Below, in pieces: positions 1 through 64,000 of a stretch of DNA of 64,000 bases. Made by a program: the position numbers and the translations under genes. The stretch comes from Zhihengliuella halotolerans (lineage in GTDB: Bacteria; Actinomycetota; Actinomycetes; Actinomycetales; Micrococcaceae), in assembly GCF_004217565.1 (NCBI RefSeq), contig NZ_SHLA01000001.1, forward strand, positions 372,001 to 436,000. Reading direction: 5' to 3'. The notes under the pieces are model-generated. The model did not search any database, was not told the DNA's origin, and saw nothing but the letters and a program-made list of their open reading frames with translations. Numbering within the stretch: position 1 is the first letter of the stretch; each line of letters begins with the position of its first letter.

Positions 1-2
1 CC

Positions 3-374
3 GACGAGACCCGCGAGGCTCGCTCGCTGCACGGCCTGACCCGCACCCTGGTCAACAACATGATCCTGGGTGTGACCGAGGGCTACAGCAAGAAGCTGGA
101 AATCCACGGCACCGGCTACCGCGTCGTCGCCAAGGGCACGGACCTCGAGTTCGCCCTCGGTTACTCGCACCCGATCACCGTGAAGGCCCCTGAGGGCATT
201 CAGCTTGTCACCGAAGGCGCCACCAAGGTGATCGTCTCCGGCATGAGCAAGCAGCAGGTAGGCGAGGTCGCCGCCAACATTCGTAAGCTGCGTCGTCCGG
301 ACCCGTACAAGGGCAAGGGCATCCGCTACGAAGGCGAACAGATCCGCCGCAAGGTCGGAAAGGCTGGTAAGTAA
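3..374 (+). CDS. rplF: 50S ribosomal protein L6 (5' end outside window)
   Basis: C-terminal 123 residues of ribosomal protein L6, a large-subunit protein that binds 23S rRNA near the factor-binding site. The reading frame is open from base 3, upstream of the first internal ATG at 60, so the gene continues off the left edge; about 55 N-terminal residues are missing compared with the usual length near 178. The motif GTGYRV and the [10 protein letters not shown] segment near the C-terminus are typical of L6. It is followed after 2 bases by rplR in the standard spc operon order. Confidence 0.97.
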
Positions 375-376
375 TC

Positions 377-748
377 ATGGCTCTCGGAATTAAGGGCAAG
401 AGCAAGTCGGCCGCTCGCGGCCGCCGCCACCTGCGCCTCCGCAAGAAGGTTACGGGTACCGCCGTTCGTCCGCGCCTCGTCGTGAACCGCTCGGCTCGTC
501 ACATGTTCGTCCAGGTCGTCGATGACAGCCAGGGCATCACCGTGGCCTCGGCATCCACCATGGAAGCTGACCTTCGCGCCTTTGACGGCGACAAGTCCGC
601 CAAGGCCAAGCGCGTCGGCGAGCTCGTCGCCGAGCGCGCCAAGGCTGCCGGCGTCGAGACCGTGGTCTTCGACCGCGGCGGCAACAAGTACCACGGCCGT
701 GTGGCCGCGGTGGCCGACGGCGCACGGGAAGGCGGGCTGGCACTGTGA
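377..748 (+). CDS. rplR: 50S ribosomal protein L18
   Basis: Ribosomal protein L18, which binds 5S rRNA in the large subunit. The 123 residues match family length. The basic N-terminus ([10 protein letters not shown]) and the segment [19 protein letters not shown] are characteristic. The ATG follows rplF by 2 bases with GGAAAGG upstream, and the stop overlaps the GTG proposed as the rpsE start, so translational coupling is likely. Confidence 0.98.
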
Positions 749-1437
749 GCGAAGCTACTAACGAGAAGGAACCCCAGGTGTCTGAAGCTACTGAGCAGAC
801 CGCCCAGGCGGAGAACACCGGTGGCCGTCGCGGCGAGGGCCGCGGTCGTGGCGAAGGCCGTGGCCGTGGCGAGGGTCGTGGCCGTGGCCGCGATTCCCGC
901 GACAGCCGCAACGAAGACAAGGACAAGTTCCTTGAGCGCGTTGTGACCATCAACCGCGTTTCCAAGGTCGTCAAGGGCGGCCGTCGCTTCAGCTTCACCG
1001 CACTCGTGGTGGTTGGCGACGGCAACGGTCTCGTCGGCGTCGGCTACGGCAAGGCCAAGGAAGTTCCGGCCGCCATTGCCAAGGGCGTCGAGGAGGCGAA
1101 GAAGAACTTCTTCCGCGTCCCCCGCGTTGGAACCACCATCCCGCACCTGGTGCAGGGCGAGGCCGCTGCCGGCGTCGTGCTGCTGCGCCCGGCCGCTCCG
1201 GGTACCGGCGTTATCGCCGGTGGCCCGATCCGCGCCGTGCTCGAGTGCGCCGGTATCCACGATGTCCTGTCCAAGTCCATGGGCTCGGCCAACCAGATCA
1301 ACATGGTGCACGGCGCCATCGCTGCTCTGAAGGGTCTTGAAGAGCCGGCCGCTGTGGCCGCTCGCCGTGGTCTGGCCATGGACGAGGTCGTGCCGCCCCA
1401 GATGCTGCGCATCCTCAACGAGAAGGCAGGTGCTTAA
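745..1437 (+). CDS. rpsE: 30S ribosomal protein S5 with Arg/Gly-rich N-terminal extension
   Basis: Ribosomal protein S5, a small-subunit protein important for decoding accuracy. The conserved core starts near residue 50 and contains [19 protein letters not shown] and GTGVIAGG. Residues 27-50 are a low-complexity run of RGEGRG units encoded by near-repeats of ggccgtggcgag. Two starts are possible: GTG at 745, overlapping the rplR stop, or GTG at 778, which has AGAAGGA at 764-770 with 7-base spacing. Both would begin with the residues SEAT, so the N-terminus is uncertain by 11 residues; I keep the longer form because of the coupling to rplR. Confidence 0.95.
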
Positions 1438-1441
1438 GCTC

Positions 1442-1648
1442 ATGGCGAAGAACCTGGTCCCCAGCGACGCAAAGCTGGCTATCACCCAGATCAAGTCCAC
1501 CATTGGTGGCAAGCAGAACCAGCGCGATACCCTGCGTTCGCTCGGTCTCAAGCGCATCGGCCACACCGTGGTCCGTACCGCTGATTCCGTGACCGTGGGC
1601 ATGATCAACACGGTTCCGCACCTCGTGAAGGTTGAGGAGGCGAAGTAA
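1442..1648 (+). CDS. rpmD: 50S ribosomal protein L30
   Basis: Ribosomal protein L30, a small globular protein of the large subunit. The 68-residue frame begins [19 protein letters not shown] and contains [20 protein letters not shown], diagnostic of bacterial L30. A longer open frame extends upstream inside rpsE, but the ATG at 1442, just past the rpsE stop, gives the normal family length. Order rpsE-rpmD-rplO is standard. Confidence 0.97.
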
Positions 1649-1650
1649 TC

Positions 1651-2106
1651 ATGGCAAACAAGGAAAACGCACTCAAGGTTCACCACCTGCGTCCCGCTGA
1701 GGGTGCCAAGACCGCCAAGACCCGTGTGGGTCGTGGTGAGGCATCCAAGGGTAAGACCGCAGGTCGTGGTACCAAGGGCACCAAGGCCCGTTACCAGGTC
1801 AAGGCCGGCTTCGCAGGCGGGCAGCTGCCGCTGCACATGCGCCTGCCGAAGCTGCGCGGCTTCAAGAACCCGTTCCGCGTCGAGTTCCAGGTTGTCAACC
1901 TGGAGAAGATCTCGGAGCTGTTCCCGGAGGGTGGCGACGTGACCGTCGAGGCCCTCGTGGAGAAGGGTGCCGTTCGCAAGAACCAGCCCGTCAAGGTTCT
2001 GGGCACGGGCGACATCACCGTCAAGGTGGACGTGAAGGTCAACGCCTTCTCGAAGTCCGCTGCTGAGAAGATCGCCGCTGCCGGCGGTTCCGTGACCGAG
2101 CTCTAA
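1651..2106 (+). CDS. rplO: 50S ribosomal protein L15
   Basis: Ribosomal protein L15, an assembly protein of the large subunit with an extended basic N-terminus. It has the typical glycine-rich start ([19 protein letters not shown]) and the central [17 protein letters not shown] segment; 151 residues is usual. A strong Shine-Dalgarno (GAGGAGG) precedes the ATG, 2 bases after the rpmD stop. It is the last gene before a hairpin and secY. Confidence 0.98.
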
Positions 2107-2127
2107 GGTCTCGCATCTCAGCTAGGG

Positions 2128-2175
2128 GAGGGTCCTCGGCGAACCGGACATTGTCCGGGGCGTCGGGGGCCCTCT
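2128..2175 (+). terminator. Hairpin after rplO, probable partial terminator
   Basis: A long imperfect stem-loop lies in the rplO-secY gap. The tip is a perfect 7-bp stem (CCGGACA / TGTCCGG) and the base pairs GAGGG with CCCTC. There is only a weak T-rich tail, so it may separate ribosomal-protein expression from secY-adk only in part. Confidence 0.5.
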
Positions 2176-2250
2176 TCTTGTTTCCCTCGATTGTCAAGAA
2201 GTTTTTCACACGTGACGGCGGCATGGTGAGTGCCCCGTCACTCTTACCGG

Positions 2251-2256
2251 TAGACT
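2251..2256 (+). promoter_or_regulatory. Candidate -10 element (TAGACT) for secY
   Basis: TAGACT matches the actinobacterial TANNNT -10 consensus and would give a leader of about 40 bases before the secY start. I see no good -35 element, so the call rests on the -10 and on its position after the hairpin. Confidence 0.35.
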
Positions 2257-2304
2257 CGTCTAGTCACTTCGGCCTTTGCCGGTTCACTGTCTTCAGGAGG
2301 ACGC

Positions 2305-3609
2305 TTGTTTAGCGCCATTGCCCGGGTATTCCGGACGCCTGACTTGCGACGCAAGTTGTTGTTCACCCTAGGGATCATCGTCATCTATCGCATCGGTGTA
2401 TTCATTCCGACACCGGGCGTGGACTACGGAAATGTTCAGCAGTGCCTCGCCTTGGGCAATACCACGGGCGGCGTCTACGAGTTCGTCAACCTCTTCAGCG
2501 GTGGCGCGCTCCTCCAGGTCTCGATCTTCGCGATGGGCATCATGCCCTACATCACCGCGGCGATCATCGTGCAGCTGCTGCGCGTGGTGATCCCGCGCTT
2601 CGAGGAACTGCACAAAGAGGGATCCAGCGGCCAGGCGAAGCTGACTCAGTACACGCGCTACCTGACGATCGCGCTCGGCGTGCTCCAGGCCACGACACTG
2701 GTGTCGTTGGCCCGCAGCGGGATCCTGTTCCCGGGCTGCCAGCTTCCGATCGTCCCAGAGGACAGCATCCTCGTGATCCTGCTGATGATCCTCACGCTGA
2801 CCGCCGGCACCGTCTGCATCATGTGGATGGGCGAGATGGTCACGGAGAAGGGCATCGGCAACGGCATGTCCATGATGATCTTCGTGTCGATCGCCGCCGG
2901 CTTCCCGGCCTCCATGGGCAGCATCTTCCGCGCCCAGGGCGTGATGATCTTCCTCGCGGTGATTCTGATCGGCCTTGTGGTCATCGGGCTCGTGGTCTTC
3001 GTCGAGCAGTCTCAGCGCCGGGTCCCGGTCCAGTACGCCAAGCGCATGGTCGGCCGCCGCTCCGTCGGCGGGTCCTCGACCTACATCCCGATCAAGGTCA
3101 ACATGGCCGGCGTGATCCCCGTGATCTTCGCTTCCTCGATGCTCGCCCTGCCGGGCATGCTCGTTCAGTTCAACACGAACGACGACGGCACGCTCCCGGG
3201 ATGGGCTTCGTGGATCTCCACCTACATGACGCCGTCGAGCCCGCTGTACATGGCGATCTACGTGCTCATGGTCATCGGCTTCACGTACTTCTACGTTTCG
3301 ATCACGTTCAACCCGACCGAGGTCGCGGAGAACATGAAGAAGTACGGTGGCTTCATTCCTGGCATCCGCGCCGGCAAGCCGACCGCGGACTATCTGCAGT
3401 ACGTGCTCAGCCGCATCACGTTCCCGGGTTCCATCTACCTGGGACTGATCGCGCTCACTCCGCTGCTCGCGATCGTGCTGATCAATGCAGACCAGAACTT
3501 CCCCTTTGGCGGCATCTCGATCCTCATCATGGTCGGTGTCGGTCTTGAGACCGTCAAGCAAATCAATGCTCAGATGCAGCAGCGACACTACGAAGGACTT
3601 CTGCGATGA
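2305..3609 (+). CDS. secY: Preprotein translocase subunit SecY
   Basis: Central channel of the SecYEG protein-export complex in the cytoplasmic membrane. The 434 residues hold about ten hydrophobic membrane segments, with typical stretches MGIMPYITAAIIVQLL, TRYLTIALG, and in the C-terminal part NPTEVAENMKKYGGFIPG and RPG-like RAGKPTADYL. The start is TTG, six bases after AGGAGG; no ATG fits as well. The last bases overlap the adk ATG (ATGA), so the two genes are translationally coupled, as usual in this operon. Confidence 0.98.
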   Translation: MFSAIARVFRTPDLRRKLLFTLGIIVIYRIGVFIPTPGVDYGNVQQCLALGNTTGGVYEFVNLFSGGALLQVSIFAMGIMPYITAAIIVQLLRVVIPRFEELHKEGSSGQAKLTQYTRYLTIALGVLQATTLVSLARSGILFPGCQLPIVPEDSILVILLMILTLTAGTVCIMWMGEMVTEKGIGNGMSMMIFVSIAAGFPASMGSIFRAQGVMIFLAVILIGLVVIGLVVFVEQSQRRVPVQYAKRMVGRRSVGGSSTYIPIKVNMAGVIPVIFASSMLALPGMLVQFNTNDDGTLPGWASWISTYMTPSSPLYMAIYVLMVIGFTYFYVSITFNPTEVAENMKKYGGFIPGIRAGKPTADYLQYVLSRITFPGSIYLGLIALTPLLAIVLINADQNFPFGGISILIMVGVGLETVKQINAQMQQRHYEGLLR

Positions 3610-4178
3610 CTCGTCTCCTCATTGTCGGCCCTCCGGGCTCGGGCAAGGGCACCCAGGCCGAACGAATCTCCGCCAAGCTGGGAGTCGTCGCCATCTCGAC
3701 CGGCGACATCTTCCGCGCCAACGTCAAGGGCGGCACCCCACTCGGCCTCGAAGCCAAGAAGTACATCGACGCCGGTGATTTCGTTCCGGACTCGGTCACC
3801 AACAACATGGTGCGCGACCGCCTCGCCCAGGCCGACGTCGACAACGGTTTCCTGCTCGACGGCTACCCGCGCACATCGGCTCAGGTCGATGAGCTCGACT
3901 CCATCCTCGCGGACAACGACCAGCAACTCGACGCAGTGCTGATGCTCACCGTCGACGACGAGGAGCTGGTGACCCGGCTGCTCAAGCGCGCCGAGATCGA
4001 GGGCCGCGCCGACGACACCGAAGACGTGATCCGTCACCGTCTCGGGCTCTACCACGAGCAGACCGCGGTTGTTGTCGACCGCTACCGCGAGCGCGGCATC
4101 GTCCGCGAGGTCAACGGCCTCGGCGACATTGACGACGTCACCGCCCGCCTCCTCGAGGGTCTGGCCGAAAACGCCTAG
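3606..4178 (+). CDS. adk: Adenylate kinase
   Basis: Catalyses ATP + AMP to 2 ADP in the cytoplasm. The P-loop GPPGSGKGT is at residues 8-16 and the AMP-site DGYPRT at 85-90. At 190 residues this is the short form without the long zinc-type LID domain, usual in actinobacteria. The ATG overlaps the secY stop; a strong hairpin follows the stop. Confidence 0.97.
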   Translation: MTRLLIVGPPGSGKGTQAERISAKLGVVAISTGDIFRANVKGGTPLGLEAKKYIDAGDFVPDSVTNNMVRDRLAQADVDNGFLLDGYPRTSAQVDELDSILADNDQQLDAVLMLTVDDEELVTRLLKRAEIEGRADDTEDVIRHRLGLYHEQTAVVVDRYRERGIVREVNGLGDIDDVTARLLEGLAENA

Positions 4179-4192
4179 CCATTTCCGGAGCA

Positions 4193-4239
4193 CGACAACG
4201 GCAGCCCCCGCACCCGCGTGCGGGGGCTGCCGCCGTCGT
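4193..4239 (+). terminator. Strong hairpin after adk
   Basis: A perfect 14-bp GC-rich stem (4200-4213 with 4218-4231, loop CCGC) extended by an outer ACGAC/GTCGT pairing. No T-run follows. Two smaller GC-rich hairpins lie between it and map (around 4258-4275 and 4284-4300). Confidence 0.7.
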
Positions 4240-4322
4240 TCTCGGCGGAATCCGCACGCCGCCGCACGCGGCGGAACAACACCCCGGCGCGGCCGGGGAA
4301 TACTGAAGAAGGACGTCCAGCA

Positions 4323-5153
4323 ATGAGCTTCCGCTCGTCGAAGATCGAATACAAGTCGAACCCGCAGATCCTGAAGATGCGCGAGGCCGGGCTCGTCCTG
4401 GCCGAGGCGCTGGACACGACGGTCGCCGCGGCCGAGGTCGGGATGACGACGGCGGAGCTCGACGCGGTCTTCGAGTCCGTGATCACCAAACACGGCACCA
4501 CCAGCAACTTCAAGGGCTACCACGGCTTCCCGGCGACGATCTGCGCCTCGGTCAACGAGGAGGTCGTGCACGGCATCCCGGGCTCACGTGTGCTCGAAGA
4601 TGGCGACGTGCTCAAGATCGACGGCGGCTGCATCGTCGACGGCTGGCACGCCGACTCGGCCCGCACCGTGATCGTCGGCACCGCCGACCCGGCCGATCAG
4701 CGCCTCTCCGACATCACGGAGGAGGCCATGTGGGCCGGCATCGCCGCGCTCGCGAACGCCCGCTTCGTCGGCCAGATCGGCGAGGCCATCGACGACTTCG
4801 TCTCCGCCCAGGAGGGCGCCCCGCTCGGCATCCTCGAGGACTACGTCGGCCACGGCATCGGCTCCGAGATGCACATGCCGCCGGACGTGCTCAACTACCG
4901 CTCCGGTCACCGCGGCCCCCGAGTGAAAGCGGGCATGTGCCTGGCGATCGAGCCGATGCTCGTGCGCGGCGGGATCGAGACGGCTGTCCTCGAGGACGAC
5001 TGGACGATCGTCACGACCGACCGCTCCCGGGCCTCGCAGTGGGAGCACTCGGTCGCCGTCACCATGGGCGGCATCTGGGTGCTGACCGCGCACGACGGCG
5101 GGGCCGAGCGGCTCGCGAAGTACGGCGTCACGCCCTCGCCCGTCATCCCGTAG
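4323..5153 (+). CDS. map: Type I methionine aminopeptidase
   Basis: Removes the initiator methionine from nascent proteins. The 276-residue protein carries the metal-binding aspartates D100 and D111 in KIDGGCIVDGWHADSARTV, H83 in VVHGIPG, and the motifs GHGIGSEMHMPPDVLNY and GMCLAIEPM. The ATG at 4323 has GAAGGA upstream; a longer frame starting at 4218 runs through the hairpins and is unlikely. This is the last spc-operon gene here: instead of infA, an accessory block follows. Confidence 0.96.
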   Translation: MSFRSSKIEYKSNPQILKMREAGLVLAEALDTTVAAAEVGMTTAELDAVFESVITKHGTTSNFKGYHGFPATICASVNEEVVHGIPGSRVLEDGDVLKIDGGCIVDGWHADSARTVIVGTADPADQRLSDITEEAMWAGIAALANARFVGQIGEAIDDFVSAQEGAPLGILEDYVGHGIGSEMHMPPDVLNYRSGHRGPRVKAGMCLAIEPMLVRGGIETAVLEDDWTIVTTDRSRASQWEHSVAVTMGGIWVLTAHDGGAERLAKYGVTPSPVIP

Positions 5154-5171
5154 CACGCCCTTCGATTCCGT

Positions 5172-5225
5172 CGCGACGACGAGTGGCGGCCCGATCCACG
5201 GATCCGGCCGCCACTCCTCGTCGCG
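5172..5225. terminator. Bidirectional terminator between convergent genes
   Basis: Inverted repeat with 20-nt arms (5172-5191 and 5206-5225) and one mismatch, between map and the convergent minus-strand gene. The left arm contains ACGACGAGTGGCGG, which recurs in the terminator at 8484-8537. Confidence 0.75.
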
Positions 5226-5230
5226 GGTCA

Positions 5231-5875
5231 TCAGCGGCCGGAGATGCGCGCCGCCAGGGCCGGCACTCCAGGACCCTCGAGGTCCTCTAGATAGGCCTGC
5301 CGCCCGGCTATCGCCATAACAAGGGCGAGAGTGGTGCCCGTGACCAGGTCGCCGTCGCCGGCGGCGAACGGTCCGTCGTCGGCACGGAGCTCGAACCCGG
5401 CAGCGTTCGATTTGCTGTCGACGGCGAAGTCGTGCCGGGCGAAGAACTCCGCCACGGGCGTCAGCGCCTCCACGCTCGGGACCCGGCCCAGCCCGAGCGG
5501 GAGCCGGATGTCCTGGGAGTGCACGAGGACCTCGCCGAGGTAGGCGGCAGTGTGGGACGACGGTGCCGTGGTGCTGTAGACGATCGTCCGGAATCTATCC
5601 AGAGTCTCTTCGGGGGTGGCGCCGACGTGGTCCTGCAACCGGCGCTGGTTGTGGACACCGGGATTGAAGCGCGCCCCCAGCATGCTGCGCAGCCACTGCC
5701 ATTGGTTCAGGCTCGCCGCGGCGATGAGGTGTGCGACGACCTGCTCGACGTCCCACCGCCCGCACAGCGTCTGGTGCCTCCACTGCCCGGGCTCCAGTGC
5801 GGCCAGATCTTCGGCCAGCGCGGCCCGTTCGGCGTGCGCCAGGGCCCAGAGCGCCCCGTTCGTTGTTGTGCCCAT
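5231..5875 (-). CDS. Maleylpyruvate isomerase (MDMPI) family protein
   Basis: Member of the actinobacterial family related to mycothiol-dependent maleylpyruvate isomerase and DinB-like metal-binding four-helix proteins. The N-terminal segment LCGRWDVEQVVAHLIAAA holds the usual metal-site histidine, and VLVHSQDIRLPLGL resembles the second histidine region. The 214-residue length is typical of this family, which often has no assigned substrate. It starts with a strong Shine-Dalgarno (AGGAGGAA) 42 bases after a same-size paralogue (5918-6562), so the pair is probably an operon and arose by tandem duplication. The actual reaction is unknown. Confidence 0.8.
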   Translation of the reverse strand: MGTTTNGALWALAHAERAALAEDLAALEPGQWRHQTLCGRWDVEQVVAHLIAAASLNQWQWLRSMLGARFNPGVHNQRRLQDHVGATPEETLDRFRTIVYSTTAPSSHTAAYLGEVLVHSQDIRLPLGLGRVPSVEALTPVAEFFARHDFAVDSKSNAAGFELRADDGPFAAGDGDLVTGTTLALVMAIAGRQAYLEDLEGPGVPALAARISGR

Positions 5876-5917
5876 GGCTTTGTTCCTCCTGCAGTCGAGT
5901 GTTCGGTTGGCCTGGAT

Positions 5918-6562
5918 TCAGGGGCGCGACGGTGTGCCGGTGAGCGCAGGCGCGCCCGGTCCCGTCAAACGTTCGGGTGCCACGGGACGTCCGGAGACGG
6001 CGAGCAGCAGGTCGACCCCGTCCGCGACCACGTCGTCTCCAGCACCCCAGCCGGTGCCCGTGCTGCGGTCGATCAGGCGCAGGCCGGCTGCCCGCTCCCG
6101 CCCGCCGCCGAAGGAGACCGGGGTGCGCAGCTGGTACGAGATCGCCTGCGCGACTGCTTCCGGCGGATAGTCGCCGACGAGGCCGAGCGGCCGGCGGATG
6201 TCCTCGCCGTGCACCACGGCCTCGACGAGGCGGGTCGCGAGATTTGCGGGTGGCGTGCGCGTGAGCCCGCTGGCGGCCTCGAGCGCGGCCAGCGTCTCAA
6301 GCGGTGAGGCGCGCTTCTCGCGGAGGATGCCCCGCTCGTTGGCGCGGTCGAAATCGAAGCGTGCCCGCAGCATGGACCGGACGAAGTCGAGGCGCCCCGT
6401 CCGCGCCGTGTCCACGAGGTGCGCCAAGACGTCGTGCACATCCCATCCGGGGCAGAGCGAGGCGGTTCGCCACTGCTCCTCGCGCAGTACGGCCAGATCT
6501 TCGGCGAGGCGGCGGCGTTCTGCGTGGACCGTTTGCCAGAGCCCTGTTGCTCTCTTGTTCAT
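5918..6562 (-). CDS. Maleylpyruvate isomerase (MDMPI) family protein, upstream paralogue
   Basis: Same family and same length (214 residues) as the next gene downstream. Conserved features are LCPGWDVHDVLAHLVDTA near residue 37-54 and VVHGEDIRRPLGLVGDYPPEA. AGGAGAG precedes the ATG. It faces the HxlR-type regulator at 6659 across a gap of under 100 bases that contains two matching operator-like palindromes, so its expression is probably set by that regulator. Substrate unknown; a mycothiol-linked detoxification role is plausible but inferred. Confidence 0.8.
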   Translation of the reverse strand: MNKRATGLWQTVHAERRRLAEDLAVLREEQWRTASLCPGWDVHDVLAHLVDTARTGRLDFVRSMLRARFDFDRANERGILREKRASPLETLAALEAASGLTRTPPANLATRLVEAVVHGEDIRRPLGLVGDYPPEAVAQAISYQLRTPVSFGGGRERAAGLRLIDRSTGTGWGAGDDVVADGVDLLLAVSGRPVAPERLTGPGAPALTGTPSRP

Positions 6563-6611
6563 GTCTCTCTCCTGACCGCGCGGGCGGCGACGTGGACGCC
6601 GGGACGTTTAC

Positions 6612-6648
6612 TACTATTACTGAAGTAGACGATACTGCAGCTGTAGTA
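6612..6648. promoter_or_regulatory. Tandem operator, two TACT-N8-AGTA palindromes
   Basis: Two 16-bp sites with the same ends, 6612-6627 (TACTATTACTGAAGTA) and 6633-6648 (TACTGCAGCTGTAGTA), start 21 bp apart, i.e. two helical turns. They lie between the divergent MDMPI and hxlR-type genes and touch the predicted -10 element of the regulator, the expected arrangement for autoregulation plus control of the divergent operon. Confidence 0.65.
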
Positions 6649-6652
6649 GCAT
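6647..6652 (+). promoter_or_regulatory. -10 element (TAGCAT) of the HxlR-type gene, leaderless position
   Basis: TAGCAT fits TANNNT and ends 6 bases before the ATG at 6659, so transcription should begin at or next to the start codon. Confidence 0.45.
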
Positions 6653-6658
6653 GTGTCA

Positions 6659-7366
6659 ATGGTTTCCCGCAGGTCTTACGGTTCCTACAACGACGGATGC
6701 GCGGCGGCGCACGCCCTCGACCTCATCGGCGAACGCTGGGCGCTGATCGTGGTGCGCGAACTCCTGCTCGGCCCGAAGCGCTTCTCTGACATCCAGCGCG
6801 ACGTGCTCGGCATCGGCCCTGCCGTTCTGACGCAACGCCTGAGCGATCTGGAAGCGCACGGGGTCGCCAGCCGTCGCCGGCTGCCCGGTCCGGGGCGGGC
6901 CGATGTCTACGAGCTCACCGAGTGGGGATACCGCCTGGAGGCCGTCAACACGGCGCTGTCGATGTGGGCCGTGGCCTCGCCGTCGCTGCCGCTCGACGCG
7001 GACATGAGCCCCGACACCATCGTGCTCGCGATGCGCGCCCACGCCCGCCCGGTGCCAGGCCCCACGCCCGAGGAGAGCGTCGCGCTCGCACTGACGGACT
7101 CTCGGCGCCAAGATGCAGATCCCGTCGCCTACACGGCCAGGATGTCGGCCGCGGGAACGACCATCGTCAGAACCGCCCAGCCCGCGGCGGCCGACGCCGA
7201 AGTGGTCGCCAGTACGCACGACTGGAAGGCGTGCCTGATCGGGGGCGTCGGGCTCGCGGATCTGCCGGGGGTGGCGGTCTCGGGGAGTAGCGCAACCGTC
7301 GACCGGCTGATCGAGGCGACAAAACTGCATGGACCGGCAGGGGACGTTCTGTCCACCGGGCGCTGA
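6659..7366 (+). CDS. HxlR-family transcriptional regulator
   Basis: Winged helix-turn-helix regulator of the HxlR/MarR-like type. Residues 8-95 show the family pattern: CAAAHALDLIGERWALIVVRELLLGPKRFSDIQ, then VLTQRLSDLEAHGVASRR and the wing YELTEWG. The C-terminal half (about 100-235) looks like an SCP2/sterol-carrier-like ligand domain, as in other long HxlR proteins, but I am unsure. The ATG at 6659 is preferred over GTG 6653 because a TAGCAT -10 element ends 6 bases before it. Divergent to two MDMPI paralogues with a shared tandem operator; it probably represses them and itself. Confidence 0.88.
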   Translation: MVSRRSYGSYNDGCAAAHALDLIGERWALIVVRELLLGPKRFSDIQRDVLGIGPAVLTQRLSDLEAHGVASRRRLPGPGRADVYELTEWGYRLEAVNTALSMWAVASPSLPLDADMSPDTIVLAMRAHARPVPGPTPEESVALALTDSRRQDADPVAYTARMSAAGTTIVRTAQPAAADAEVVASTHDWKACLIGGVGLADLPGVAVSGSSATVDRLIEATKLHGPAGDVLSTGR

Positions 7367-7441
7367 CTTTCTGCCGGTGGTTGGCCTTCGCGCGGCGCGC
7401 ACCGCGAGGACGCGGCCGGCCGCCCGTCCCTCGGCTGCACG

Positions 7442-8401
7442 TCAGCGCGTGCGCGACGCGAGGCGGTCGTAGGCCTGACGAATCCGCCAGGAGGCTTGCA
7501 TGAACCCGTTCTCGTAGTCGCTCGCATCGAATTTCAAGTACAGCCAGCCGGCCTCGTTGAAGGCGGCGTCTCGACGGTTGTCGCGGCTGAGCTGCTCGGC
7601 GGTCCGGTGCCCGCGACCCTCGTACTGGACTCCGAAGCGCAAGCGCCGGTAGCCGAGATCCGCCGTCGGCGAGTAGGGGTCCTGCGGGCGGAGCCTGATC
7701 TGCAGGTCCGGCTGGGGCAGGCATGTGGCGAGGACGGCGAGCCGCAGCCGGGTCTCCGCGGGGGAGTCGGAACCGACGCGTACCTGTGCGAGCGCGGCCC
7801 GGGCGGCGCGTGCTCCCGGCGCCCACGGGTGGGCCGCCAGCAGGCCGCGGAGGGAATCCGGGGTGGCGAACGGCGTCGTGCGGTGCTCGAATTTTGGATA
7901 GGGGTGGCGCACCAGCTGGTCGCCGAGGGCGACGAGGTCCTCGTGCGCGAGCTCCGGGGAGAGATCGAGCCACGTCCTGGCGGGCGTGGACAGCCGGGCC
8001 ACGGCCCCGGGCGGGCCGGCGGCAGCCATGTCGCGGGTCTCGAGTTCGCTCTCGAGCACGTCCAGCCAGTGGCAGCGGGCCGTCGTCAACTTCAGCTGCG
8101 AGTAGGTCTTCGAGCGGCTGACGTGCAGGACCTGCGAGTCCGGGGCGTCGAGGGGGAGCCACAGGCCGTGCGCCCGTGCTGCGGTCCAATGCGAAGCCCA
8201 GAGATGCCGGTGCTCCTCCGCGAGGGCAGCGCACACCGCGAGCGGATTCGGATCGGAGTTCAGGTGGGAGAAGATGCCGCGGTGCAGCCGGTGCATGTCG
8301 GAGCAGCGCAGGCGGGCGCGGTTGACGCCGAGGGTACGGGCGCGGGCGGTCGTGAAGACCCGGCCGGCGAGCTCGCGGGGGAGCGGCGATGGAAGCGACA
8401 T
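7442..8401 (-). CDS. AbiEi/DUF559-like protein (HTH plus endonuclease-like fold)
   Basis: Protein of 319 residues common in actinobacteria. The N-terminal part (FTTARARTLGVNRARLRC, then HRLHRGIF) resembles the AbiEi-type antitoxin winged helix, and the C-terminal part (DLGYRRLRFGVQYEGRGH, then DNRRDAAFNEAGWLYLKFD) resembles the DUF559/Vsr-like nuclease fold, with the acidic-x-G-x-x-H pattern. The function of such fusions is not established; DNA binding or cleavage is inference. A longer frame begins at 8488, but the ATG at 8401 gives the normal N-terminus. No toxin partner gene is adjacent. Confidence 0.75.
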   Translation of the reverse strand: MSLPSPLPRELAGRVFTTARARTLGVNRARLRCSDMHRLHRGIFSHLNSDPNPLAVCAALAEEHRHLWASHWTAARAHGLWLPLDAPDSQVLHVSRSKTYSQLKLTTARCHWLDVLESELETRDMAAAGPPGAVARLSTPARTWLDLSPELAHEDLVALGDQLVRHPYPKFEHRTTPFATPDSLRGLLAAHPWAPGARAARAALAQVRVGSDSPAETRLRLAVLATCLPQPDLQIRLRPQDPYSPTADLGYRRLRFGVQYEGRGHRTAEQLSRDNRRDAAFNEAGWLYLKFDASDYENGFMQASWRIRQAYDRLASRTR

Positions 8402-8483
8402 GCGTCGAGTGTGCCCCAGACGGGAGGCCGAAAATCGAGTTGTCCACAGGTTTGCGTTGGGGAGTGCGCACTGTTCCCGTGAG

Positions 8484-8537
8484 CGCAACGACGAGTGGCG
8501 GTCCGACCATCGGGCCGGACCGCCACTCGTCGTTGCG
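8484..8537 (-). terminator. Perfect 21-bp stem terminator of the ABC importer operon
   Basis: Arms 8484-8504 and 8517-8537 are perfectly complementary, loop 12 nt. It lies 15 bases past the stop of the solute-binding protein gene. It shares the arm core ACGACGAGTGGCGG with the terminator at 5172-5225. Confidence 0.85.
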
Positions 8538-8552
8538 GTTCGCGGAGAGCCG

Positions 8553-9935
8553 TCAGGCGTCGAGCTTGGGGGCCACGTCGTTCTCGTAGATGCCCTCGAG
8601 GGTCTCGCGCAGGGTCGTGAGCGACGTCTGCGGGTCGGCCTCCTGTGTGAGCACGGCCAGGGCGGCCTTGGCCATCTCCTGGTCGGCGCCGGGCAGGAAC
8701 ACGCGGGCGTAGTCCTGGACGCGGGTCGCGGCGAGCTGGTCCATCGCGACCTGCAGCTGCGGGGTCGCCTCGAGCGCCGCGGTCATGTCGGCCGACTTGC
8801 GCACCGGCATGTAGCCCGTGGCCTCGGAGAACGCCGCCGTGTTCTCCGGCTCGCCGATGAACTTGATGAACATCGCCGCGGCGAGCTTCTCCTCGTCCGG
8901 GATACCGGCCGGGATGCCCAGGCCCGCGCCGCCGGTCGGGCAGACGGGGCCGTCGACGTCGCCGGCGGGCAGGAAGCCCACGCCGACGTCGAACTGGGCG
9001 TTCTCCAGCACGCCGATGAGCGAGCCGGTCGACAGGATCGTCGCGGACACGGCACCCGAAGAGAAGTCGGCGGCGGCGTCGGAGGAGGAGACTCCGGCCC
9101 ACTTGTCCTGGTAGACGGAGTCCTGCATCCACTGGAAGGTCGCGACGGCCTCGTCGGAATCGCAGGTGATGTCCCACTCGTTGGACCACGCGGCGCCGTT
9201 GCCCCAGAGCATGTTCTGCATGCTCCACCCCGCGTAGCCGGCGACGTCCGGGTACATGAAGGCGTGCAGGTAGCCGCTCTTGTCCTTGCCGGAGTCCATG
9301 AGCTTCGGTGCCCACTCGGCGAATTCGTCCCACGTCTCGGGGGCGCGGTCGGGCAGGCCGGCGGCGGCGAACTGGTCCTTGTTGTAGTAGAACAGCGGCG
9401 TGGAGCGGCCGTACGGCATGGCCCACTGGGCGCCGTCGTACTGGTAGTCGGCGACGAGGGACTCCTGGTAGTCGCTCGTGTCCCACTCGAGCTGGCTGAT
9501 CAGGGAGTCCAGCGGCGTGATCGTCTTGTCCATGTAGTAGCGGAACCACCACACGTCGGAGAGCACGACGACGCCCGGCAGCCCGGACTGCGCCGTCAGG
9601 GTGGACTGGAACTTCTGGGCGATCTCCTCGTAGTTGGAGCCGGCCGTGACGAGGTTGACCTTGATGCCGGTGGCCTCCTCGAACTTGGCGATGAGTTCCT
9701 TCTCGATCGGCTGCGCCTGGCCCGGGTGGTTGGACCAGAAATCGATCGAGGTCGCCGGCTCGATGCCGGCGAAGTCGACGTCGGCCGCGGCCTGGGCGCC
9801 GCCGCCCGCGGTGGACGGCCCGCTGCACGCGGCCAGCGCCGCGGTGGCCCCGCCGATGGCGGCGAGGGAGAGGAATCGACGCCGGCCGAGGGCGGAGGCG
9901 AGGACGGACGCGGGTGCGGGATGGGCGGAGGACAT
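8553..9935 (-). CDS. ABC transporter solute-binding lipoprotein (UgpB/MalE-like)
   Basis: Extracytoplasmic binding protein of a carbohydrate-uptake (CUT1) importer. The N-terminus has a twin-arginine-like RRRFL (residues 18-22), a hydrophobic stretch and a lipobox LAAC with Cys37 as lipid anchor. The mature part (ATSIDFWSNHPG, FEEATGIKVNLV, YNKDQFAAAGLPDRAPETWDEF) is typical of family 1 binding proteins, closest in style to glycerol-3-phosphate UgpB. ATG 9935 with GAAAGG upstream is chosen over an earlier frame start at 9983. It follows the two permease genes; a small CTCGCC/GGCGAG hairpin (9993-10013) lies in the 132-base gap. Substrate not determinable from sequence. Confidence 0.9.
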   Translation of the reverse strand: MSSAHPAPASVLASALGRRRFLSLAAIGGATAALAACSGPSTAGGGAQAAADVDFAGIEPATSIDFWSNHPGQAQPIEKELIAKFEEATGIKVNLVTAGSNYEEIAQKFQSTLTAQSGLPGVVVLSDVWWFRYYMDKTITPLDSLISQLEWDTSDYQESLVADYQYDGAQWAMPYGRSTPLFYYNKDQFAAAGLPDRAPETWDEFAEWAPKLMDSGKDKSGYLHAFMYPDVAGYAGWSMQNMLWGNGAAWSNEWDITCDSDEAVATFQWMQDSVYQDKWAGVSSSDAAADFSSGAVSATILSTGSLIGVLENAQFDVGVGFLPAGDVDGPVCPTGGAGLGIPAGIPDEEKLAAAMFIKFIGEPENTAAFSEATGYMPVRKSADMTAALEATPQLQVAMDQLAATRVQDYARVFLPGADQEMAKAALAVLTQEADPQTSLTTLRETLEGIYENDVAPKLDA

Positions 9936-10067
9936 GGTGTGCCTTTCGGTTGCGAGGATGACCGGCGGTCGCCGGGAGAGCATGTGAGCACTCTCGCCGC
10001 TGGAAGTGGCGAGCTGGTTACGGGCGGGTAGCTTCGGGTGGGCGGTTGCGTGTCGGCGTGGGCGTGC

Positions 10068-10976
10068 TCAGCCGGTTACGGAGCCCTGCGTCAAGCCGGA
10101 GACGATGTGCCGTTGGAGCACGGCGAAGACGACCAGCACGGGGACGATGACCAGCAAGGCCCCGGCCATGAGCACGCCCCACGCGGCGTTGCCCTCGGAG
10201 TTCTGCAGGAGGGTCAGGCCGACGGGCAGCGTCATGATGTTGGGGTCGTCGACGATGATCAGCGGCCAGATGTATTCGTTCCATTCGTTCACGATCGTCA
10301 CGAGCCCGACGGTCGCGATCGTCGGCATCGATACCGGCACGATGATCTGCCACAGGCGCTTCCAGTGGTTCGCGCCGTCGACCTCGGCCGCCTCGACCAA
10401 CGCGCCGGGCAGCGTCAGGAAGTGCTGGCGCAGCAGGAACGTGCCGAACGCGGTGCCGAGCCCGGGCAGGATGATGCCCCAGAGCGTGTTGCGCCCGCCT
10501 AGCTCCGTGATGAGCAGGAAGTTCGGCAGGACGGAGACCTGCGGCGGGACCATCAGCGCCACGAGAATGACGATGAAGACGGCGTTCTTGTAGGGGAACC
10601 GCACGAACACGAGCGCGTACGCGGTGAGGATCGCCAGCATCACCTTGATGACCGACCCGACCGCCGTGACGATCACCGAGTTCAGGAAGAACGTCGCGAA
10701 CGGCACGCTGCTCATCGCGGTCGCGTAGTTCCCCAGCGTGGGCGCCTGCGGCAGGATCGCCAGGTCGGTGGTGATGATCTCGGACGCCGGCTTCATGGAG
10801 CTGAGCGCCATCCACGCCAGCGGCAGGAACACCATGAGTACGGACAGCGCCAGCGGCAGGTAGCCGCCGACCGCGCGGCGCACCCGGGCGGCCGGGGTCG
10901 GCACGGGGGTGGGGATCTCCTGGGTACGACGGCGGGGCCCGGAACGGTCGTGGATCTGGATCGGCGGCGTGCTCAC
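10068..10976 (-). CDS. ABC transporter permease (UgpE/MalG-like)
   Basis: Second membrane subunit of the importer. The 302 residues have about six membrane segments and the family EAA loop EAAEVDGANHWKRLWQIIVP near residue 200, which contacts the ATPase. The start is GTG at 10976, overlapping the stop of the upstream permease (GTGA); GAAGAAGG upstream acts as ribosome-binding site. A longer open frame upstream is a shadow inside the neighbouring gene. Confidence 0.92.
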   Translation of the reverse strand: MSTPPIQIHDRSGPRRRTQEIPTPVPTPAARVRRAVGGYLPLALSVLMVFLPLAWMALSSMKPASEIITTDLAILPQAPTLGNYATAMSSVPFATFFLNSVIVTAVGSVIKVMLAILTAYALVFVRFPYKNAVFIVILVALMVPPQVSVLPNFLLITELGGRNTLWGIILPGLGTAFGTFLLRQHFLTLPGALVEAAEVDGANHWKRLWQIIVPVSMPTIATVGLVTIVNEWNEYIWPLIIVDDPNIMTLPVGLTLLQNSEGNAAWGVLMAGALLVIVPVLVVFAVLQRHIVSGLTQGSVTG

Positions 10977-11989
10977 GAGTAGTGCACCTTCTTCTCTACG
11001 AAGCGCAGCTGGAGCAGGGTGATGGCCAGCAGGATGACGAACAGGACGGTGGAGATCGCGGCGGAGTAGCCGGCGCGGTTGTAGGCGCCGAAGGCCTGCA
11101 GATACGCCTCGAAGAGCAGCGTCGAGGTGCCCTGGCCGAGCGGCGTCATGATACGGATGATGTCGAAGGCCTGCAGCGAGGAGAGCATGCAGGTGATCGA
11201 GAGGAAGAACGTCGTCGGCGAGAGCAGGGGCAGTTTGATGGAGACGAGCTGCCGCCAGCCGGAGGCGCCGTCGAGCGAGGAGGCCGCGAGGACGTCCTGA
11301 CTCATGGATTGCAGCCCCGCGAGGTAGACGACCGCGCAATAGCCGAGGTTCTTCCAGATGTAGACCAACGTGACCATCGTCAGCGCCAGATCCGGGTCGT
11401 TGATCCACTGTGGGCTGGAGGCGCCGAACTGGCGCAGGAACCAGGCCAGGACTCCGTAGACGGGGTCGAAGATGAACAGCCAGACCAGGCCGATGCCGAC
11501 GCCGGAGAGAACGTAGGGCGCGAACACGGCGGAGCGGGCGAACGTCGTCCCGCGCAGGTTCTGGTTCAGCACGAAGGCGATCGCGAGGCCGAGCACCATC
11601 GAGCCGCCGACGGTGGCGAGCGTGAAGACCGCCGTCGTGCTGAGGATCTCCCGGGCGTCGGGCCCGGTGAAGAAGCGGACGTAGTTGGCGAGCCCCACCT
11701 GAGTGGCGGTGGGGGAGCCGAGCGTCCAGTCCAGGAACGAGTACTGCATGTTCGCGATGAGCGGCCGGTACGTGAAGAGCAGAATGAGGATCAGGTTCGG
11801 CAGCGCGAAGGCGAGGAAGACCCAGAAGTCGCGCCGGGTGCGCAGGCTGCGCCGGCGGAAGTCCTTCGGGTTGACGGTGCGCGGTTCGGTGCGCGGCCCG
11901 GCGTGTGTTCCGGCGGGCCGGCCGGTCTCGTCGTCAGGCAGCAGGGGCGCCGGGGTGCCGGCGGCTGCCGTGGTGGGCGGTGAAGTCAT
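10973..11989 (-). CDS. ABC transporter permease (UgpA/MalF-like)
   Basis: First membrane subunit of the importer, 338 residues with a cytoplasmic N-terminal tail of about 50 residues followed by six membrane segments (first FWVFLAFALPNLILILLFTY). The EAA-like loop is AASSLDGASGWRQLVSIKLP. It is the first gene of the operon permease-permease-binding protein. No ATP-binding subunit lies in the window; CUT1 importers of actinobacteria often share one ATPase (MsiK type) encoded elsewhere. Confidence 0.92.
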   Translation of the reverse strand: MTSPPTTAAAGTPAPLLPDDETGRPAGTHAGPRTEPRTVNPKDFRRRSLRTRRDFWVFLAFALPNLILILLFTYRPLIANMQYSFLDWTLGSPTATQVGLANYVRFFTGPDAREILSTTAVFTLATVGGSMVLGLAIAFVLNQNLRGTTFARSAVFAPYVLSGVGIGLVWLFIFDPVYGVLAWFLRQFGASSPQWINDPDLALTMVTLVYIWKNLGYCAVVYLAGLQSMSQDVLAASSLDGASGWRQLVSIKLPLLSPTTFFLSITCMLSSLQAFDIIRIMTPLGQGTSTLLFEAYLQAFGAYNRAGYSAAISTVLFVILLAITLLQLRFVEKKVHYS

Positions 11990-12137
11990 GCCCGATAGCG
12001 TTCCAGCCCCCGGTGCGCCTGGGTTGGCGAGGGGGCGAACGCGGGGTTGCCGGCGGGCGAACGGTCGGAGACGGCGGCGCGGATGGGGTGTGTCCGGCGT
12101 CGCACGGACAGGATTTCAGTTTCGGCACCGGAGCCGG

Positions 12138-12143
12138 TACGCT
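12138..12143 (+). promoter_or_regulatory. Candidate -10 element (TACGCT) for infA
   Basis: TACGCT in the 287-base gap between the divergent ABC permease and infA fits TANNNT and would give a leader of about 125 bases. TTTCAG at 12114-12119 is a possible weak -35 with 18-base spacing. The alternative reading, TTGACT at 12143 as a -35, lacks a -10 at the right distance. Confidence 0.35.
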
Positions 12144-12276
12144 TGACTGTTGGTTGTCTCTATGCGCATGCCCAAAAAATGGCCCCTCCTGAGGTGCCGG
12201 GGGTGCGTGCGTCGATCCAATCAGAAACTATCAACGCCGGGAGCGCAAGCAACCGGCACAAAAGTTAGCGGAGGAT

Positions 12277-12498
12277 ATGGCCAAGAAAGAGGGTGTCATC
12301 GAGGTAGAGGGCACCGTATCGGAAGCTCTGCCCAACGCGATGTTTCGCGTTGAGCTGCCGAACGGTCACGTCGTGCTTGCCACTATCTCGGGCAAGATGC
12401 GTCAGCACTACATTCGAATCCTTCCCGAGGACCGGGTCGTCGTGGAACTCAGCCCGTACGACCTGAACCGCGGCCGAATCACTTACCGCTACAAGTAG
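12277..12498 (+). CDS. infA: Translation initiation factor IF-1
   Basis: Binds the ribosomal A site during initiation. The 73 residues form a single OB fold and match the family end to end ([20 protein letters not shown], then [23 protein letters not shown], ending GRITYRYK). GGAGG-like GCGGAGGAT precedes the ATG. It opens the alpha-operon segment; its usual neighbour map lies about 7 kb upstream here. Confidence 0.98.
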
Positions 12499-12604
12499 AG
12501 ACCGCAGCACCTGCGAAGCATCCGGCCCGGAGACGGGGCGGTTCGTTCCGCAGGCGCGTTGGCGACTACTGCTCCACTCAAAACCACATCGCAAAGGAAA
12601 TGCC

Positions 12605-12718
12605 TTGAAGGTCAACCCTAGCGTGAAGCCGATCTGCGAAAAGTGCAAAGTGATCCGCCGTCGTGGCGTGGTCATGGTGATCTGCGATAACCCACGCCAC
12701 AAGCAGCGCCAGGGCTAA
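12605..12718 (+). CDS. rpmJ: 50S ribosomal protein L36
   Basis: Smallest ribosomal protein, 37 residues. It begins (M)[18 protein letters not shown] and ends [11 protein letters not shown]. The zinc ligands are all present: C11, C14, C27 and H32 (CxxC type). The start is TTG at 12605 with AAAGGAAA upstream; the ATG at 12600 is out of frame. Lies between infA and rpsM as usual. Confidence 0.97.
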
Positions 12719-12758
12719 TTCCCCGTACGGGAACCCCTGCGCGTAGTTAGTAATTTCG

Positions 12759-12833
12759 GCAGTACAGCGTCCACTACGCGGGACGCACACCCTCGGCACG
12801 GAGGCCGAGGACCGGGAGACCGGGTCGTACTGC
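12759..12833 (+). promoter_or_regulatory. Branched RNA structure in the rpsM leader
   Basis: A 7-bp closing stem (GCAGTAC 12759-12765 with GTACTGC 12827-12833) encloses three hairpins: GCGTCC/GGACGC (12767-12772 with 12781-12786), CCTCGGC/GCCGAGG (12791-12797 with 12804-12810) and CCGG-GAGA-CCGG (12812-12823). It sits 38 bases before the rpsM ATG. In other bacteria the leader upstream of rpsM is where S4 represses the alpha operon; that this is the equivalent is inference. Confidence 0.45.
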
Positions 12834-12870
12834 TTCAGACCTCCGAATCAAGAACAGGAAGACAACCACT

Positions 12871-13239
12871 ATGGCTCGTCTCGCTGGCGTAGACATCCCG
12901 CGCGAGAAGCGCGTGATCATTGCGCTCACCTACATCTACGGCGTGGGCAAGACCCGTGCAGAACAGACGATCGCGGAAACGGGCATCGACCCGAACACGC
13001 GCGTCAAGGACCTCAACGACGAGCAGCTGCTGCAGCTGCGCGACTTCATCGAAGGCAACTTCACGGTCGAAGGCGACCTCCGCCGCGAAGTGGCAGCCGA
13101 CATCCGCCGCAAGGTCGAGATCGGCTCCTACGAGGGCATCCGCCACCGCAAGGGCCTTCCGGTCCGCGGTCAGCGCACCAAGACCAACGCTCGCACCCGC
13201 AAGGGTCCGAAGCGCACCGTCGCCGGTAAGAAGAAGTAA
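12871..13239 (+). CDS. rpsM: 30S ribosomal protein S13
   Basis: Small-subunit head protein contacting tRNA and the large subunit. Begins [15 protein letters not shown] and contains [14 protein letters not shown] and the basic tail [20 protein letters not shown]; 122 residues is normal. AGGAAGA precedes the ATG. Confidence 0.98.
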
Positions 13240-13286
13240 GACCGCTTTCAGCGGCACTCAAGCCCAAATCTCGTAGGAGTACATCA

Positions 13287-13688
13287 ATGCCCCCAAAGAC
13301 TCGTGGAGCGGCACGTAAGCCGCGTCGCAAGGACAAGAAGAACATCACGCTGGGCCAGGCCCACATCAAGTCCACGTTCAACAACACCATCGTGTCCATC
13401 ACGGACCCGACCGGTGCTGTTATCTCGTGGGCTTCGGCCGGTGAGGTCGGCTTCAAGGGTTCGCGCAAGTCGACCCCGTACGCCGCTCAGATGGCCGCCG
13501 AGTCCGCTGCAAAGCGCGCTCAGGAGCACGGCATGAAGAAGGTCGACGTCTTCGTGAAGGGCCCGGGTTCGGGCCGCGAGACCGCGATCCGCTCGCTGCA
13601 GGCCGCCGGCCTCGAGGTGGGTTCGATCCAGGACGTTTCCCCGAGCGCTCACAACGGCTGCCGCCCGCCGAAGCGCCGCCGCGTCTAA
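13287..13688 (+). CDS. rpsK: 30S ribosomal protein S11
   Basis: Small-subunit platform protein near the mRNA exit. Contains [34 protein letters not shown] and the C-terminal [12 protein letters not shown], all typical. TAGGAG lies before the ATG, 47 bases after rpsM. Confidence 0.98.
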
Positions 13689-13700
13689 GTTGCTTCTCAG

Positions 13701-13759
13701 CGGCGGGCACCGTGCCGCCGTCGTACTGTCATGCAGTACGACGGCGGCCGTGCCCGCCG
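13701..13759 (+). terminator. Large hairpin between rpsK and rpoA
   Basis: Arms of about 26-28 nt (13701-13728 with 13734-13759) pair almost completely around a 5-nt loop. No T-run follows, so it may attenuate or process the transcript rather than stop it entirely, which would let rpoA be expressed differently from the ribosomal proteins. Confidence 0.65.
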
Positions 13760-13861
13760 GAGCGTCAACTCACTTCAAAGACGGACGCCATCCACGGCCA
13801 ACGTCGTTTCCACCCACATGTGTTGCGTCATATAGCGGACGCTCGCTGAAAGGAAATGTAA

Positions 13862-14869
13862 GTGCTTATTGCACAGCGCCCCACCCTCACTGAAGAAGTA
13901 GTCTCTGACAACCGCTCCCGGTTCACGATTGAACCGCTGGAGCCGGGCTTCGGCTACACCCTCGGTAACTCGCTCCGCCGTACGCTGCTCTCCTCGATTC
14001 CTGGTGCTGCTGTCACCAGCGTTCGTATCGACGGTGTGCTGCACGAGTTCACGACCGTTCAGGGTGTGAAGGAAGACGTCACCGAACTCGTCCTGAACAT
14101 CAAGAACCTTGCTGTGTCCTCCGAGCACGACGAGCCGGTCGTCGCCTACCTGCGCAAGCAGGGCCCGGGCGTCGTGACCGCGGCTGACATCACCCCGCCC
14201 GCCGGTGTGGAGTTCCACAACCCGGACCTGCACATCGCGACGCTGAATGCCGATGGCAAGTTCGACATGGAGCTGACCATCGAGCGCGGCCGCGGCTACG
14301 TGTCGGCCTCGCAGAACAAGAGCGCAGATCAGGAGATCGGCCGCATCCCGGTCGACTCGATCTACTCCCCGGTTCTGAAGGTCACCTTCCGCGTCGAGGC
14401 GACTCGTGTCGAGCAGCGCACCGACTTCGACAAGCTCATCGTCGACGTCGAGACCAAGGAATCGATCGTCCCGCGCGACGCCGTGGCTTCCGCCGGCACC
14501 ACGCTGGTCGAGCTCTTCGGTCTGGCGCGCGAGCTGAACTCGGCTGCCGAAGGCATCGAGATCGGCCCGTCGCCGACGGACCAGGCCCTGGCCGCCGACA
14601 TGGCGCTGCCGATCGAGGACCTGGACCTGACGGTTCGCTCGTATAACTGCCTCAAGCGCGAGGGCATCCACACCGTGGGTGAGCTCGTGGCACGCTCCGA
14701 GGCTGACCTGATGGACATCCGCAACTTTGGTGCGAAGTCCATCGACGAGGTCAAGGCCAAGCTGATCGACCTGGGTCTGAACCTGAAGGATTCCCCTCCA
14801 GGCTACGATCTGGCCGCACACGCTGCCTCGATCGAGGACGACGCCGAGTTCGGTGACGAAGAGGCCTAA
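13862..14869 (+). CDS. rpoA: DNA-directed RNA polymerase subunit alpha
   Basis: Assembly platform of RNA polymerase; its C-terminal domain contacts UP elements and activators. The N-terminal domain (residues 1-230) has [20 protein letters not shown]; the C-terminal domain (about 255-320) has [16 protein letters not shown] and the HhH motif [18 protein letters not shown]. 335 residues ending in an acidic tail. The GTG start is preceded by AAAGGAAA. Confidence 0.98.
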
Positions 14870-14954
14870 GGCCCTTCACCTACATCAGTAGTTTTCAGTC
14901 CGACTTTCCCGCCGCGAGGCGCGGAAGCCCGGACTCCACTTGAGGAGAAATACC

Positions 14955-15503
14955 ATGCCTACCCCCGCTAAGGGCCCGCGTCTCGGTGGCGGTGCCGCCC
15001 ACGAGCGCCTGATGCTCGCAAACCTGGCTGCCCAGCTGTTCGAGCACAAGCAGATCACCACCACGGTTCACAAGGCCAAGCGCCTGCGCCCGTACGCCGA
15101 GCGCCTCGTGACCTTCGCCAAGCGTGGCGACCTGGCTTCGCGTCGCCGCGTCCAGGCCGCGATCGCTTCGCGCAGCCGCACCAACAAGAGCATCGTTTTC
15201 GAGCTGTTCGAGAACATCGCTCCGGTGATGGCCAACCGCGACGGCGGCTACACCCGCATCACCAAGATCGGCAACCGCAAGGGCGACAACGCCCCCATGG
15301 CCGTCATCTCCCTGGTGATGGAGCCCGTCTCCCCGAAGCAGGCCGTTGTGGCCGAGGCCGAGAAGGCTGCTGAGAAGGCTGCCCCGGCGACCGAGGCTCC
15401 GGCCGAGGAAACCGTCGAGGCGCAGGTCGAGGAGACCACCGAGGCTCAGGTCGAGGAGACCCCCGAGACCGAGGCCAAGGCCGAGGAGACCAAGGAGGCC
15501 TAA
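14955..15503 (+). CDS. rplQ: 50S ribosomal protein L17 with acidic C-terminal extension
   Basis: Large-subunit protein near the peptide exit. The conserved core ([20 protein letters not shown], then [17 protein letters not shown] and [20 protein letters not shown]) covers residues 1-120. About 55 further residues are Ala/Glu-rich with repeated EAQVEET units, an extension common in actinobacterial L17. The ATG at 14955 (GAGGAGA upstream) is preferred to an in-frame upstream start. Confidence 0.97.
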
Positions 15504-15538
15504 GCTCTTCGAGCCGACCTCCGCGCGTCTTCCGCGCT

Positions 15539-15580
15539 GCAGGGCCCGCACCCCACAAGGGTGCGGGCCCTGCGCCTTTT
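15539..15580 (+). terminator. Rho-independent terminator of the alpha operon
   Basis: Perfect 15-bp stem (15539-15553 with 15559-15573), 5-nt loop, then GCCTTTT. It separates rplQ from the convergent HEPN-motif gene. Confidence 0.9.
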
Positions 15581-15591
15581 AGTATTCCTGG

Positions 15592-17235
15592 CTATTCGAG
15601 GAGACTGTGCACGGGCGGCCCCTCGCCCAGATCGACCTTCTTCAAGCTCAACTCCGCACGGGCCGCGAGGCTCAGTGGTTCGACGCCGTCCGTCAGCTGG
15701 GCGTGCACGAGGCGGTCGAGCACGGCCCCCACGAGGGGAGCGGTGGTGCGAACGGCGACGGCGAGGGTCTGCGCCGAGGCCGCGCCGCCATGGACCACGA
15801 TGTTCCGGTTGCGGTACAAGCGGCGGAAGGCCAGCTCCATCTGGCGCCTTACCGCCTTGAGCGTTCCGGTCTTGTCCTTGATGAGCTCGAGCATCCGCTC
15901 CTGCGCCGCGCGGTCACGCGAATCCGACAGACTCAGATTCCCCGTCGTCCGGAGTTGATGGAGAAGGTGCCCGCACCGTTCTTGGTTGCTCGCCGCACCT
16001 TCCAGACGTATGTCCAGAGCGGTGACGTCCTGCCGTTTGGAATACGAGAGGCTCGTCAACTCGGCTCGCGGCCACGAGCAGGTCGCGAGCAGGGCGGCCC
16101 GTGAAGTTGCGACGAGTCCGCGCCCTTTCTTGACGTCGACGGGATTTTCGGACGTGAACAGCAGACCTTCGAGGGCGGACCAGCCATTGACAATGGGCTG
16201 CCCGGGCGAGCTGCTGTTGTTGAGAGACGAGGCCAGCTCGAGGGCGTCGTCCAGGCGGCTGACTGTGGATCCGACGGCGTGCACTCGGTCGCCTACTCCC
16301 AGTGAATGCAGGAAGATGCCCCGGTGGGCCTCCTCCAGCGGGAATTGCCGAATCGCGCCGGTGGCCTGGTTGAGAATCCAGACGATCCCAGCTGGCGCGA
16401 TGTTCCGGTAGCCGGGAACGAAGCTGCTGCGTGAGAGGATCCGCCCGCGAATCGCGGAAGCCTCCTGGAGGGCCGAGTGCTCATCCATGGCACTCAAGTC
16501 GTATCGGAAGCCGCCCATGAAGTAGACGCCCTTGGTCAGGGCTTTCCGGGAGTCGCCGAGCCAGAGTTTGATCGCCGGCGCGTCCCGCCATGCAGGATTT
16601 GAACGAGCGGCGTTTGCTCGAGGCATCGAGGTGAACGGGATGGCGACGGTGAATTTCGTCGGCTTCTGCCGTCGCAGGGAGTCTGCGGATTCGAGCATTT
16701 CCCCCAGTTCCACGCAATTCTCGATGTGATTGGTGATCCAGCCGTGGAGCATCGACATGCTGTATCCGGTGTCGAGCAGTGTGGCCGCGATGGCCCGGGC
16801 GGCCCGTTCGGCTCCAGGTGGAGAATTCGAGTCGATGGCGTCCCGCCAGAACTTCAGGTATTGGCGCTTCGCCTGCTCCGTGAGCTGATCAAGCGATTGC
16901 CAGTGCCCGGAACCGTACGGGACATTCGTCGACAGCTCAGCGTTGATGATCTCGGTCTTCTTCGGTCCGCCGATGCCGGGGTCCTTGGCGATCATCGTGC
17001 CGAGGTCTGCGGACAGGCTCTTGACCGCCGACGGGTGCAGGACGCCTTCGCTCTGCCAGCGGGACGCATCGAGGAGTTCAGTGAGGGTCGAGAGCGTGCC
17101 GGCCTCCCAAAGCCGGCGCTGCCACGGCGCCGACGGGAGGAAGAAGTCCTGCAGGCGGGTGGCGATATGAGTCGCGTAGGGGTCCTGGCCGATGATCCGC
17201 GAGGTCCGCGGCTTGGTGCTCTTGCCTGCTGCCAT
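15592..17235 (-). CDS. Unrecognised protein with C-terminal HEPN RX4H motif
   Basis: 547-residue protein that I cannot assign by family. Near the C-terminus YRNRNIVVHGG contains R477-x4-H482, the RX4-6H motif of HEPN ribonuclease domains, in a helical context (RRQMELAFRRLY before it, a long helix after it), as seen in ApeA-like and other abortive-infection proteins. The N-terminal 450 residues show no motif I know. It lies antisense between rplQ and truA, which are normally adjacent, and its codon use looks less GC-biased than its neighbours, suggesting transfer. RNase activity and a defence role are inference. Confidence 0.8.
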   Translation of the reverse strand: MAAGKSTKPRTSRIIGQDPYATHIATRLQDFFLPSAPWQRRLWEAGTLSTLTELLDASRWQSEGVLHPSAVKSLSADLGTMIAKDPGIGGPKKTEIINAELSTNVPYGSGHWQSLDQLTEQAKRQYLKFWRDAIDSNSPPGAERAARAIAATLLDTGYSMSMLHGWITNHIENCVELGEMLESADSLRRQKPTKFTVAIPFTSMPRANAARSNPAWRDAPAIKLWLGDSRKALTKGVYFMGGFRYDLSAMDEHSALQEASAIRGRILSRSSFVPGYRNIAPAGIVWILNQATGAIRQFPLEEAHRGIFLHSLGVGDRVHAVGSTVSRLDDALELASSLNNSSSPGQPIVNGWSALEGLLFTSENPVDVKKGRGLVATSRAALLATCSWPRAELTSLSYSKRQDVTALDIRLEGAASNQERCGHLLHQLRTTGNLSLSDSRDRAAQERMLELIKDKTGTLKAVRRQMELAFRRLYRNRNIVVHGGAASAQTLAVAVRTTAPLVGAVLDRLVHAQLTDGVEPLSLAARAELSLKKVDLGEGPPVHSLLE

Positions 17236-17301
17236 GGTTTCCGGACTCCGTTCTCGATGTCGGGGCTGCCCGGTCCGCGGCGCGGGCCGGTGCTGTCCCC
17301 A

Positions 17302-17307
17302 TAGAAT
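17302..17307 (+). promoter_or_regulatory. -10 element (TAGAAT) of truA, leaderless position
   Basis: TAGAAT ends 7 bases before the ATG at 17315. This favours that start over ATG 17306, which overlaps the element, and over the GTG at 17405. Confidence 0.5.
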
Positions 17308-17314
17308 GATCGTC

Positions 17315-18277
17315 ATGCGTTCGAACGATCCCCTCGCCGAAGCAGGCCTCGTCGTCCCCGCCGCCGAGGGCGGGCACGACGGCGGTGCCCCGGCCCCCGC
17401 TCTCGTGCGGATCAAGGTGCTGCTCGCGTACGACGGTGCCGAATTCTCCGGGTGGGCCACCCAGCCCGGCCGGATCACGGTGCAGGGCCGGCTCGAGGAA
17501 GGGCTCGAGCTGCTGGTCCGCCGCCGCGTCCGGACGACGGTCGCCGGCCGCACCGACGCCGGCGTGCACGCCCGCGGTCAGGTCGCGCACTTCGACCTGA
17601 CCGAGGAAGAGGTGGCAGGGCTCTCCCGCGGACGCGACATCGATCCGATGCGTTCGCTCCTGCGCCGCCTGCGCGGCGTGCTCACCCGGCACGGGCAGGC
17701 GATCCTGATCCGCTCCGTCGAGGTCGCGCCCTCCGGTTTCGATGCCCGGTTCTCCGCGCTCTGGCGCCGCTACTCGTACCGCATCGCCGACGGCCCCGAC
17801 CGGTGGGACCCGCTCGAGCGGCGGACCACTCTCTGGCACGCCGACCCCGTCGACCTCGTCGCGATGAACGCGGGCGTCGCCGCTCTGCTCGGTCAGCACG
17901 ATTTCCTGAGCTTCTGCAAGCCCCGTGAGCGTGCGACGACGATCCGCACGCTCACGGACTGCCGCTTCGAGCGCGGGGCGGACGGAGTGATCACGGCTCA
18001 CCTGCGCGCGGACGCGTTCTGCCACAACATGGTGCGGGCCGTCATCGGCGCGGCGCTGCGCGTCGGCGACGGGCGCGAAGCCGCGGGCTGGATCGCGGAG
18101 CGGCTGGACGCCCGGGTGCGCGATGCGAAGTCGATCCTCGCCGCGCCCCACCCGCTCGTGCTCGAGGAAGTGGCCTACCCGGACGACGCCGCGGAGCTCG
18201 CCGCCCGCGCCGAGCTGACCCGGGCACGGCGCGCCCCGGCCGATGCGGGCGGCTCGCCCGGCATCTCCGGCGGTTGA
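17315..18277 (+). CDS. truA: tRNA pseudouridine synthase A
   Basis: Converts uridine to pseudouridine at positions 38-40 of the tRNA anticodon arm. The catalytic aspartate is in VAGRTDAGVHARGQVAHFD (around residue 76); LLAYDGAEFSGWATQPG, FDARFSALWRRYSYRI and FCHNMVRAVIGAAL are family motifs. 320 residues from ATG 17315. The first 30 residues (to ALV) are not part of the conserved fold, and GTG 17405 would remove them; the -10 element placed 7 bases before 17315 supports the longer form. The gene converges on tadC with only 7 bases between stops. Confidence 0.95.
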   Translation: MRSNDPLAEAGLVVPAAEGGHDGGAPAPALVRIKVLLAYDGAEFSGWATQPGRITVQGRLEEGLELLVRRRVRTTVAGRTDAGVHARGQVAHFDLTEEEVAGLSRGRDIDPMRSLLRRLRGVLTRHGQAILIRSVEVAPSGFDARFSALWRRYSYRIADGPDRWDPLERRTTLWHADPVDLVAMNAGVAALLGQHDFLSFCKPRERATTIRTLTDCRFERGADGVITAHLRADAFCHNMVRAVIGAALRVGDGREAAGWIAERLDARVRDAKSILAAPHPLVLEEVAYPDDAAELAARAELTRARRAPADAGGSPGISGG

Positions 18278-18284
18278 CGAGGGA

Positions 18285-19172
18285 TCAGCCGCCAAAGAGC
18301 GGGCTCTCGAGGATGTTGATGACGGCGGGGCCCATGACCACGATGAAGATCGTCGGGAAGATGAAGAAGAGCAGCGGGAAGAGGATTTTCACCGGCAGCT
18401 TCATCGCCTTCTCCTCGGCCCGCTGACGACGCTTCACGCGCATCTGTGCCGCCTGCGCCGCCAGCACCCGGGAGATGCCGATGCCGTAGCGGTCGGCCTG
18501 CGTCACGGCGCGGACGAACGATCTCAGGTCAGCCACGGTGGACCGCTCCGCGAGAGCCTCATACGCCTCGCGCCGGGAGCGGCCGACCTGCATCTCTTGC
18601 AGGGTCCGGCCCATCTCCTGGGCCATGGGGCTGCTTCCGACGGCGACGCGCGACATCGCCTGCTCGAGCCCGAGGCCCGCTTCGACGGCGATGAGCAGCT
18701 GGTCGAGCACGTTCGGCAGCTCCTGCAGGATCGCCTGCTGGCGTTTGATCGAGGCGTTCAGGACCAGCAGGTCCGGAAGGAAGTAGGCGAAGGCCGTCAG
18801 CAGGAGCCACCCGGCGACGGTCGACGGGGCGGGCGAGCCGATGACGACGAGACCGCCGAGGACGAAGCCGGCGAACGCGGCCAGTGGTTTGACCGTGAGG
18901 AGCCGGTCCAGAGGCCAGGCCGTGGGACGGCCCGCGTAAGCGAGCAGCCGGTCCAGCCGCGTCTCGTAGGTCCCCGGGGTCAGGCGCCGGGCCAGGCCCG
19001 CGAAGCTCCGGGTTCCGTGGGTCGGCGCGGCGTCGTCGACGCCCGCGCGGGCGAGGTTCTGCTGGATGAGGACGAACTGGCGCCGGTCCACGGCGACGAG
19101 CCCGTACGCGAGCGCAGCCACGGGCAGCACCGTCAGCGCGATCGCCGCCCATCCGAACCAGGTGATGTCCAT
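18285..19172 (-). CDS. tadC: Tad pilus inner-membrane platform protein TadC
   Basis: Type II secretion F-domain membrane protein of the Tad (tight adherence) pilus machine. 295 residues with N-terminal and central membrane segments, a cytoplasmic helical domain (LPNVLDQLLIAVEAGLGLEQA, typical of T2SSF) and C-terminal membrane segments (VKILFPLLFFIFPTIFIVV). Last gene of the operon, 7 bases after tadB. Confidence 0.9.
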   Translation of the reverse strand: MDITWFGWAAIALTVLPVAALAYGLVAVDRRQFVLIQQNLARAGVDDAAPTHGTRSFAGLARRLTPGTYETRLDRLLAYAGRPTAWPLDRLLTVKPLAAFAGFVLGGLVVIGSPAPSTVAGWLLLTAFAYFLPDLLVLNASIKRQQAILQELPNVLDQLLIAVEAGLGLEQAMSRVAVGSSPMAQEMGRTLQEMQVGRSRREAYEALAERSTVADLRSFVRAVTQADRYGIGISRVLAAQAAQMRVKRRQRAEEKAMKLPVKILFPLLFFIFPTIFIVVMGPAVINILESPLFGG

Positions 19173-19179
19173 GCCGCCC

Positions 19180-20130
19180 CTAGAACTCGATCCGCGTCAT
19201 GCGGGTGAGCACGATGGTGCCGATCGCGAGCATGAGGGCGCCGACGACCAGCATGATGAGACCGATGGGATGCGTGACGAGCTGGCCGATATATCCGGGG
19301 TTCAGCAGTGACATCAGCAGGGACAGGGCGAAGGGCAGCGCGATCAGGATGTAGGCGGAGATCCGTCCCTCGGCGGACAGCGCCCGGACCTGGCCCTTGA
19401 GTTCCGCCCGCTCGCGGATCGTGGCCCCCACCTGGTCGAGCACGCGGGCGAGGTCACCGCCGACCTCCCGGTTGATGCGGATCGCCTCGGCGATCCACGC
19501 GAAGTCCTCGGAGCGCATCCGCTCGGACGCCTCGAGCATCGTGCTCTCGAGATTGCGGCCCACACGCGACTCGTTGACGATCCGGCTGAGGACCCCGCTC
19601 ATCGGCGCTCCGAACTCTCCCGCCGCCGCATCGAAGGCGCGCAGCACGGAGTGCCCGGCCCGCAGGCTGCCGGCAAGCGTCAGGAGGAGGTCGGGCAGCT
19701 GCTCCTCGAAGGTCGCCCGCCGCCGTTGGGTCCGCACGTGCAGCACGACGGCGACGCCTCCCGGAACGGCCAGCGCGAAGAGCGGCGCGGCGGGAGGGCC
19801 GGCGAGGGCCCAGCCGAGGGCGGCCGCGACGGCGCTGCCGATGATTGTGAGCACGACGATCTCCGCGGGGGACTGGCGCACGCCGGCCTTCTCAAGAGTC
19901 TCGGCGGTCAGCCAGCCGCGGCCTGTGGTGCCGATCTTGGCCTCGACGGCGGTCACCGCCGCCCCGCCGACGCGTGCGATCGTGGACTCTTCGCCCGCGG
20001 CGCCGTCGGGCCGTCGTCGTTCCCGCCCGACGCGGGACGTCGCAGGGCGGAAGGCGACGAGTACGCCGAGGGTGAGCGCGGCGACGACGGCGGCGAGCCC
20101 GCCGATCAGGAGCCAGGCCGCCGGGTTCAC
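19180..20130 (-). CDS. tadB: Tad pilus inner-membrane platform protein TadB
   Basis: Paralogous F-domain protein that pairs with TadC to form the platform on which the ATPase TadA acts. 316 residues; T2SSF signature in LPDLLLTLAGSLRAGHSVLRAF, with the conserved AWIAEAIRINREVGGDLARVLDQV. The GTG start overlaps the tadA stop (GTGA). Confidence 0.9.
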   Translation of the reverse strand: MNPAAWLLIGGLAAVVAALTLGVLVAFRPATSRVGRERRRPDGAAGEESTIARVGGAAVTAVEAKIGTTGRGWLTAETLEKAGVRQSPAEIVVLTIIGSAVAAALGWALAGPPAAPLFALAVPGGVAVVLHVRTQRRRATFEEQLPDLLLTLAGSLRAGHSVLRAFDAAAGEFGAPMSGVLSRIVNESRVGRNLESTMLEASERMRSEDFAWIAEAIRINREVGGDLARVLDQVGATIRERAELKGQVRALSAEGRISAYILIALPFALSLLMSLLNPGYIGQLVTHPIGLIMLVVGALMLAIGTIVLTRMTRIEF

Positions 20131-21728
20131 CGCAGGCCGCCGTCGAACAGGCCGGGCGGGAGCGCGACACCGACGTCGTGGAAGTGCTCGACGAAGCGCG
20201 GGCGCACCCCCGTGGGGACGGGACGGCCGAGGAATCGGCCGTGCGCGTCGACGCCGGCCGCGTAGTCGAACGCGAACGCGTCCTGAAGCGTGACCACGTC
20301 GCCCTCCATGCCCTGGACCTCGGTCACGTGGGTGACGCGCCGGGTGCCGTCGCGCAGGCGCGTCAGGTGCACGACGACGTCGACCGCGGAGGAGATCTGC
20401 TCGCGGATCGCCCGCAGCGGCAAGTCCATGCCGGCCATGAGGACAAGGGTCTCGAGGCGGGCGATGGCGTCGCGCGGGGAATTGGCGTGGACCGTGGAGA
20501 TCGAGCCGTCATGGCCGGTGTTCATGGCCTGGAGCATGTCGAGGGTCTCGCCGCCGCGGACCTCGCCGACGATGATGCGGTCCGGGCGCATGCGCAGCGA
20601 GTTCCGCACGAGGTCGCGGATCGTGATGGCGCCGCTGCCCTCGATGTTGGGCGGACGGGACTCGAGGCGCACCACATGGTCCTGCTGCAGCTGCAGCTCG
20701 ACGGCGTCCTCGATGGTGATGATCCGCTCATCGTTGGGGATGAAGGAGGAGAGGACGTTGAGCAGGGTCGTCTTGCCGGTGCCGGTGCCGCCGGAGATGA
20801 TGATGTTCAGGCGGGCCTCGACGCACGCGCGCAGCAGGTGGGCCATCTCCGGGGTGAGCGTGCCGAAGTCGATCAGGTTCCGCACGGTGAGCGGGACGGC
20901 GCCGAACTTCCGGATCGTCAGGCTGGGTCCGTTGACGGCCAGCGGCGGGATGATGGCGTTGACGCGGGAGCCGTCCTCGAGGCGCGCGTCCACCAGGGGT
21001 GAGGACTCGTCGATCCGGCGTCCCACGCGGGAGACGATCCGCTCGATGACCCGGCGCAGGTGCTCGTCCGTACTGAATCCGGCATCGACCTGGGCGAGGC
21101 GACCGTTGCGTTCGACGAAGATCTGCCGGTGGTCGTTGACCATGATTTCGGTGACCGTGTCGTCGTCGAGGAGCCGCTGCAGGGGCCCGAGGCCGAGGAC
21201 CTCGTCGCCGATGTCGCGGATCAGCCGCAGGCGCTCCTCGGGCGTGAGCGGCACCTGCTCGGCGTCGATCGCGCGGCTCAGCTCGTCGCGGGCGAGCCGG
21301 CGCAGGGAGTCCTCGGTCATGTTGGGGTCGCTGATGCGTGATCCGAGCCGCTGGAAGAGGGTGTCGGCGGCGCGGGCTTTGAGGCCGGCGAGGGCGTCTC
21401 GGCCTCCAGCGCCGGTGTTGCGCTCGCCTGCGGCCCGGGAGCGGGACGGGATCGGCACCTCGGCCCGGTGCCCCGCGCCGTCGGGCGAGCCGCTCGACGG
21501 GGCGCTGAAGACGGAGGAGTCGGCGATGGGGGCGTTCGTCGTCTCGAGTGCGCCCGTGGACGCAGGGGGCTGTTCGGCGCTCGCCGGGGAGTCGGGCGAG
21601 GGGCTCTCGGGCGTCGGCAGCGTGCCGGTTCCAAGCGTGGTGGCCGGGAATGTGCCGGAGGACGGGGCGACGGCTTCGCCGCCCTGCCCCGTACTGCGGT
21701 TCGCCCGCAGTCGGTCGGAGAGTTTCAC
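20127..21728 (-). CDS. tadA: Tad pilus ATPase TadA/CpaF
   Basis: Secretion ATPase powering Flp pilus assembly. 533 residues: a variable Ser/Pro-rich N-terminal region to about 110, a helical N-domain, then the catalytic domain with Walker A SGGTGTGKTT at 312-321, DRIIVGEVRGGE (Walker B/Asp box) and the histidine-box segment NTGHDGSISTVHANSP. The start is GTG at 21728, overlapping the upstream TGA; a much longer open frame upstream is a shadow of the CpaE-like gene. Confidence 0.95.
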   Translation of the reverse strand: MKLSDRLRANRSTGQGGEAVAPSSGTFPATTLGTGTLPTPESPSPDSPASAEQPPASTGALETTNAPIADSSVFSAPSSGSPDGAGHRAEVPIPSRSRAAGERNTGAGGRDALAGLKARAADTLFQRLGSRISDPNMTEDSLRRLARDELSRAIDAEQVPLTPEERLRLIRDIGDEVLGLGPLQRLLDDDTVTEIMVNDHRQIFVERNGRLAQVDAGFSTDEHLRRVIERIVSRVGRRIDESSPLVDARLEDGSRVNAIIPPLAVNGPSLTIRKFGAVPLTVRNLIDFGTLTPEMAHLLRACVEARLNIIISGGTGTGKTTLLNVLSSFIPNDERIITIEDAVELQLQQDHVVRLESRPPNIEGSGAITIRDLVRNSLRMRPDRIIVGEVRGGETLDMLQAMNTGHDGSISTVHANSPRDAIARLETLVLMAGMDLPLRAIREQISSAVDVVVHLTRLRDGTRRVTHVTEVQGMEGDVVTLQDAFAFDYAAGVDAHGRFLGRPVPTGVRPRFVEHFHDVGVALPPGLFDGGLR

Positions 21729-22921
21729 GAGACGACCTCCCGTCGGTGCTGCTGGCGGAGACGCTGGCGCTCCTCGGCGTCGAACCGGTCGACGAGTTTC
21801 GCGAGGCCGCGGAAGGCGCTGTCGTGCCGCCCGTCGGCGATGTGCGGGATACCGCGGTTCGTGCTCAGCGGGAGCGTCCGCGAACGGGGGATGACGACGT
21901 CGACGGGGGCACCGAGCGTCGACTCGATGTCCCCGATCGTCAGGCCGCTGCGCTTGTCGGCGAAGTTGACCACCGTGTGCCGCCCGCGCGGGACGAGCTG
22001 CAGCTCTCCGAGAACGGCGAGGGCGTTGTTGGTGCCGCGGACGCTGGGCACGTCCATGCCGCAGATCCAGACAGCGGTGGTCGTCCGCTCCAGTGCGGCG
22101 AGGAGGTGCTCGCCGAGCCCGGGGGCCGTGTCGATCACGACGTAGTCGAATTCGACGGCGAGCTGATCGATGAGCAGCCCCGTCTGGTCTGGGGTGATCT
22201 GGTCGGCGTCGGCCGGGGTGCGCGGTCCGCACAAAGCGTAGACGCCGTGGTCGGTGCGGGCGAGGAAGGCCTTGAGCACCACGGAGTCCTGGGCGGCCAC
22301 GTTGTGGGCGGCGTCGGTGATGACGTGCTCGGGGTCGAGGTTCAGGGCGCTGGCGACGTCGCCGAACTGCAGGTCGAGGTCCACGACGACGACCCGCTGC
22401 GGTGCGATGCGCGCGAGCCCGACGGCCAGATTGGTCGCCACGGTCGTCTTGCCGACCCCGCCTTTGGGGGAGAGGACGGTGATGACCTCGCCGCGGGGCC
22501 GTGCCGAGTCGGCTCCGGCCGGGTGCCGGCGTCGTTCGACGGCGGCGCACGCGCGTTCGACGGCCAGCCGCAGCGCGGCGGGGTCCGCGTCCGCGGCCGC
22601 GACGTCGCGGATCCCGGCCCGCATCGCCGAGCGCATGAGCTCGGGATCCTCATCCGACTCGGTGATCAGGACGACCGCGACGTCCGGGGCCGTCGCCGCG
22701 AGCGAGGAGGCCAGACGCAGCGCCGTGTCCGTGGCGACGTCCGGTCCGAGGATCACGACGTCGGTCGGTTCGCCGATGCTGCGCCGGAGCACGTCGTCGG
22801 AGGGTTGCGCGGCGGCACCGGCGCCGATCCGGTACACGGACCCCGGCACGGTGGAGTTGAGGCCCGCGTTGAGCCGGGCCTCGAGCGGCTGGCGGTCGGA
22901 GATCAGCAGAAAGCGGCTCAT
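21725..22921 (-). CDS. CpaE/TadZ-like pilus localisation ATPase
   Basis: MinD/ParA-type ATPase that positions the Tad machinery. Residues 1-125 resemble a receiver-like domain without its usual phosphorylation pattern (DVVILGPDVATDTALRLA). Residues 145-398 are the ATPase, with deviant Walker A SPKGGVGKTT (151-160), VVVVDLDLQFGD and YVVIDTAPGLGE. Overlaps cpaB (start 22921) and tadA (GTGA). Confidence 0.9.
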   Translation of the reverse strand: MSRFLLISDRQPLEARLNAGLNSTVPGSVYRIGAGAAAQPSDDVLRRSIGEPTDVVILGPDVATDTALRLASSLAATAPDVAVVLITESDEDPELMRSAMRAGIRDVAAADADPAALRLAVERACAAVERRRHPAGADSARPRGEVITVLSPKGGVGKTTVATNLAVGLARIAPQRVVVVDLDLQFGDVASALNLDPEHVITDAAHNVAAQDSVVLKAFLARTDHGVYALCGPRTPADADQITPDQTGLLIDQLAVEFDYVVIDTAPGLGEHLLAALERTTTAVWICGMDVPSVRGTNNALAVLGELQLVPRGRHTVVNFADKRSGLTIGDIESTLGAPVDVVIPRSRTLPLSTNRGIPHIADGRHDSAFRGLAKLVDRFDAEERQRLRQQHRREVVS

Positions 22922-23676
22922 CGGAGGATCTCCTCGATGTCCAAGATCTCGGCTCCCGAGTCACCGGGCCGGGTGTCGTCGTTCTGCTTGGTGAGCCACG
23001 TCAGCCCGAAGTCCTGGGTGAAAATGATTCGACCGGCCTGGTCGGTGTCGACGGCGAACGTCACGAAGGCCGAACCGGTGGGCAGGGCGGAGACGCCGTC
23101 GGGCGCCGCCGTGTCGGTCTGCTCGGGAGACGCGATTTGAATGCCCGTGACGAGCACCTGCTCCATGAGGAGTCTCGTGTACTTCTCATTGGCACCTGCT
23201 TCCTCTCCGCCGACGACGCGGACCTCGTAGTTGCCGAAGATCCCGACCCGGTCTCCGGCGCGGATCTTGCCGCCGACGACGCGCGCGGGGTCGAGCGCGA
23301 CGGTCACCTCCTGCAGTCCTTCGGGGACGGGCACCGTCCCGGGCTCTAGTTGCTCGGCCGGGTCGACGAGTTTGGCCTCCAGCAGCTGCTCGCCGGCCAG
23401 AACGGGCTGGCCCAGGACCAGCCCGTCGCGGCCCTCGAGATCGCTCAGGGCGCCGTCGGCGACGGCGTTGGTCGGCAGCGTGGCGGTTTCGAGGAAGTCG
23501 CTGAGCTCGGCGACGGCCGTGCCGGCCTCGATATCGGCGGTCGCGACGAGGACCACCTGCGGTTCGAGGCCGGCCTGCGCCCGCTGGTCCGCACCGCGGA
23601 CGTAGTTCAGGAGCAGGATGGCCCCGACCACGGCCAACACGAGTGCGACGATGCCGCCGACGAGCCTGCTGTTCAT
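22918..23676 (-). CDS. cpaB: Flp pilus assembly protein CpaB/RcpC
   Basis: 252 residues with an N-terminal membrane anchor (LVGGIVALVLAVVGAILLLNY), then a SAF domain (VVLVATADIEAGTAVAELSDF, GLVLGQPVLAGEQLLEAKL), as in CpaB/RcpC proteins of Tad loci. It lies outside the membrane; in Gram-positives there is no secretin partner and its exact role is unclear. Overlaps the CpaE-like gene by 4 bases. Confidence 0.9.
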   Translation of the reverse strand: MNSRLVGGIVALVLAVVGAILLLNYVRGADQRAQAGLEPQVVLVATADIEAGTAVAELSDFLETATLPTNAVADGALSDLEGRDGLVLGQPVLAGEQLLEAKLVDPAEQLEPGTVPVPEGLQEVTVALDPARVVGGKIRAGDRVGIFGNYEVRVVGGEEAGANEKYTRLLMEQVLVTGIQIASPEQTDTAAPDGVSALPTGSAFVTFAVDTDQAGRIIFTQDFGLTWLTKQNDDTRPGDSGAEILDIEEILR

Positions 23677-23721
23677 GGTTCTCCTTGTGGTTGACGCCGC
23701 GCGCGGCGTTCGGATGCGGTG

Positions 23722-24753
23722 CTACTCGACGAGCGATGGCGGGACGGTGACGCCGTAGTCGATTCCTCCACCTCCGCCGAGCTCGTCGGGTTCGTAGATC
23801 GTCACGAACTTCCCGTAGACGCCGCGGCAACTGCTGGTGCAGCCGGGGGGCAGGGTCGAGTTGTTCGGATACTGGTCGGGGGAGCCGCCGCCGGAGAACT
23901 TCCAGGCCTCGATCTCGAAGGCCGCGATTCCGGTGATCTCCCACTCCACGTTGGAGCCCGTCAGCCCGTTGCTGTCGGAAATGACGGGGAAGTACACGGT
24001 CGCCGCCCCCTCGGATGCGATGGACGCGATCCACGCCTCGAGCGTCTCCTGACAGATGGCTTTCACACCCCCGGAGGCCGGCAGGGAGTTTCCGGTGTCG
24101 CCGGGGTAGAAGGTGCCCGCGCCGGTGTCGATGTTCACCTCGCACGCTCCGTCCGGATCGAGCCAGCCCCAGTTGCCCGGAATCGCGCTGCCGTGGGGAT
24201 TGCACGGGCTCGCCGCGTAGGTGAGCCACCGGGCGGTGTCGACGCCGGAGGCCAGAAAGTCCTGCAGCGCGCATTCGGAGAACGGGAGCGGGAACGAGAA
24301 GGTGCCCATCGTCGGCCCGCCCCACGCGGCGACGGCACGGGCACGGACGCCGACCGTGTCGGTGCCGAAGAGCTGGCCGAACCAGACCGCGGAGCCGTTG
24401 ACATCGGGCCCGCCGGGTTCGCGGGCCTCGGTGATGACGGTGACTTCCTGAGCCGCGAGGTCGACACTCGTGTTCGCCGCGGATGCGCCGTCGGCCGCGT
24501 TGGCATCGGTCAGGGAATCGCCGAGCGCCGAATCGTTTGCGCACGCTGGTGCAGCCGGATCCTTGGCGCATGCGTTGGCGACGCCCAGGGCCGCCGCGTC
24601 CGCGCTGTTCTGGAGTTCGGCCTGCTCCCAGAAGAGCTTGCCGAAGTCCACGGCGATCGCGGTGAACAGGAGCAGCACGACCATGAGGACGGCGACCATG
24701 ACTGCGGAACCGCCGCTCTCGTCACTCAGCCCGGGGCGTTTCACGCTTCGCAT
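23722..24753 (-). CDS. TadG-like pilus-associated exported protein
   Basis: 343 residues. The N-terminal prepilin-like segment GGSAVMVAVLMVVLLLFTAIAVDFGKLFWEQ followed by LQNSADAAALGVANACA is the TadG/Flp-associated (TadE-like) pattern. The rest is an exported domain with several cysteines and a C-terminal region rich in Gly/Pro (GGGGGIDYG). Starts inside the last codons of the TadE-like gene (13-base overlap). Confidence 0.85.
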   Translation of the reverse strand: MRSVKRPGLSDESGGSAVMVAVLMVVLLLFTAIAVDFGKLFWEQAELQNSADAAALGVANACAKDPAAPACANDSALGDSLTDANAADGASAANTSVDLAAQEVTVITEAREPGGPDVNGSAVWFGQLFGTDTVGVRARAVAAWGGPTMGTFSFPLPFSECALQDFLASGVDTARWLTYAASPCNPHGSAIPGNWGWLDPDGACEVNIDTGAGTFYPGDTGNSLPASGGVKAICQETLEAWIASIASEGAATVYFPVISDSNGLTGSNVEWEITGIAAFEIEAWKFSGGGSPDQYPNNSTLPPGCTSSCRGVYGKFVTIYEPDELGGGGGIDYGVTVPPSLVE

Positions 24754-25133
24754 TGCATGGCCCCCTTGGCCTTGATCTGGGCGGGTAGCGGGAAGAGCCC
24801 CAAGAGGGGGGCGTTGGGGCCCGCGATCACCACGGAGATCGTCACCCCTTCAGGGCACCCTGCCTGCGAGGCCGTGGCGCTCGTGATGTCGACGGTGGGT
24901 GCGCCGGCATCGGCGACGGCGACGAGGTCGAACCCGGGGTCGTTGTGGTGCAGGACGTAGGCCCGCGCCGCGGCGCGGGCCCCCTGTGTCGCCGAGATCT
25001 GCTGGTTGAAGTACCAGGCGTACTCCAGGATGCCGAAGTTGAGACCGAGCAGGAGCGGGATGATCAGGGCGAACTCGACCGCGGAGCCGCCGTGCTCCTG
25101 ACGGATATTAATTTTCGTGCGGCTTCGGAACAC
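24741..25133 (-). CDS. TadE-family pseudopilin
   Basis: 130 residues with the TadE signature: GGSAVEFALIIPLLLGLNFGILEYAWYFN near the N-terminus (cleavage-site glycine followed by the Glu of VEFAL), then QQISATQGARAAARAYV. A minor pilin-like component of the Tad system. Lies 78 bases downstream of flp, past a hairpin. Confidence 0.9.
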   Translation of the reverse strand: MFRSRTKINIRQEHGGSAVEFALIIPLLLGLNFGILEYAWYFNQQISATQGARAAARAYVLHHNDPGFDLVAVADAGAPTVDITSATASQAGCPEGVTISVVIAGPNAPLLGLFPLPAQIKAKGAMQCEA

Positions 25134-25167
25134 GGCGCACCTCCCCTGGGTCGACGACGGTTCTGCG

Positions 25168-25191
25168 GCGGGGCGAGTGGTCCCGCCCCGC
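25168..25191 (-). terminator. Intercistronic hairpin after flp
   Basis: Perfect 8-bp stem GCGGGGCG/CGCCCCGC with an 8-nt loop between flp and the TadE-like gene. It could protect or partly terminate the message so that the pilin is made in excess over the machinery. Confidence 0.5.
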
Positions 25192-25211
25192 AGCGAGTGG
25201 TGCGGATCGGC

Positions 25212-25427
25212 CTAGAGGCCGTCCGCGATGCCCTGGAGGTAGGCGCCGATCTCGGTCCAGAGGTTGTTGAGTGCCCCGGTCATCGCGGCGGCTCCGATCA
25301 GGACGACGAGCGAGATCAGCCCGATGGTCAGGCCGTACTCGACGGCGGTGGCGCCCTTCTCTTCGCGGCGCAGGCGACCGCCGAGCGTCTCGAGGGCGAG
25401 GTAGATGTTGGCGAAGAAGGTGTTCAT
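25212..25427 (-). CDS. flp: Flp-family type IVb pilin
   Basis: Major pilin of the Tad pilus, 71 residues. After a short basic leader (RLRREEK) the prepilin site is G25 before ATAVEYGL: E at +5 and Y at +6 are the Flp hallmarks. A hydrophobic helix (LTIGLISLVVLIGAAAM) follows. ATG 25427 has GGGGAA upstream at 7 bases; the alternative ATG 25442 has none. First gene of the tad operon; no prepilin peptidase (TadV/CpaA) gene is present in the window. Confidence 0.93.
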   Translation of the reverse strand: MNTFFANIYLALETLGGRLRREEKGATAVEYGLTIGLISLVVLIGAAAMTGALNNLWTEIGAYLQGIADGL

Positions 25428-25857
25428 GGCTTGATTCCCCATCGTGTTAGCGGAAGCGGCACCGGCCGCGTCCTAGTGCTGATGTGATGTCCGAAGGGTT
25501 TTCGAGGCCGCCCGTGTCCGGGGCGACGCCAGCCGTTTCCGGCTCCTCGAACGGCCTTCGACCGTCGCGTCTGACCTGCAGCGTAGGAGCGCCATCGCCG
25601 GCTGTCCATGGGTACGGGGATGGCTTGTGGGTACGGATCCGGCAACGGCGTCGGGCGGAAATCGGTCGGCTCGGGAGAGATATTCACGGGCCAGCAGAAA
25701 AAGCCGATGGTTTAACCTTTGAATAACGCGGAAGTTTGCAGAGAAACTAGATTGTGAAGGCATTGTCTTCGATCTGAAAACACCTGCTAGTTTCCTGCGT
25801 AAGTCTTGAGTAAATTCCCGTAGTCCTCCATGGAACCTCAAGTGAGCAGGGGGTTGG

Positions 25858-25928
25858 TACGTGGACCATACGTGGTTGATGCAGGTGAATACGAGGGTGA
25901 TACGGGACTTCGCGGGCAGGATACGTGA
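25858..25928. repeat. Phased array of five TACGNGR repeats
   Basis: TACGTGG 25858, TACGTGG 25869, TACGAGG 25890, TACGGGA 25901, TACGTGA 25922: start-to-start spacings 11, 21, 11, 21. Pairs of 7-bp direct repeats with 4-bp spacers are the usual binding format of OmpR/PhoB-type regulators. The factor is unknown. Confidence 0.6.
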
Positions 25929-26033
25929 ACCTTCAACAACCCCTTGTTGATCGCGAATAAGCGACCGTAAATTGATTTCAGTCGTCGTTTCGGCGACGGC
26001 CCCTCGCGTGCACACGCCGGAGTTTTCTCACCC

Positions 26034-26074
26034 CCCCCCGATGGCTTCGGGGTGTGCCTGCCGGGGGGCTTTTT
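26034..26074 (+). terminator. Hairpin with T5 upstream of LuxR-type gene
   Basis: CCCCCCG (26034-26040) pairs with CGGGGGG (26062-26068), followed by TTTTT. It ends 27 bases before the LuxR-type ATG, whose own promoter lies after it, so it would end a transcript coming from the gap upstream. Confidence 0.6.
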
Positions 26075-26088
26075 CATGCCCGCACTAC

Positions 26089-26094
26089 TACACT
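26089..26094 (+). promoter_or_regulatory. -10 element (TACACT) of the LuxR-type gene, leaderless position
   Basis: TACACT ends 7 bases before the ATG at 26102, just after the T-run hairpin. No Shine-Dalgarno fits between them. Confidence 0.45.
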
Positions 26095-26101
26095 GGCGTG
26101 C

Positions 26102-29083
26102 ATGGGGAAATTGCGGCCCGAAAATCTCACGATCGGCCGCGGAGACGCGGTCGCGCGTCTGCGCGCGGCGGCCGATCAGGTCGCCGCGGGTCACCACCGG
26201 TTCGTCGTCCTCGAAGGGCACGTCGGCGCCGGCAAGTCGGAGGTCCTGTGGGCGGCGCTGGAGGGTGTGCTGCACTGGCCGCGCAAGTTCGCCTCCCTCG
26301 AGCCGGGTGATCGGTTCGTTCCCGGCTCCGCGGCCTGCAAACTCGTTCCCGGTATGACGCCGGAGCTGACGTCGGACGTTTCCCGGGCGGTGGCGTTCGC
26401 GCTCTCCGTGTTGGACACGTTCGAAGAGCCGACGATCATCATTCTCGAGAACGCGCAGTGGACGGACACCGTCTCCACCAAGATCATGTCCGGCATCCTC
26501 CCGAACCTGGGCAACTACCCGGTGCTCTTCATCAGCACCGTGCGGCCGTGCGTCGATGAACCGGCGAAGCAGCTGATCCGGGCTGCGCTGGCGCCGGCGA
26601 CGTCTTCGTACATCGACCTGCCGCCGCTGGATGCCGCGGAGACGCGGACGGCGCTGTCGGCGATGATCGGCGCGCCCGTGGGGCCCGCGCTCGCGGGGCG
26701 GCTGCATGAGCTCACGGGAGGACTGCCGCTGCTGCTCGAGGAGGCCGTGCGCGTGCTGCGCCACCGCCGCCACGACGCCGACGCCGTCGCCGACGCGCTG
26801 GACGTCTTCGCCGCCCGGACCGCGCGCAGGCTGCGCGATTTCGATGCCGCGGTCGCGGACACGCTGACCTTCCTGACGCCGACGGGGAGGGCGGTCATGC
26901 GCGTCCTCGCGCTGAGTCCGGACCCGTTGAGCGTCGCCCAGATCGAGCAGGCGTGCGGCCTGAACGAACTCGGCACCGCGGATCTGGCACCACTCCAGGA
27001 TGCGGATCTCATCCAGTGGGAGCCGGGCGAGCGCGGCTACCGCCTCTCGCTGCCGCCGATCGCCCAGGGCGTGCGCCAGGCGATGCTGCCCGACGAGATC
27101 GCCGGCACCCACCGGGCGCTGGGTGAGATCGGCGAGGTCGCGTCGACGCCGCTGCACCGCTTCCTGGGCCGACATCCGGAGGCCCTCGGCGGCAGCAAGC
27201 TCGCCGAAGGCCCCAACGGGCGGGTCCCCGCCGACGTCGCCGAGCACGTGCTGCGGCTGCTGGACAGCCGCGAGCACGGCCGCGTGACCGACTATCTGAA
27301 CGCGCTGGCGCGGGCGTGCCCCGGTGACGAGACGCTCGGGCTGGTCCTCCTGGCCCGCTGGCGCGAACCCCGCGAGGACCTGCGAGCCCCGCTCCGCTTC
27401 GCGATGCGCGGCGCCCGGTGCCCCCTGCTGCTCTCCGTTGCGCGGGCCGTCCAGCACTTCGCCGAGGCCCACTACGAGGCCGCCGTCGCCGAGCTCACGC
27501 ACGCCGGGGCCGTCGACGTGGACAGCCCGGTGGCGACGTTCGTCTTCCTGCAGGCAGTCGACCGGGTCGCCCGCACGGACGCCGTGCGCGGGACCCTGTT
27601 CCAGAGCCGTGACCTGCGCCGGGTCGCCGCCGCGCACCTGCGGCGGCTCGAGCACGGCGGCATCGCCACGGTCGACGGTGGCGGCACCGCGCTCGCCGCG
27701 TTCGCCCGGCCATCCCGGCTCGACGCTCTGCACGCGAGCTTCGCCCTGTGGGACGAGCTGGCCGAACTTGTGCCGCAGCCCGGCCCCGTGCAGCCGGGCG
27801 GATTCGCGGAGCTCGCCCGAAGCCAGTCCGCGCGGTTCGCGGCCCTGCCCGACACCGAGGACGATGTTCTCGCGGTGCGCGTCTTCGCCGCGGCCCGCGC
27901 CCGCGACTACAGCGACCGCCCCTCCGTGGCGCGGATCCTCGGGCACCGCGCCGTGGTCGAGGCGGGCAGCGAGGAGCTCTCCGCCGACGCCTACTGCCAG
28001 CTCGCGCTGACGTATTTCGACGCCGGCCAGTTCTCCCGCGCCGAGGAGTTCGCGACCCTGGGCCGCGCGCTCGTGTTCGGCACCTACAACTCCGAGCTGC
28101 TGCTCACCGCCGAGGCCGTGGGCGTGCTCGTCGCCGGCGCGCGCGAGGGGCAGGACGGCGTCGCGCCGCTGCTCGCCGAGCTGCAGAGCACCCCCGACGC
28201 GCTGTGGCTCCCGTTCGTGCACCTGGCGTCCGTGTATGCGCGCGCCTGGGCCGCCACGGCGGACGGGGACCACGACGACGTCGTGGCGGCCCTGCTGCCC
28301 GTCTCCGACAACGTGCTCGGCTGGCAGCCGCTCGGCATGGCTGCCCTGACGCTGCTGGCCCGCGCCCAGTACTACTCCGGCAGCGCGGCACTCGCCGGCG
28401 AGGCCCTGGAACTCATCGAGGCCTACGGGATCACGGCGACCGAGCCGGTGGCCTCGTTCGTGACCGCCTACGTGCGCGCCCTGGCCGCCGCCGACGACGA
28501 CCCGCGCCGGGCTGCTGACGAGTACTCCGCGGCGCTGGCCGCGGCGGCGCGCATCCCCGATATCTCGACCGGGGCCCCCGACAGCCGCGGCGGCGGACTG
28601 CGGATCTACCGGGCGCTGGCCGCCTACGACTACGGCCGGCTCGTCGTGGAGTCCGGCGGCGTCCTGCGCGGCCACGCGCTCGAGGCGTTCCGCGCGGCGC
28701 TCGGCGCCCAGCAGCTGTGGATCGGCTGCCGGGCGCCCAGCCTGCGGGAGGCGAGCGGCGCCGTCGTGCGGGGTCTGCGGGAGCTGCTCGACGGGCAGGG
28801 GATCGAAGCCGCGGCCGACGACGGCGCCCTTCCCGCGACGCCCTCGCGCAGTAGGTTGGCCGCGAAGGGTGCGGCGCTCGCTGGCCTGACCCGGAGGGAG
28901 CGGGAGATCGCGGGGCTGATCGGACTCGGGCTGATGAACAAGGAGATCGCCGATCGGCTCGTGATCTCGGTGCGGACGGCCGAGTACCACGCGGCGAACA
29001 TCGCCCGGAAACTGCGGCTCGGTTCGCGCAGCGAGGTCCGCGACATGTTCGCGGAGAACGGGCGGTCGCCGGGGGAGCGGTGA
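26102..29083 (+). CDS. LuxR-family (LAL-type) ATPase transcriptional regulator
   Basis: 993-residue regulator: N-terminal AAA/STAND-type ATPase with Walker A GHVGAGKS (39-46) and Walker B-like PTIIILENAQW (about 107-117), a long helical middle resembling tetratricopeptide-type repeats, and a C-terminal LuxR helix-turn-helix (LAGLTRREREIAGLIGLGLM, then NKEIADRLVISVRTAEYHAANIARKL). It faces away from the tad operon across a 659-base regulatory gap and is the obvious candidate regulator, but this is inference from position. ATG 26102 is preferred to an upstream in-frame start inside the hairpin. Confidence 0.9.
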   Translation: MGKLRPENLTIGRGDAVARLRAAADQVAAGHHRFVVLEGHVGAGKSEVLWAALEGVLHWPRKFASLEPGDRFVPGSAACKLVPGMTPELTSDVSRAVAFALSVLDTFEEPTIIILENAQWTDTVSTKIMSGILPNLGNYPVLFISTVRPCVDEPAKQLIRAALAPATSSYIDLPPLDAAETRTALSAMIGAPVGPALAGRLHELTGGLPLLLEEAVRVLRHRRHDADAVADALDVFAARTARRLRDFDAAVADTLTFLTPTGRAVMRVLALSPDPLSVAQIEQACGLNELGTADLAPLQDADLIQWEPGERGYRLSLPPIAQGVRQAMLPDEIAGTHRALGEIGEVASTPLHRFLGRHPEALGGSKLAEGPNGRVPADVAEHVLRLLDSREHGRVTDYLNALARACPGDETLGLVLLARWREPREDLRAPLRFAMRGARCPLLLSVARAVQHFAEAHYEAAVAELTHAGAVDVDSPVATFVFLQAVDRVARTDAVRGTLFQSRDLRRVAAAHLRRLEHGGIATVDGGGTALAAFARPSRLDALHASFALWDELAELVPQPGPVQPGGFAELARSQSARFAALPDTEDDVLAVRVFAAARARDYSDRPSVARILGHRAVVEAGSEELSADAYCQLALTYFDAGQFSRAEEFATLGRALVFGTYNSELLLTAEAVGVLVAGAREGQDGVAPLLAELQSTPDALWLPFVHLASVYARAWAATADGDHDDVVAALLPVSDNVLGWQPLGMAALTLLARAQYYSGSAALAGEALELIEAYGITATEPVASFVTAYVRALAAADDDPRRAADEYSAALAAAARIPDISTGAPDSRGGGLRIYRALAAYDYGRLVVESGGVLRGHALEAFRAALGAQQLWIGCRAPSLREASGAVVRGLRELLDGQGIEAAADDGALPATPSRSRLAAKGAALAGLTRREREIAGLIGLGLMNKEIADRLVISVRTAEYHAANIARKLRLGSRSEVRDMFAENGRSPGER

Positions 29084-29096
29084 GCCCCTGTCCGAA

Positions 29097-29125
29097 TTGG
29101 GGACGGCGCGCGGATCTGCTAGGAT
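29097..29125 (+). promoter_or_regulatory. Promoter of rplM-rpsI
   Basis: TTGGGG (29097-29102), 17-base spacer, TAGGAT (29120-29125). It gives a leader of about 230 bases before rplM, long enough for a regulatory RNA, although I could not define a fold in it. Confidence 0.55.
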
Positions 29126-29359
29126 TTGTAGCTGTTGTGCATACCCGTGCCTGACATCCCACATTTCACGTGACGGCCTCGTTGCAGGGCCCTGGTCGGT
29201 GACGTGTGCAGGCGTTACAAGGGAACCGGTTGGAATCAGTCCTCACCTGATGAACTGGTAGAGCGCTACTCGTAACACAGTGCGCGTGCTACGGACGGAT
29301 CTCACAGCCGTCTTGGCAGGTGCACTTGACCAGTAACCAAGGAAACGAAGGCAATTACC

Positions 29360-29803
29360 GTGCGTACGTACACCCCGAAGCCCGGCGACGCAGATCGCAA
29401 GTGGCACGTCATCGACGCCACTGACGTCGTTCTGGGCCGCCTCGCCAGCCAGACCGCAACTCTGCTGCGTGGCAAGCACAAGCCGACCTTTGCTCCGCAT
29501 CAGGACATGGGCGACTTCGTGATCATCATCAACGCCGAGAAGGTTGCCCTGACGGGTGCCAAGCTCGAGCAGAAGCGTGCCTACCGCCACTCCGGCTACC
29601 CGGGCGGCCTGAAGTCCGAGACCTACGCGGAACTTCTGGAGAAGAACCCGGTCCGCGCCGTGGAGAAGGCTATTTCCGGCATGCTTCCCAAGAACAAGTT
29701 GGCTGCTCAGCAGATGGCCAAGCTGAAGGTTTACCGTGGCGCGGAGCACCCGCACGCCGCGCAGGAGCCGAAGGCATTCGAAATCACCCAGGTCGCGCAG
29801 TAG
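29360..29803 (+). CDS. rplM: 50S ribosomal protein L13
   Basis: Early-assembly protein of the large subunit. 147 residues beginning [20 protein letters not shown] with [18 protein letters not shown] and [14 protein letters not shown] start with GAAGGC upstream. Forms the standard operon with rpsI, 42 bases downstream. Confidence 0.98.
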
Positions 29804-29845
29804 CGCTGGGCCCCGAAACAAGAGAACTAGTTTTCAAGGAGAATC

Positions 29846-30346
29846 GTGGCTCAGAACACTGAAGAGCTGAACGAGGTCGAGGCTGAGACCCCCTCGACCT
29901 ACACCACCGAGTCGACCCCGTCTGAAGAGACCGTTGTCGCCGAGCGCCCGGCCCTGACCATCGGCGGCTCCGCTGTCGGTCGTCGCAAGGAAGCCATCGC
30001 TCGCGTGCGTCTCGTCCCGGGCACGGGCAAGTGGACCATCAACGGCCGCTCGCTCGAGGAGTACTTCCCGAACAAGCTGCACCAGCAGGACGTCAACGAG
30101 CCGTTCAAGCTCCTCGGCCTCGAGGGTGCTTACGACGTCGCCGCCCGCATCACCGGCGGTGGCGACTCGGGCCAGGCCGGCGCGCTGCGCCTGGGCATCG
30201 CCCGCTCGCTGAACGAGATCGACCGCGAGAACAACCGCCCGGCCCTCAAGAAGGCCGGATACCTGACCCGCGACGCTCGTGTGATCGAGCGTAAGAAGGC
30301 CGGTCTCAAGAAGGCCCGCAAGGCCTCGCAGTTCTCGAAGCGCTAA
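29846..30346 (+). CDS. rpsI: 30S ribosomal protein S9
   Basis: Small-subunit protein whose C-terminal tail reaches the P-site tRNA; it ends [12 protein letters not shown] as expected. The core ([38 protein letters not shown]) is at residues 45-166; the first 40 residues are an acidic Thr/Glu-rich extension usual in actinobacteria. GTG start with AAGGAG. Confidence 0.98.
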
Positions 30347-30390
30347 ACCGCTTCTCACGGGGCGGAAACGTGGTTTCCGCTCCGGTTTGG

Positions 30391-30424
30391 GGGCCCCGCA
30401 GCCAAACGGCTGCGGGGCCCTTGT
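30391..30424 (+). terminator. Terminator after rpsI
   Basis: Perfect 13-bp stem (30391-30403 with 30408-30420), loop AAAC, then TTGTGCTT. Confidence 0.88.
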
Positions 30425-30504
30425 GCTTGAATCTATGTGGGGTTTAGCACAGAAAGTTTGTCCGGAATCGTCGGTAATACGGCGATTCTCGCAGGTTGGG
30501 GTCT

Positions 30505-30510
30505 TAGGAT
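30505..30510 (+). promoter_or_regulatory. -10 element (TAGGAT) of glmM, near-leaderless position
   Basis: Ends 8 bases before the ATG at 30519. The same hexamer is used in the rplM promoter. Confidence 0.5.
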
Positions 30511-30518
30511 AGGCAACG

Positions 30519-31877
30519 ATGAGCAGACTATTTGGTACCGACGGCGTCCGCGGTAAAGCGAACCAGTTGATCACGCCGCAACTGGCGATGTCGCTGGCCC
30601 AGGCGGCCGCGGTCGTCCTCGGATTCAATCAGGCGGAGGCCGGTAAACGGCCCGTGGCCGTCGTCGCGAAGGACCCGCGCATCAGCGGCGACTTCATCTC
30701 TGCGGCGATCGAGGCGGGCCTCGCGGCCGCAGGTGTCGACGTGTACGACGCCGGCACGCTGCCGACGCCGGCCGCGGCGTATCTGGTCGCCGACCTCGAC
30801 GCCGACTTCGGTGTCATGATCTCGGCCTCGCACAACGCGGCGCCCGACAACGGCATCAAGTTCCTCGCGCGCGGCGGGCAGAAGCTCGACGACGCCCTCG
30901 AGGACGCGATCGAGGCGCAGCTCGAGCTGGAGCCGCCGCGCCCGCTGGGCGCCGACGTCGGACGTATCCGGCGCTTCGCCGACGCCGAGGATCGCTACGT
31001 GGTGCACCTGCTGAGCACCATGCCCAACCGCCTGAGCGGGTTGAAGGTCGTTCTGGACTGCGCCCACGGCGCCGCGAGCGGCTGCTCGCCCCAGGTCTTC
31101 AAGGACGCCGGCGCGGACATCGTCGTCATCGGTGCCGATCCCGACGGCGTCAACATCAACGACGGCTACGGCTCGACCCACCTCGGGCCGCTGCAGGCCG
31201 CCGTCATCGAGCACGGCGCGGACCTCGGCATCGCCCACGACGGCGACGCGGACCGCTGCCTCGCGGTGGACCACGAGGGCAACGTCGTCAACGGCGACGA
31301 GATCATGGCCATCATGGCCACGACGCTCAAGGAGCAGGGCCGGCTCAAAGACGACACACTCGTCGCGACGGTCATGAGCAACCTCGGCCTGAAGATCGCG
31401 ATGGAGGAGGCCGGCATCCGCATCGAGGAGACCGGCGTCGGCGACCGCTACGTGCTCGAGGCGATGCGCGCCAAGGGCTACAACCTGGGCGGCGAGCAGT
31501 CCGGGCACGTGATCTTCTCCGACCACGCCACGACCGGCGACGGCGTGCTGACCGGTCTGCACATCGCGGCCCGCGTCGCGGCGACCGGCAAGAGCCTCAA
31601 GGAGCTCGCGGCGACCATGCAGGTCCTGCCGCAGGTGCTGATCAACGTCAAGGACGTCGACAAGACGGCCTTCGGTTCCAACGCGGCGGTCGCGGCCGCG
31701 GTCTCGGACGTCGAATCGGAGCTCGGCCCCAACGGCCGCGTGCTGCTGCGCCCGTCCGGCACGGAGCCCGTCGTGCGCGTGATGGTCGAGGCCACCGAGC
31801 AGGAAGTGGCCGAGGACATGGCCCGCCGCCTCGCGATGATCGTGCAGACGGAGCTCGCGCTGACGACGTCCGTCTGA
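30519..31877 (+). CDS. glmM: Phosphoglucosamine mutase
   Basis: Interconverts glucosamine-6-phosphate and glucosamine-1-phosphate on the way to UDP-GlcNAc. 452 residues; N-terminal [10 protein letters not shown], phosphoserine S104 in [16 protein letters not shown], Mg-loop [12 protein letters not shown], and the C-terminal phosphate site [15 protein letters not shown]. glmS, the previous enzyme of the pathway, is 2.5 kb downstream. Confidence 0.97.
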
Positions 31878-31899
31878 CCCGCGTCTCGGGTCCGTCGGC

Positions 31900-32778
31900 T
31901 CAGCGGGCCTTGCGCCACTGGGCGACGGCCGGTGGCAGCCGCTTCGCGAAGCGCGCCAGGCGCTCCACCCGCGCCGCCCACACGCGAGACGCGCTCGCCT
32001 CGAGCAGGGTGATGTCGTGGGCCGCGAGCTGTTCGCGCCGCGGGAAGAGACCCCGGTAGACGTACCGCGGCCGGTCGCGCCACGGCACGGACTGCAGGTG
32101 CAGCAGGCGGAAGACACCGGGCTCGGAGACCTCCGAACGCAGCCGCCACGAGTCGCCCGCCGCCGGCAGAAGCCGCGTGTCGGCCTCGGGGAACGCGGCC
32201 TCGATGAACGCGCGCAGCGGCCCGAGCGACTCCGTGCGGCGGGCGAGCGACTCGAACTCCGTCCACGAGGGCAGCGGGGCGTGCGTGAGCAGGTATTCGA
32301 GTTCGGCGACGTTGCGGGGCTTGTGCGCCTCGCGCAGGGCGTGCAGCGCCTGGACGAGGACCGTGGCCGTCAGGTCGAGCCCGAACACCTGACGCCCGCC
32401 GAGCGTTGTGGCCCGGCGCCGCTCCCAGAGGGCCTCGAACACGTGGTTCGCATCTGCCTCGAGGCCGGGATAGCTGTGGTGCACGTCGATGTCCGCGGGC
32501 CAGCTCGGGTGGTAGAGCGTCACGGAGTGCAGCGGGTGCTCGCCGTCGTGCGTCGTCGGCCGCTCGCGCCAGCCCCGCTGGGCGAGGGCCTCGAGCAGCC
32601 GGGCCGTCTCGCGCGGGTCGACGAGGAGATCGATATCGGAGGAGGGGCGCGCGGAGCGCACACCGAGTTCGGTCGCCGGGGGCCCCTTCAGGATGACGGC
32701 GCGCAACCCGTGGCTGTCCGCGAGGGAGAAGACGAGTGCAGCTGACAGCTCGATCGCCTCACCAAGACGCAAGTCCAC
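31900..32778 (-). CDS. Nucleotidyltransferase-family protein
   Basis: 292 residues resembling the nucleotidyltransferase-like family PF14907 (NTP_transf_5): VILKGPPATELG near residue 28-39 and the metal-site pattern SSDIDLLVD at 46-54, with a later DIDVHHSYPGL. Such proteins are often found with polysaccharide or lantibiotic clusters; the substrate is unknown. GTG start with a purine-rich GGGGGGATCGG upstream. It is isolated here between glmM (convergent) and mscL. Confidence 0.8.
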   Translation of the reverse strand: MDLRLGEAIELSAALVFSLADSHGLRAVILKGPPATELGVRSARPSSDIDLLVDPRETARLLEALAQRGWRERPTTHDGEHPLHSVTLYHPSWPADIDVHHSYPGLEADANHVFEALWERRRATTLGGRQVFGLDLTATVLVQALHALREAHKPRNVAELEYLLTHAPLPSWTEFESLARRTESLGPLRAFIEAAFPEADTRLLPAAGDSWRLRSEVSEPGVFRLLHLQSVPWRDRPRYVYRGLFPRREQLAAHDITLLEASASRVWAARVERLARFAKRLPPAVAQWRKAR

Positions 32779-32851
32779 CCGATCCCCCCCTATCCTGTCC
32801 GGCTTCTAAGGGTTCAGCATACCCACCCCGGCACAATGCGCTTAAACGACT

Positions 32852-32888
32852 GAAGACGGTGGGTCCGTCAGACCGGCCCACCGTCTTC
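32852..32888 (-). terminator. Terminator after mscL
   Basis: Perfect 12-bp stem GAAGACGGTGGG (32852-32863) / CCCACCGTCTTC (32877-32888), 10 bases past the mscL stop, on the minus strand followed by AGTCGTTT. Confidence 0.8.
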
Positions 32889-32897
32889 CGGTGATGG

Positions 32898-33287
32898 TTA
32901 GCGGTTGGTCGAGAGGGAGTCGCGGATCTCGGTCAGCAGCACGATCTGCGGGTCGACTTGCTCCTCCTCGGTGATGCCGAGGCGCTTGTTGCGGGCGTCG
33001 ATCATCTTGTTCATCGGCATGACGACGACGAAGTAGATCGCGGCCGCGATGAGCAGGAAGTTCACAATGGCGGTCAGCACGGCGCCGATCGCGATCTCGT
33101 TGCCGTTGAGGGTCACGAGCAGGAACTCGTCGAAGTTCGGCGATCCGACGAGGGCCGAGATCAGCGGCATGAGCACGCGCTCGACGAGCGCGGTGACGAC
33201 GGCGCCGAAGGCACCACCGAGGACGACGGCCACGGCAAGGTCGACGACGTTGCCCTTCATCACGAAATCTTTGAATCCACTAAGCAT
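32898..33287 (-). CDS. mscL: Large-conductance mechanosensitive channel
   Basis: Pentameric membrane channel that opens under hypo-osmotic stress. 129 residues: MLSGFKDFVMKGNVVDLAVAVV at the start, pore helix, second membrane segment FLLIAAAIYFVVVMPMNKM and a cytoplasmic helix. ATG 33287 is chosen over TTG 33293 because a TACTCT -10 (33295-33300) with a GACA-containing -35 at 33319-33324 places the transcript start at the ATG. Confidence 0.96.
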   Translation of the reverse strand: MLSGFKDFVMKGNVVDLAVAVVLGGAFGAVVTALVERVLMPLISALVGSPNFDEFLLVTLNGNEIAIGAVLTAIVNFLLIAAAIYFVVVMPMNKMIDARNKRLGITEEEQVDPQIVLLTEIRDSLSTNR

Positions 33288-33294
33288 GGACAAA

Positions 33295-33324
33295 AGAGTA
33301 CCGCCGTCGGCCGGCGCTTGTCGG
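33295..33324 (-). promoter_or_regulatory. mscL promoter, leaderless position
   Basis: On the minus strand CCGACA (33324-33319), 18-base spacer, TACTCT (33300-33295), then 7 bases to the ATG. Confidence 0.5.
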
Positions 33325-33334
33325 GAGTTCTGTA

Positions 33335-34303
33335 TTAAATCTTGCGCAACAACATGCGACGGATGGAGTGGTCCGCGTCCTTGGTCAGCACCAGCTGGGC
33401 GCGGCCGCGGGTCGGCAGCACGTTCTCGCGCAGGTTCGGCTCGTTGATGCGGTGCCAGATGTCCAGGGCGGTCTCGCGGGCCTCGTCGTCGGTGAGCGTC
33501 GAATATCGGTGGAAGTAGGAGGCCGGGTCGGCGAAGGCGCCGCTGCGCAGCTTCATGAACCGCCTCACGTACCAGTCCTCGATGTCCTGCGTGCGGGCGT
33601 CGACGTAGACGGAGAAGTCGAAGAAGTCGCTCAGCGCGAGCCCTGCGGTGCCGTTGGAGCGGATGCGCGCGGGCGCGAGCACGTTCAGACCCTCGACGAT
33701 CAGGACGTCCGGGCGCCGCACCACGACCTCCGCATCCGGAAGGATGTTGTAGGTCAGGTGCGAGTACATGGGGGCGCGGACCTCGTCGGCGCCGGACTTG
33801 ACCTCGGAGACGAAGCGCAGGAGCCCCCGGCGGTCGTAGGACTCCGGGAAGCCCTTGCGGTGCATAATCCCGCGGCGCTTGAGCTCCTCGTTGGGGTGCA
33901 GGAATCCGTCGGTGGTGACCAATTGCACATCGGGAGTATCGGGCCAGCGGCGCAGCATCTCCTGGAGGACGCGCGCCGTCGTCGACTTTCCGACGGCGAC
34001 CGAGCCGCCGACGCCGATCACGAACGGCGTGCGCTGGGTCTCCTCGCCGAGGAACGTGTTGGTGACCTGGTGCAGGTGCCCCGCGCCCTGGACGTAGAGG
34101 TAGAGGAGCCGGGAGAGAGGCAGATACACCTCGCGGATTTCCGCGAGATTCAGCTGTTCGCCGAGGCCGCTGAGGCGGTCGAGGTCGTCCATGTCCAGCG
34201 GCTGCTCGATGGAGTGGGCCAGCCGCGCCCAGGTCGGGCGCTCGAGCTCGATGAAGGGGGAGACTCCGTTGTCGGTTACCCGGGTATCAGTCACCCACGA
34301 CAT
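33335..34303 (-). CDS. coaA: Type I pantothenate kinase
   Basis: Phosphorylates pantothenate, the first step of coenzyme A synthesis. 322 residues with P-loop [10 protein letters not shown] (99-108), [28 protein letters not shown], and [11 protein letters not shown]. Typical bacterial type I enzyme, feedback-inhibited by CoA in studied members. Divergent from glmS. Confidence 0.97.
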
Positions 34304-34377
34304 TGTGCCAAAGCTTTCGGGAGCCTCTAAACGCGTGTCCGTGGTCTCTTGATCTCCGGATTTGCCTAATTGCGCGA

Positions 34378-34383
34378 TACCCT
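34378..34383 (+). promoter_or_regulatory. -10 element (TACCCT) of glmS, leaderless position
   Basis: Ends 7 bases before the glmS ATG. No glmS ribozyme or Shine-Dalgarno is visible in the 87-base gap to coaA. Confidence 0.4.
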
Positions 34384-34390
34384 AGTGCCC

Positions 34391-36265
34391 ATGTGTGGAA
34401 TCGTTGGCTATGTTGGCCGTAATACCAAGACGACAGGTGACCACGGCGCGCTGGACGTCGTGCTCGAAGGGCTGCGCCGCCTGGAGTACCGCGGCTACGA
34501 CTCGGCCGGCGTGGCCGTCCTGACTGACTCCGGCGTCGAGGCACGGAAGAAGTCCGGCAAGCTCGTGAATCTCGTGAACGAGATCGCGGAGAGCCCGCTG
34601 GCGGAGTCGTTGACGGGCATCGGGCACACCCGCTGGGCGACCCATGGCGGCCCGACCGACCAGAACGCGCACCCGCACCTGGCCGACGGCGGCCGCCTCG
34701 CCCTGATCCACAACGGCATCATCGAGAACTTCGCCGAGATCAAGCAGACCCTCGTCGCCAAGGGCTACGAGTTCCTCTCCGAGACCGACACCGAGGTTTC
34801 CGCCGTCCTGCTCGGTGACATCTACCGCGGCGAAGGCGCAGGCGATCTGACCGTCTCGATGCAGCTCGCGAGCCAGAAGCTCGAGGGCGCGTTCACCCTG
34901 CTGGCCGTGCACGAGGACCACCCGGGAGTCGTCGTCGCCTCGCGCCGCAATTCCCCACTCGTCGTCGGCCTCGGCGACAACGAGAACTTCCTCGGCTCCG
35001 ACGTCTCCGGCTTCATCGACTTCACCCGTCGCGCCGTCGAGCTTGGCCAGGACCAGATCGTCACGATCACCCCCGAGAACCACGTCATCACCGACTTCTT
35101 CGGCAACCCGGCCGAGGGCCGCGAGTTCTCCGTCGACTGGGACGCCGCCGCGGCCGAGAAGGGCGGCTTCGCCTCCTTCATGGCCAAGGAGATCCACGAC
35201 CAGCCCGCCGCCGTCGCCGACACCCTGCTGGGCCGCGCCGACGCCGAGGGCCGCCTGACGCTCGACGAGCTGCGCATCGATCCGGAGAAGCTCAAGGGCA
35301 TCTCCAAAATCATCGTGCTCGCGTGCGGCACGTCGGCCTACGCCGGCTCCGTCGCCAAGTACGCGATCGAGTCCTGGTGCCGCATCCCTGTCGAGGTCGA
35401 GCTCTCCCACGAGTTCCGCTACCGCGAGCCGATCGTCGACGAGAACACGCTGATCGTCTCGATCTCGCAGTCGGGCGAGACCATGGACACGCTCATGGCG
35501 GTCCGCTACGCCAAGGAGCAGGGCGCCAAGACGCTCTCGATCTGCAACACCAACGGGTCCACGATCCCGCGCGAGTCCGACGCCGTGCTCTACACGCACG
35601 CCGGCCCGGAGATCGCCGTCGCCTCCACCAAGGCGTTCCTCGCCCAGATCACGGCCACCTACGTGCTCGGCCTCTACCTGGGGCACCTGCGCGGGAACCT
35701 CTTCACCGGCCAGATCAAGGACATCCTCGCCGACCTCGGCAAGATCCCGGCCAAGATCCAGGACATCCTGGACCGCGAGGACGAGATCAAGGAGCTGGCC
35801 CGCTCGATGTCCGAGGAGCAGTCGGTGCTCTTCCTGGGCCGCCACGTCGGCTACCCGGTGGCCATGGAGGGCGCTCTCAAGCTCAAGGAGATCGCCTACA
35901 TCCACGCCGAGGGCTTCGCCGCCGGCGAGCTCAAGCACGGCCCGATTGCGCTGATCGACGACGGCCAGCCCGTCTTCGTCGTCGTGCCGTCCCCGCGCGG
36001 CCGCGACTCGCTGCACGCCAAGGTCGTCTCCAACATCCAGGAGGTCCGCGCCCGCGGCGCCAAGACCCTGGTCATCGCGGAGGAGGGCGATGAGGACGTG
36101 CAGCGCTACGCCGAGTTCGTCTTCTACGTCCCGGAGACCCCGACGCTGCTGATGCCGCTGCTGGCGACGGTCCCGCTGCAGATCTTTGCGTGCGAGCTGG
36201 CCACGGCCAAGGGCTTCGACGTGGACCAGCCGCGCAACCTCGCCAAGTCCGTCACGGTCGAGTAG
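34391..36265 (+). CDS. glmS: Glutamine-fructose-6-phosphate aminotransferase
   Basis: Makes glucosamine-6-phosphate from fructose-6-phosphate and glutamine, entry to cell-wall amino sugars. 624 residues: glutaminase domain with nucleophile Cys2 (MCGIVGYVG), then two SIS domains (CGTSAYAGSVAKY, SISQSGETMDTLMAVRYAKE, SVLFLGRHVGYPVAMEGALK) and the C-terminal LAKSVTVE. The ATG at 34391 is fixed by the need to expose Cys2. Confidence 0.98.
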   Translation: MCGIVGYVGRNTKTTGDHGALDVVLEGLRRLEYRGYDSAGVAVLTDSGVEARKKSGKLVNLVNEIAESPLAESLTGIGHTRWATHGGPTDQNAHPHLADGGRLALIHNGIIENFAEIKQTLVAKGYEFLSETDTEVSAVLLGDIYRGEGAGDLTVSMQLASQKLEGAFTLLAVHEDHPGVVVASRRNSPLVVGLGDNENFLGSDVSGFIDFTRRAVELGQDQIVTITPENHVITDFFGNPAEGREFSVDWDAAAAEKGGFASFMAKEIHDQPAAVADTLLGRADAEGRLTLDELRIDPEKLKGISKIIVLACGTSAYAGSVAKYAIESWCRIPVEVELSHEFRYREPIVDENTLIVSISQSGETMDTLMAVRYAKEQGAKTLSICNTNGSTIPRESDAVLYTHAGPEIAVASTKAFLAQITATYVLGLYLGHLRGNLFTGQIKDILADLGKIPAKIQDILDREDEIKELARSMSEEQSVLFLGRHVGYPVAMEGALKLKEIAYIHAEGFAAGELKHGPIALIDDGQPVFVVVPSPRGRDSLHAKVVSNIQEVRARGAKTLVIAEEGDEDVQRYAEFVFYVPETPTLLMPLLATVPLQIFACELATAKGFDVDQPRNLAKSVTVE

Positions 36266-36280
36266 GCGCGAGGGCAGCCG

Positions 36281-36637
36281 ATGATCGTCGGGGTCGGAGT
36301 CGACGTGGTCGAGGTCTCGCGCTTCAAGGCGCAGCTCGAGCGCACGCCGGCGCTGCTCGAGCGGCTGTTCGTCCCGGCTGAGCGCGAGTTGCCGCTGCGT
36401 TCGCTCGCGGCGCGGTTCGCCGCGAAGGAGGCCGTCGCCAAGGCGCTCGGTGCGCCCGCCGGGATGAACTGGCAGCACTGCCAGGTCGTCAAGGACGACG
36501 CCGGCGACCCGCACATCCTCATCGACGGCTCGGTGGCCGAGGCCGCCGCCGCCAAGGGTGTGCAGTACTGGCACCTTTCGATGAGCCACGACGGGGACCT
36601 GGCCACGGCCATGGTCGTGGCCGAACGGCTCCCGTGA
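36281..36637 (+). CDS. acpS: Holo-[acyl-carrier-protein] synthase
   Basis: Transfers 4'-phosphopantetheine from CoA to acyl carrier protein. 118 residues; metal-binding D8 in [14 protein letters not shown] and the second motif [13 protein letters not shown] are present. GAGGG precedes the ATG; the stop overlaps the nnr GTG, so the two are coupled. Confidence 0.96.
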
Positions 36638-38151
36638 GGCCCGCCTACTCCGGCTCGGAGGTCAGAGCCGCCGAGCAGCCGCTGCTCGACGCCGGGCGCG
36701 GGCCCGAGCTCATGCGGCGCGCGGCCCGCGGCCTCGCACAGCACGTCATCGCCGTCCTGCAGGGAACCACACCGGTCTCCCAGCAGGGCGGCGTCGCCGT
36801 TTCCGGACGCCGGGCCTCGCGCGTGTACGGGGCGCGGGTGGGCGCGTACGTCGGACCGGGCAACAACGGGGGAGACGCGCTCTTCGCGTTGGCGCAGCTG
36901 CGCGGCCGGGGCGTTGACGCGATCGCGTTCACGACCCACGACCGCTGGCACGACGACGGAATGCGCGCTTTCCGCGCCGCCGGCGGTCGCGTCGTGCCTG
37001 CCGTGGACCGCGCAGCGGCCGCTGGGCTGCTGTTCACCCTCGACGTGTTGATCGACGCCGTGACGGGCACCGGCACCCGAGTGGGCGCCGCGCCGCGCCC
37101 CCTGGATCTCCCGGTGCCCCCGGCCGGCGTGCATGTCGTCGCGTGCGATCTGCCCTCGGGCGTCGACGCTGACACGGGTCGCGCCGAGCCCGGAGCGCTC
37201 GCCGCCGCCACGACCGTGACCTTCGGCGCGCTCAAGCGTGGGCTCGCCGTGGGGGAAGGGCGCTCGCTCGCCGGGGACGTCACGGTCGTGGACATCGGCC
37301 TCGGCCCGCACCTTCCGGGGCCGTCCGTGTGGCTGTGCGAGGGCCCCGCGCGGCTCGATCCGCCGGTCTGGAACGCACACAAGTATTCGCGCGGGGTCGT
37401 CGGCCTCGTCGCCGGCTCGGAGCAGTACCCGGGCGCCGCCGTTCTTGCCGCCCGGGCCGCCGTGAACGCCGGTATCGGCATGCTGGTCGTCGTCGCCCCG
37501 GAATCGGCGCCGACGATGCGGCGGATGATTCTCGAGGCGTGCCCCGAGGCCATCGTGGCGGCGCCGGGCGACGGGGTTTTCGACCGAGTAAGCGCCTGGG
37601 TGCTCGGCCCGGGCATCGGGGACGACGCCGACCAACGGCGCAGCGTCGAACGCGCGCTGTCCTCGGACCTGCCAGTCGTCGTCGACGCCAGCGCCCTGCC
37701 GTATCTGCCCGAGACGCCGCGAAGGGCCGCGACGGTCCTGACGCCCCACGCGGGCGAGCTCGCGTCGCTGCTGTCGGGGCGGGGGATACCGGTTTCGGCG
37801 TCGGACGTCTCCGGCGATCCGATCCGCTGGGCGTCCCGCGCGGCTGAGGAGCTGAGCTCCGTCGTAGTCCTGAAGGGCCCGACGACGGCGGTGGCCACGC
37901 CGGACGGCACGGTCCGGCTGGTGACAGGTGCGCCGTCCACGCTCGCGACCGCAGGCAGCGGTGACGTCCTCGCGGGGGTGACCGGTGCACTGTTGTCGCA
38001 GGCGGGCCAGGAAGCCGGGCCGGAGGCGGCCGCGGAGCGAGCGGAGGACGCCGTCGCCCTGCATGCGGCGGCTGCGCGGCAGCTCCCGGCCCACGGGTTC
38101 GGGGCGTCTGCACTGGCCGACTCAGTCGGCGAAGCGGACGATCGGCACTAA
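36634..38151 (+). CDS. nnr: Bifunctional NAD(P)H-hydrate epimerase/dehydratase
   Basis: Repairs damaged NAD(P)H hydrates. Residues 1-215 are the epimerase (YjeF N) domain ([33 protein letters not shown]); residues 235-500 the ADP-dependent dehydratase ([50 protein letters not shown]). 505 residues; GTG start overlaps acpS. In related genomes alr normally follows; here a 15-kb block intervenes. Confidence 0.94.
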
Positions 38152-38348
38152 CCAGTGGGGGGCGTGGCGTACGGGAACCGCTGCGGTCGGATCGCCAGGC
38201 CATATGCGCGAACCCGGCGGCACCACCCATGGCGGTGGCAGTCGCCCATGTGCCCATCACCGTGGACATGGCCGACTGGCCCCGGCATTTCCTACTTTCA
38301 CACGCAAGTCCGCAACGAGAACCAACCGAATTCAGACGCTGAACGACC

Positions 38349-38618
38349 TCAGTGAACGCTCGAATCCTGAGCCGTTTCTGCGATGTCGTCCGAAAAGGTC
38401 AACCCTCGATCCGCCAGCGCTGCACGCAGGATCCTGATCGCCTTGGGGCCAACACCGTGGACAGCGAGGAGCTCCCTCTCGGAGTGCTCACTGATCTTGG
38501 CGAGGCTATCGATGCCGGCCAGCAGTAATTCTCGCGGTGCGGTCTTCCCCAACTCATTCGGCAGGTCGCCGACAGGGCGCACGTCAGGCGTAGTCACAAA
38601 CTGTCCTAGAGGCCGCAA
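38349..38618 (-). CDS. Small helix-hairpin-helix DNA-binding-like protein
   Basis: 89 residues. Residues 20-75 (LPNELGKTAPRELLLAGIDS, then EHSERELLAVHGVGPKAIRILRAALADRG) form two helical turns around GVGPKA, the HhH signature also found in the RNA polymerase alpha C-terminal domain. Small stand-alone proteins of this kind are common in Arthrobacter-like genomes; function not established. The start is probably TTG 38618, which lies only 12 bases from the divergent transposase remnant, and could be shorter. Confidence 0.7.
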   Translation of the reverse strand: MRPLGQFVTTPDVRPVGDLPNELGKTAPRELLLAGIDSLAKISEHSERELLAVHGVGPKAIRILRAALADRGLTFSDDIAETAQDSSVH

Positions 38619-38629
38619 GTTGAGTCAAC

Positions 38630-38890
38630 ATGGACCCAGAATACAGAGTGCCAAAGACCAGTCCCACCGAGTTCCGTGACGACGTCGTGGGCGTCGCGCG
38701 CCATCGTGGGCTTGGAGCGACGATCGAGCAGATCGCGAAAGACTTCGGTGTCCACCCGATGACGCTGCAGAAGTGGCGGCGTGACCACGACCTGTCACCA
38801 ATCCTGACTGCAGTCCGATCCTGCCGGAAGCGACCAGTTGCCAAAGAGCTTGGCTCGGGTGGTGTTGCTGCGCCACGAGTGCGCCCATGA
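38630..38890 (+). pseudogene. Truncated IS3-type transposase OrfA remnant
   Basis: The first 50 residues (EFRDDVVGVARHRGLGATIE, then QIAKDFGVHPMTLQKWRR) are the helix-turn-helix of an IS3-family OrfA. After DHDLSP the sequence no longer matches a coiled-coil transposase, and no OrfB or DDE domain follows, so only a scar of the element remains. It marks the left part of the proposed island next to nnr. Confidence 0.75.
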
Positions 38891-38904
38891 GTGAGGTTTT
38901 GGGG

Positions 38905-38937
38905 GTCAGCCTCGCGGACTAAGTCCGCGAGGCTGAC
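38905..38937. repeat. 33-nt perfect palindrome
   Basis: GTCAGCCTCGCGGACT (38905-38920), A, AGTCCGCGAGGCTGAC (38922-38937): 16-bp stem with a 1-nt centre, 15 bases after the transposase remnant. It has no T-run. It may be a terminator, an insertion-element structure or a recombination site. Confidence 0.65.
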
Positions 38938-39326
38938 TGCGGCGAGAAGTTTGAGGCAACATCGCCGCCCGCAACGCATCCTGGACTGCAGGATTAACGC
39001 GCTGCGTCCCGGACTATTGGAACCTACTCTGGGAGGGCAAATTCAGGTTGTCCGGGAACTGTGCAACCCGCCCGGCGTTCGGATCTACCGGCGGGTAAGT
39101 ATCGTTATGGGAAGAATCAAAAATAACTGATGAATCCCGTGCGTCCAAAATTAAGAAGAGAATGATTCCACTTAAGCTGAGCGACCTCTACCTTGAGGTG
39201 TCAGGTGCTTGAATCGTACACCTAAAGAACGAGAATCGCTGCAAGTGATGTGCTCACGACAGGCCTGCCGCGCGGTTCGTTCGCGAAAGTACCCTATTTT
39301 ATCCAAAGATGGTCCAGTCAGCCAAA
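38938..39326. other. 389-base stretch without a recognisable gene
   Basis: Mixed GC content with an A-rich part near 39105-39135. I find no convincing reading frame, promoter or hairpin; it may be decayed insertion-element or island-border DNA. Confidence 0.4.
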
Positions 39327-39360
39327 GAGCGGCCCGCGGAAAACGAACAACGGGCCGCTC
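39327..39360 (-). terminator. Terminator of the Tat-exported protein gene
   Basis: GAGCGGCCCG (39327-39336) pairs perfectly with CGGGCCGCTC (39351-39360), 14-nt loop, downstream of the stop at 39392. Confidence 0.7.
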
Positions 39361-39391
39361 ACTCCAGCTCGGAGACCGAACCTGTTGAGTC

Positions 39392-40018
39392 TTAGCCGGC
39401 GGCCATGATTCCGGTGTGGTTGACCGTGCCCGCACCGAGAATAACGGTGCCTAGCGAAACCATATTGGTCACGTCCCAGCAGATGGTGACCGGGCAGCGG
39501 AGTTCCAGCAGGCTGGGGAGGCCGACGACGACCATGGTGAAGTCCACACACAGACGTGCCGGCGCGTTGCGGCCGTAAGGCGGGATGGCGTCGTTCGGGT
39601 AGTTCACTCCGGTGAAGAGGCCGTTGTAGTTGAACGCGCTGATCGCGCCGAACGTGCCGACGCCGGTGCCGAGACCGGCCGTGGACGTGTACTCGGACCC
39701 GTCGGTCATGGTGAGCGTGGCGTTGGTCATGATCGCCGTGTACACCGGCTGGAACAGGCTCAGGTCCGCACAGCTCTGCGTGCTGACGTTGAGGGCCGTC
39801 GTGATAGCCAGGGCACCCCTATTGTTGAGCACCACGGCTTGGGCGGTGAAGGCAGCACCGATGCCGGCGGAGAAGCACTCGGGGCAAACGGGCGGCTCGA
39901 CGGACGCGGCGGCGTGCGGTGCCGCGACGGCTGCGGCGAGCACGGGAAGGCTCCAGGCCGCGCCCTTGGTGATGGTACGGCGGTCGATGCCTTCGTTTGA
40001 GACGTCGTGGTTGTGCAT
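39392..40018 (-). CDS. Tat-signal exported protein of unknown function
   Basis: 208 residues. The N-terminus has a twin arginine at 13-14 (DRRTITKGAAW), a hydrophobic stretch (LPVLAAAVAAP) and an AAA-type cleavage region near residue 38, so it is exported folded. The mature part is Gly/Thr-rich and has six cysteines, including CPEC just after the signal and CPVTIC near the end, which could form disulphides. I do not recognise the family. ATG 40018 with AAGGGG upstream is chosen over an earlier frame start. Divergent to the response regulator, so the two may be linked in regulation. Confidence 0.75.
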   Translation of the reverse strand: MHNHDVSNEGIDRRTITKGAAWSLPVLAAAVAAPHAAASVEPPVCPECFSAGIGAAFTAQAVVLNNRGALAITTALNVSTQSCADLSLFQPVYTAIMTNATLTMTDGSEYTSTAGLGTGVGTFGAISAFNYNGLFTGVNYPNDAIPPYGRNAPARLCVDFTMVVVGLPSLLELRCPVTICWDVTNMVSLGTVILGAGTVNHTGIMAAG

Positions 40019-40251
40019 AGGAATGATCCCCTTGAGGTGACTAGGGCGGGAGTTCTTCCCGCTCTCCTCATTAGGGATCAGAAAAGGCGTCAGCAAGGCT
40101 GCATCGGAACCTGTTGGCGCGAAGAGCGTCAAGCCGGACGTAAATCGGCTGGCGTTCCAAAGTATTGATCAAGGTCCACTGAACTGAGCAGTTTGGGATA
40201 CCGTAATTGAAATGCAAAGCAATTCCCACCGCTTGCTAAAGATTCGGCAAT

Positions 40252-40269
40252 ATTCTCGAATCAGAGAAT
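40252..40269. promoter_or_regulatory. Inverted repeat ATTCTC-N6-GAGAAT
   Basis: Perfect 6-bp arms in the AT-rich gap between the divergent exported-protein and response-regulator genes, 33 bases before the regulator ATG. A second palindrome CTACTAGTAG (40289-40298) lies just before that ATG. Either could be an operator. Confidence 0.4.
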
Positions 40270-40301
40270 CACGTTCCGCGGCAATGAACTACTAGTAGGG
40301 C

Positions 40302-41177
40302 ATGAGGCAATATTTCCTAGGTCGCAGTGACGCGGCCGGCGAGGGGCACTTCGGCGTAGGTGCGCCACCGCGAGTGCGCATTCTGGTCGCGCTTGCTGAT
40401 GACGAGCTGCGAACCGCCCTACTGGACCTTGTCCAGGGCGAGAACTTTAGCAAGATTCAAGCGACGACCGGTCGGACTCTCGTGAACGTTGCGTCGAGAA
40501 CGCGTCCGTCATTGATCATCATGTCGAGCTCGTATCCGGACTTGCACGGTCAGAAGGCCATTCTGCGGCTACGACGGTTCACGAATGCGTACATCGTCGT
40601 CATTGACTTCTTCGCCGACGAGGACGGCCGGATTGCCCTGCTGCGGGCCGGGGCTGACCAGATCGTCGACGGACGCCTCGGCCACCATGAGCTGCGGGCG
40701 CGCGTGCGGTCGATGTTGCGGCGCCTGCGCTGGGTTCCGTCAGCGGTGGACGTTGTTGACGAAGAGGACGGGACCGCGACGACCGCTTCGGACCTTGACG
40801 ACGAAGGTGCCGACAGCGTCGCCGGGCCGCTCATTCTTGTCAGTGACGGTGTCGTCCTCGACGCGAGGAACCATCGCTGTTGGGTCAACGACGTCGAAGT
40901 GAGACTGAGTAATACGGAACATCGCCTGCTGTTGACCTTGATGTACGGGCATCCCGATGGCACCGGCAACCTGTTCACGCGGGGAGAGTTGTTGGCTGCC
41001 ACGTGCGGAGTGCGCACCGCCTCGGCGATGGATGACAAGGCGAACCGCAGCCTCGAAGTTCATATGGGAAACCTACGGAAAAAGCTTGGCGAGAACGTGA
41101 GGGATCCCAGGAGGATTCGTACTGTGCACGGTGTGGGTTATCACTGGATGAAGCCGGTCGAGTTGAAGAGGGATTGA
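40302..41177 (+). CDS. Atypical OmpR-type response regulator without phospho-acceptor Asp
   Basis: 291 residues: a receiver-like domain (about 25-140) and a C-terminal winged helix (about 185-285; VRLSNTEHRLLLTLMYGH, SLEVHMGNLRKKLGENV, IRTVHGVGYHWM), which binds DNA. The acidic pair D33-D34 is kept, but where the phosphorylated Asp should follow the third strand the sequence is LIIMSSSYPD (Ser75), and the conserved Lys is missing, so control by a kinase is unlikely. No histidine kinase gene is adjacent. Its place at the edge of the polysaccharide cluster suggests it regulates that cluster; inference only. Confidence 0.85.
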   Translation: MRQYFLGRSDAAGEGHFGVGAPPRVRILVALADDELRTALLDLVQGENFSKIQATTGRTLVNVASRTRPSLIIMSSSYPDLHGQKAILRLRRFTNAYIVVIDFFADEDGRIALLRAGADQIVDGRLGHHELRARVRSMLRRLRWVPSAVDVVDEEDGTATTASDLDDEGADSVAGPLILVSDGVVLDARNHRCWVNDVEVRLSNTEHRLLLTLMYGHPDGTGNLFTRGELLAATCGVRTASAMDDKANRSLEVHMGNLRKKLGENVRDPRRIRTVHGVGYHWMKPVELKRD

Positions 41178-41187
41178 TCAGAGACCT

Positions 41188-41242
41188 GACGACGAGTGAG
41201 GCCCGGCCCCTGCGGTGCAGGGGCCGGGCCTCACTCATCGTC
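41188..41242. terminator. Bidirectional terminator, 26-bp stem
   Basis: Arms 41188-41213 and 41217-41242 pair with one mismatch around a 3-nt loop, between the convergent response regulator and sugar transferase. The arm begins GACGACGAGTGAGG, sharing ACGACGAGTG with the terminators at 5172 and 8484. Confidence 0.85.
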
Positions 41243-41254
41243 TTCTCAACGAAT

Positions 41255-42745
41255 TTAGTAGGCGCCGCTCTTACCGAAGACCGCTTTGGCAGTCTTGAGC
41301 ATGATGATCAGGTCCTGTGTGAGCGACCAGTTCTCGACGTAGTAGAGGTCGAGCCGGACCGAATCGTCCCAGGAGAGATCGGAGCGGCCGCTGACCTGCC
41401 AGAGACCCGTGATCCCGGGAGTGACCATGAGGCGCCGGTGTACGTGCTCCTCGTAGGTCTCGACCTCGCTGGGAAGCGGTGGACGTGGACCGACAAGGCT
41501 CATCTCGCCGACCACGACGTTCCAAAGCTGCGGCAGCTCGTCAATGCTGTAGCGGCGCATGAAGGCGCCAAGCTTGGTGATGCGCGGGTCGTTCTTGAGC
41601 TTGAACAGGACGCCGTTGCCCTCGCTTTGGAGTTCTAGTTCGGCGAGCCGCGCCTCGGCGTCAACAACCATCGAGCGGAACTTGTGCATTCGGAACGGAT
41701 CGCCGTTCTTGCCGATGCGGCGTTGCTGGAAGAATACAGGTCCCGGGTCGTCGATCTTGATCAAGATGGCGACAACCAGCAGGACGGGGGAGAGCAAGAG
41801 GAGGCCGATGGAAGCGAAGACGATGTCGGAACAGCGCTTCGCCACACGCTTGATTCCTTCGAGTTGAGGAGTCGCCACATGGATGAGTGGCAGACCCGCA
41901 ACAGGCTGGGTGTGGATGCGTGGCCCAGCGATGTCGGTGAGGGCTGGGGCCATGATCATGGTGATCCCGCGAGCGTGAAGCTCCCAGCCGAGTTTGCGGA
42001 CGACGACGGGTGACAGGGCGGAACCGGCTGAGATGGCAACCGTATCGGCGCCGGAGCTTTCGAGCGCGCAGAGGATGGACTCTAAGGAGTTGCCCGTCCC
42101 GATAATTTCGACCCCAGACTCTGCAGCGTCGCGAAGTTCTGCACTTGGGATGACGCCACCTATGGGCAGGTATCCTGCACCTGGGTCGTCCGCGAGGCGG
42201 CTGGCAAGGTGCTGAACGGCGTCGAGTCCGCCGATGACAAGTACGCGTCGGTTGTACTTGCCGCTGCTTCGAGCAGTCCGGATCCGCTTGCGGAAGGCCC
42301 ATCTGCCGACGAGTAGTAGGAAGAGGCCGAGGGGCAGCGCGATGCCGACGTAGCCGCGTGCTGTCTCAGCTTGAACGGCGTAGGACACGATGGCCAGCAT
42401 CCCGAAGACGGATAGGGAGGCTGTTGTGACTCGTTTGTACTCGTCAAAGCCGGCGCCGAGGAATCGTACGTCGCGGGTGTTCCACGCGCCGAGGGAAAGC
42501 CACCAGATGGCACCGATGGCTACGCCGAGGGTCGAGTAGTCGACGTCTGTGAATGAGCGCGCAGACACCGGAACATCGGTCTCGGTACCGAACCTGAGCA
42601 CATGTGCAGCAATGATTGCCGTGGCAATCAGGATGAAATCGAGGATTGCGAGCTGCCGCTTGAGAGTACGTGACCAGCCGGTATTGAGCTCGAAACGTGG
42701 TTCCCCCAAGCGGTGACCCAGCTCCTCGTGAGGAAGGGACACCAT
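41255..42745 (-). CDS. Polyprenyl-phosphate sugar phosphotransferase (exopolysaccharide initiating enzyme)
   Basis: Starts repeat-unit assembly by moving a sugar-1-phosphate to undecaprenyl phosphate at the membrane. 496 residues: four N-terminal membrane segments, a nucleotide-binding-like middle domain (NRRVLVIGGLDAVQHLA), a further membrane segment (SDIVFASIGLLLLSPVLLVV) and the catalytic bacterial sugar-transferase domain (DDPGPVFFQQRRIGKNGDPF, DELPQLWNVVVGEMSLVGPR, TPGITGLWQVSGRSDL). AAGGTGG upstream of ATG. Last gene of the minus-strand cluster. Confidence 0.93.
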   Translation of the reverse strand: MVSLPHEELGHRLGEPRFELNTGWSRTLKRQLAILDFILIATAIIAAHVLRFGTETDVPVSARSFTDVDYSTLGVAIGAIWWLSLGAWNTRDVRFLGAGFDEYKRVTTASLSVFGMLAIVSYAVQAETARGYVGIALPLGLFLLLVGRWAFRKRIRTARSSGKYNRRVLVIGGLDAVQHLASRLADDPGAGYLPIGGVIPSAELRDAAESGVEIIGTGNSLESILCALESSGADTVAISAGSALSPVVVRKLGWELHARGITMIMAPALTDIAGPRIHTQPVAGLPLIHVATPQLEGIKRVAKRCSDIVFASIGLLLLSPVLLVVAILIKIDDPGPVFFQQRRIGKNGDPFRMHKFRSMVVDAEARLAELELQSEGNGVLFKLKNDPRITKLGAFMRRYSIDELPQLWNVVVGEMSLVGPRPPLPSEVETYEEHVHRRLMVTPGITGLWQVSGRSDLSWDDSVRLDLYYVENWSLTQDLIIMLKTAKAVFGKSGAY

Positions 42746-42852
42746 AAAACCACCTTCATAGACTTTTCGTTACAAAGTGTAGCAAAGCTTACAGTCTGAC
42801 ACTGGATTCTAACGTTTTCTCCTCTGCGTAACGACCATCTTGAGCTTTCGTT

Positions 42853-44124
42853 TCATTGGTGTGGTGAGGCTGTGTCGTCTAGCATCCTCGACGTTCGGCG
42901 GACGGAACGACCGAGGATGAATGCAAGAATTATGCTCAAGGCAATTTCCATAATCGCTAACGACATGAAAGCGCCATGAACATCGTAGAACCGTACCAAA
43001 GGGAAAAAGGCCGCGATTCCTACGAAAAGCGACAGAAGTGAATAACCTGCAACAGACTTAGTGCGACCTAGAAGACCGAGAGCCGAGTTCCCAACGACCA
43101 TGTTCGAGAACCAGCAGAACACAATAATGGAGAGTATCCCTGAGAGGGCGTAGTCGACGTCTATAGACCCGCCAGTCAAGAACTTGGCCAAGGGGGGAGT
43201 CGTGACAAAAACTAGTGAACTACCAATGAAACCCACAACCGCCCCCACCAGTGACCCACGTAGGGCCCGACTTTCAACATTGGCACCCCATTTTGGTAGT
43301 CGAGACTGTATTACCTGAAGGCAGGGAGTGGCTGCAGTATTCGACCAGCGGACAATTTTGTCAGATAGAGCCAGGAGGGGTGTTAGTGAAGACGAAATGA
43401 CTGTCGGTGCCATGAGGATCGGGACTGAGAGTCTAGCGGCTGCAATGAATCCGATGGAAAAGGCCCCGAAGCCTTGCCTCAACAGACTGGGGACTTCAAT
43501 TATGCGTTTGCGAAATCCAACACTTTGCCGATTATCGGACCGGCGATGAAGCCTGAAAATGACAGTGTTTCCGCCTAGAATGGCGAAGATGGCACCGATG
43601 ATGATCGCATAACCGAGGATTTGAGGCTCTGGCCAGATAAGCAGTGTAAGTGAACCCAAAAGCAGGGCGAACGCTCTTGGTGCCGCACTCCAGACGAAGA
43701 AGCCGCGTGAGTCGCCGATTGATATGAAGTACCAAGACGCCGTCAAGCCAACCATGGCTCCGCCAGCAGCTGCTGTAGTGAACAAGAAGTAATCAGCGAC
43801 ATCATAGCTGAATGTGACAATCAGAATACCGCCAAGGCAAGCGGCAAGAAGTACGGCACGGGGAGCCAGAGACTTTGTGAACTCTGCGAACCTTTCAGAT
43901 TCTTCGAGGGCTGCGGTTCGAGTAATCCCTACCGAGTTCCAAGACCAAGTCACAATGACACGGCAAACTTCACCAATGGCCTGGCCAAGGGCAAAACTTG
44001 CCCATCGTTCCGTACCGAGGACCGAAATTGTAATCGGAATCGATAAGAATGTTATCGCACTTAGGAGAACAGTTGATGCGCCGAAACTGGTTAGTTTACG
44101 GAGAAACAGCTTTCGTTCCGACAT
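42853..44124 (-). CDS. Polysaccharide flippase (Wzx/MATE-like membrane protein)
   Basis: 423 residues, about twelve hydrophobic segments with few charges, in the style of polysaccharide exporters (FGASTVLLSAITFLSIPITI, then RWASFALGQAIGEVCR). It would move the lipid-linked repeat unit across the membrane. The base composition is markedly AT-richer than the flanking genes (roughly half GC by eye) with many codons ending in A or T, a sign of transfer. Six bases separate it from the pyruvyltransferase gene. Confidence 0.8.
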   Translation of the reverse strand: MSERKLFLRKLTSFGASTVLLSAITFLSIPITISVLGTERWASFALGQAIGEVCRVIVTWSWNSVGITRTAALEESERFAEFTKSLAPRAVLLAACLGGILIVTFSYDVADYFLFTTAAAGGAMVGLTASWYFISIGDSRGFFVWSAAPRAFALLLGSLTLLIWPEPQILGYAIIIGAIFAILGGNTVIFRLHRRSDNRQSVGFRKRIIEVPSLLRQGFGAFSIGFIAAARLSVPILMAPTVISSSLTPLLALSDKIVRWSNTAATPCLQVIQSRLPKWGANVESRALRGSLVGAVVGFIGSSLVFVTTPPLAKFLTGGSIDVDYALSGILSIIVFCWFSNMVVGNSALGLLGRTKSVAGYSLLSLFVGIAAFFPLVRFYDVHGAFMSLAIMEIALSIILAFILGRSVRRTSRMLDDTASPHQ

Positions 44125-44129
44125 AATAT

Positions 44130-45398
44130 CTAGCCCAGCCCGGCGAAGTTCAACTTAGACATGGATTGAGCCGTTGCGACAGAATCACGCAAAGTGGCTT
44201 CTAGGTTAGACGCCTCGGATGTCCAAACTTCCATGGTCGCGGCTACCTCGTGTGCCACGCTGGCGTCTGGTGAAACGCAACCGATTTCGAGGCCCAACAA
44301 TTCGTAGAGGCCCTCGACTTTACCGCTCGTCGCGAGCGTGATTGCAGGCGTTCCCTTCGAGAACGATTGGATTGCGAGGTGCATTCTACCTGTGACAGTA
44401 AGATGTGCCGCTGAGGTGAGCCATCGGACCTGGGATGGGACGAGTCGTTCTGAGACAAGCAGGTCATCTTGCGAGCCGACCTCGTTGTAAATCTCTCGGC
44501 AAACACTGAGATCGTCATCCCAGTCGCGGATAACGTGTGGTAGAAAAACAACTCTATAGTCTACATTCTGCAGGTACCGGACGATTTTCTTGTATTCCTC
44601 GCGGAGGTCCTTGCGCCGAGCAATTAGTCCACTGCAATTGAGGATAACAAACTTCTCACCCTCGGCGCTGCGGCGGTGGACGTATTCCACGATGTCGACT
44701 GGCGGCTTTGATACGTTGACGCTTGTGAAGACAATATCCGAAACCAGTGAGGCGCGGACACCGTCTCGTAGCAGCCTCCGGTGCGACTCAGGATCTCTTG
44801 CAAAGACTGACACGAATTCAGAGGTCTTAGCCAGTCGCTGTGCCAAAGGTGGTGAGACTCGAGGTGGCCAACTGAATCCAAGGATTCGAGTATTTGCTCC
44901 CATAAAGGATGCTAGACGCATCAAAGATACGCGGGCATGAGAGGCAGAGGGATTTCCGCCGCCATCCATTGTATCGGCCCCAGGTAATACGACATTCTTC
45001 GCTTTGGCGGCCAAGACCGAGAACGCCAATACGTCTGGTATCCGCGCGACCGGAAGGCCGGAAATAGCGCGTGGAAGTACAACGACTGTGGTCTCTTCTC
45101 TCATTCCTTCGGGAATCAAGAGTGCGTCTGCAGAGTCCAATATTGCAGTCTTTGGACCAGAAATGTTGTCCAGGCAAGATTCGAACATTGCCTGGTCGCC
45201 AAGGTTGCCATGGCCCGAAGGCGCCAAGACAAGAGTAAAATCACGGTCCAGTGTTGGACTTGTTTTCGTACGCCTTTTTGCCAGTCTCGCTGTGAGCATG
45301 TCGCCGTCATGGAGCAACCGAGCGTAGAGCGGACTTGAAAGGACCCTCTTAGCCATGTTCTTGATCTGAGCCTTTATCTGTATGACTATGTTAGCCAC
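44130..45398 (-). CDS. Polysaccharide pyruvyltransferase-family protein
   Basis: 422 residues of the pyruvyltransferase/CsaB-like fold: VLAPSGHGNLGDQAMFESC near residue 56-74, VVLPGADTMDGGG, and the C-terminal VTGRMHLAIQSFSKGTPAI. It would add pyruvate ketals, or another modification, to the surface polymer. GTG start 2 bases after the nitroreductase gene stop, so the two are coupled. AT-richer than core genes. Confidence 0.87.
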   Translation of the reverse strand: MANIVIQIKAQIKNMAKRVLSSPLYARLLHDGDMLTARLAKRRTKTSPTLDRDFTLVLAPSGHGNLGDQAMFESCLDNISGPKTAILDSADALLIPEGMREETTVVVLPRAISGLPVARIPDVLAFSVLAAKAKNVVLPGADTMDGGGNPSASHARVSLMRLASFMGANTRILGFSWPPRVSPPLAQRLAKTSEFVSVFARDPESHRRLLRDGVRASLVSDIVFTSVNVSKPPVDIVEYVHRRSAEGEKFVILNCSGLIARRKDLREEYKKIVRYLQNVDYRVVFLPHVIRDWDDDLSVCREIYNEVGSQDDLLVSERLVPSQVRWLTSAAHLTVTGRMHLAIQSFSKGTPAITLATSGKVEGLYELLGLEIGCVSPDASVAHEVAATMEVWTSEASNLEATLRDSVATAQSMSKLNFAGLG

Positions 45399-45400
45399 AG

Positions 45401-46372
45401 TTAGGCACCATTCCTTTGTGAGTCGAAGGTTAGAATCTCGGAGATTGGGCGGCGGGGAGAGCGTGCTGCACGAGCGCTGCTGGTCGGCGCGTAGCCCAAA
45501 GCAACCGTGCAGATTATGTCTTCGCTATTAGGGATATCTGAGAGAACTCTTAGTTTCTTGGAGAGTGAGTTGGACTTAGACCAATTGAGCATGCAGGAGT
45601 CGACGCCGATACTGTGAAGGCCCCATACGAACGTCATTGCAAAAAGCCCGCCATCGATCCAGCCTTGATTCCGCTCTCCAACGCCGGTGAAAAGGCGTGT
45701 ATCGACCGTTATGATTGCCAACGTTGTGATGTCGTCGCCGAAGCCAGCGTTGCCCGACTGAAGTTTAAGGGCTGCTCTAATCTTGGTCGGGTTGGTCAGG
45801 ATATGAACGCGTGATGCCTGACGATTGCAGACAGAAGGCGTCGACTGAGCAATTTCTACAGCGTGCGTAATATCAGCCTGACCGACGACCCTGGAAGGGT
45901 CGAAATTCCTAACGCTTCTGCGGCTAAGGAAAAAATCGACTGATGGCCCATCCACCGGCTCTGCGACGAACGGTGCTAGGTTGCTGTCGATCTCGCCGTG
46001 ATTGTTCCATTGCTCAAGACCATCTAAAGCCTCCTCGGCTGCAGCGGCAACGTGGCCAGGAATTGCGGCGATCACCGCAGGAGTCGCAAGGATTCCTCGC
46101 AGCCGCTGGCTTGGCTCAGCACCGAACGGCTGTCTGGGTTCCCGAAGTGAGAGGCCCTTCTCGATCCGGTGGTAATCCTTAATGGCCTGTGCTTCGTGCC
46201 CCCTCGACCCGGAAGAGTCGTACACGCGGTCCGAGGGCCCGCTGTGGCGGAGGAAGCGCCTGAGATCGGCGTAGAACTCGGTGATTGCCATCATCCGTTC
46301 GCGGACCTGAAAAATCTTCCGCTGCGCTGGGCTTGGGATGCGGCTCAAGGCCGTCAGGGCCAAGTTCTTCAT
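45401..46372 (-). CDS. Nitroreductase-family protein in polysaccharide cluster
   Basis: 323 residues. The flavin-binding nitroreductase fold occupies about 145-310 (FFLSRRSVRNFDPSRVVGQA, APSVCNRQ-like TPSVCNRQASRVHIL, GGLFAMTFVWGLHSIGVDSC, CTVALGYAP). The first 140 residues are an unassigned helical extension. Nitroreductase plus pyruvyltransferase pairs recur in actinobacterial polysaccharide loci, where a redox step on a sugar or its modification is suspected but not shown. First gene of the four-gene minus-strand run to 41255. Confidence 0.85.
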   Translation of the reverse strand: MKNLALTALSRIPSPAQRKIFQVRERMMAITEFYADLRRFLRHSGPSDRVYDSSGSRGHEAQAIKDYHRIEKGLSLREPRQPFGAEPSQRLRGILATPAVIAAIPGHVAAAAEEALDGLEQWNNHGEIDSNLAPFVAEPVDGPSVDFFLSRRSVRNFDPSRVVGQADITHAVEIAQSTPSVCNRQASRVHILTNPTKIRAALKLQSGNAGFGDDITTLAIITVDTRLFTGVGERNQGWIDGGLFAMTFVWGLHSIGVDSCMLNWSKSNSLSKKLRVLSDIPNSEDIICTVALGYAPTSSARAARSPRRPISEILTFDSQRNGA

Positions 46373-46506
46373 GGGACTCCTTGAGGAAGCGGGCTACGAC
46401 CCATCTCGTTCCGCGCTGTGTGCGTTCGGATACTGCGTCTAGACTACTAGGCTGAAGGGTAGTTTCGGCGCGGATGCGTCAAGCAGGGGCGTTGGGGAAG
46501 GCATAG

Positions 46507-47886
46507 ATGAGCGAACAAGCCGTCATTGGCTCGCGGATGAATCCGAAGAGGGTGCGAGTCGTACCCACATTCAGGGACCTTCTTATGTATGAGAAGCTGA
46601 CGTTCTTCGCTGTGGTATTCCTGCCACTTCAGCAGGCATTTTCCATTGAATTAGGGTTTCCCCTCAAAGTGAGTGAGCTCTTACTCATTGCAGCTTCGTT
46701 CTTCTATCTACTTGGCCCAAAGCGCAAGTTCCGAGATCATCGGGTCAAGTTCCTAATTTGGTCACTGATAGCTGTCGTATTAATATCTTACGTGTTCCAT
46801 GCTGTTATGCCGCAGCCGTTGGGCGTATTTCAAGGATATAGTCGGTCACCGTTAGTCGATCTGACTATCTATACATTCTATCCTGTCCTTACAGTTCTTT
46901 TATTTTTCTTGACTGCGAGCCTGCGGGCTAAATGGCTTTGGGCGGCCTTTAGGATTTCTGTATATGTTTGCCTCCTTGCGACTCTGCTTCAGATCGTTGC
47001 GCACGCACTGGACAACACGTCGATCCTCGAGATTTTGAACTATCAGACGAGAATCAGGGCTGAGTCTCTCGACGGAACGGGAGACGGTGCCTACCGGAAC
47101 GGGCCCTTTACGGAGGGGCAGCATCTCGGGTTTTACGCAGGTGTCGCTTTTCTCCTGGGGCTACGCCACAGAAGCCTGACTGTCGTAGGTATTTCGATTT
47201 TTCTTGGAGTCTACTCGCAGTCCACGACAACTTTCGTTGGGGTCCTCCTTGGCTTGTCAGTAGCGATTCTCGTGAGGCCGCAATTGACGGTATGGGTTCG
47301 CGTTCTTTTCTTAGGAATAACGGCGGTTGTAGTTGGCTCGGTTGTGCCCGCGGTACGCAACTATTTTGAGATTCAGTTGGCCAAATTTGGCCTCCTGGAA
47401 TCAGCGGCTGGACTTGGCGATCCGAGTCGTTCTCTCGATGTAAGATCGCTCAAAACGGAAATTGCCTCCAGGATGATGTTCGATCATCCTTGGCTTGGCG
47501 TCGGGGCCGGTCGTTACGGTATGTGGTTCTACCGTGAGCCAGAATCTAGTCAGGCACCACCATGGTATTTTCAAGATGATTATCGCGCAATTGCGGAAAA
47601 CGCGTACGCGCAGGTGGGCGCCGAGTTCGGCATGGTTGCAGCCATTCTATTTCTTGCATTGGTTTCGTTGCTTGTCTGGAGGCTGCGACGGCAGTCGGCT
47701 GTGATTCTTGCCCTCGGCGTATTCGTGCTTGTATCAATCAGTACGCAGTCATCTTGGACATTCATGCCGATTTGGGTCAGCTTGGCGATCATGTTTTGTC
47801 TCTCCAAGGAGGGAAGGTCAGCGTCAGTAACTGCGCCGGTTGAGCATCGAATCAAGTCGGGTCGTTCAGACGCGCATACCAACTGA
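46507..47886 (+). CDS. O-antigen ligase/polymerase-like membrane protein (Wzy-like)
   Basis: 459 residues with ten or more membrane segments and a long extracellular loop (about 180-210 and 290-355) holding the family-type motif DHPWLGVGAGRYG. Probably polymerises repeat units outside the membrane. GGGAAGG upstream of ATG. It is the only plus-strand gene inside the polysaccharide cluster. AT-rich composition. Confidence 0.85.
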   Translation: MSEQAVIGSRMNPKRVRVVPTFRDLLMYEKLTFFAVVFLPLQQAFSIELGFPLKVSELLLIAASFFYLLGPKRKFRDHRVKFLIWSLIAVVLISYVFHAVMPQPLGVFQGYSRSPLVDLTIYTFYPVLTVLLFFLTASLRAKWLWAAFRISVYVCLLATLLQIVAHALDNTSILEILNYQTRIRAESLDGTGDGAYRNGPFTEGQHLGFYAGVAFLLGLRHRSLTVVGISIFLGVYSQSTTTFVGVLLGLSVAILVRPQLTVWVRVLFLGITAVVVGSVVPAVRNYFEIQLAKFGLLESAAGLGDPSRSLDVRSLKTEIASRMMFDHPWLGVGAGRYGMWFYREPESSQAPPWYFQDDYRAIAENAYAQVGAEFGMVAAILFLALVSLLVWRLRRQSAVILALGVFVLVSISTQSSWTFMPIWVSLAIMFCLSKEGRSASVTAPVEHRIKSGRSDAHTN

Positions 47887-47952
47887 CCAACGCGTCAACG
47901 TCTCATCTCTCGTCGAGATGTAATGTTCCGCGTCATTTATCTGCGTTTGTTA

Positions 47953-49065
47953 TCAGGCAACGATTGGTAGCACGTCTTGAATCGCTTTGGACAGTTTGCG
48001 TGCTGAAGCGGACCACGAGTACTTGCTGGCGTTGTCGGCGCCGTCGAGGCGCAACTTGTTCCGCAGGGACTCGTCCGCTGCGGACGAGCGCATCAACTCC
48101 GACATGCCGTCGACATCCAACGGGTCGAAGTAGAGGGCGCTGTCGCCGAGGACCTCGGGGATCGACGCTGCGTTCGACGCGATGACCGGGGCGCCAGCAG
48201 CTTGGGCCTCCAGCGGGGGGATGCCGAAACCTTCGTAGAGGGACGGGAAGACGAACGCCAACGCTCCGGCGTAGGCCTGTGCGAGTTCCGAATCTGAGAC
48301 GCGGCCCAAGTACCTGATATTCGCCGTGCTCCTCGATTCCCGAGCCGCGAACGTGTTGGCCTGCTGACCGATGATGCGTAGCTCGACCTCGCTGCCGGAC
48401 CCGTCGATGAAGTCCATGAAGGCCTGTTCCAAGCGCTCGAAGTTCTTGTGCACGTTGGGCGAGGACACGGCCAAGAAGTACGGCTTCTCCGCGCCCGGGT
48501 CAGCCAGTGGCTCGGTCCTGTGCTCGAAGAAGAATGCCGATGGCGCATTGGGGATGACGACGATCTTCTCCTTCGGCAGCCCGAAGTGATCCGCGATTTC
48601 GGACTTGGAGAACTCGCTCACCGTGATGACACGGCGGGCGTTCTTCAGGAAGAGCGGGGCCAGAATCCCGTACACGAGCCGGAACTTCCAGGAGAAGCTC
48701 TCCGGGAAGCGCACGTACGTCACGTCGTGGTGCGGAGCGAACTGGTTGCGGTAGAAGGCCGGTGCCGTGCTGCTGAGACCGATCAGCAGCGGTGTTCCGT
48801 GGCGCTTCAAGTACAGGGGGAGGTCAACTTGTTCCCAGAGGTGTCCCTGCGTGCGGCCGATCTCTACGACGTCGTGCCCTGCGAGCGGGCCGTCGGATCG
48901 CGGGCGGACGCCCTGTGGCACGAGGATCTCGACCGGGAAGTCCGCGATCGCCAACAGGGCCGCCGTCACCTCCTCTGCGAATCGCTGGACGCCGGTCACG
49001 GGCTGACCGAGGAAGCGCCCGTTGATGACGACTTTTCGCGTGGGCGCTGTGGATTCACTCGCCAT
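47953..49065 (-). CDS. GT4-type glycosyltransferase
   Basis: 370 residues, GT-B fold. N-terminal GRFLGQPVTGVQRFAEEV, central KPYFLAVSSPNVHKNFERL and the C-terminal donor site FPSLYEGFGIPPLEAQAAG, with an intact E-x7-E. Retaining transferase using a nucleotide-sugar, adding one sugar of the repeat unit; donor unknown. ATG 49065 has GGAG at 7 bases and overlaps the epimerase stop by 11 bases. Confidence 0.9.
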   Translation of the reverse strand: MASESTAPTRKVVINGRFLGQPVTGVQRFAEEVTAALLAIADFPVEILVPQGVRPRSDGPLAGHDVVEIGRTQGHLWEQVDLPLYLKRHGTPLLIGLSSTAPAFYRNQFAPHHDVTYVRFPESFSWKFRLVYGILAPLFLKNARRVITVSEFSKSEIADHFGLPKEKIVVIPNAPSAFFFEHRTEPLADPGAEKPYFLAVSSPNVHKNFERLEQAFMDFIDGSGSEVELRIIGQQANTFAARESRSTANIRYLGRVSDSELAQAYAGALAFVFPSLYEGFGIPPLEAQAAGAPVIASNAASIPEVLGDSALYFDPLDVDGMSELMRSSAADESLRNKLRLDGADNASKYSWSASARKLSKAIQDVLPIVA

Positions 49066-49978
49066 CGTTGATCTCCTCCCAGAGCTTGGTGATGCCGGCC
49101 TCAAGGCTCGTGCTGTTCGGCAGCGTGCCGAATTCGTCGTCGAAACGTGACATGTCCAGCGTCACCGACTGCACGTACGATGCCGGCTGCGGGACTGTTT
49201 CGATGACCGGCCGGATGCCCGTCACCTGCGCAATCCCCTCGAATACGTCGTTGACGGTGTTTCCCGTGCCGCTGCCGAGGTTGTAGACGCGGTTCCGTGG
49301 TGCCGGAGCCTCGAGCAGGCGGGCCAGCCGCTCCAGGAGGTCATCCATCCAGATGTAGTCGCGCACCATGGAGCCGTCGCCCATGCGGGTCAGGGGCTGC
49401 CCGTCGAGGACGCGCCGCAAGGCGATCGGAATGACGCCCTGGAGCCGGTCCGGGCGCTGGCGGGTCCCGTAGGGGTTGGCGATGCGGAGTACGAGGGACT
49501 GCATCGAAGACTGCGAGCAGATCAGGTCCAGGTACGTTTCGATGCACAGCTTGCCGGTTCCATAAGCGGAGATCGGAGCGAGATCGTCCGTCTCCTTGTA
49601 CGGCCCCGGGGTGGCCGAACTGTAGATCGCCCCACCTGTGGAGGCGAAGACGAACCGGCGCACGCCGTGATCGGCTGCGGATTGGGCGAGCCGGACGGCC
49701 GGAAGGACGTTGGACGCGAGATCATCGGGCGCATTGACGCCGCGCGATGCGGCTGTGCTCGAGGTCAGGAAGTGGAACACCTCGTCCATGCCCGCCAAGG
49801 CCGCGCTGACCTGCGCGGCGTCGTGGAAGTCGCCCTGGATGGCGCGGGCAGGGGCGGAGTAGGTGGGCTCGCGGGAGAAACGGTCGAAGACGGTGACGTC
49901 GTAGCCGAGCCTGTCGAGGAGGTCGACGACGTGCGAGCCGATGAAGCCGTTGCCGCCGAAGACGATGGCCTTCTTCAT
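49055..49978 (-). CDS. NAD-dependent sugar epimerase/dehydratase
   Basis: 307-residue extended short-chain dehydrogenase. NAD site GGNGFIGSH (8-16), catalytic-type S..YGTGK in ISAYGTGKLCIETYL, and RIANPYGTRQRP typical of UDP-glucose 4-epimerase-like enzymes. It would supply an activated sugar for the polymer; exact substrate unknown. ATG overlaps the upstream TGA (ATGA). Confidence 0.88.
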   Translation of the reverse strand: MKKAIVFGGNGFIGSHVVDLLDRLGYDVTVFDRFSREPTYSAPARAIQGDFHDAAQVSAALAGMDEVFHFLTSSTAASRGVNAPDDLASNVLPAVRLAQSAADHGVRRFVFASTGGAIYSSATPGPYKETDDLAPISAYGTGKLCIETYLDLICSQSSMQSLVLRIANPYGTRQRPDRLQGVIPIALRRVLDGQPLTRMGDGSMVRDYIWMDDLLERLARLLEAPAPRNRVYNLGSGTGNTVNDVFEGIAQVTGIRPVIETVPQPASYVQSVTLDMSRFDDEFGTLPNSTSLEAGITKLWEEINDGE

Positions 49979-51087
49979 GCGGTCCGCTCGCGGTACAGGC
50001 TGAGTGTCTCGGGGCCGAGGCCCGCATCCGTCAGGGACCGGCGGGCGTGCTCGATTGCTTCGGCACCCATGGAGCGGCGGAGCGCAGGATCGTCCAGCAA
50101 GACCTTGCACTTCTCCACCAGTTCGGCATCGGTGCCGCAGACGAATCCGGAGACCCCGTCGAGGACCGCATCGCGGTTGCCGACGACGTCGGAGACCACG
50201 CATGGGATGCCAGCGGCCTGAGCCTGCATGAGCGCCATGGGCATGCCCTCCCACAGGGACGGGAAGAGGAAGACGTCAGCCTCTTCCAGCTCTCGAGCCA
50301 GTTCGTCGGGGGAGATCCACCCGGTCACCGTGACTCCGTCGCTGATCCATTCGGCTTCGTCGGCCGGTTCGCCGCCGCCGATCCAGCGGAAGTCGCCGGC
50401 GTCGCCCAGCGCGTCGGCGACGCGGGAAAAGCGCCACGGAGCCTTCTGGTAGCAAACACGCGCGACCGTGACGACGCGCGGCTTGCCGGGTTTGTTCGTG
50501 ATCGGCTCGGACCGGACGTCTCCGATCTGGGTGGGGGAGATGCCGGTCTGGATCTGCGCGGCGGAGCGCGGACGGAGCCGGGCGACGGCCAACTGGTGCT
50601 CGCTGTCGCACGTCGAGACGACCGTCGCCGGGGTCCGGGCGAGGAGCTGCTCCGTCAACGCGGCGACGCGTCGGGCCGGGGCCGGGAGGTCCTCGCGAAG
50701 GAAAGACCAGCCGTGGGGCGAGTAGAACAGCCGGCGTGACTTCGCGCCGACCGGCATCAGCAGCCGAACGGCGGCGCCCGCGAAGGATGAGTGCAAGTGC
50801 ACGGCGTCGTACAGGTCGCGCACGAGGCGCGCCCGCACGGTGCGCGCCATGGTGAACAGATCCCGCCCGCGGCGTCCCGTCGAATACGAGACGAGCCGGA
50901 CGGCGGGGTGGAAGCGCCGCGCGAGCTCGTCGGCCGCAGGCGTCTCGGGGCGGTCCATGTAGTGGACCTCGACGGTTGCGCCGGCCTCGACCTGCCGGAG
51001 CGCGAGCGAGGCGATGACGGTGACGATGCCGCCGCCCATCGCTTCCGTGACGTGCGCGACGCGCAGCGGATTGGAATGCTGGATCAA
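49975..51087 (-). CDS. GT4-type glycosyltransferase with E-x7-Q donor motif
   Basis: 370 residues, GT-B fold: HVTEAMGGGIVTVIASLAL near the N-terminus, LFYSPHGWSFLRED, VVTVARVCYQKAPW and LFPSLWEGMPMALMQAQAAG. The second acidic residue of the usual E-x7-E is Gln here, an oddity that could change donor handling. The likely start is TTG 51087 (GAGGGCG upstream), 17 bases after rmlA; the frame stays open further upstream inside rmlA. Confidence 0.87.
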   Translation of the reverse strand: MIQHSNPLRVAHVTEAMGGGIVTVIASLALRQVEAGATVEVHYMDRPETPAADELARRFHPAVRLVSYSTGRRGRDLFTMARTVRARLVRDLYDAVHLHSSFAGAAVRLLMPVGAKSRRLFYSPHGWSFLREDLPAPARRVAALTEQLLARTPATVVSTCDSEHQLAVARLRPRSAAQIQTGISPTQIGDVRSEPITNKPGKPRVVTVARVCYQKAPWRFSRVADALGDAGDFRWIGGGEPADEAEWISDGVTVTGWISPDELARELEEADVFLFPSLWEGMPMALMQAQAAGIPCVVSDVVGNRDAVLDGVSGFVCGTDAELVEKCKVLLDDPALRRSMGAEAIEHARRSLTDAGLGPETLSLYRERTA

Positions 51088-51104
51088 GTGATTCGCCCTC
51101 GTCC

Positions 51105-51980
51105 TCAGCCGTTCCGACCGCGGACGACGAGCTCTTCCAGATACGCGCCGTACCCGCTCTTCGGCAGCAGCCGCGCCTGTGCCAGCAGCCCCTCGTCGTC
51201 GAGGTAGCCGCGCCGCCACGCGATCTCTTCCGGGCAGCCGACCTTGAGCCCCTGGCGGTGCTCCAGGGTCCTGATGAAGTTGGAGGCGTCGTTGAGGGAA
51301 TCGAAGGTGCCTGTGTCCAGCCAGGCGGTGCCGCGCGGCATGAGGCGGACGGTCAGCTCGCCGTCGTCGAGATAGGTCTGGTTGAGATCGGTGATCTCCA
51401 GTTCGCCGCGGGCCGAGGGGCGCAGCTGCCGGGCGCGTTCGACGACGGAGTTGTCGTAGAAGTAGAGGCCCGGGATCGCGTAGTTGCTCTTGGGCGCGGC
51501 CGGCTTCTCCTCGAGGGACTTGGCGCGGTAGTCGCCGTCGAACTCGACGACGCCGTAGGCGGAGGGGTCCTTGACCCAGTAGCCGAAGATCGTCGCGCCG
51601 TGCACCGACTGCTGATCCTCGAGGCCCAGCCCGAGGCCGGGGCCGTACACCAGGTTGTCACCGAGCACGAGGGCGACGGAGTCGTCTCCGATGTGGTCCT
51701 CGCAGAGGAGGAACGCCTGGGCCAGGCCGTCGGGGGAGGGCTGGACGCGGTAGGTCAGGTTCACGCCGAACTGGCTGCCGTCACCCAGCAGCGTCCGGAA
51801 CTGTTCCTGTTCGCGTGCCGTGGTGATGATCTCGATGTCCCGGATGTCCGCCAGCATGAGCGTGGACAGCGGGTAGTAGATCATCGGCTTGTCGTACACG
51901 GGCATGAGCTGCTTGCTGATGCCCAGTGTGATGGGGTGCAGGCGCGAGCCGGTGCCTCCGGCGAGGATGATGCCGCGCAC
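51105..51980 (-). CDS. rfbA: Glucose-1-phosphate thymidylyltransferase
   Basis: RmlA: makes dTDP-glucose from glucose-1-phosphate and dTTP, first step of dTDP-rhamnose. 291 residues beginning (M)[19 protein letters not shown], with [32 protein letters not shown] and [16 protein letters not shown] start at 51980; the open frame further upstream has no fitting homology. First gene of the minus-strand run to 47953, divergent from rfbB. Confidence 0.95.
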
Positions 51981-52090
51981 TAGGCGACCAGCTGACGACG
52001 AGCCGTGCGTGAGACGACGCCGGCGGTCCCGGAACCTACACACCTTCGACGAAACGGGCCATGAAAAATCCGCATGCGACGTCCCCCTAA

Positions 52091-53143
<1,053 letters not shown>

Positions 53144-53189
53144 ACCGGCGCCGGCGTCACGGACCCGCGCCGACGACCCGCCCTCCTGA

Positions 53190-53195
53190 CACAAT
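53190..53195 (+). promoter_or_regulatory. -10-like element (CACAAT) of alr, leaderless position
   Basis: Ends 6 bases before GTG 53202; one mismatch to TANNNT. Confidence 0.35.
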
Positions 53196-53201
53196 GGCTA
53201 G

Positions 53202-54401
53202 GTGACTTTCGTGAACGAACCGAGCGACGACGTCGTACTTGGCGTGCCCGACGACGAGACGCCGGCGCGGTGGGAGCGGCGGGCCGAGATCGACCTCTCC
53301 GCCATCCGGCACAACGTGCGGCGGGTGGCCGAGCTGGCCGCTCCGGCCAAGGTCATGGCGGTCGTGAAGGCCGACGCATACGGGCACGGCATGCTGCCGG
53401 TCGCCCGCGTCGCGCTCGAGGCCGGGGCCGCGTGGCTCGGCGTCGCGCACGTCGAGGAGGCGCTTCAGCTGCGCGCCGCCGGCATCACCGCCCCCGTGCT
53501 GGCGTGGCTGCACACGCCGGAAACGGACTTCGCCGCCGCGATCGACGCGGACATCGACCTGGGCGCGTCCGGCTGGGAGCTCGCGCAGGTGGCCGAGGCC
53601 GCCCGCGCCGGCCAGCACCCCGCGCGCGTGCACCTGAAGATCGACACCGGGCTGGGGCGCAACGGCGCGTCCGCGGACGCGTGGCAGTCCGTGCTCGACA
53701 CGGCCGCGCACTATCAGGAGGACGGGCTGCTGCGCGTGGTCGGTGTGTGGACGCACCTGGCCGTCGCGGACGAGCCGGACCGGCCCGAGACCGACGAGCA
53801 GCTCGCCGCGTTCCGCGACGCCGTCGAACAGGCCGAGGCCGCCGGGTTCGACCTCGAGCTGCGGCACGCCGCCAACACGCCCGCGGCGCTGTCCCGCCCG
53901 GACGCGCACTTCGACCTGGTGCGGCTCGGGATCGGCATGTACGGGCTCAGCCCGTTCCGCGACCAGAGCTCCGAGGACCTGGGCCTGCGCCCCGCGATGC
54001 GCCTCATGGCGCGCATCGCCAACGCCAAGCGCATGCCCGCGGACCACGGCGTCTCCTACGGGCTCACCTACCGCACCGAGAGTACGACGACGCTGGCGCT
54101 GGTCCCGCTCGGGTACGCCGACGGGGTGCCCCGTGTGGCGGTCGAGGGGCCCGTCGAGATCGCCGGGAAGCGGTACGTCTCCTGCGGGCGGGTGGCGATG
54201 GACCAGTTTGTCGTGGATCTGGGGGAGACGCCTGTGGATGGCCTGGTGGGGGAGCCGGCTGTGCTGTTCGGCGACGGCGGGCCGTCCGCGGACGAGTGGG
54301 CCGAGGCCGCCGGGACCATCAACTACGAGATCGTCACGCGCGTCGGTGCCCGCGTCGGCCGCGCGTACGTGGAGGGCAGCTGGGGTGAGGCCGGTGACTG
54401 A
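53202..54401 (+). CDS. alr: Alanine racemase
   Basis: PLP enzyme making D-alanine for peptidoglycan. 399 residues; PLP lysine K56 in VMAVVKADAYGHGM, RAEIDLSAIRHN before it, and the catalytic-tyrosine region HGVSYGLTYRTES; C-terminal beta domain with GRVAMDQFVVDLG. GTG start supported by the CACAAT element 6 bases upstream. Overlaps tsaE by 8 bases. Confidence 0.96.
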   Translation: MTFVNEPSDDVVLGVPDDETPARWERRAEIDLSAIRHNVRRVAELAAPAKVMAVVKADAYGHGMLPVARVALEAGAAWLGVAHVEEALQLRAAGITAPVLAWLHTPETDFAAAIDADIDLGASGWELAQVAEAARAGQHPARVHLKIDTGLGRNGASADAWQSVLDTAAHYQEDGLLRVVGVWTHLAVADEPDRPETDEQLAAFRDAVEQAEAAGFDLELRHAANTPAALSRPDAHFDLVRLGIGMYGLSPFRDQSSEDLGLRPAMRLMARIANAKRMPADHGVSYGLTYRTESTTTLALVPLGYADGVPRVAVEGPVEIAGKRYVSCGRVAMDQFVVDLGETPVDGLVGEPAVLFGDGGPSADEWAEAAGTINYEIVTRVGARVGRAYVEGSWGEAGD

Positions 54402-54927
54402 CACGCCGCTCTGGACGCGCGAGATCGAATCGATCGACGCCGAGACCACGCGGGCGCTCGCCGGGCGCATTGCCGCCGCGCTGCGCCCCGGCGACCTGAT
54501 CCTGCTGTCCGGTGAGCTCGGCGCCGGCAAGACGACGTTCACCCAGGGGCTCGGCGAGGGGCTCGGGGTGCGCGGCGGGATCATCTCGCCGACGTTCGTG
54601 CTGGCGCGCGTGCACCCGGCGCTCGCCGACGGGCCGGACCTGGTGCACGTCGACGCGTACCGGCTGGGATCGCCGGGGGAGGTCGACGACATCGACTTGG
54701 AGTCCACGATGGCGTCCAGCGTGACAGTGATCGAGTGGGGCCAGGGCAAGGCCGAGCATCTGTCCGACTCGCGGTTGGAGATCCACCTCGAACGGGCCAC
54801 GGGCGACGACGCCGGCGACGAGATCATCCTGGACTTCGAGGAGACGGACGAGGAAGACCCGCGGGTGTTGCGCGTCAGCGGCTACGGGCCGCGGTGGGCT
54901 GACCCATCGAGTGTGAACCTCGGCTGA
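54394..54927 (+). CDS. tsaE: tRNA threonylcarbamoyladenosine biosynthesis ATPase TsaE
   Basis: ATPase that recycles the TsaB-TsaD complex in t6A37 tRNA modification. 177 residues; Walker A GELGAGKTT (40-48), SPTFVLARV and VHVDAYRLGSPGEVDDIDLE, and the IEWGQ segment. GTG start inside the end of alr. tsaB, rimI and tsaD, which usually come next, are not found in the following 9 kb. Confidence 0.94.
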   Translation: MTDTPLWTREIESIDAETTRALAGRIAAALRPGDLILLSGELGAGKTTFTQGLGEGLGVRGGIISPTFVLARVHPALADGPDLVHVDAYRLGSPGEVDDIDLESTMASSVTVIEWGQGKAEHLSDSRLEIHLERATGDDAGDEIILDFEETDEEDPRVLRVSGYGPRWADPSSVNLG

Positions 54928-55091
54928 GTCCACCTGCCACCGCATCGGTGTTGCCATAGCAGGACTCGTCGCTCTGTTCTGAGAGGTGAGGAGACGCCGG
55001 CCTGCAGTCGTATGCGCTGGCCGCCATCGAAGCGAGTTGTGTTCGCGGACTTCGGCGAACGGCACCAAAGTGTGCCGTTTTGCCGTGCCGC

Positions 55092-55511
55092 CTATGGTTG
55101 CATTCGAGCCAAGAATTGCGAGGGAACGGGCAATTCGGCGAATCCGTATTGCTCGTAGAGCCCGTGCGCATCCGCCGTCGCAAGGAGCGTGCGGCGCAAC
55201 CCCAACGGTTCCAGATCGGCGACGACACCAGCTATCAGCGTTTTTCCAATGCCGAGGCCTCGTACTTCTGGGAGCACGAACACGTCGCAGAGCCAGGCGA
55301 ACGTCACGCTGTCCGTGACGACGCGGGCGTAGGCGACTTGTTCGCCGGAGTCCTCGCGCCAAACCCCGTAATTGAGTGACGCGTCGATAGCTGCATCCTG
55401 GACCGATCGAGGCCGCCCGGCCGCCCAGTACGAGCTCTCACTTAACCATTGATGCACGAGTGCGCGGTCAATTTTGTGTCGTTCATTCGAGAAGAAGTAG
55501 CGAGTTGGCAT
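55092..55511 (-). CDS. GNAT-family N-acetyltransferase
   Basis: 139 residues of the Gcn5-related acetyltransferase fold: VAYARVVTDSVTFAWLCDVFVLPEVRGLGIGKTLI carries the acetyl-CoA loop (RGLGIGK), and the end has TADAHGLYEQYGF. Acceptor unknown. A TACGAT element (55522-55517) ends 5 bases before the ATG. Confidence 0.9.
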   Translation of the reverse strand: MPTRYFFSNERHKIDRALVHQWLSESSYWAAGRPRSVQDAAIDASLNYGVWREDSGEQVAYARVVTDSVTFAWLCDVFVLPEVRGLGIGKTLIAGVVADLEPLGLRRTLLATADAHGLYEQYGFAELPVPSQFLARMQP

Positions 55512-55555
55512 GATTCATCGTATCCACAGGAGTCCCCGGCCGTAGGCGTAGCTGA

Positions 55556-55561
55556 TAGGTT
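55556..55561 (+). promoter_or_regulatory. -10 element (TAGGTT) of metallophosphoesterase gene, leaderless position
   Basis: Ends 6 bases before GTG 55568, in the divergent gap to the acetyltransferase. Confidence 0.4.
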
Positions 55562-55567
55562 GATCTA

Positions 55568-56320
55568 GTGCGTATCGCGGCTATTTCTGATGTCCACGGC
55601 AATGTGTTTGCTCTTCAGGCGGTGCTCGAATCGATAGCCGTTGATGATGTCGACTTGATCGTAAACCTCGGCGACCATCTTTCGGGTGGTGTCGCGCCGG
55701 GCGCGACCGCCGATCTCTTGATGCGCACGCCCGCCGTCTCCATCAGGGGCAACCATGAACGGCAAGTTCTGGAGATGCCTCGTGAACAGATGGGGAAGTC
55801 AGATCTGCTGGCACTCGAGGAGATCAGCGACGACCATCGCCGATGGCTGGCCGCGCTTCCGGAGACGGCGGAAGTCGCTCCCGGTGTTCTTGCTTTCCAC
55901 GGCACGCCGAAGAATGACCTGGAGTATCTGCTCGAGACTGTCACGCCACGCGGCGTGCGCCCGGCTACAACGGTCGAGGTGACACAACGGTTGGCCGGCT
56001 ATCTCGACTACGAGTTGCTGTTGTGTGGTCACACGCACCTTCAGCGATCCCTTCGTCTGAGTGGTGGTCAGCTCATTGTCAATCCAGGAAGTGTCGGTTG
56101 GCCCGCGTACGACGATGACGCGCCGTTCCCGCATCTGATCGAAGCAGGCACTCCGCACGCCCGCTATGCGCTCGTTGACGATGCCACAGGGAACTGGAGA
56201 GTCGAGTTCCGGACGATTGAATATCCGTGGGCGGAAGCCGCCGCACTAGCCCGAAGGAACAAGCGTCCAGATGTCGAGCATGCTCTGTTGACTGGCCAGA
56301 ACCTCTTGCACTCGCAGTGA
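55568..56320 (+). CDS. YfcE/MJ0936-type metallophosphoesterase
   Basis: 250-residue calcineurin-like phosphoesterase. The five metal motifs are present: ISDVHGN (7-13), LGDHLSGG, RGNHE, CGHTH and the following NPGSVGWP. Resembles small phosphodiesterases of unknown natural substrate. GTG start. Convergent with the giant gene across a 237-base gap. Confidence 0.92.
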   Translation: MRIAAISDVHGNVFALQAVLESIAVDDVDLIVNLGDHLSGGVAPGATADLLMRTPAVSIRGNHERQVLEMPREQMGKSDLLALEEISDDHRRWLAALPETAEVAPGVLAFHGTPKNDLEYLLETVTPRGVRPATTVEVTQRLAGYLDYELLLCGHTHLQRSLRLSGGQLIVNPGSVGWPAYDDDAPFPHLIEAGTPHARYALVDDATGNWRVEFRTIEYPWAEAAALARRNKRPDVEHALLTGQNLLHSQ

Positions 56321-56557
56321 TCCGAATCGATTCGACGGTCGCCCGGTCCCACGAACACGGTGCAGCACTTCAGCGCAGCACAGCGGACCTAACGGTGAAT
56401 CACCTGGTCTGCGTTTTGGAAGGGCCGTACTGTGGCGGTTCATCACAGTTGAGGGTGTCGCTCAGGTCCGTGGCCCGCAACTGTGAGTGAACTTCGGGAC
56501 TGGCCCTGTTGTCCGTCCGTCGAAACCTAAGCTCAGCGCGGCCCTCCAAGCTCGAAC
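56321..56557. other. 237-base gap between convergent genes
   Basis: No gene and no strong terminator hairpin seen; only a short palindrome GAATCGATTC (56325-56334). Confidence 0.4.
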
Positions 56558-59500
56558 TCAGATGGTCGCTGCGTGGTGCACCCGCTTGATCATCCGCGCC
56601 GTCTGGAAGTCGACGCTCATCCCCGTCGCTGCGTCCGCGTAGAACGCCGCGTCCGCGACCTCCCGTGCGCCCGTGAAGTAGCGGTACTTGAAGACCAGGA
56701 CCGCCCGGCCGAGCGCCAGGCCGAACGGGTCGCCCGTCGCGTCGCCCGGGATCGCGTAGCCGATCTCGGTCAGGTCCGTCCGGATCTCGTCTACCGCCGT
56801 CTGGTAGCCAGCCGGCTGCGGGCCCGCGGCCGAGACGACGAACCCGGCGTCGGCGTACACACCGCCATAGATCGTCGTCGGATCGGCCGGCAGGGCGTCA
56901 GCCTCGGTGGCCGGTGTCATCGCGACGCCGGCGGCTTCGAGCCGCGGCCAGTCGAAGGTCCGCCCCGGATCGAGCAGCTTGCGGCCGAGGTGGCCGTTGG
57001 GGTGGGTGCCGACGTCGCCGTGCCCGACGACGTTGCGCAGCGGAATCGCGGGGTACCGCGCCCGGATGGAGGTCAGCAGGTCGATCAGGGCCTCGTACTG
57101 CTCGTCCAGATAGGGGTCCGTCTGGTGGATGACCTCGATGCCGATCGAGTAGTCGTTGGCGCCGGCCGTGCCGCGCCAGCTCGACGCTCCCGCGTGCCAT
57201 GCCCGCGTCTCCTCGTCCGCCAGCTTGATCACGAGCCCCGGGTCCGTGGCCGTCGGACGGTCCCCGCGCGTGACCACGTAGTGCGGCGAGAGCCCGTTCG
57301 CGTTCACGAAGTGCGGGGGCAGGTCTGAGGTGCCGTTCGTGTGGTGCACCACGATGACGTCCGGCGTCGTGCCTGCCGGCCGGGAGTTCACGTTCGGCGA
57401 TTCGATCCACAGCGGCCGCAGCGTCGCGGTGATCGTGTTGCCCGACAGCGTGACATTGTCGTTGCCCGTGATCCGGAACGACCCGTCGTCGTCCCGCACG
57501 AGCGTCGCGCGCTCCTCGAGGAAGATCCGGCTGACGCCAGCGTTGGCGGCCGAGGGGAAGTTCGCCCAGTCGGTCGGCACCGGCTCCGTCGGCTCGGGCG
57601 TGATGACCAGGCCCCAGCGCCCCGAGCCGTCCGACTCCAGCAGCCCGAGCGATCCCGCGCCCGTGCCGGTCAGCGAAACGTCCCGCGAGAAGATCGCGTT
57701 GACCACGCTGGCCTCGGCCGAGAGGTCCGTGTCGTCCGGCTTGAAGCGGTTCCGCACCCGGATCTGCAGCGGAGTGGTGCTGCTCCCACTCGGCGCCACA
57801 GACGACGACGGGGCGTTCTGCGGGTGGTAGAGGACCCGCCAGTGCGTGTAGTGCGCCAGTTGGGCCAGCTGGCCGCCGTTGAACTGGGCGTTCAGGTCCG
57901 TGACCGAGAGCTGGGAGGCCAGCCCGGTGTTCACCGGGTTGAACACTGTGGGATCGCCGTCGAAGGTCGTGCCGGTGTCCCACGGGTCGAGGATGTCCAG
58001 CTGCGTGCCGTCCGCGGTCCCGTCGCCGCTGATGCCGCGGACGATGATCGCGTGCGACGGCGTCCCATCGATCGTCACGTACAGCGGCCCGTTCGCGACG
58101 AGCCACGCATGCCACTGCTCGGCGTCCGGGTACTGCTGGCCCGAGAGCGCGATGTCCCGCAGGCCGAGGTAGTCGGCCACGTCCTGCAGGCGGTCCCAGC
58201 CGTAGGACTGCTCGAGGCTGTAGCCCACCTCGTCCGCGAGCGCGGCGGCCGAGAGCACGACGCTGGCCTGCTCTGCCTGCGAACGCCGGTAGCTCTCCAG
58301 CATCGCCATCGACGCCGCCCAGCACGCGGTTTTGTTCGGCTGCGCCACGAGCGGGACGTCGTAGTACACGGGAGCGAACGACGACGTCGTGCCCGAGGGC
58401 CGCACCTCCAGCGTTTCGTTGGTCCCCGACGGGTCCACCCGCGTCGCCGAAACGGAGTGCCCGGCCTCCGCCGCGTCGATCGCGGCATTCGTCAGCGACG
58501 GGTCCTGACGTGTGGCCCGGCGCTGCTCGGCCGAGGCGCGGCTGCCGCCGTCGATCATCTGCCCGAGGTGGTCGCGCACGAGCTGCTGGTAGTCGTTCTC
58601 CGGCAGCGCACCGGCGTCGCGCGCCTGCTCGAGGGACTGCATGATGCCGCGGCTGTTCTCCGCGTTGGTCTCCTGCATCGCCATGCCCTTGGCCATCTCC
58701 GCGAAGGCGCGCGCGTTCTCCTGGTTGGAGAGATAGGTGCGGATCGCGTTCTCCTGGTTGCCGGCCAGGCCCGTGATGTCGCGGAAGGCCTCGGCGTTGG
58801 TGAGCGCGTCGCTGAGCCCGGCGAGCCCGGCACCCGGCGCCGGGGCGTCCCTCGGCGTCTGCATCGCGACGAGCGGCTGGGAGAACTGCGCCCAGATCGC
58901 CTTCCAGTCCGCGCGGGCCGGGGTCGGCGTGGACACCGGATTGATTGCCGTCGGCTCGTCCGTGCGGAACTCGTCCCAGTCCTGCGAGGAGTTCTCCTTG
59001 ACGTCCTCACACGAGTCGCAGACGCCCATGACCGCCTCCGAGTAGACGCCCCGCGTCGGCACGCTCAGGCGGTACGGCGGCAGCGGGGTCAGCGGCTGGT
59101 AACGCTTCATCAGGATCTCGGCGTAGTCGACCTCCTCCTGCTCCTCGCCCGTTCCCTCCGCCGCGACGGCGAGGCCGCGGTCCACGTGGAAGCCGTCGGC
59201 GACGGGGAAGACCATCGAGTTGCCGACGACCGTCAGGAGCTCGTTCTTGACCACCGAGGCGAGGCTGCGCTCGCCGTCGGAGGCGCCTTCCGGGGTGAAG
59301 GTCTCGATGTTGAACCCGTCGAGGAGCATGTGGCGGCGGCCCTCGTCGAGCTCGCGCCAGAGGACCCGGTTGTAGTACTCGATGTTGGAGTTGAGGTGCT
59401 CGATCAGCTCCTGCGCCAGGTAGTAATCCTCCTTGCGCGGGTTGCGCTTGTCGTTGGAGTTCAGCGGGATCGGGATCCGCACGCCGTCGAGCAGGTCGTC

Positions 59501-62500
59501 GCCGAGGGAGGCCCGGATGATCGGGCCGGAGAAGTGATCCGTCCGGTAGCTCAGGTCCAGGTGCTGGGCGGTCACCGTCACGAAGCTGTGCAGCGCGCGC
59601 AGGTCCGGGTCCGTGCAGACCATGCGCAGCTCGTCCGCGAGATCCGCGCGACTGCCGCCCGTTGCGCCGGTGCGCAGGCGGATCGTCATGTCCCGGCGCC
59701 CGCCGTGGTACTCGGCCGTCTTGGTGACGTCGAGGGCCGGCAGCCCGCTGCCGGAGAAGTCGCCCAGGAACCGCAGCGATTCCGTGAGCTTCGTGTAGAG
59801 CTGCGGCGCGATGTCCCGCTCGAAGATCTCGTCCCACTCCGCGATCAGGCGGTCCTGGAAGTACTCCTCGAGCAGGTCCTCTGCGGACGCCCGGCCGAGG
59901 ACCTCGGCGTAGGCCTCCCAGCGCTCGCGGTCGGTCTGGTTGCCGAAGAAGTCCAGCGGGTCGACGTCGGCCGGGGTGTCCGGCAGGCGCCACGGCCGGA
60001 AGTTCGTGACGCGGATCGACTGGGCGGGCGGGACCCGTTCGAAGTTGGCGTCCAGAGTCAGGAAGTGATCGGAGACGTCCAGGTGGGCCTCCACCTCCCG
60101 CTCCCGCGTCTCGAGGCCGAGCAGGTGGCCCGCCGGGCCGAGGAACATGCCGCCGATGAAGGCCTTGAACGCGTTGACGCCGCCCTCGCGCACGGTCTCG
60201 GTGATCAACGGCAGGGACTTGATCCGGTCCGCGCGGGTGCGCGGGCGCGGGAACTGGACGCGGAGCCGAGCGCTGCCGGTGACCGAGACGATCGCGTCGT
60301 CAGCGTATCGGCGGTCGGGGAAGTCCACCCGTCCGTAGTCGGTGCGACGGCGTTCGACGGCGTCGAACGCTCCGACTAGCGGGTGGCGGCGGCTCCCCAG
60401 CAGCCGGAAGACCGGGAGGTACGTGTTCGACGGCTTCGCCAGCAGGTTCGGCGCCAGCACGTCCTTCCACTTCGAGATGTTCCCCGGCGTGAACTCGGTC
60501 AGCTGCAGGGGGATGAACAGGCACTCCTGCACGCCCGTGAGCTCCTGGGAGATCGCGTAGTGCCGCAGGACCTCGAAGTACATCATGGTCATCGAGTGGC
60601 AGTGGTTGTGGTTCGCGACGACCTCGGTGGTGACGGCGTACTCCTGACCGTCCTTGACCGTCGTGACCACGGAGGCGTTGAGCCGCCGGTAGCTCTCCGC
60701 GTTCTGGGTCAGGGACTGCCGCAGCTTCTCGCCGAAGTGCTGGGCGATGTTGCGGGCGCCGGACTGGCTCGCCGAGGACTTGGAGTTCGAGTAGCCGCCG
60801 GCGACGCCGAGGGACCCGCCGATCGGCCCCATGGACCCGCCGAGCCCGAGGCCCGCGCTGATGCCGGCCGTGCTCGCGTTGCTGCGGCCGCTGATGTCCT
60901 CGTTGATCGACCCGCCGAGCTGATCCGTGATGAAGCGGTCGTCCATGAGGTCGGCGGCCAGCCGCTCACTCTGCTCGATCTCCTGGCTCTCGCTGGCCTC
61001 GAGGGAGTTGGCCATGTCGTAGGAGACGATCTGCTTCTTCTGCCCCGGAGCGAGCGGCAGCGAGTAGACGAGGTCGCCCAGCGAGTACCCGTCTGCTTTG
61101 AAGACCGAACGGTAGAACAGGACGTGCCCCGTGGCGACGGTCAGCGACTGGTAGAAGTTCAGCTCCGTGCCGGAGTCCGGGGAGTCCTGCCAGCGGATCG
61201 GGTTGGTGCGACCCACGGGGTGCCGCTCACGGATGGAGCTCGTGGGCTCGGCCGGCTCGCGGGGCCACAGCGGGTACACGAGCGGGCGGCCCCAGATGAA
61301 CCCCGGGAGGGCGGGGGCGCCGTCGTTCGCGTCCGTGACGAGCTCGTAGTGGTCGTCGGCGCGGAACCCGGACCCGGCGCGCTTGCGCAGCGCGTAGCGC
61401 TCGATCTCGGGGTCCGACGTCCGCACGATCGCGTTGTAGGTGAACTCGCGCAGGGCGCGGTTCGGGGTTGTGACGTTCACGCACCCGCCGCCCAGGTCTT
61501 GCGAGTACTCGCCCGAGGCGATCAGGTCGGCCTGATCGGGCAGGCGGCCGGGGGCGTGCGCGCAGCCGCCGCAGCCGGAACCGCCGCCGCAGCCGGCCCC
61601 GCCCTCGCAGCCGCAGTCCTTGTCGCCGGACTCGGCGGGCGTGAGCAGAATGTAGATGAAGTCGTCGGCCAGCGTCGCGTCCGGCCCGCCGTCGCCGATG
61701 ATCCGCAGATCGACGGGGGAGTCCGGGCCGACCGAGACCAGCGCCTGGGCCGCGGAGTACCGGCCGTGTGGGTAGGGCAGCGAGAAGAAGCCCTCGCCCG
61801 TGGTCTCCGCCGAGGCGATGATGCGCCATGGGGCGTCCTCCGCGCCGCCCTCGTCGCGGGCCTGCACGATCACCGTGAGCCCGGAGACCTGCTGCGCGGA
61901 ATTCACCGCGACGACCTTGCCGCGCAGCTTCCGGTCCGCGCTCGGCCGCGGTCCCGACGGCCCCGTGCCCGGACCGTCGGGCAGGCGCAGGTCGAGGGAG
62001 ATCTCCAGTTGCTGGAGGTCGGGATCGTCGACCTCGTAGCGTTCGCTCCACATGACGCGCCCGTCGAACCCCGTCACGCGTACCGCGACCGGACCCCGCG
62101 CGCTGGAGCGCAGGACCGGGTCTTTGCGCTGGAGCGTGAAGGGCGCGGGCAGGGCGACTGGATCCTCAAGGGAAGAGTAGGCGACGTCCAGGGAGACGGA
62201 GCGCTCCCCGCCGTCGAGACCCGTGACCGGGACGTCGGCCGTCACGCGGTGGAGGCCGAGCTCCGAACGGCTGATCGGGAGGCCGTCGGGATGCCGCAGG
62301 GCGAACGTGCCCGCGGCCGTGATGGGTGTCGAATCGGGGACTTCGACCGGGAACCTGGTCAGCAGGTCCCATTCACGCACGACGTCGCGGACGACGTCCA
62401 CGTTCAGCTTGCGGGCCTCGGCGTAGGAGGCGAGCTGATCGTCCGTGAGGTTCTCCGGGCGGTTGCTCGTGGAACTGAAGACGCCCAAGTCGCGGATGAT

Positions 62501-63133
62501 CGGCAGCAGATAGCCGTCGGAGGTGCCGGGGCTCGCGGGGTGCGACGCCGCGAATTCCCGGTAGGCCGGGGCGTTGATCAGGAATAGGCTCAGCGCCGCG
62601 GGGAGGTTCGCGCGCGCGGAGGCGTCGTGCATGAGGGTGTCGCGGCCCGCCGAATCGAGCTGCGGGTCGCCGACCTCCGGACGGATCAGGTGCGACGACG
62701 GCGAGCCGGGCCGGGCGATCTGGTCGAAGTAGAACAGGGCGTCCAGCCGGCCGCTTGCGAGGACGAGCCGGCTCGCGTCGGCCACCTGATAGGGAATCTC
62801 GAGCGTCAGGTCGTCCCAGGCGACGGAGGAGAGCCAGCGCGCCGCCAGGGCCCAGTCGTCGCCGAGGACCGACTCGGCGGGGACCTGCGCCCGGAACGGG
62901 CCGCTGCCCTCCACCTGGAGATCGGTGGGAGTGTTCCCGGCGGGCACGCGGTTGACGGGGAAGAACGGGTGGGGCGAGGAGGACGGATCCTTCTGGTCGC
63001 CGGCGGTCGAAACGAATTTGTGGCGCGGGATGGCCAGCCGCAACGTGAGGGGTGTGTCGGTGAGGGCGGAGTCGAGGTCGCCTGTCAGCGCCGCGGCCAG
63101 TGCTCCGATCGGAAACGAATGTTCTTCTGGCAT
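56558..63133 (-). CDS. Giant protein with papain-like protease and peptidoglycan amidase modules
   Basis: 2191 residues, no signal peptide or membrane anchor. In order: 1-400 unassigned, with beta-rich parts; about 400-495 a carboxypeptidase-regulatory-like beta domain; about 504-526 a Cys/Gly cluster (CGCEGGAGCGGGSGCGGC); 640-1350 an unassigned central module with a Gly-rich stretch at 745-800 and NHNHCHS near 839; CDSC near 1371; helical 1420-1560; about 1585-1760 a C70/C39-like cysteine protease (Cys1603 in NKTACWAASMAML, His about 1694 in SHAIIVRG, Asp about 1714 in LDPWD); about 1780-1910 beta-rich; 1924-2065 an Amidase_2 zinc amidase (VVHHTNG, GIEVIHQ, HGDVG, LLDPGRTFDW); a PG-binding-like tail. 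It probably digests cell wall and protein, but delivery and role are unknown. ATG 63133 with GGGGG upstream. Confidence 0.85.
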   Translation of the reverse strand: MPEEHSFPIGALAAALTGDLDSALTDTPLTLRLAIPRHKFVSTAGDQKDPSSSPHPFFPVNRVPAGNTPTDLQVEGSGPFRAQVPAESVLGDDWALAARWLSSVAWDDLTLEIPYQVADASRLVLASGRLDALFYFDQIARPGSPSSHLIRPEVGDPQLDSAGRDTLMHDASARANLPAALSLFLINAPAYREFAASHPASPGTSDGYLLPIIRDLGVFSSTSNRPENLTDDQLASYAEARKLNVDVVRDVVREWDLLTRFPVEVPDSTPITAAGTFALRHPDGLPISRSELGLHRVTADVPVTGLDGGERSVSLDVAYSSLEDPVALPAPFTLQRKDPVLRSSARGPVAVRVTGFDGRVMWSERYEVDDPDLQQLEISLDLRLPDGPGTGPSGPRPSADRKLRGKVVAVNSAQQVSGLTVIVQARDEGGAEDAPWRIIASAETTGEGFFSLPYPHGRYSAAQALVSVGPDSPVDLRIIGDGGPDATLADDFIYILLTPAESGDKDCGCEGGAGCGGGSGCGGCAHAPGRLPDQADLIASGEYSQDLGGGCVNVTTPNRALREFTYNAIVRTSDPEIERYALRKRAGSGFRADDHYELVTDANDGAPALPGFIWGRPLVYPLWPREPAEPTSSIRERHPVGRTNPIRWQDSPDSGTELNFYQSLTVATGHVLFYRSVFKADGYSLGDLVYSLPLAPGQKKQIVSYDMANSLEASESQEIEQSERLAADLMDDRFITDQLGGSINEDISGRSNASTAGISAGLGLGGSMGPIGGSLGVAGGYSNSKSSASQSGARNIAQHFGEKLRQSLTQNAESYRRLNASVVTTVKDGQEYAVTTEVVANHNHCHSMTMMYFEVLRHYAISQELTGVQECLFIPLQLTEFTPGNISKWKDVLAPNLLAKPSNTYLPVFRLLGSRRHPLVGAFDAVERRRTDYGRVDFPDRRYADDAIVSVTGSARLRVQFPRPRTRADRIKSLPLITETVREGGVNAFKAFIGGMFLGPAGHLLGLETREREVEAHLDVSDHFLTLDANFERVPPAQSIRVTNFRPWRLPDTPADVDPLDFFGNQTDRERWEAYAEVLGRASAEDLLEEYFQDRLIAEWDEIFERDIAPQLYTKLTESLRFLGDFSGSGLPALDVTKTAEYHGGRRDMTIRLRTGATGGSRADLADELRMVCTDPDLRALHSFVTVTAQHLDLSYRTDHFSGPIIRASLGDDLLDGVRIPIPLNSNDKRNPRKEDYYLAQELIEHLNSNIEYYNRVLWRELDEGRRHMLLDGFNIETFTPEGASDGERSLASVVKNELLTVVGNSMVFPVADGFHVDRGLAVAAEGTGEEQEEVDYAEILMKRYQPLTPLPPYRLSVPTRGVYSEAVMGVCDSCEDVKENSSQDWDEFRTDEPTAINPVSTPTPARADWKAIWAQFSQPLVAMQTPRDAPAPGAGLAGLSDALTNAEAFRDITGLAGNQENAIRTYLSNQENARAFAEMAKGMAMQETNAENSRGIMQSLEQARDAGALPENDYQQLVRDHLGQMIDGGSRASAEQRRATRQDPSLTNAAIDAAEAGHSVSATRVDPSGTNETLEVRPSGTTSSFAPVYYDVPLVAQPNKTACWAASMAMLESYRRSQAEQASVVLSAAALADEVGYSLEQSYGWDRLQDVADYLGLRDIALSGQQYPDAEQWHAWLVANGPLYVTIDGTPSHAIIVRGISGDGTADGTQLDILDPWDTGTTFDGDPTVFNPVNTGLASQLSVTDLNAQFNGGQLAQLAHYTHWRVLYHPQNAPSSSVAPSGSSTTPLQIRVRNRFKPDDTDLSAEASVVNAIFSRDVSLTGTGAGSLGLLESDGSGRWGLVITPEPTEPVPTDWANFPSAANAGVSRIFLEERATLVRDDDGSFRITGNDNVTLSGNTITATLRPLWIESPNVNSRPAGTTPDVIVVHHTNGTSDLPPHFVNANGLSPHYVVTRGDRPTATDPGLVIKLADEETRAWHAGASSWRGTAGANDYSIGIEVIHQTDPYLDEQYEALIDLLTSIRARYPAIPLRNVVGHGDVGTHPNGHLGRKLLDPGRTFDWPRLEAAGVAMTPATEADALPADPTTIYGGVYADAGFVVSAAGPQPAGYQTAVDEIRTDLTEIGYAIPGDATGDPFGLALGRAVLVFKYRYFTGAREVADAAFYADAATGMSVDFQTARMIKRVHHAATI

Positions 63134-63161
63134 TGCCGGCCCCCTGAGTCAAAAGTTGAGC

Positions 63162-63220
63162 AGTATACAGCAACTTCAGCGCACTCTTTTGAGTTTTCTC
63201 AAGATTCTGCAAACTGTCAA
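63162..63220 (-). promoter_or_regulatory. AT-rich promoter region of the giant gene
   Basis: On the minus strand TTGACA (63220-63215), an inverted repeat TTGAG-TTTT-CTCAA (63202-63189) and TATACT (63167-63162) lie within 60 bases. TATACT is a good -10 by itself, but it is too far from TTGACA to form one promoter, so the exact pair is unsure. Confidence 0.35.
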
Positions 63221-63378
63221 TCGAAAGCGATGACTCAGATGGGGGTGCTTAGAGGGCGCGGTTCGAAGAACTCTCTGGTTACCTTCGCGTATCACGCGTG
63301 TTTGCTGGCCGCAGGCCGGGTCTGGAACGAGGACTGACGGCGCGTTCCCTGGCGCGGGCCGTGCGATCTCGCCGCGTT

Positions 63379-64000
63379 TTAGAGGCAGACCTTGATGCCG
63401 AGCAGGTCGATAATGCAGTCCCGCTCCGGCGTCTGCGTAGGCGATGGTTTGGGAGTCGGTGTGCGCGTCGGCGTTGGCGAGGGTTTGGGCGCAGGCTTGT
63501 AGGTCGGCGTCGGTGTGGGCGACGGCTTCGGGGCCGGCTTGAAGGTGGGCGTCGGCGAGGGCGCGGGCTTGTACGTCTTCGTCGGGGAGGGCGACGGCTT
63601 GGGGGCCGGCTTGTAGGTCGGTGCCGAGGAGGTCTTCGGCGTCGGCCGTGGCGCGACCGGCGGGGCGGCAGGGCGGGACGACGGCACCTGCTGCTGGTCC
63701 GGTCGCGGATTCGGCGCGATGCCGGGACGCTCGGAAGGGGCGACCACAGAGGGCCCGGGCCTTCCGCCGTCGGGCCTGGCACCCTGGCTGGGCCGGTCGG
63801 AAGACCGACCCGGCGCATTGTCGCGGTTCCCGGTGGCCTCGACGTGACGCTCCGCATCGGGGGAGTCTGCGGCAGACTCGTCGTCCCGATGGGCACTGTC
63901 AGAATCGGTCGGCGCGTGGTCGGAGTCCTCCGTGCCGGGGTCGTCTGCGTCTTGCCGCTCGGGTGAGGCCGTCTGGCCGGCGTCTCCACCCGCGCGCGGC
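63379..64000 (-). CDS. Proline-rich repeat protein, C-terminal part (5' end outside window)
   Basis: The frame is open to the right edge of the window, well above the first internal GTG at 63747. The upstream part visible here is acidic and Asp/Pro-rich; residues encoded by about 63430-63690 are repeated TYKPAPKPSPTPT units; the protein ends ERDCIIDLLGIKVCL, a short hydrophobic tail with two cysteines. Pro/Thr/Lys repeats of this kind usually span the cell wall or act as flexible linkers, so a surface location is likely. I do not recognise the family. A long frame on the other strand and in other frames is a shadow of the biased codons. Confidence 0.75.
   Translation of the reverse strand, partial: PRAGGDAGQTASPERQDADDPGTEDSDHAPTDSDSAHRDDESAADSPDAERHVEATGNRDNAPGRSSDRPSQGARPDGGRPGPSVVAPSERPGIAPNPRPDQQQVPSSRPAAPPVAPRPTPKTSSAPTYKPAPKPSPSPTKTYKPAPSPTPTFKPAPKPSPTPTPTYKPAPKPSPTPTRTPTPKPSPTQTPERDCIIDLLGIKVCL
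63440..63625. repeat. About 30-42-bp imperfect tandem repeats coding KPAPKPSPTPT
   Basis: Near-copies of ggcttgtaggtcggcgtcgg and ggcgacggcttcggggccgg recur four to five times; they encode the proline-rich units of the C-terminal protein. Confidence 0.65.

Follow-up and report, generated by a model that had tools for sequence, protein, structure and literature searches.

Polymorphic toxins (PMC3482391), among them Rhs, CDI, MafB and TANFOR (PMC7073777), are large multidomain proteins in which a constant body carries exchangeable C-terminal enzymes, and papain-like releasing peptidases within the toxin polypeptide are an established theme of these systems (PMC3482391). The ColM family belongs to the lysis-released bacteriocins that are directed at the cell wall (PMC5821083). 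In the 64,000-nucleotide stretch of Zhihengliuella halotolerans DNA that we analysed (the window), a giant gene (Table 1) encodes a protein that shares with polymorphic toxins its size, its constant body, the exchange of C-terminal enzymes, a papain-like peptidase before the last domain and, among its homologues, tandem copies that differ in their ends. The protein resembles a polymorphic toxin and yet departs from the class, since its body matches no known trafficking domain, an immunity gene was not found beside it, it is without an apparent signal peptide and its payloads are skewed to peptidoglycan hydrolases. Like the ColM family it combines the missing signal peptide with a wall-targeting catalytic end, but it is far larger, has another body and is adjoined by no lysis or immunity gene. 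We consider it probable (roughly 0.6) that the gene encodes a giant polymorphic effector of an uncharacterised family with a wide distribution, in this case one whose C70 protease would release a wall amidase. Our literature searches, which covered few subscription papers, found no description of this architecture.

Table 1. Features of the giant gene and of the region upstream of it (window coordinates).
Feature	Residues	Coordinates	Strand	Remarks
Giant gene	1-2191	56558..63133	minus	ATG at 63133, stop ends at 56558; 2191 aa
N-terminal region	1-400	61934..63133	minus	no known domain
Constant scaffold	~399-1540	58514..61939	minus	recurs in many phyla
Transthyretin-like (carboxypeptidase-regulatory-like) beta domain	~399-501	61631..61939	minus	structure search
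CxC motif	Cys507/Cys509	61607..61615	minus	retained in 92% of 50 aligned sequences
Long-strand module	667-875	60509..61135	minus	AlphaFold and alignment
Insert between long strands	745-797	60743..60901	minus	conserved; alignment and model
Junction element	1541-1580	58394..58513	minus	PSLTxAAxxAxxxGxxVxAxxTDxxGxxES
Peptidase_C70, papain-like	1591-1720	57974..58363	minus	Gln1598, Cys1604, His1694, Asp1716
Linker	1730-1905	57419..57946	minus	connects C70 and amidase; no Pfam match
Amidase_2 (AmpD/AmpDh2-like)	1922-2041	57011..57370	minus	Pfam; limits by profile
C-terminal tail	last ~117	56561..56911	minus	possible peptidoglycan-binding tail as in AmpDh3
Upstream region		63134..63378	minus	245 bp; inverted repeats TTGAGAAAACTCAA and AAGTTG-N12-CAACTT
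P0002, 3' part		63379..63999	minus	upstream gene, 535 aa, extends beyond window

The preliminary description of this DNA had reported one unbroken frame, which we recovered at the same position, on the minus strand. Judged by sequence comparison, the frame is a real gene, neither a chance frame nor a fusion artefact, because its GC content by codon position is 0.68/0.49/0.94, an uninterrupted 2193-aa orthologue (83% identical) is found in Z. salsuginis (G001; L004/L025) and a codon comparison with that orthologue gives a dN/dS of 0.22 overall (0.29 in the C70 domain, 0.15 in the amidase), with purifying selection in each segment. Long antisense frames do occur in this GC-rich region, and a fusion of two genes by sequencing error had been named at the outset as a finding that would overturn the description; nevertheless, the joining of two or three unrelated genes, or an antisense artefact, has a negligible probability in view of the dN/dS and of the identical architecture across many genomes, and the orthologue, intact in a second species, already refutes it. 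The giant is present in three of 396 actinobacterial genomes, the present one included, and among five Zhihengliuella it is intact in two and left as a remnant in a third.

The body (residues ~400-1580) has no match among the Pfam, NCBIfam, PHROG and PADLOC models. Homologue searches bore out the earlier suggestion that other large, uncharacterised bacterial proteins share the central module: a single scan covering 84,980 species genomes returned 195 body relatives. It used an alignment of the closer homologue subset, since no stretch was sufficiently conserved when 11 diverse homologues were aligned. About 29 of the loci kept show about 50% identity over 851 aa, bodies of this degree of identity (~50%) being found in Bacteroidota, Pseudomonadota, Myxococcota and Paenibacillus, and ~50 further loci carry more distant bodies. 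The close clade, with 100% support, comprises four phyla and one actinobacterial genus, a span consistent with horizontal transfer. Several residues, including N841, N843, C845, H846, C1372, C1375 and E1376, are invariant in the 50 aligned sequences. Several distant relatives are bare scaffolds whose tail is small or absent, and therefore the body must have a function of its own.

Modelling of residues 361-1560 with AlphaFold (mean pLDDT 65) gives indications of the fold of the body. Its first part (residues ~399-501) is transthyretin-like in Foldseek (probability 1.00, TMt about 0.5) and in VIA (Z 7.8, rmsd 2.9, 89 residues aligned), and a weak CarboxypepD_reg match is found in the Z. salsuginis orthologue. 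In the long-strand module, whose conservation ranks among the highest in the scaffold, four beta strands of 20-28 residues are predicted (667-694, 699-718, 821-840 and 848-875). The insert between them averages 62% Gly/Ala/Ser/Thr and 8% charged residues across the 50 sequences, is modelled with pLDDT under 50, and is a candidate membrane-inserting hairpin. The Foldseek matches of the module include CytK, gamma-hemolysin, NetF and aerolysin (E 3e-3 to 2e-2), all of them weak (probability 0.08-0.25, TMt about 0.1), and the pore-toxin fold is absent from the VIA list, which is filled by transthyretins.

The junction element is the final common piece ahead of an exchangeable end, in the present protein the C70 domain (Pfam PF12385; E 4e-15, 56.3 bits against a cut-off of 19) followed by the amidase. 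The C70/C39-like cysteine protease of the preliminary description was thus confirmed by profile and catalytic residues; His1694 had been placed correctly, while the cysteine is residue 1604 and not 1603, and the aspartate 1716 and not ~1714. The oxyanion residue is Gln1598, and the catalytic cysteine and histidine are invariant in 23 aligned C70 domains. Modelling gives this region a papain-like fold (against AvrRpt2 and the ComA peptidase domain, Z 12.4-12.5, rmsd 2.8-2.9, 133 residues aligned), so that structure prediction did not refute the assignment. The domain resembles AvrRpt2-like Peptidase_C70 and the C39 peptidase domain of ComA in its Gln/Cys/His/Asp residues and in its fold, but these are a stand-alone injected effector and an ABC-transporter domain, respectively, whereas the one described here is embedded in a scaffold ahead of a wall hydrolase. 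With its catalytic residues intact, it sits where a releasing peptidase would precede a toxin domain, and its cleavage role is putative.

The Amidase_2 profile matches with E 2e-20 (73.7 bits against a cut-off of 26), and alignment to AmpDh2/AmpD assigns the zinc ligands H1930, H2038 and D2055 (the last just past the profile match) together with E2000 and K2052, in agreement with the two histidines and the aspartate noticed earlier. Catalytic and zinc-ligand positions align with those of the AmpD/AmpDh2/AmiD amidases (AmpDh2, E 4e-18), from which the domain differs in being the C-terminal portion of a 2191-aa protein and in carrying six extra residues ahead of K2052 and D2055 and one more between the two. 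For the peptidoglycan-binding-like tail that had also been proposed, we found a weak collinear match to the C-terminal domain of AmpDh3 and none in Pfam. The structure model of amidase and tail (pLDDT under 50, shallow alignment) was not usable.

Among the homologues the C-terminal end is swapped at two points, before the C70 domain (~1580) and after it (~1780). In Segetibacter sp. 3557_3 (L042) two tandem giants are DNA-identical over ~4.8 kb, up to residue ~1580, and then continue into unrelated ends, C70 with an unassigned domain in one and DUF2272 in the other; the pairs L034/L052 and L040/L049 show 69-81% identity through C70 and diverge past ~1780. C70 is present in 12 of the 20 close tails and in 10 of the 42 distant tails, and it frequently stays attached to a body whose last domain varies. 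The ends include Amidase_2, DUF2272, Beta-lactamase2, Amidase_6, M23 and Muramidase, as well as GH25, Tae4 (a family of T6SS amidase effectors), M15_4, OmpA and PETase-like domains. Most recognisable last domains concern peptidoglycan. Past C70, nothing could be assigned in many of the tails, L026, L029, L037 and L040 among them. At the level of sequence, these comparisons demonstrate the conservation of the body across phyla, the exchange of ends at two points and the bias of the ends towards peptidoglycan.

Residues 1-400 evolve fast (66% identity to the same-genus orthologue, dN/dS 0.38; 16-21% identity to the close group) and may be a targeting part. Pfam gave no match in residues 1-491, nor above cut-off in the N-terminus of a close relative. 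None of the export-route N-terminal domains sought (WXG/LXG, for which Pfam has no match, PAAR, signal peptide, DUF4157) was found, and inspection by eye agrees with the earlier statement that a signal peptide is not apparent. A ribosome-binding-like GGGGG stands ahead of the ATG, and the CTTGAGAAAA core of the upstream region is also found upstream of the Z. salsuginis orthologue. P0002 is sigma-factor-like, with a weak zf-HC2 match, a hydrophobic segment and a Pro-rich tail, and its paralogue P0003 lies immediately upstream of it; the sigma-like P0003 was rejected as a regulator specific to the giant, as Zhihengliuella without the giant also have orthologues. The neighbour past the 3' end is convergent and metallophosphoesterase-like, and no immunity gene was found directly downstream, although an unrecognised immunity protein may be encoded elsewhere. 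In homologues of the close group our neighbour search found no conserved neighbour gene; its sole yield was a ~100-aa gene that, at some of the distant loci, separates the tandem copies.

The protein could instead be a factor for the producer's own wall, that is, a cytosolic store of hydrolase for lysis or differentiation, an autolysin or a recycling enzyme. AmpD-family amidases serve also in wall recycling, the locus shows no immunity gene and sigma-factor-like genes lie upstream, but the sporadic distribution, the spread across phyla and the exchange of payloads suit conflict better than housekeeping, and we regard such a role as unlikely, though deserving of some weight. Delivery by another machine, which the preliminary description had suggested, did not gain ground, given the lack of conserved neighbours, of a phage sheath in the genus and of an eCIS marker in the genome. 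Of 51 genomes from other genera that carry a giant, 19 (10/21 and 9/30) do have the eCIS marker Pvc16_N, as compared with 17 of 150 genomes sampled from a single order, the one to which a Chitinophaga genome belongs; this enrichment is confounded by taxon and genome size. The marker is missing from the other 32, as well as from the present genome and its genus, Phage_sheath is found in none of the five Zhihengliuella, the giants do not adjoin such loci, and T7SS WXG100 genes are present in all five Zhihengliuella, with or without the giant. It is thus quite improbable that a contractile injection system, or another dedicated machine with its genes elsewhere in the genome, carries the giant as cargo, and eCIS as a universal vehicle was rejected for the present genome.

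A constant sensor paired with a variable effector is likewise the design of defence systems, and the conserved, uncharged insert and the cytosolic location suggested by the missing signal peptide would suit an anti-phage or stress suicide module, whose body would sense infection and open the membrane via the Gly/Ser-rich insert, the hydrolase then lysing the cell. We hold this to be very improbable, as the protein matches no PADLOC 2.0.0 model and no neighbouring gene is recognisable as defence. A phage origin was rejected, PHROGs matching only the amidase within the giant protein. Scans of viral contigs with two alignments found no relatives of the giant, and thus MT835996, a contig described as fecal "phage", probably comes from a bacterium.

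With bodies kept and C-terminal enzymes swapped, mostly for peptidoglycan hydrolases, the role of lytic effector fits better than the other two suggested earlier, a contact-dependent toxin and a wall factor released by lysis, both of which are conceivable. As a polymorphic-toxin-like effector, the protein would consist of a constant body (residues ~400-1580) bearing an exchangeable payload, here C70 and an AmpD-family N-acetylmuramoyl-L-alanine amidase. C70 would cleave in cis and release the last domain, and the amidase set free in this way would lyse a cell, either another one or the producer itself, by cutting its wall; the fast-evolving N-terminus may serve targeting, and the Gly/Ser-rich insert between the long beta strands may enter membranes. 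For a protein without an apparent signal peptide, a colicin-like exit by lysis is the simplest guess in this genome, where the families tested revealed no contractile injection system. It is also conceivable, if rather unlikely, that the body itself is a self-contained delivery vehicle, binding a target cell through the fast-evolving N-terminus, inserting into a membrane the Gly/Ser-rich hairpin that the long beta strands hold, and presenting or passing on the autoprotease-released hydrolase without a secretion machine.

A body of >1100 residues is shared between phyla at about 50% identity, with interchangeable, mostly wall-cutting ends. If the giant is a weapon, the question arises of how a ~2200-residue protein without a signal peptide gets to the walls of other cells, and its relatives would make up a large family of antibacterial effectors that has gone unrecorded and from which new peptidoglycan hydrolases could be drawn. 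If the body were the vehicle, it would represent antibacterial delivery by a single polypeptide, a system of a new class.

The 2191-residue reading frame of the preliminary description was recovered with its coordinates unchanged, on the minus strand, in a source genome that consists of a single contig of 3.58 Mb (the window being bases 372001-436000). Zhihengliuella salsuginis has an unbroken ortholog of 2193 residues (83% identity); codon changes between the two number 632 at the third position, 245 at the first and 180 at the second, with a dN/dS of 0.22 over the aligned codons. Since the ortholog is intact and dN/dS is 0.22, the giant is a real gene on which purifying selection acts.

Coordinates of the giant gene and of the sigma-like gene pair
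Feature	Position	Strand	Length	Basis
Giant gene	ATG 63133, stop ends 56558	minus	2191 codons	
Two adjacent sigma-like genes	L001:1380-2987 and 3048-4820 (genome 435379-438819)			domain content

Both Peptidase_C70 and Amidase_2 scored far over the Pfam cut-off, in agreement with the combination first noticed. The C70 residues are Gln1598, Cys1604, His1694 and Asp1716; the histidine stands as previously numbered, the cysteine was off by one and the aspartate by two. Structure prediction, proposed as a check, was run on residues 1541-2191 and is confident over the C70 part only. This part aligns with papain-like structures; among the tied best matches, each over 133 aligned residues, are 3k8u, the peptidase domain of ComA (Z 12.5, rmsd 2.8), and 6hqz, the C70 protease AvrRpt2 (Z 12.4, rmsd 2.9). 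Because the model is unusable over the amidase (H1930, E2000, H2038, K2052, D2055), this fold was assigned by sequence comparison, AmpDh2 matching at E 4e-18 with its active-site positions aligned. An 853-residue frame (L006:709-3270) from the same order but a different family encodes the two domains reversed, amidase then C70.

Mean identity to the giant, among 25 close relatives, is 33-59% over residues 400-1500, 37-39% over the junction (1500-1580) and down to 14-27% past 1580. Segetibacter sp. 3557_3 carries two tandem giants whose DNA is identical over ~4.8 kb, starting ~45 bp ahead of the reading frame and reaching residue ~1580. Past that point they are unrelated, one with C70 and an unassigned domain, the other with DUF2272; as the assembly is a draft, the perfect identity could partly come from repeat collapse, but the two ends are distinct sequences. 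In three further pairs (L034/L052, L040/L049 and L037/L041), C70 is 67-81% identical and the change is confined to the part after ~1780. The tandem and these pairs therefore place one exchange point ahead of C70 and a second one behind it.

Pfam recognised C70 in 12 of 20 close tails, then Amidase_2, DUF2272, a beta-lactamase-like domain or no recognised domain, and, in 42 distant tails, C70 (10), C39_2 (4), Amidase_2 (3), PETase-like (3), M23 (2) and, once each, GH25, Tae4, M15_4, OmpA, Muramidase and Amidase_6. For most recognised ends, peptidoglycan is the predicted substrate or binding partner, and Tae4 is already known as a family of antibacterial effectors. By eye, we noticed as leads HExxH-like motifs in some tails and a nuclease-like pattern in that of L043.

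The suspected recurrence of the central module was borne out: when plasmid and phage records were searched at the protein level, residues ~540-1530 turned up in large proteins from Caballeronia, Psychrobacter, Ruegeria, Novosphingobium, Polaromonas and Streptomyces, with differing ends. A single scan across 84,980 species genomes gave 195 relatives of the body, of which 79 loci were retained. About 29 form a close group (roughly 1600-2220 residues, ~50% identity across 851 residues) in Bacteroidota, Pseudomonadota, Myxococcota and Paenibacillus; on the tree, a branch of length 1.37 with full support separates 28 of them from the other sequences, and Zhihengliuella is the sole actinobacterium among these, a pattern across phyla that is suggestive of horizontal transfer. 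Few of the sampled genomes have the giant: 3 of 396 actinobacterial ones (source included) and 4 of 150 from the order of a Chitinophaga genome. In a third Zhihengliuella genome, both flanking contigs (L020, L116) stop near the giant region, leaving a 229-residue C-terminal piece, possibly because the assembly broke at repeated copies. Giants in two frames in Comamonas, Hyphomicrobiales and Thioploca (L067, L090, L033) are probably decayed or frameshifted copies.

The predicted model of residues 361-1560 (mean pLDDT 65) contains a transthyretin-like domain at ~399-501 (Foldseek probability 1.00; Z 7.8, rmsd 2.9, 89 aligned). Four predicted beta strands of 20-28 residues flank an insert (745-797), and region 745-800 averages 62% Gly/Ala/Ser/Thr and 8% charged residues in 50 sequences; beta-barrel pore toxins are among the first Foldseek matches, weakly (probability 0.1-0.25, TM about 0.1), at most a hint of such a fold. 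The invariant N841/N843/C845/H846 and C1372/C1375/E1376 could form a candidate metal site. A helix-hairpin-helix motif lies at the start of several distant relatives (HHH_3, matching L074 at E 2e-18). The only viral structure in BFVD under E 0.001, a 642-residue Yasminevirus protein (A0A5K0U6Q4, E 1e-4, probability 0.89, poor TM), may be a giant-virus relative of the body.

Upstream, on the same strand, lie two genes whose products have an N-terminus like that of sigma-70, a zinc finger of the anti-sigma type, a hydrophobic segment and a long Pro-rich tail; they appear to be sigma factors tethered to the membrane. One of them, P0003, was rejected as giant-specific since giant-less relatives have orthologs; in two such Zhihengliuella genomes an alanine racemase locus lies near it, the giant being absent between. 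The gene past the 3' end is convergent. In Z. salsuginis, the intact giant is followed by another sigma-like gene and by scrambled pieces left from the end of a second giant (matching residues 1701-1730, 2133-2191 and 1837-1919). Seven loci (L068, L079, L080, L083, L084, L095, L100) hold distant giants in tandem pairs around an unrecognised ~100-residue gene, the second giant ending, at least in L084, in a C70-like domain alone; in L059, L060 and L087 a ~365-residue gene family lies directly downstream. Elsewhere in the window, against ~68% GC in the rest, GC falls to 53-55% over 41000-48000. In this stretch an O-antigen-ligase-like (Wzy_C) gene adjoins glycosyltransferases, epimerases and a nucleotidyltransferase, and the whole is probably a polysaccharide cluster that was acquired.

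As already remarked, no signal peptide is apparent, either in the giant or in its relatives. Delivery by another machine, one of the roles originally proposed, found no support in the genomic context: Phage_sheath and the contractile injection marker Pvc16_N were not found in the genus, and close relatives share no conserved neighbour. Of 51 further genomes with a giant, 19 do have Pvc16_N, compared with 17 of 150 sampled from one order; taxonomy and genome size confound this enrichment, and most of the 51 are without the marker; WXG100 genes of the T7SS are present with or without the giant. Two of the features that define polymorphic toxins are an export domain of a known type and an immunity gene next to the toxin gene, and because neither was found in or beside the giant we do not file it in that class, although it works like one. 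Of the roles originally suggested, that of a lytic effector has the strongest support, from homology and from the exchange of ends, and the giant would presumably be released, contact other cells and be toxic to them.
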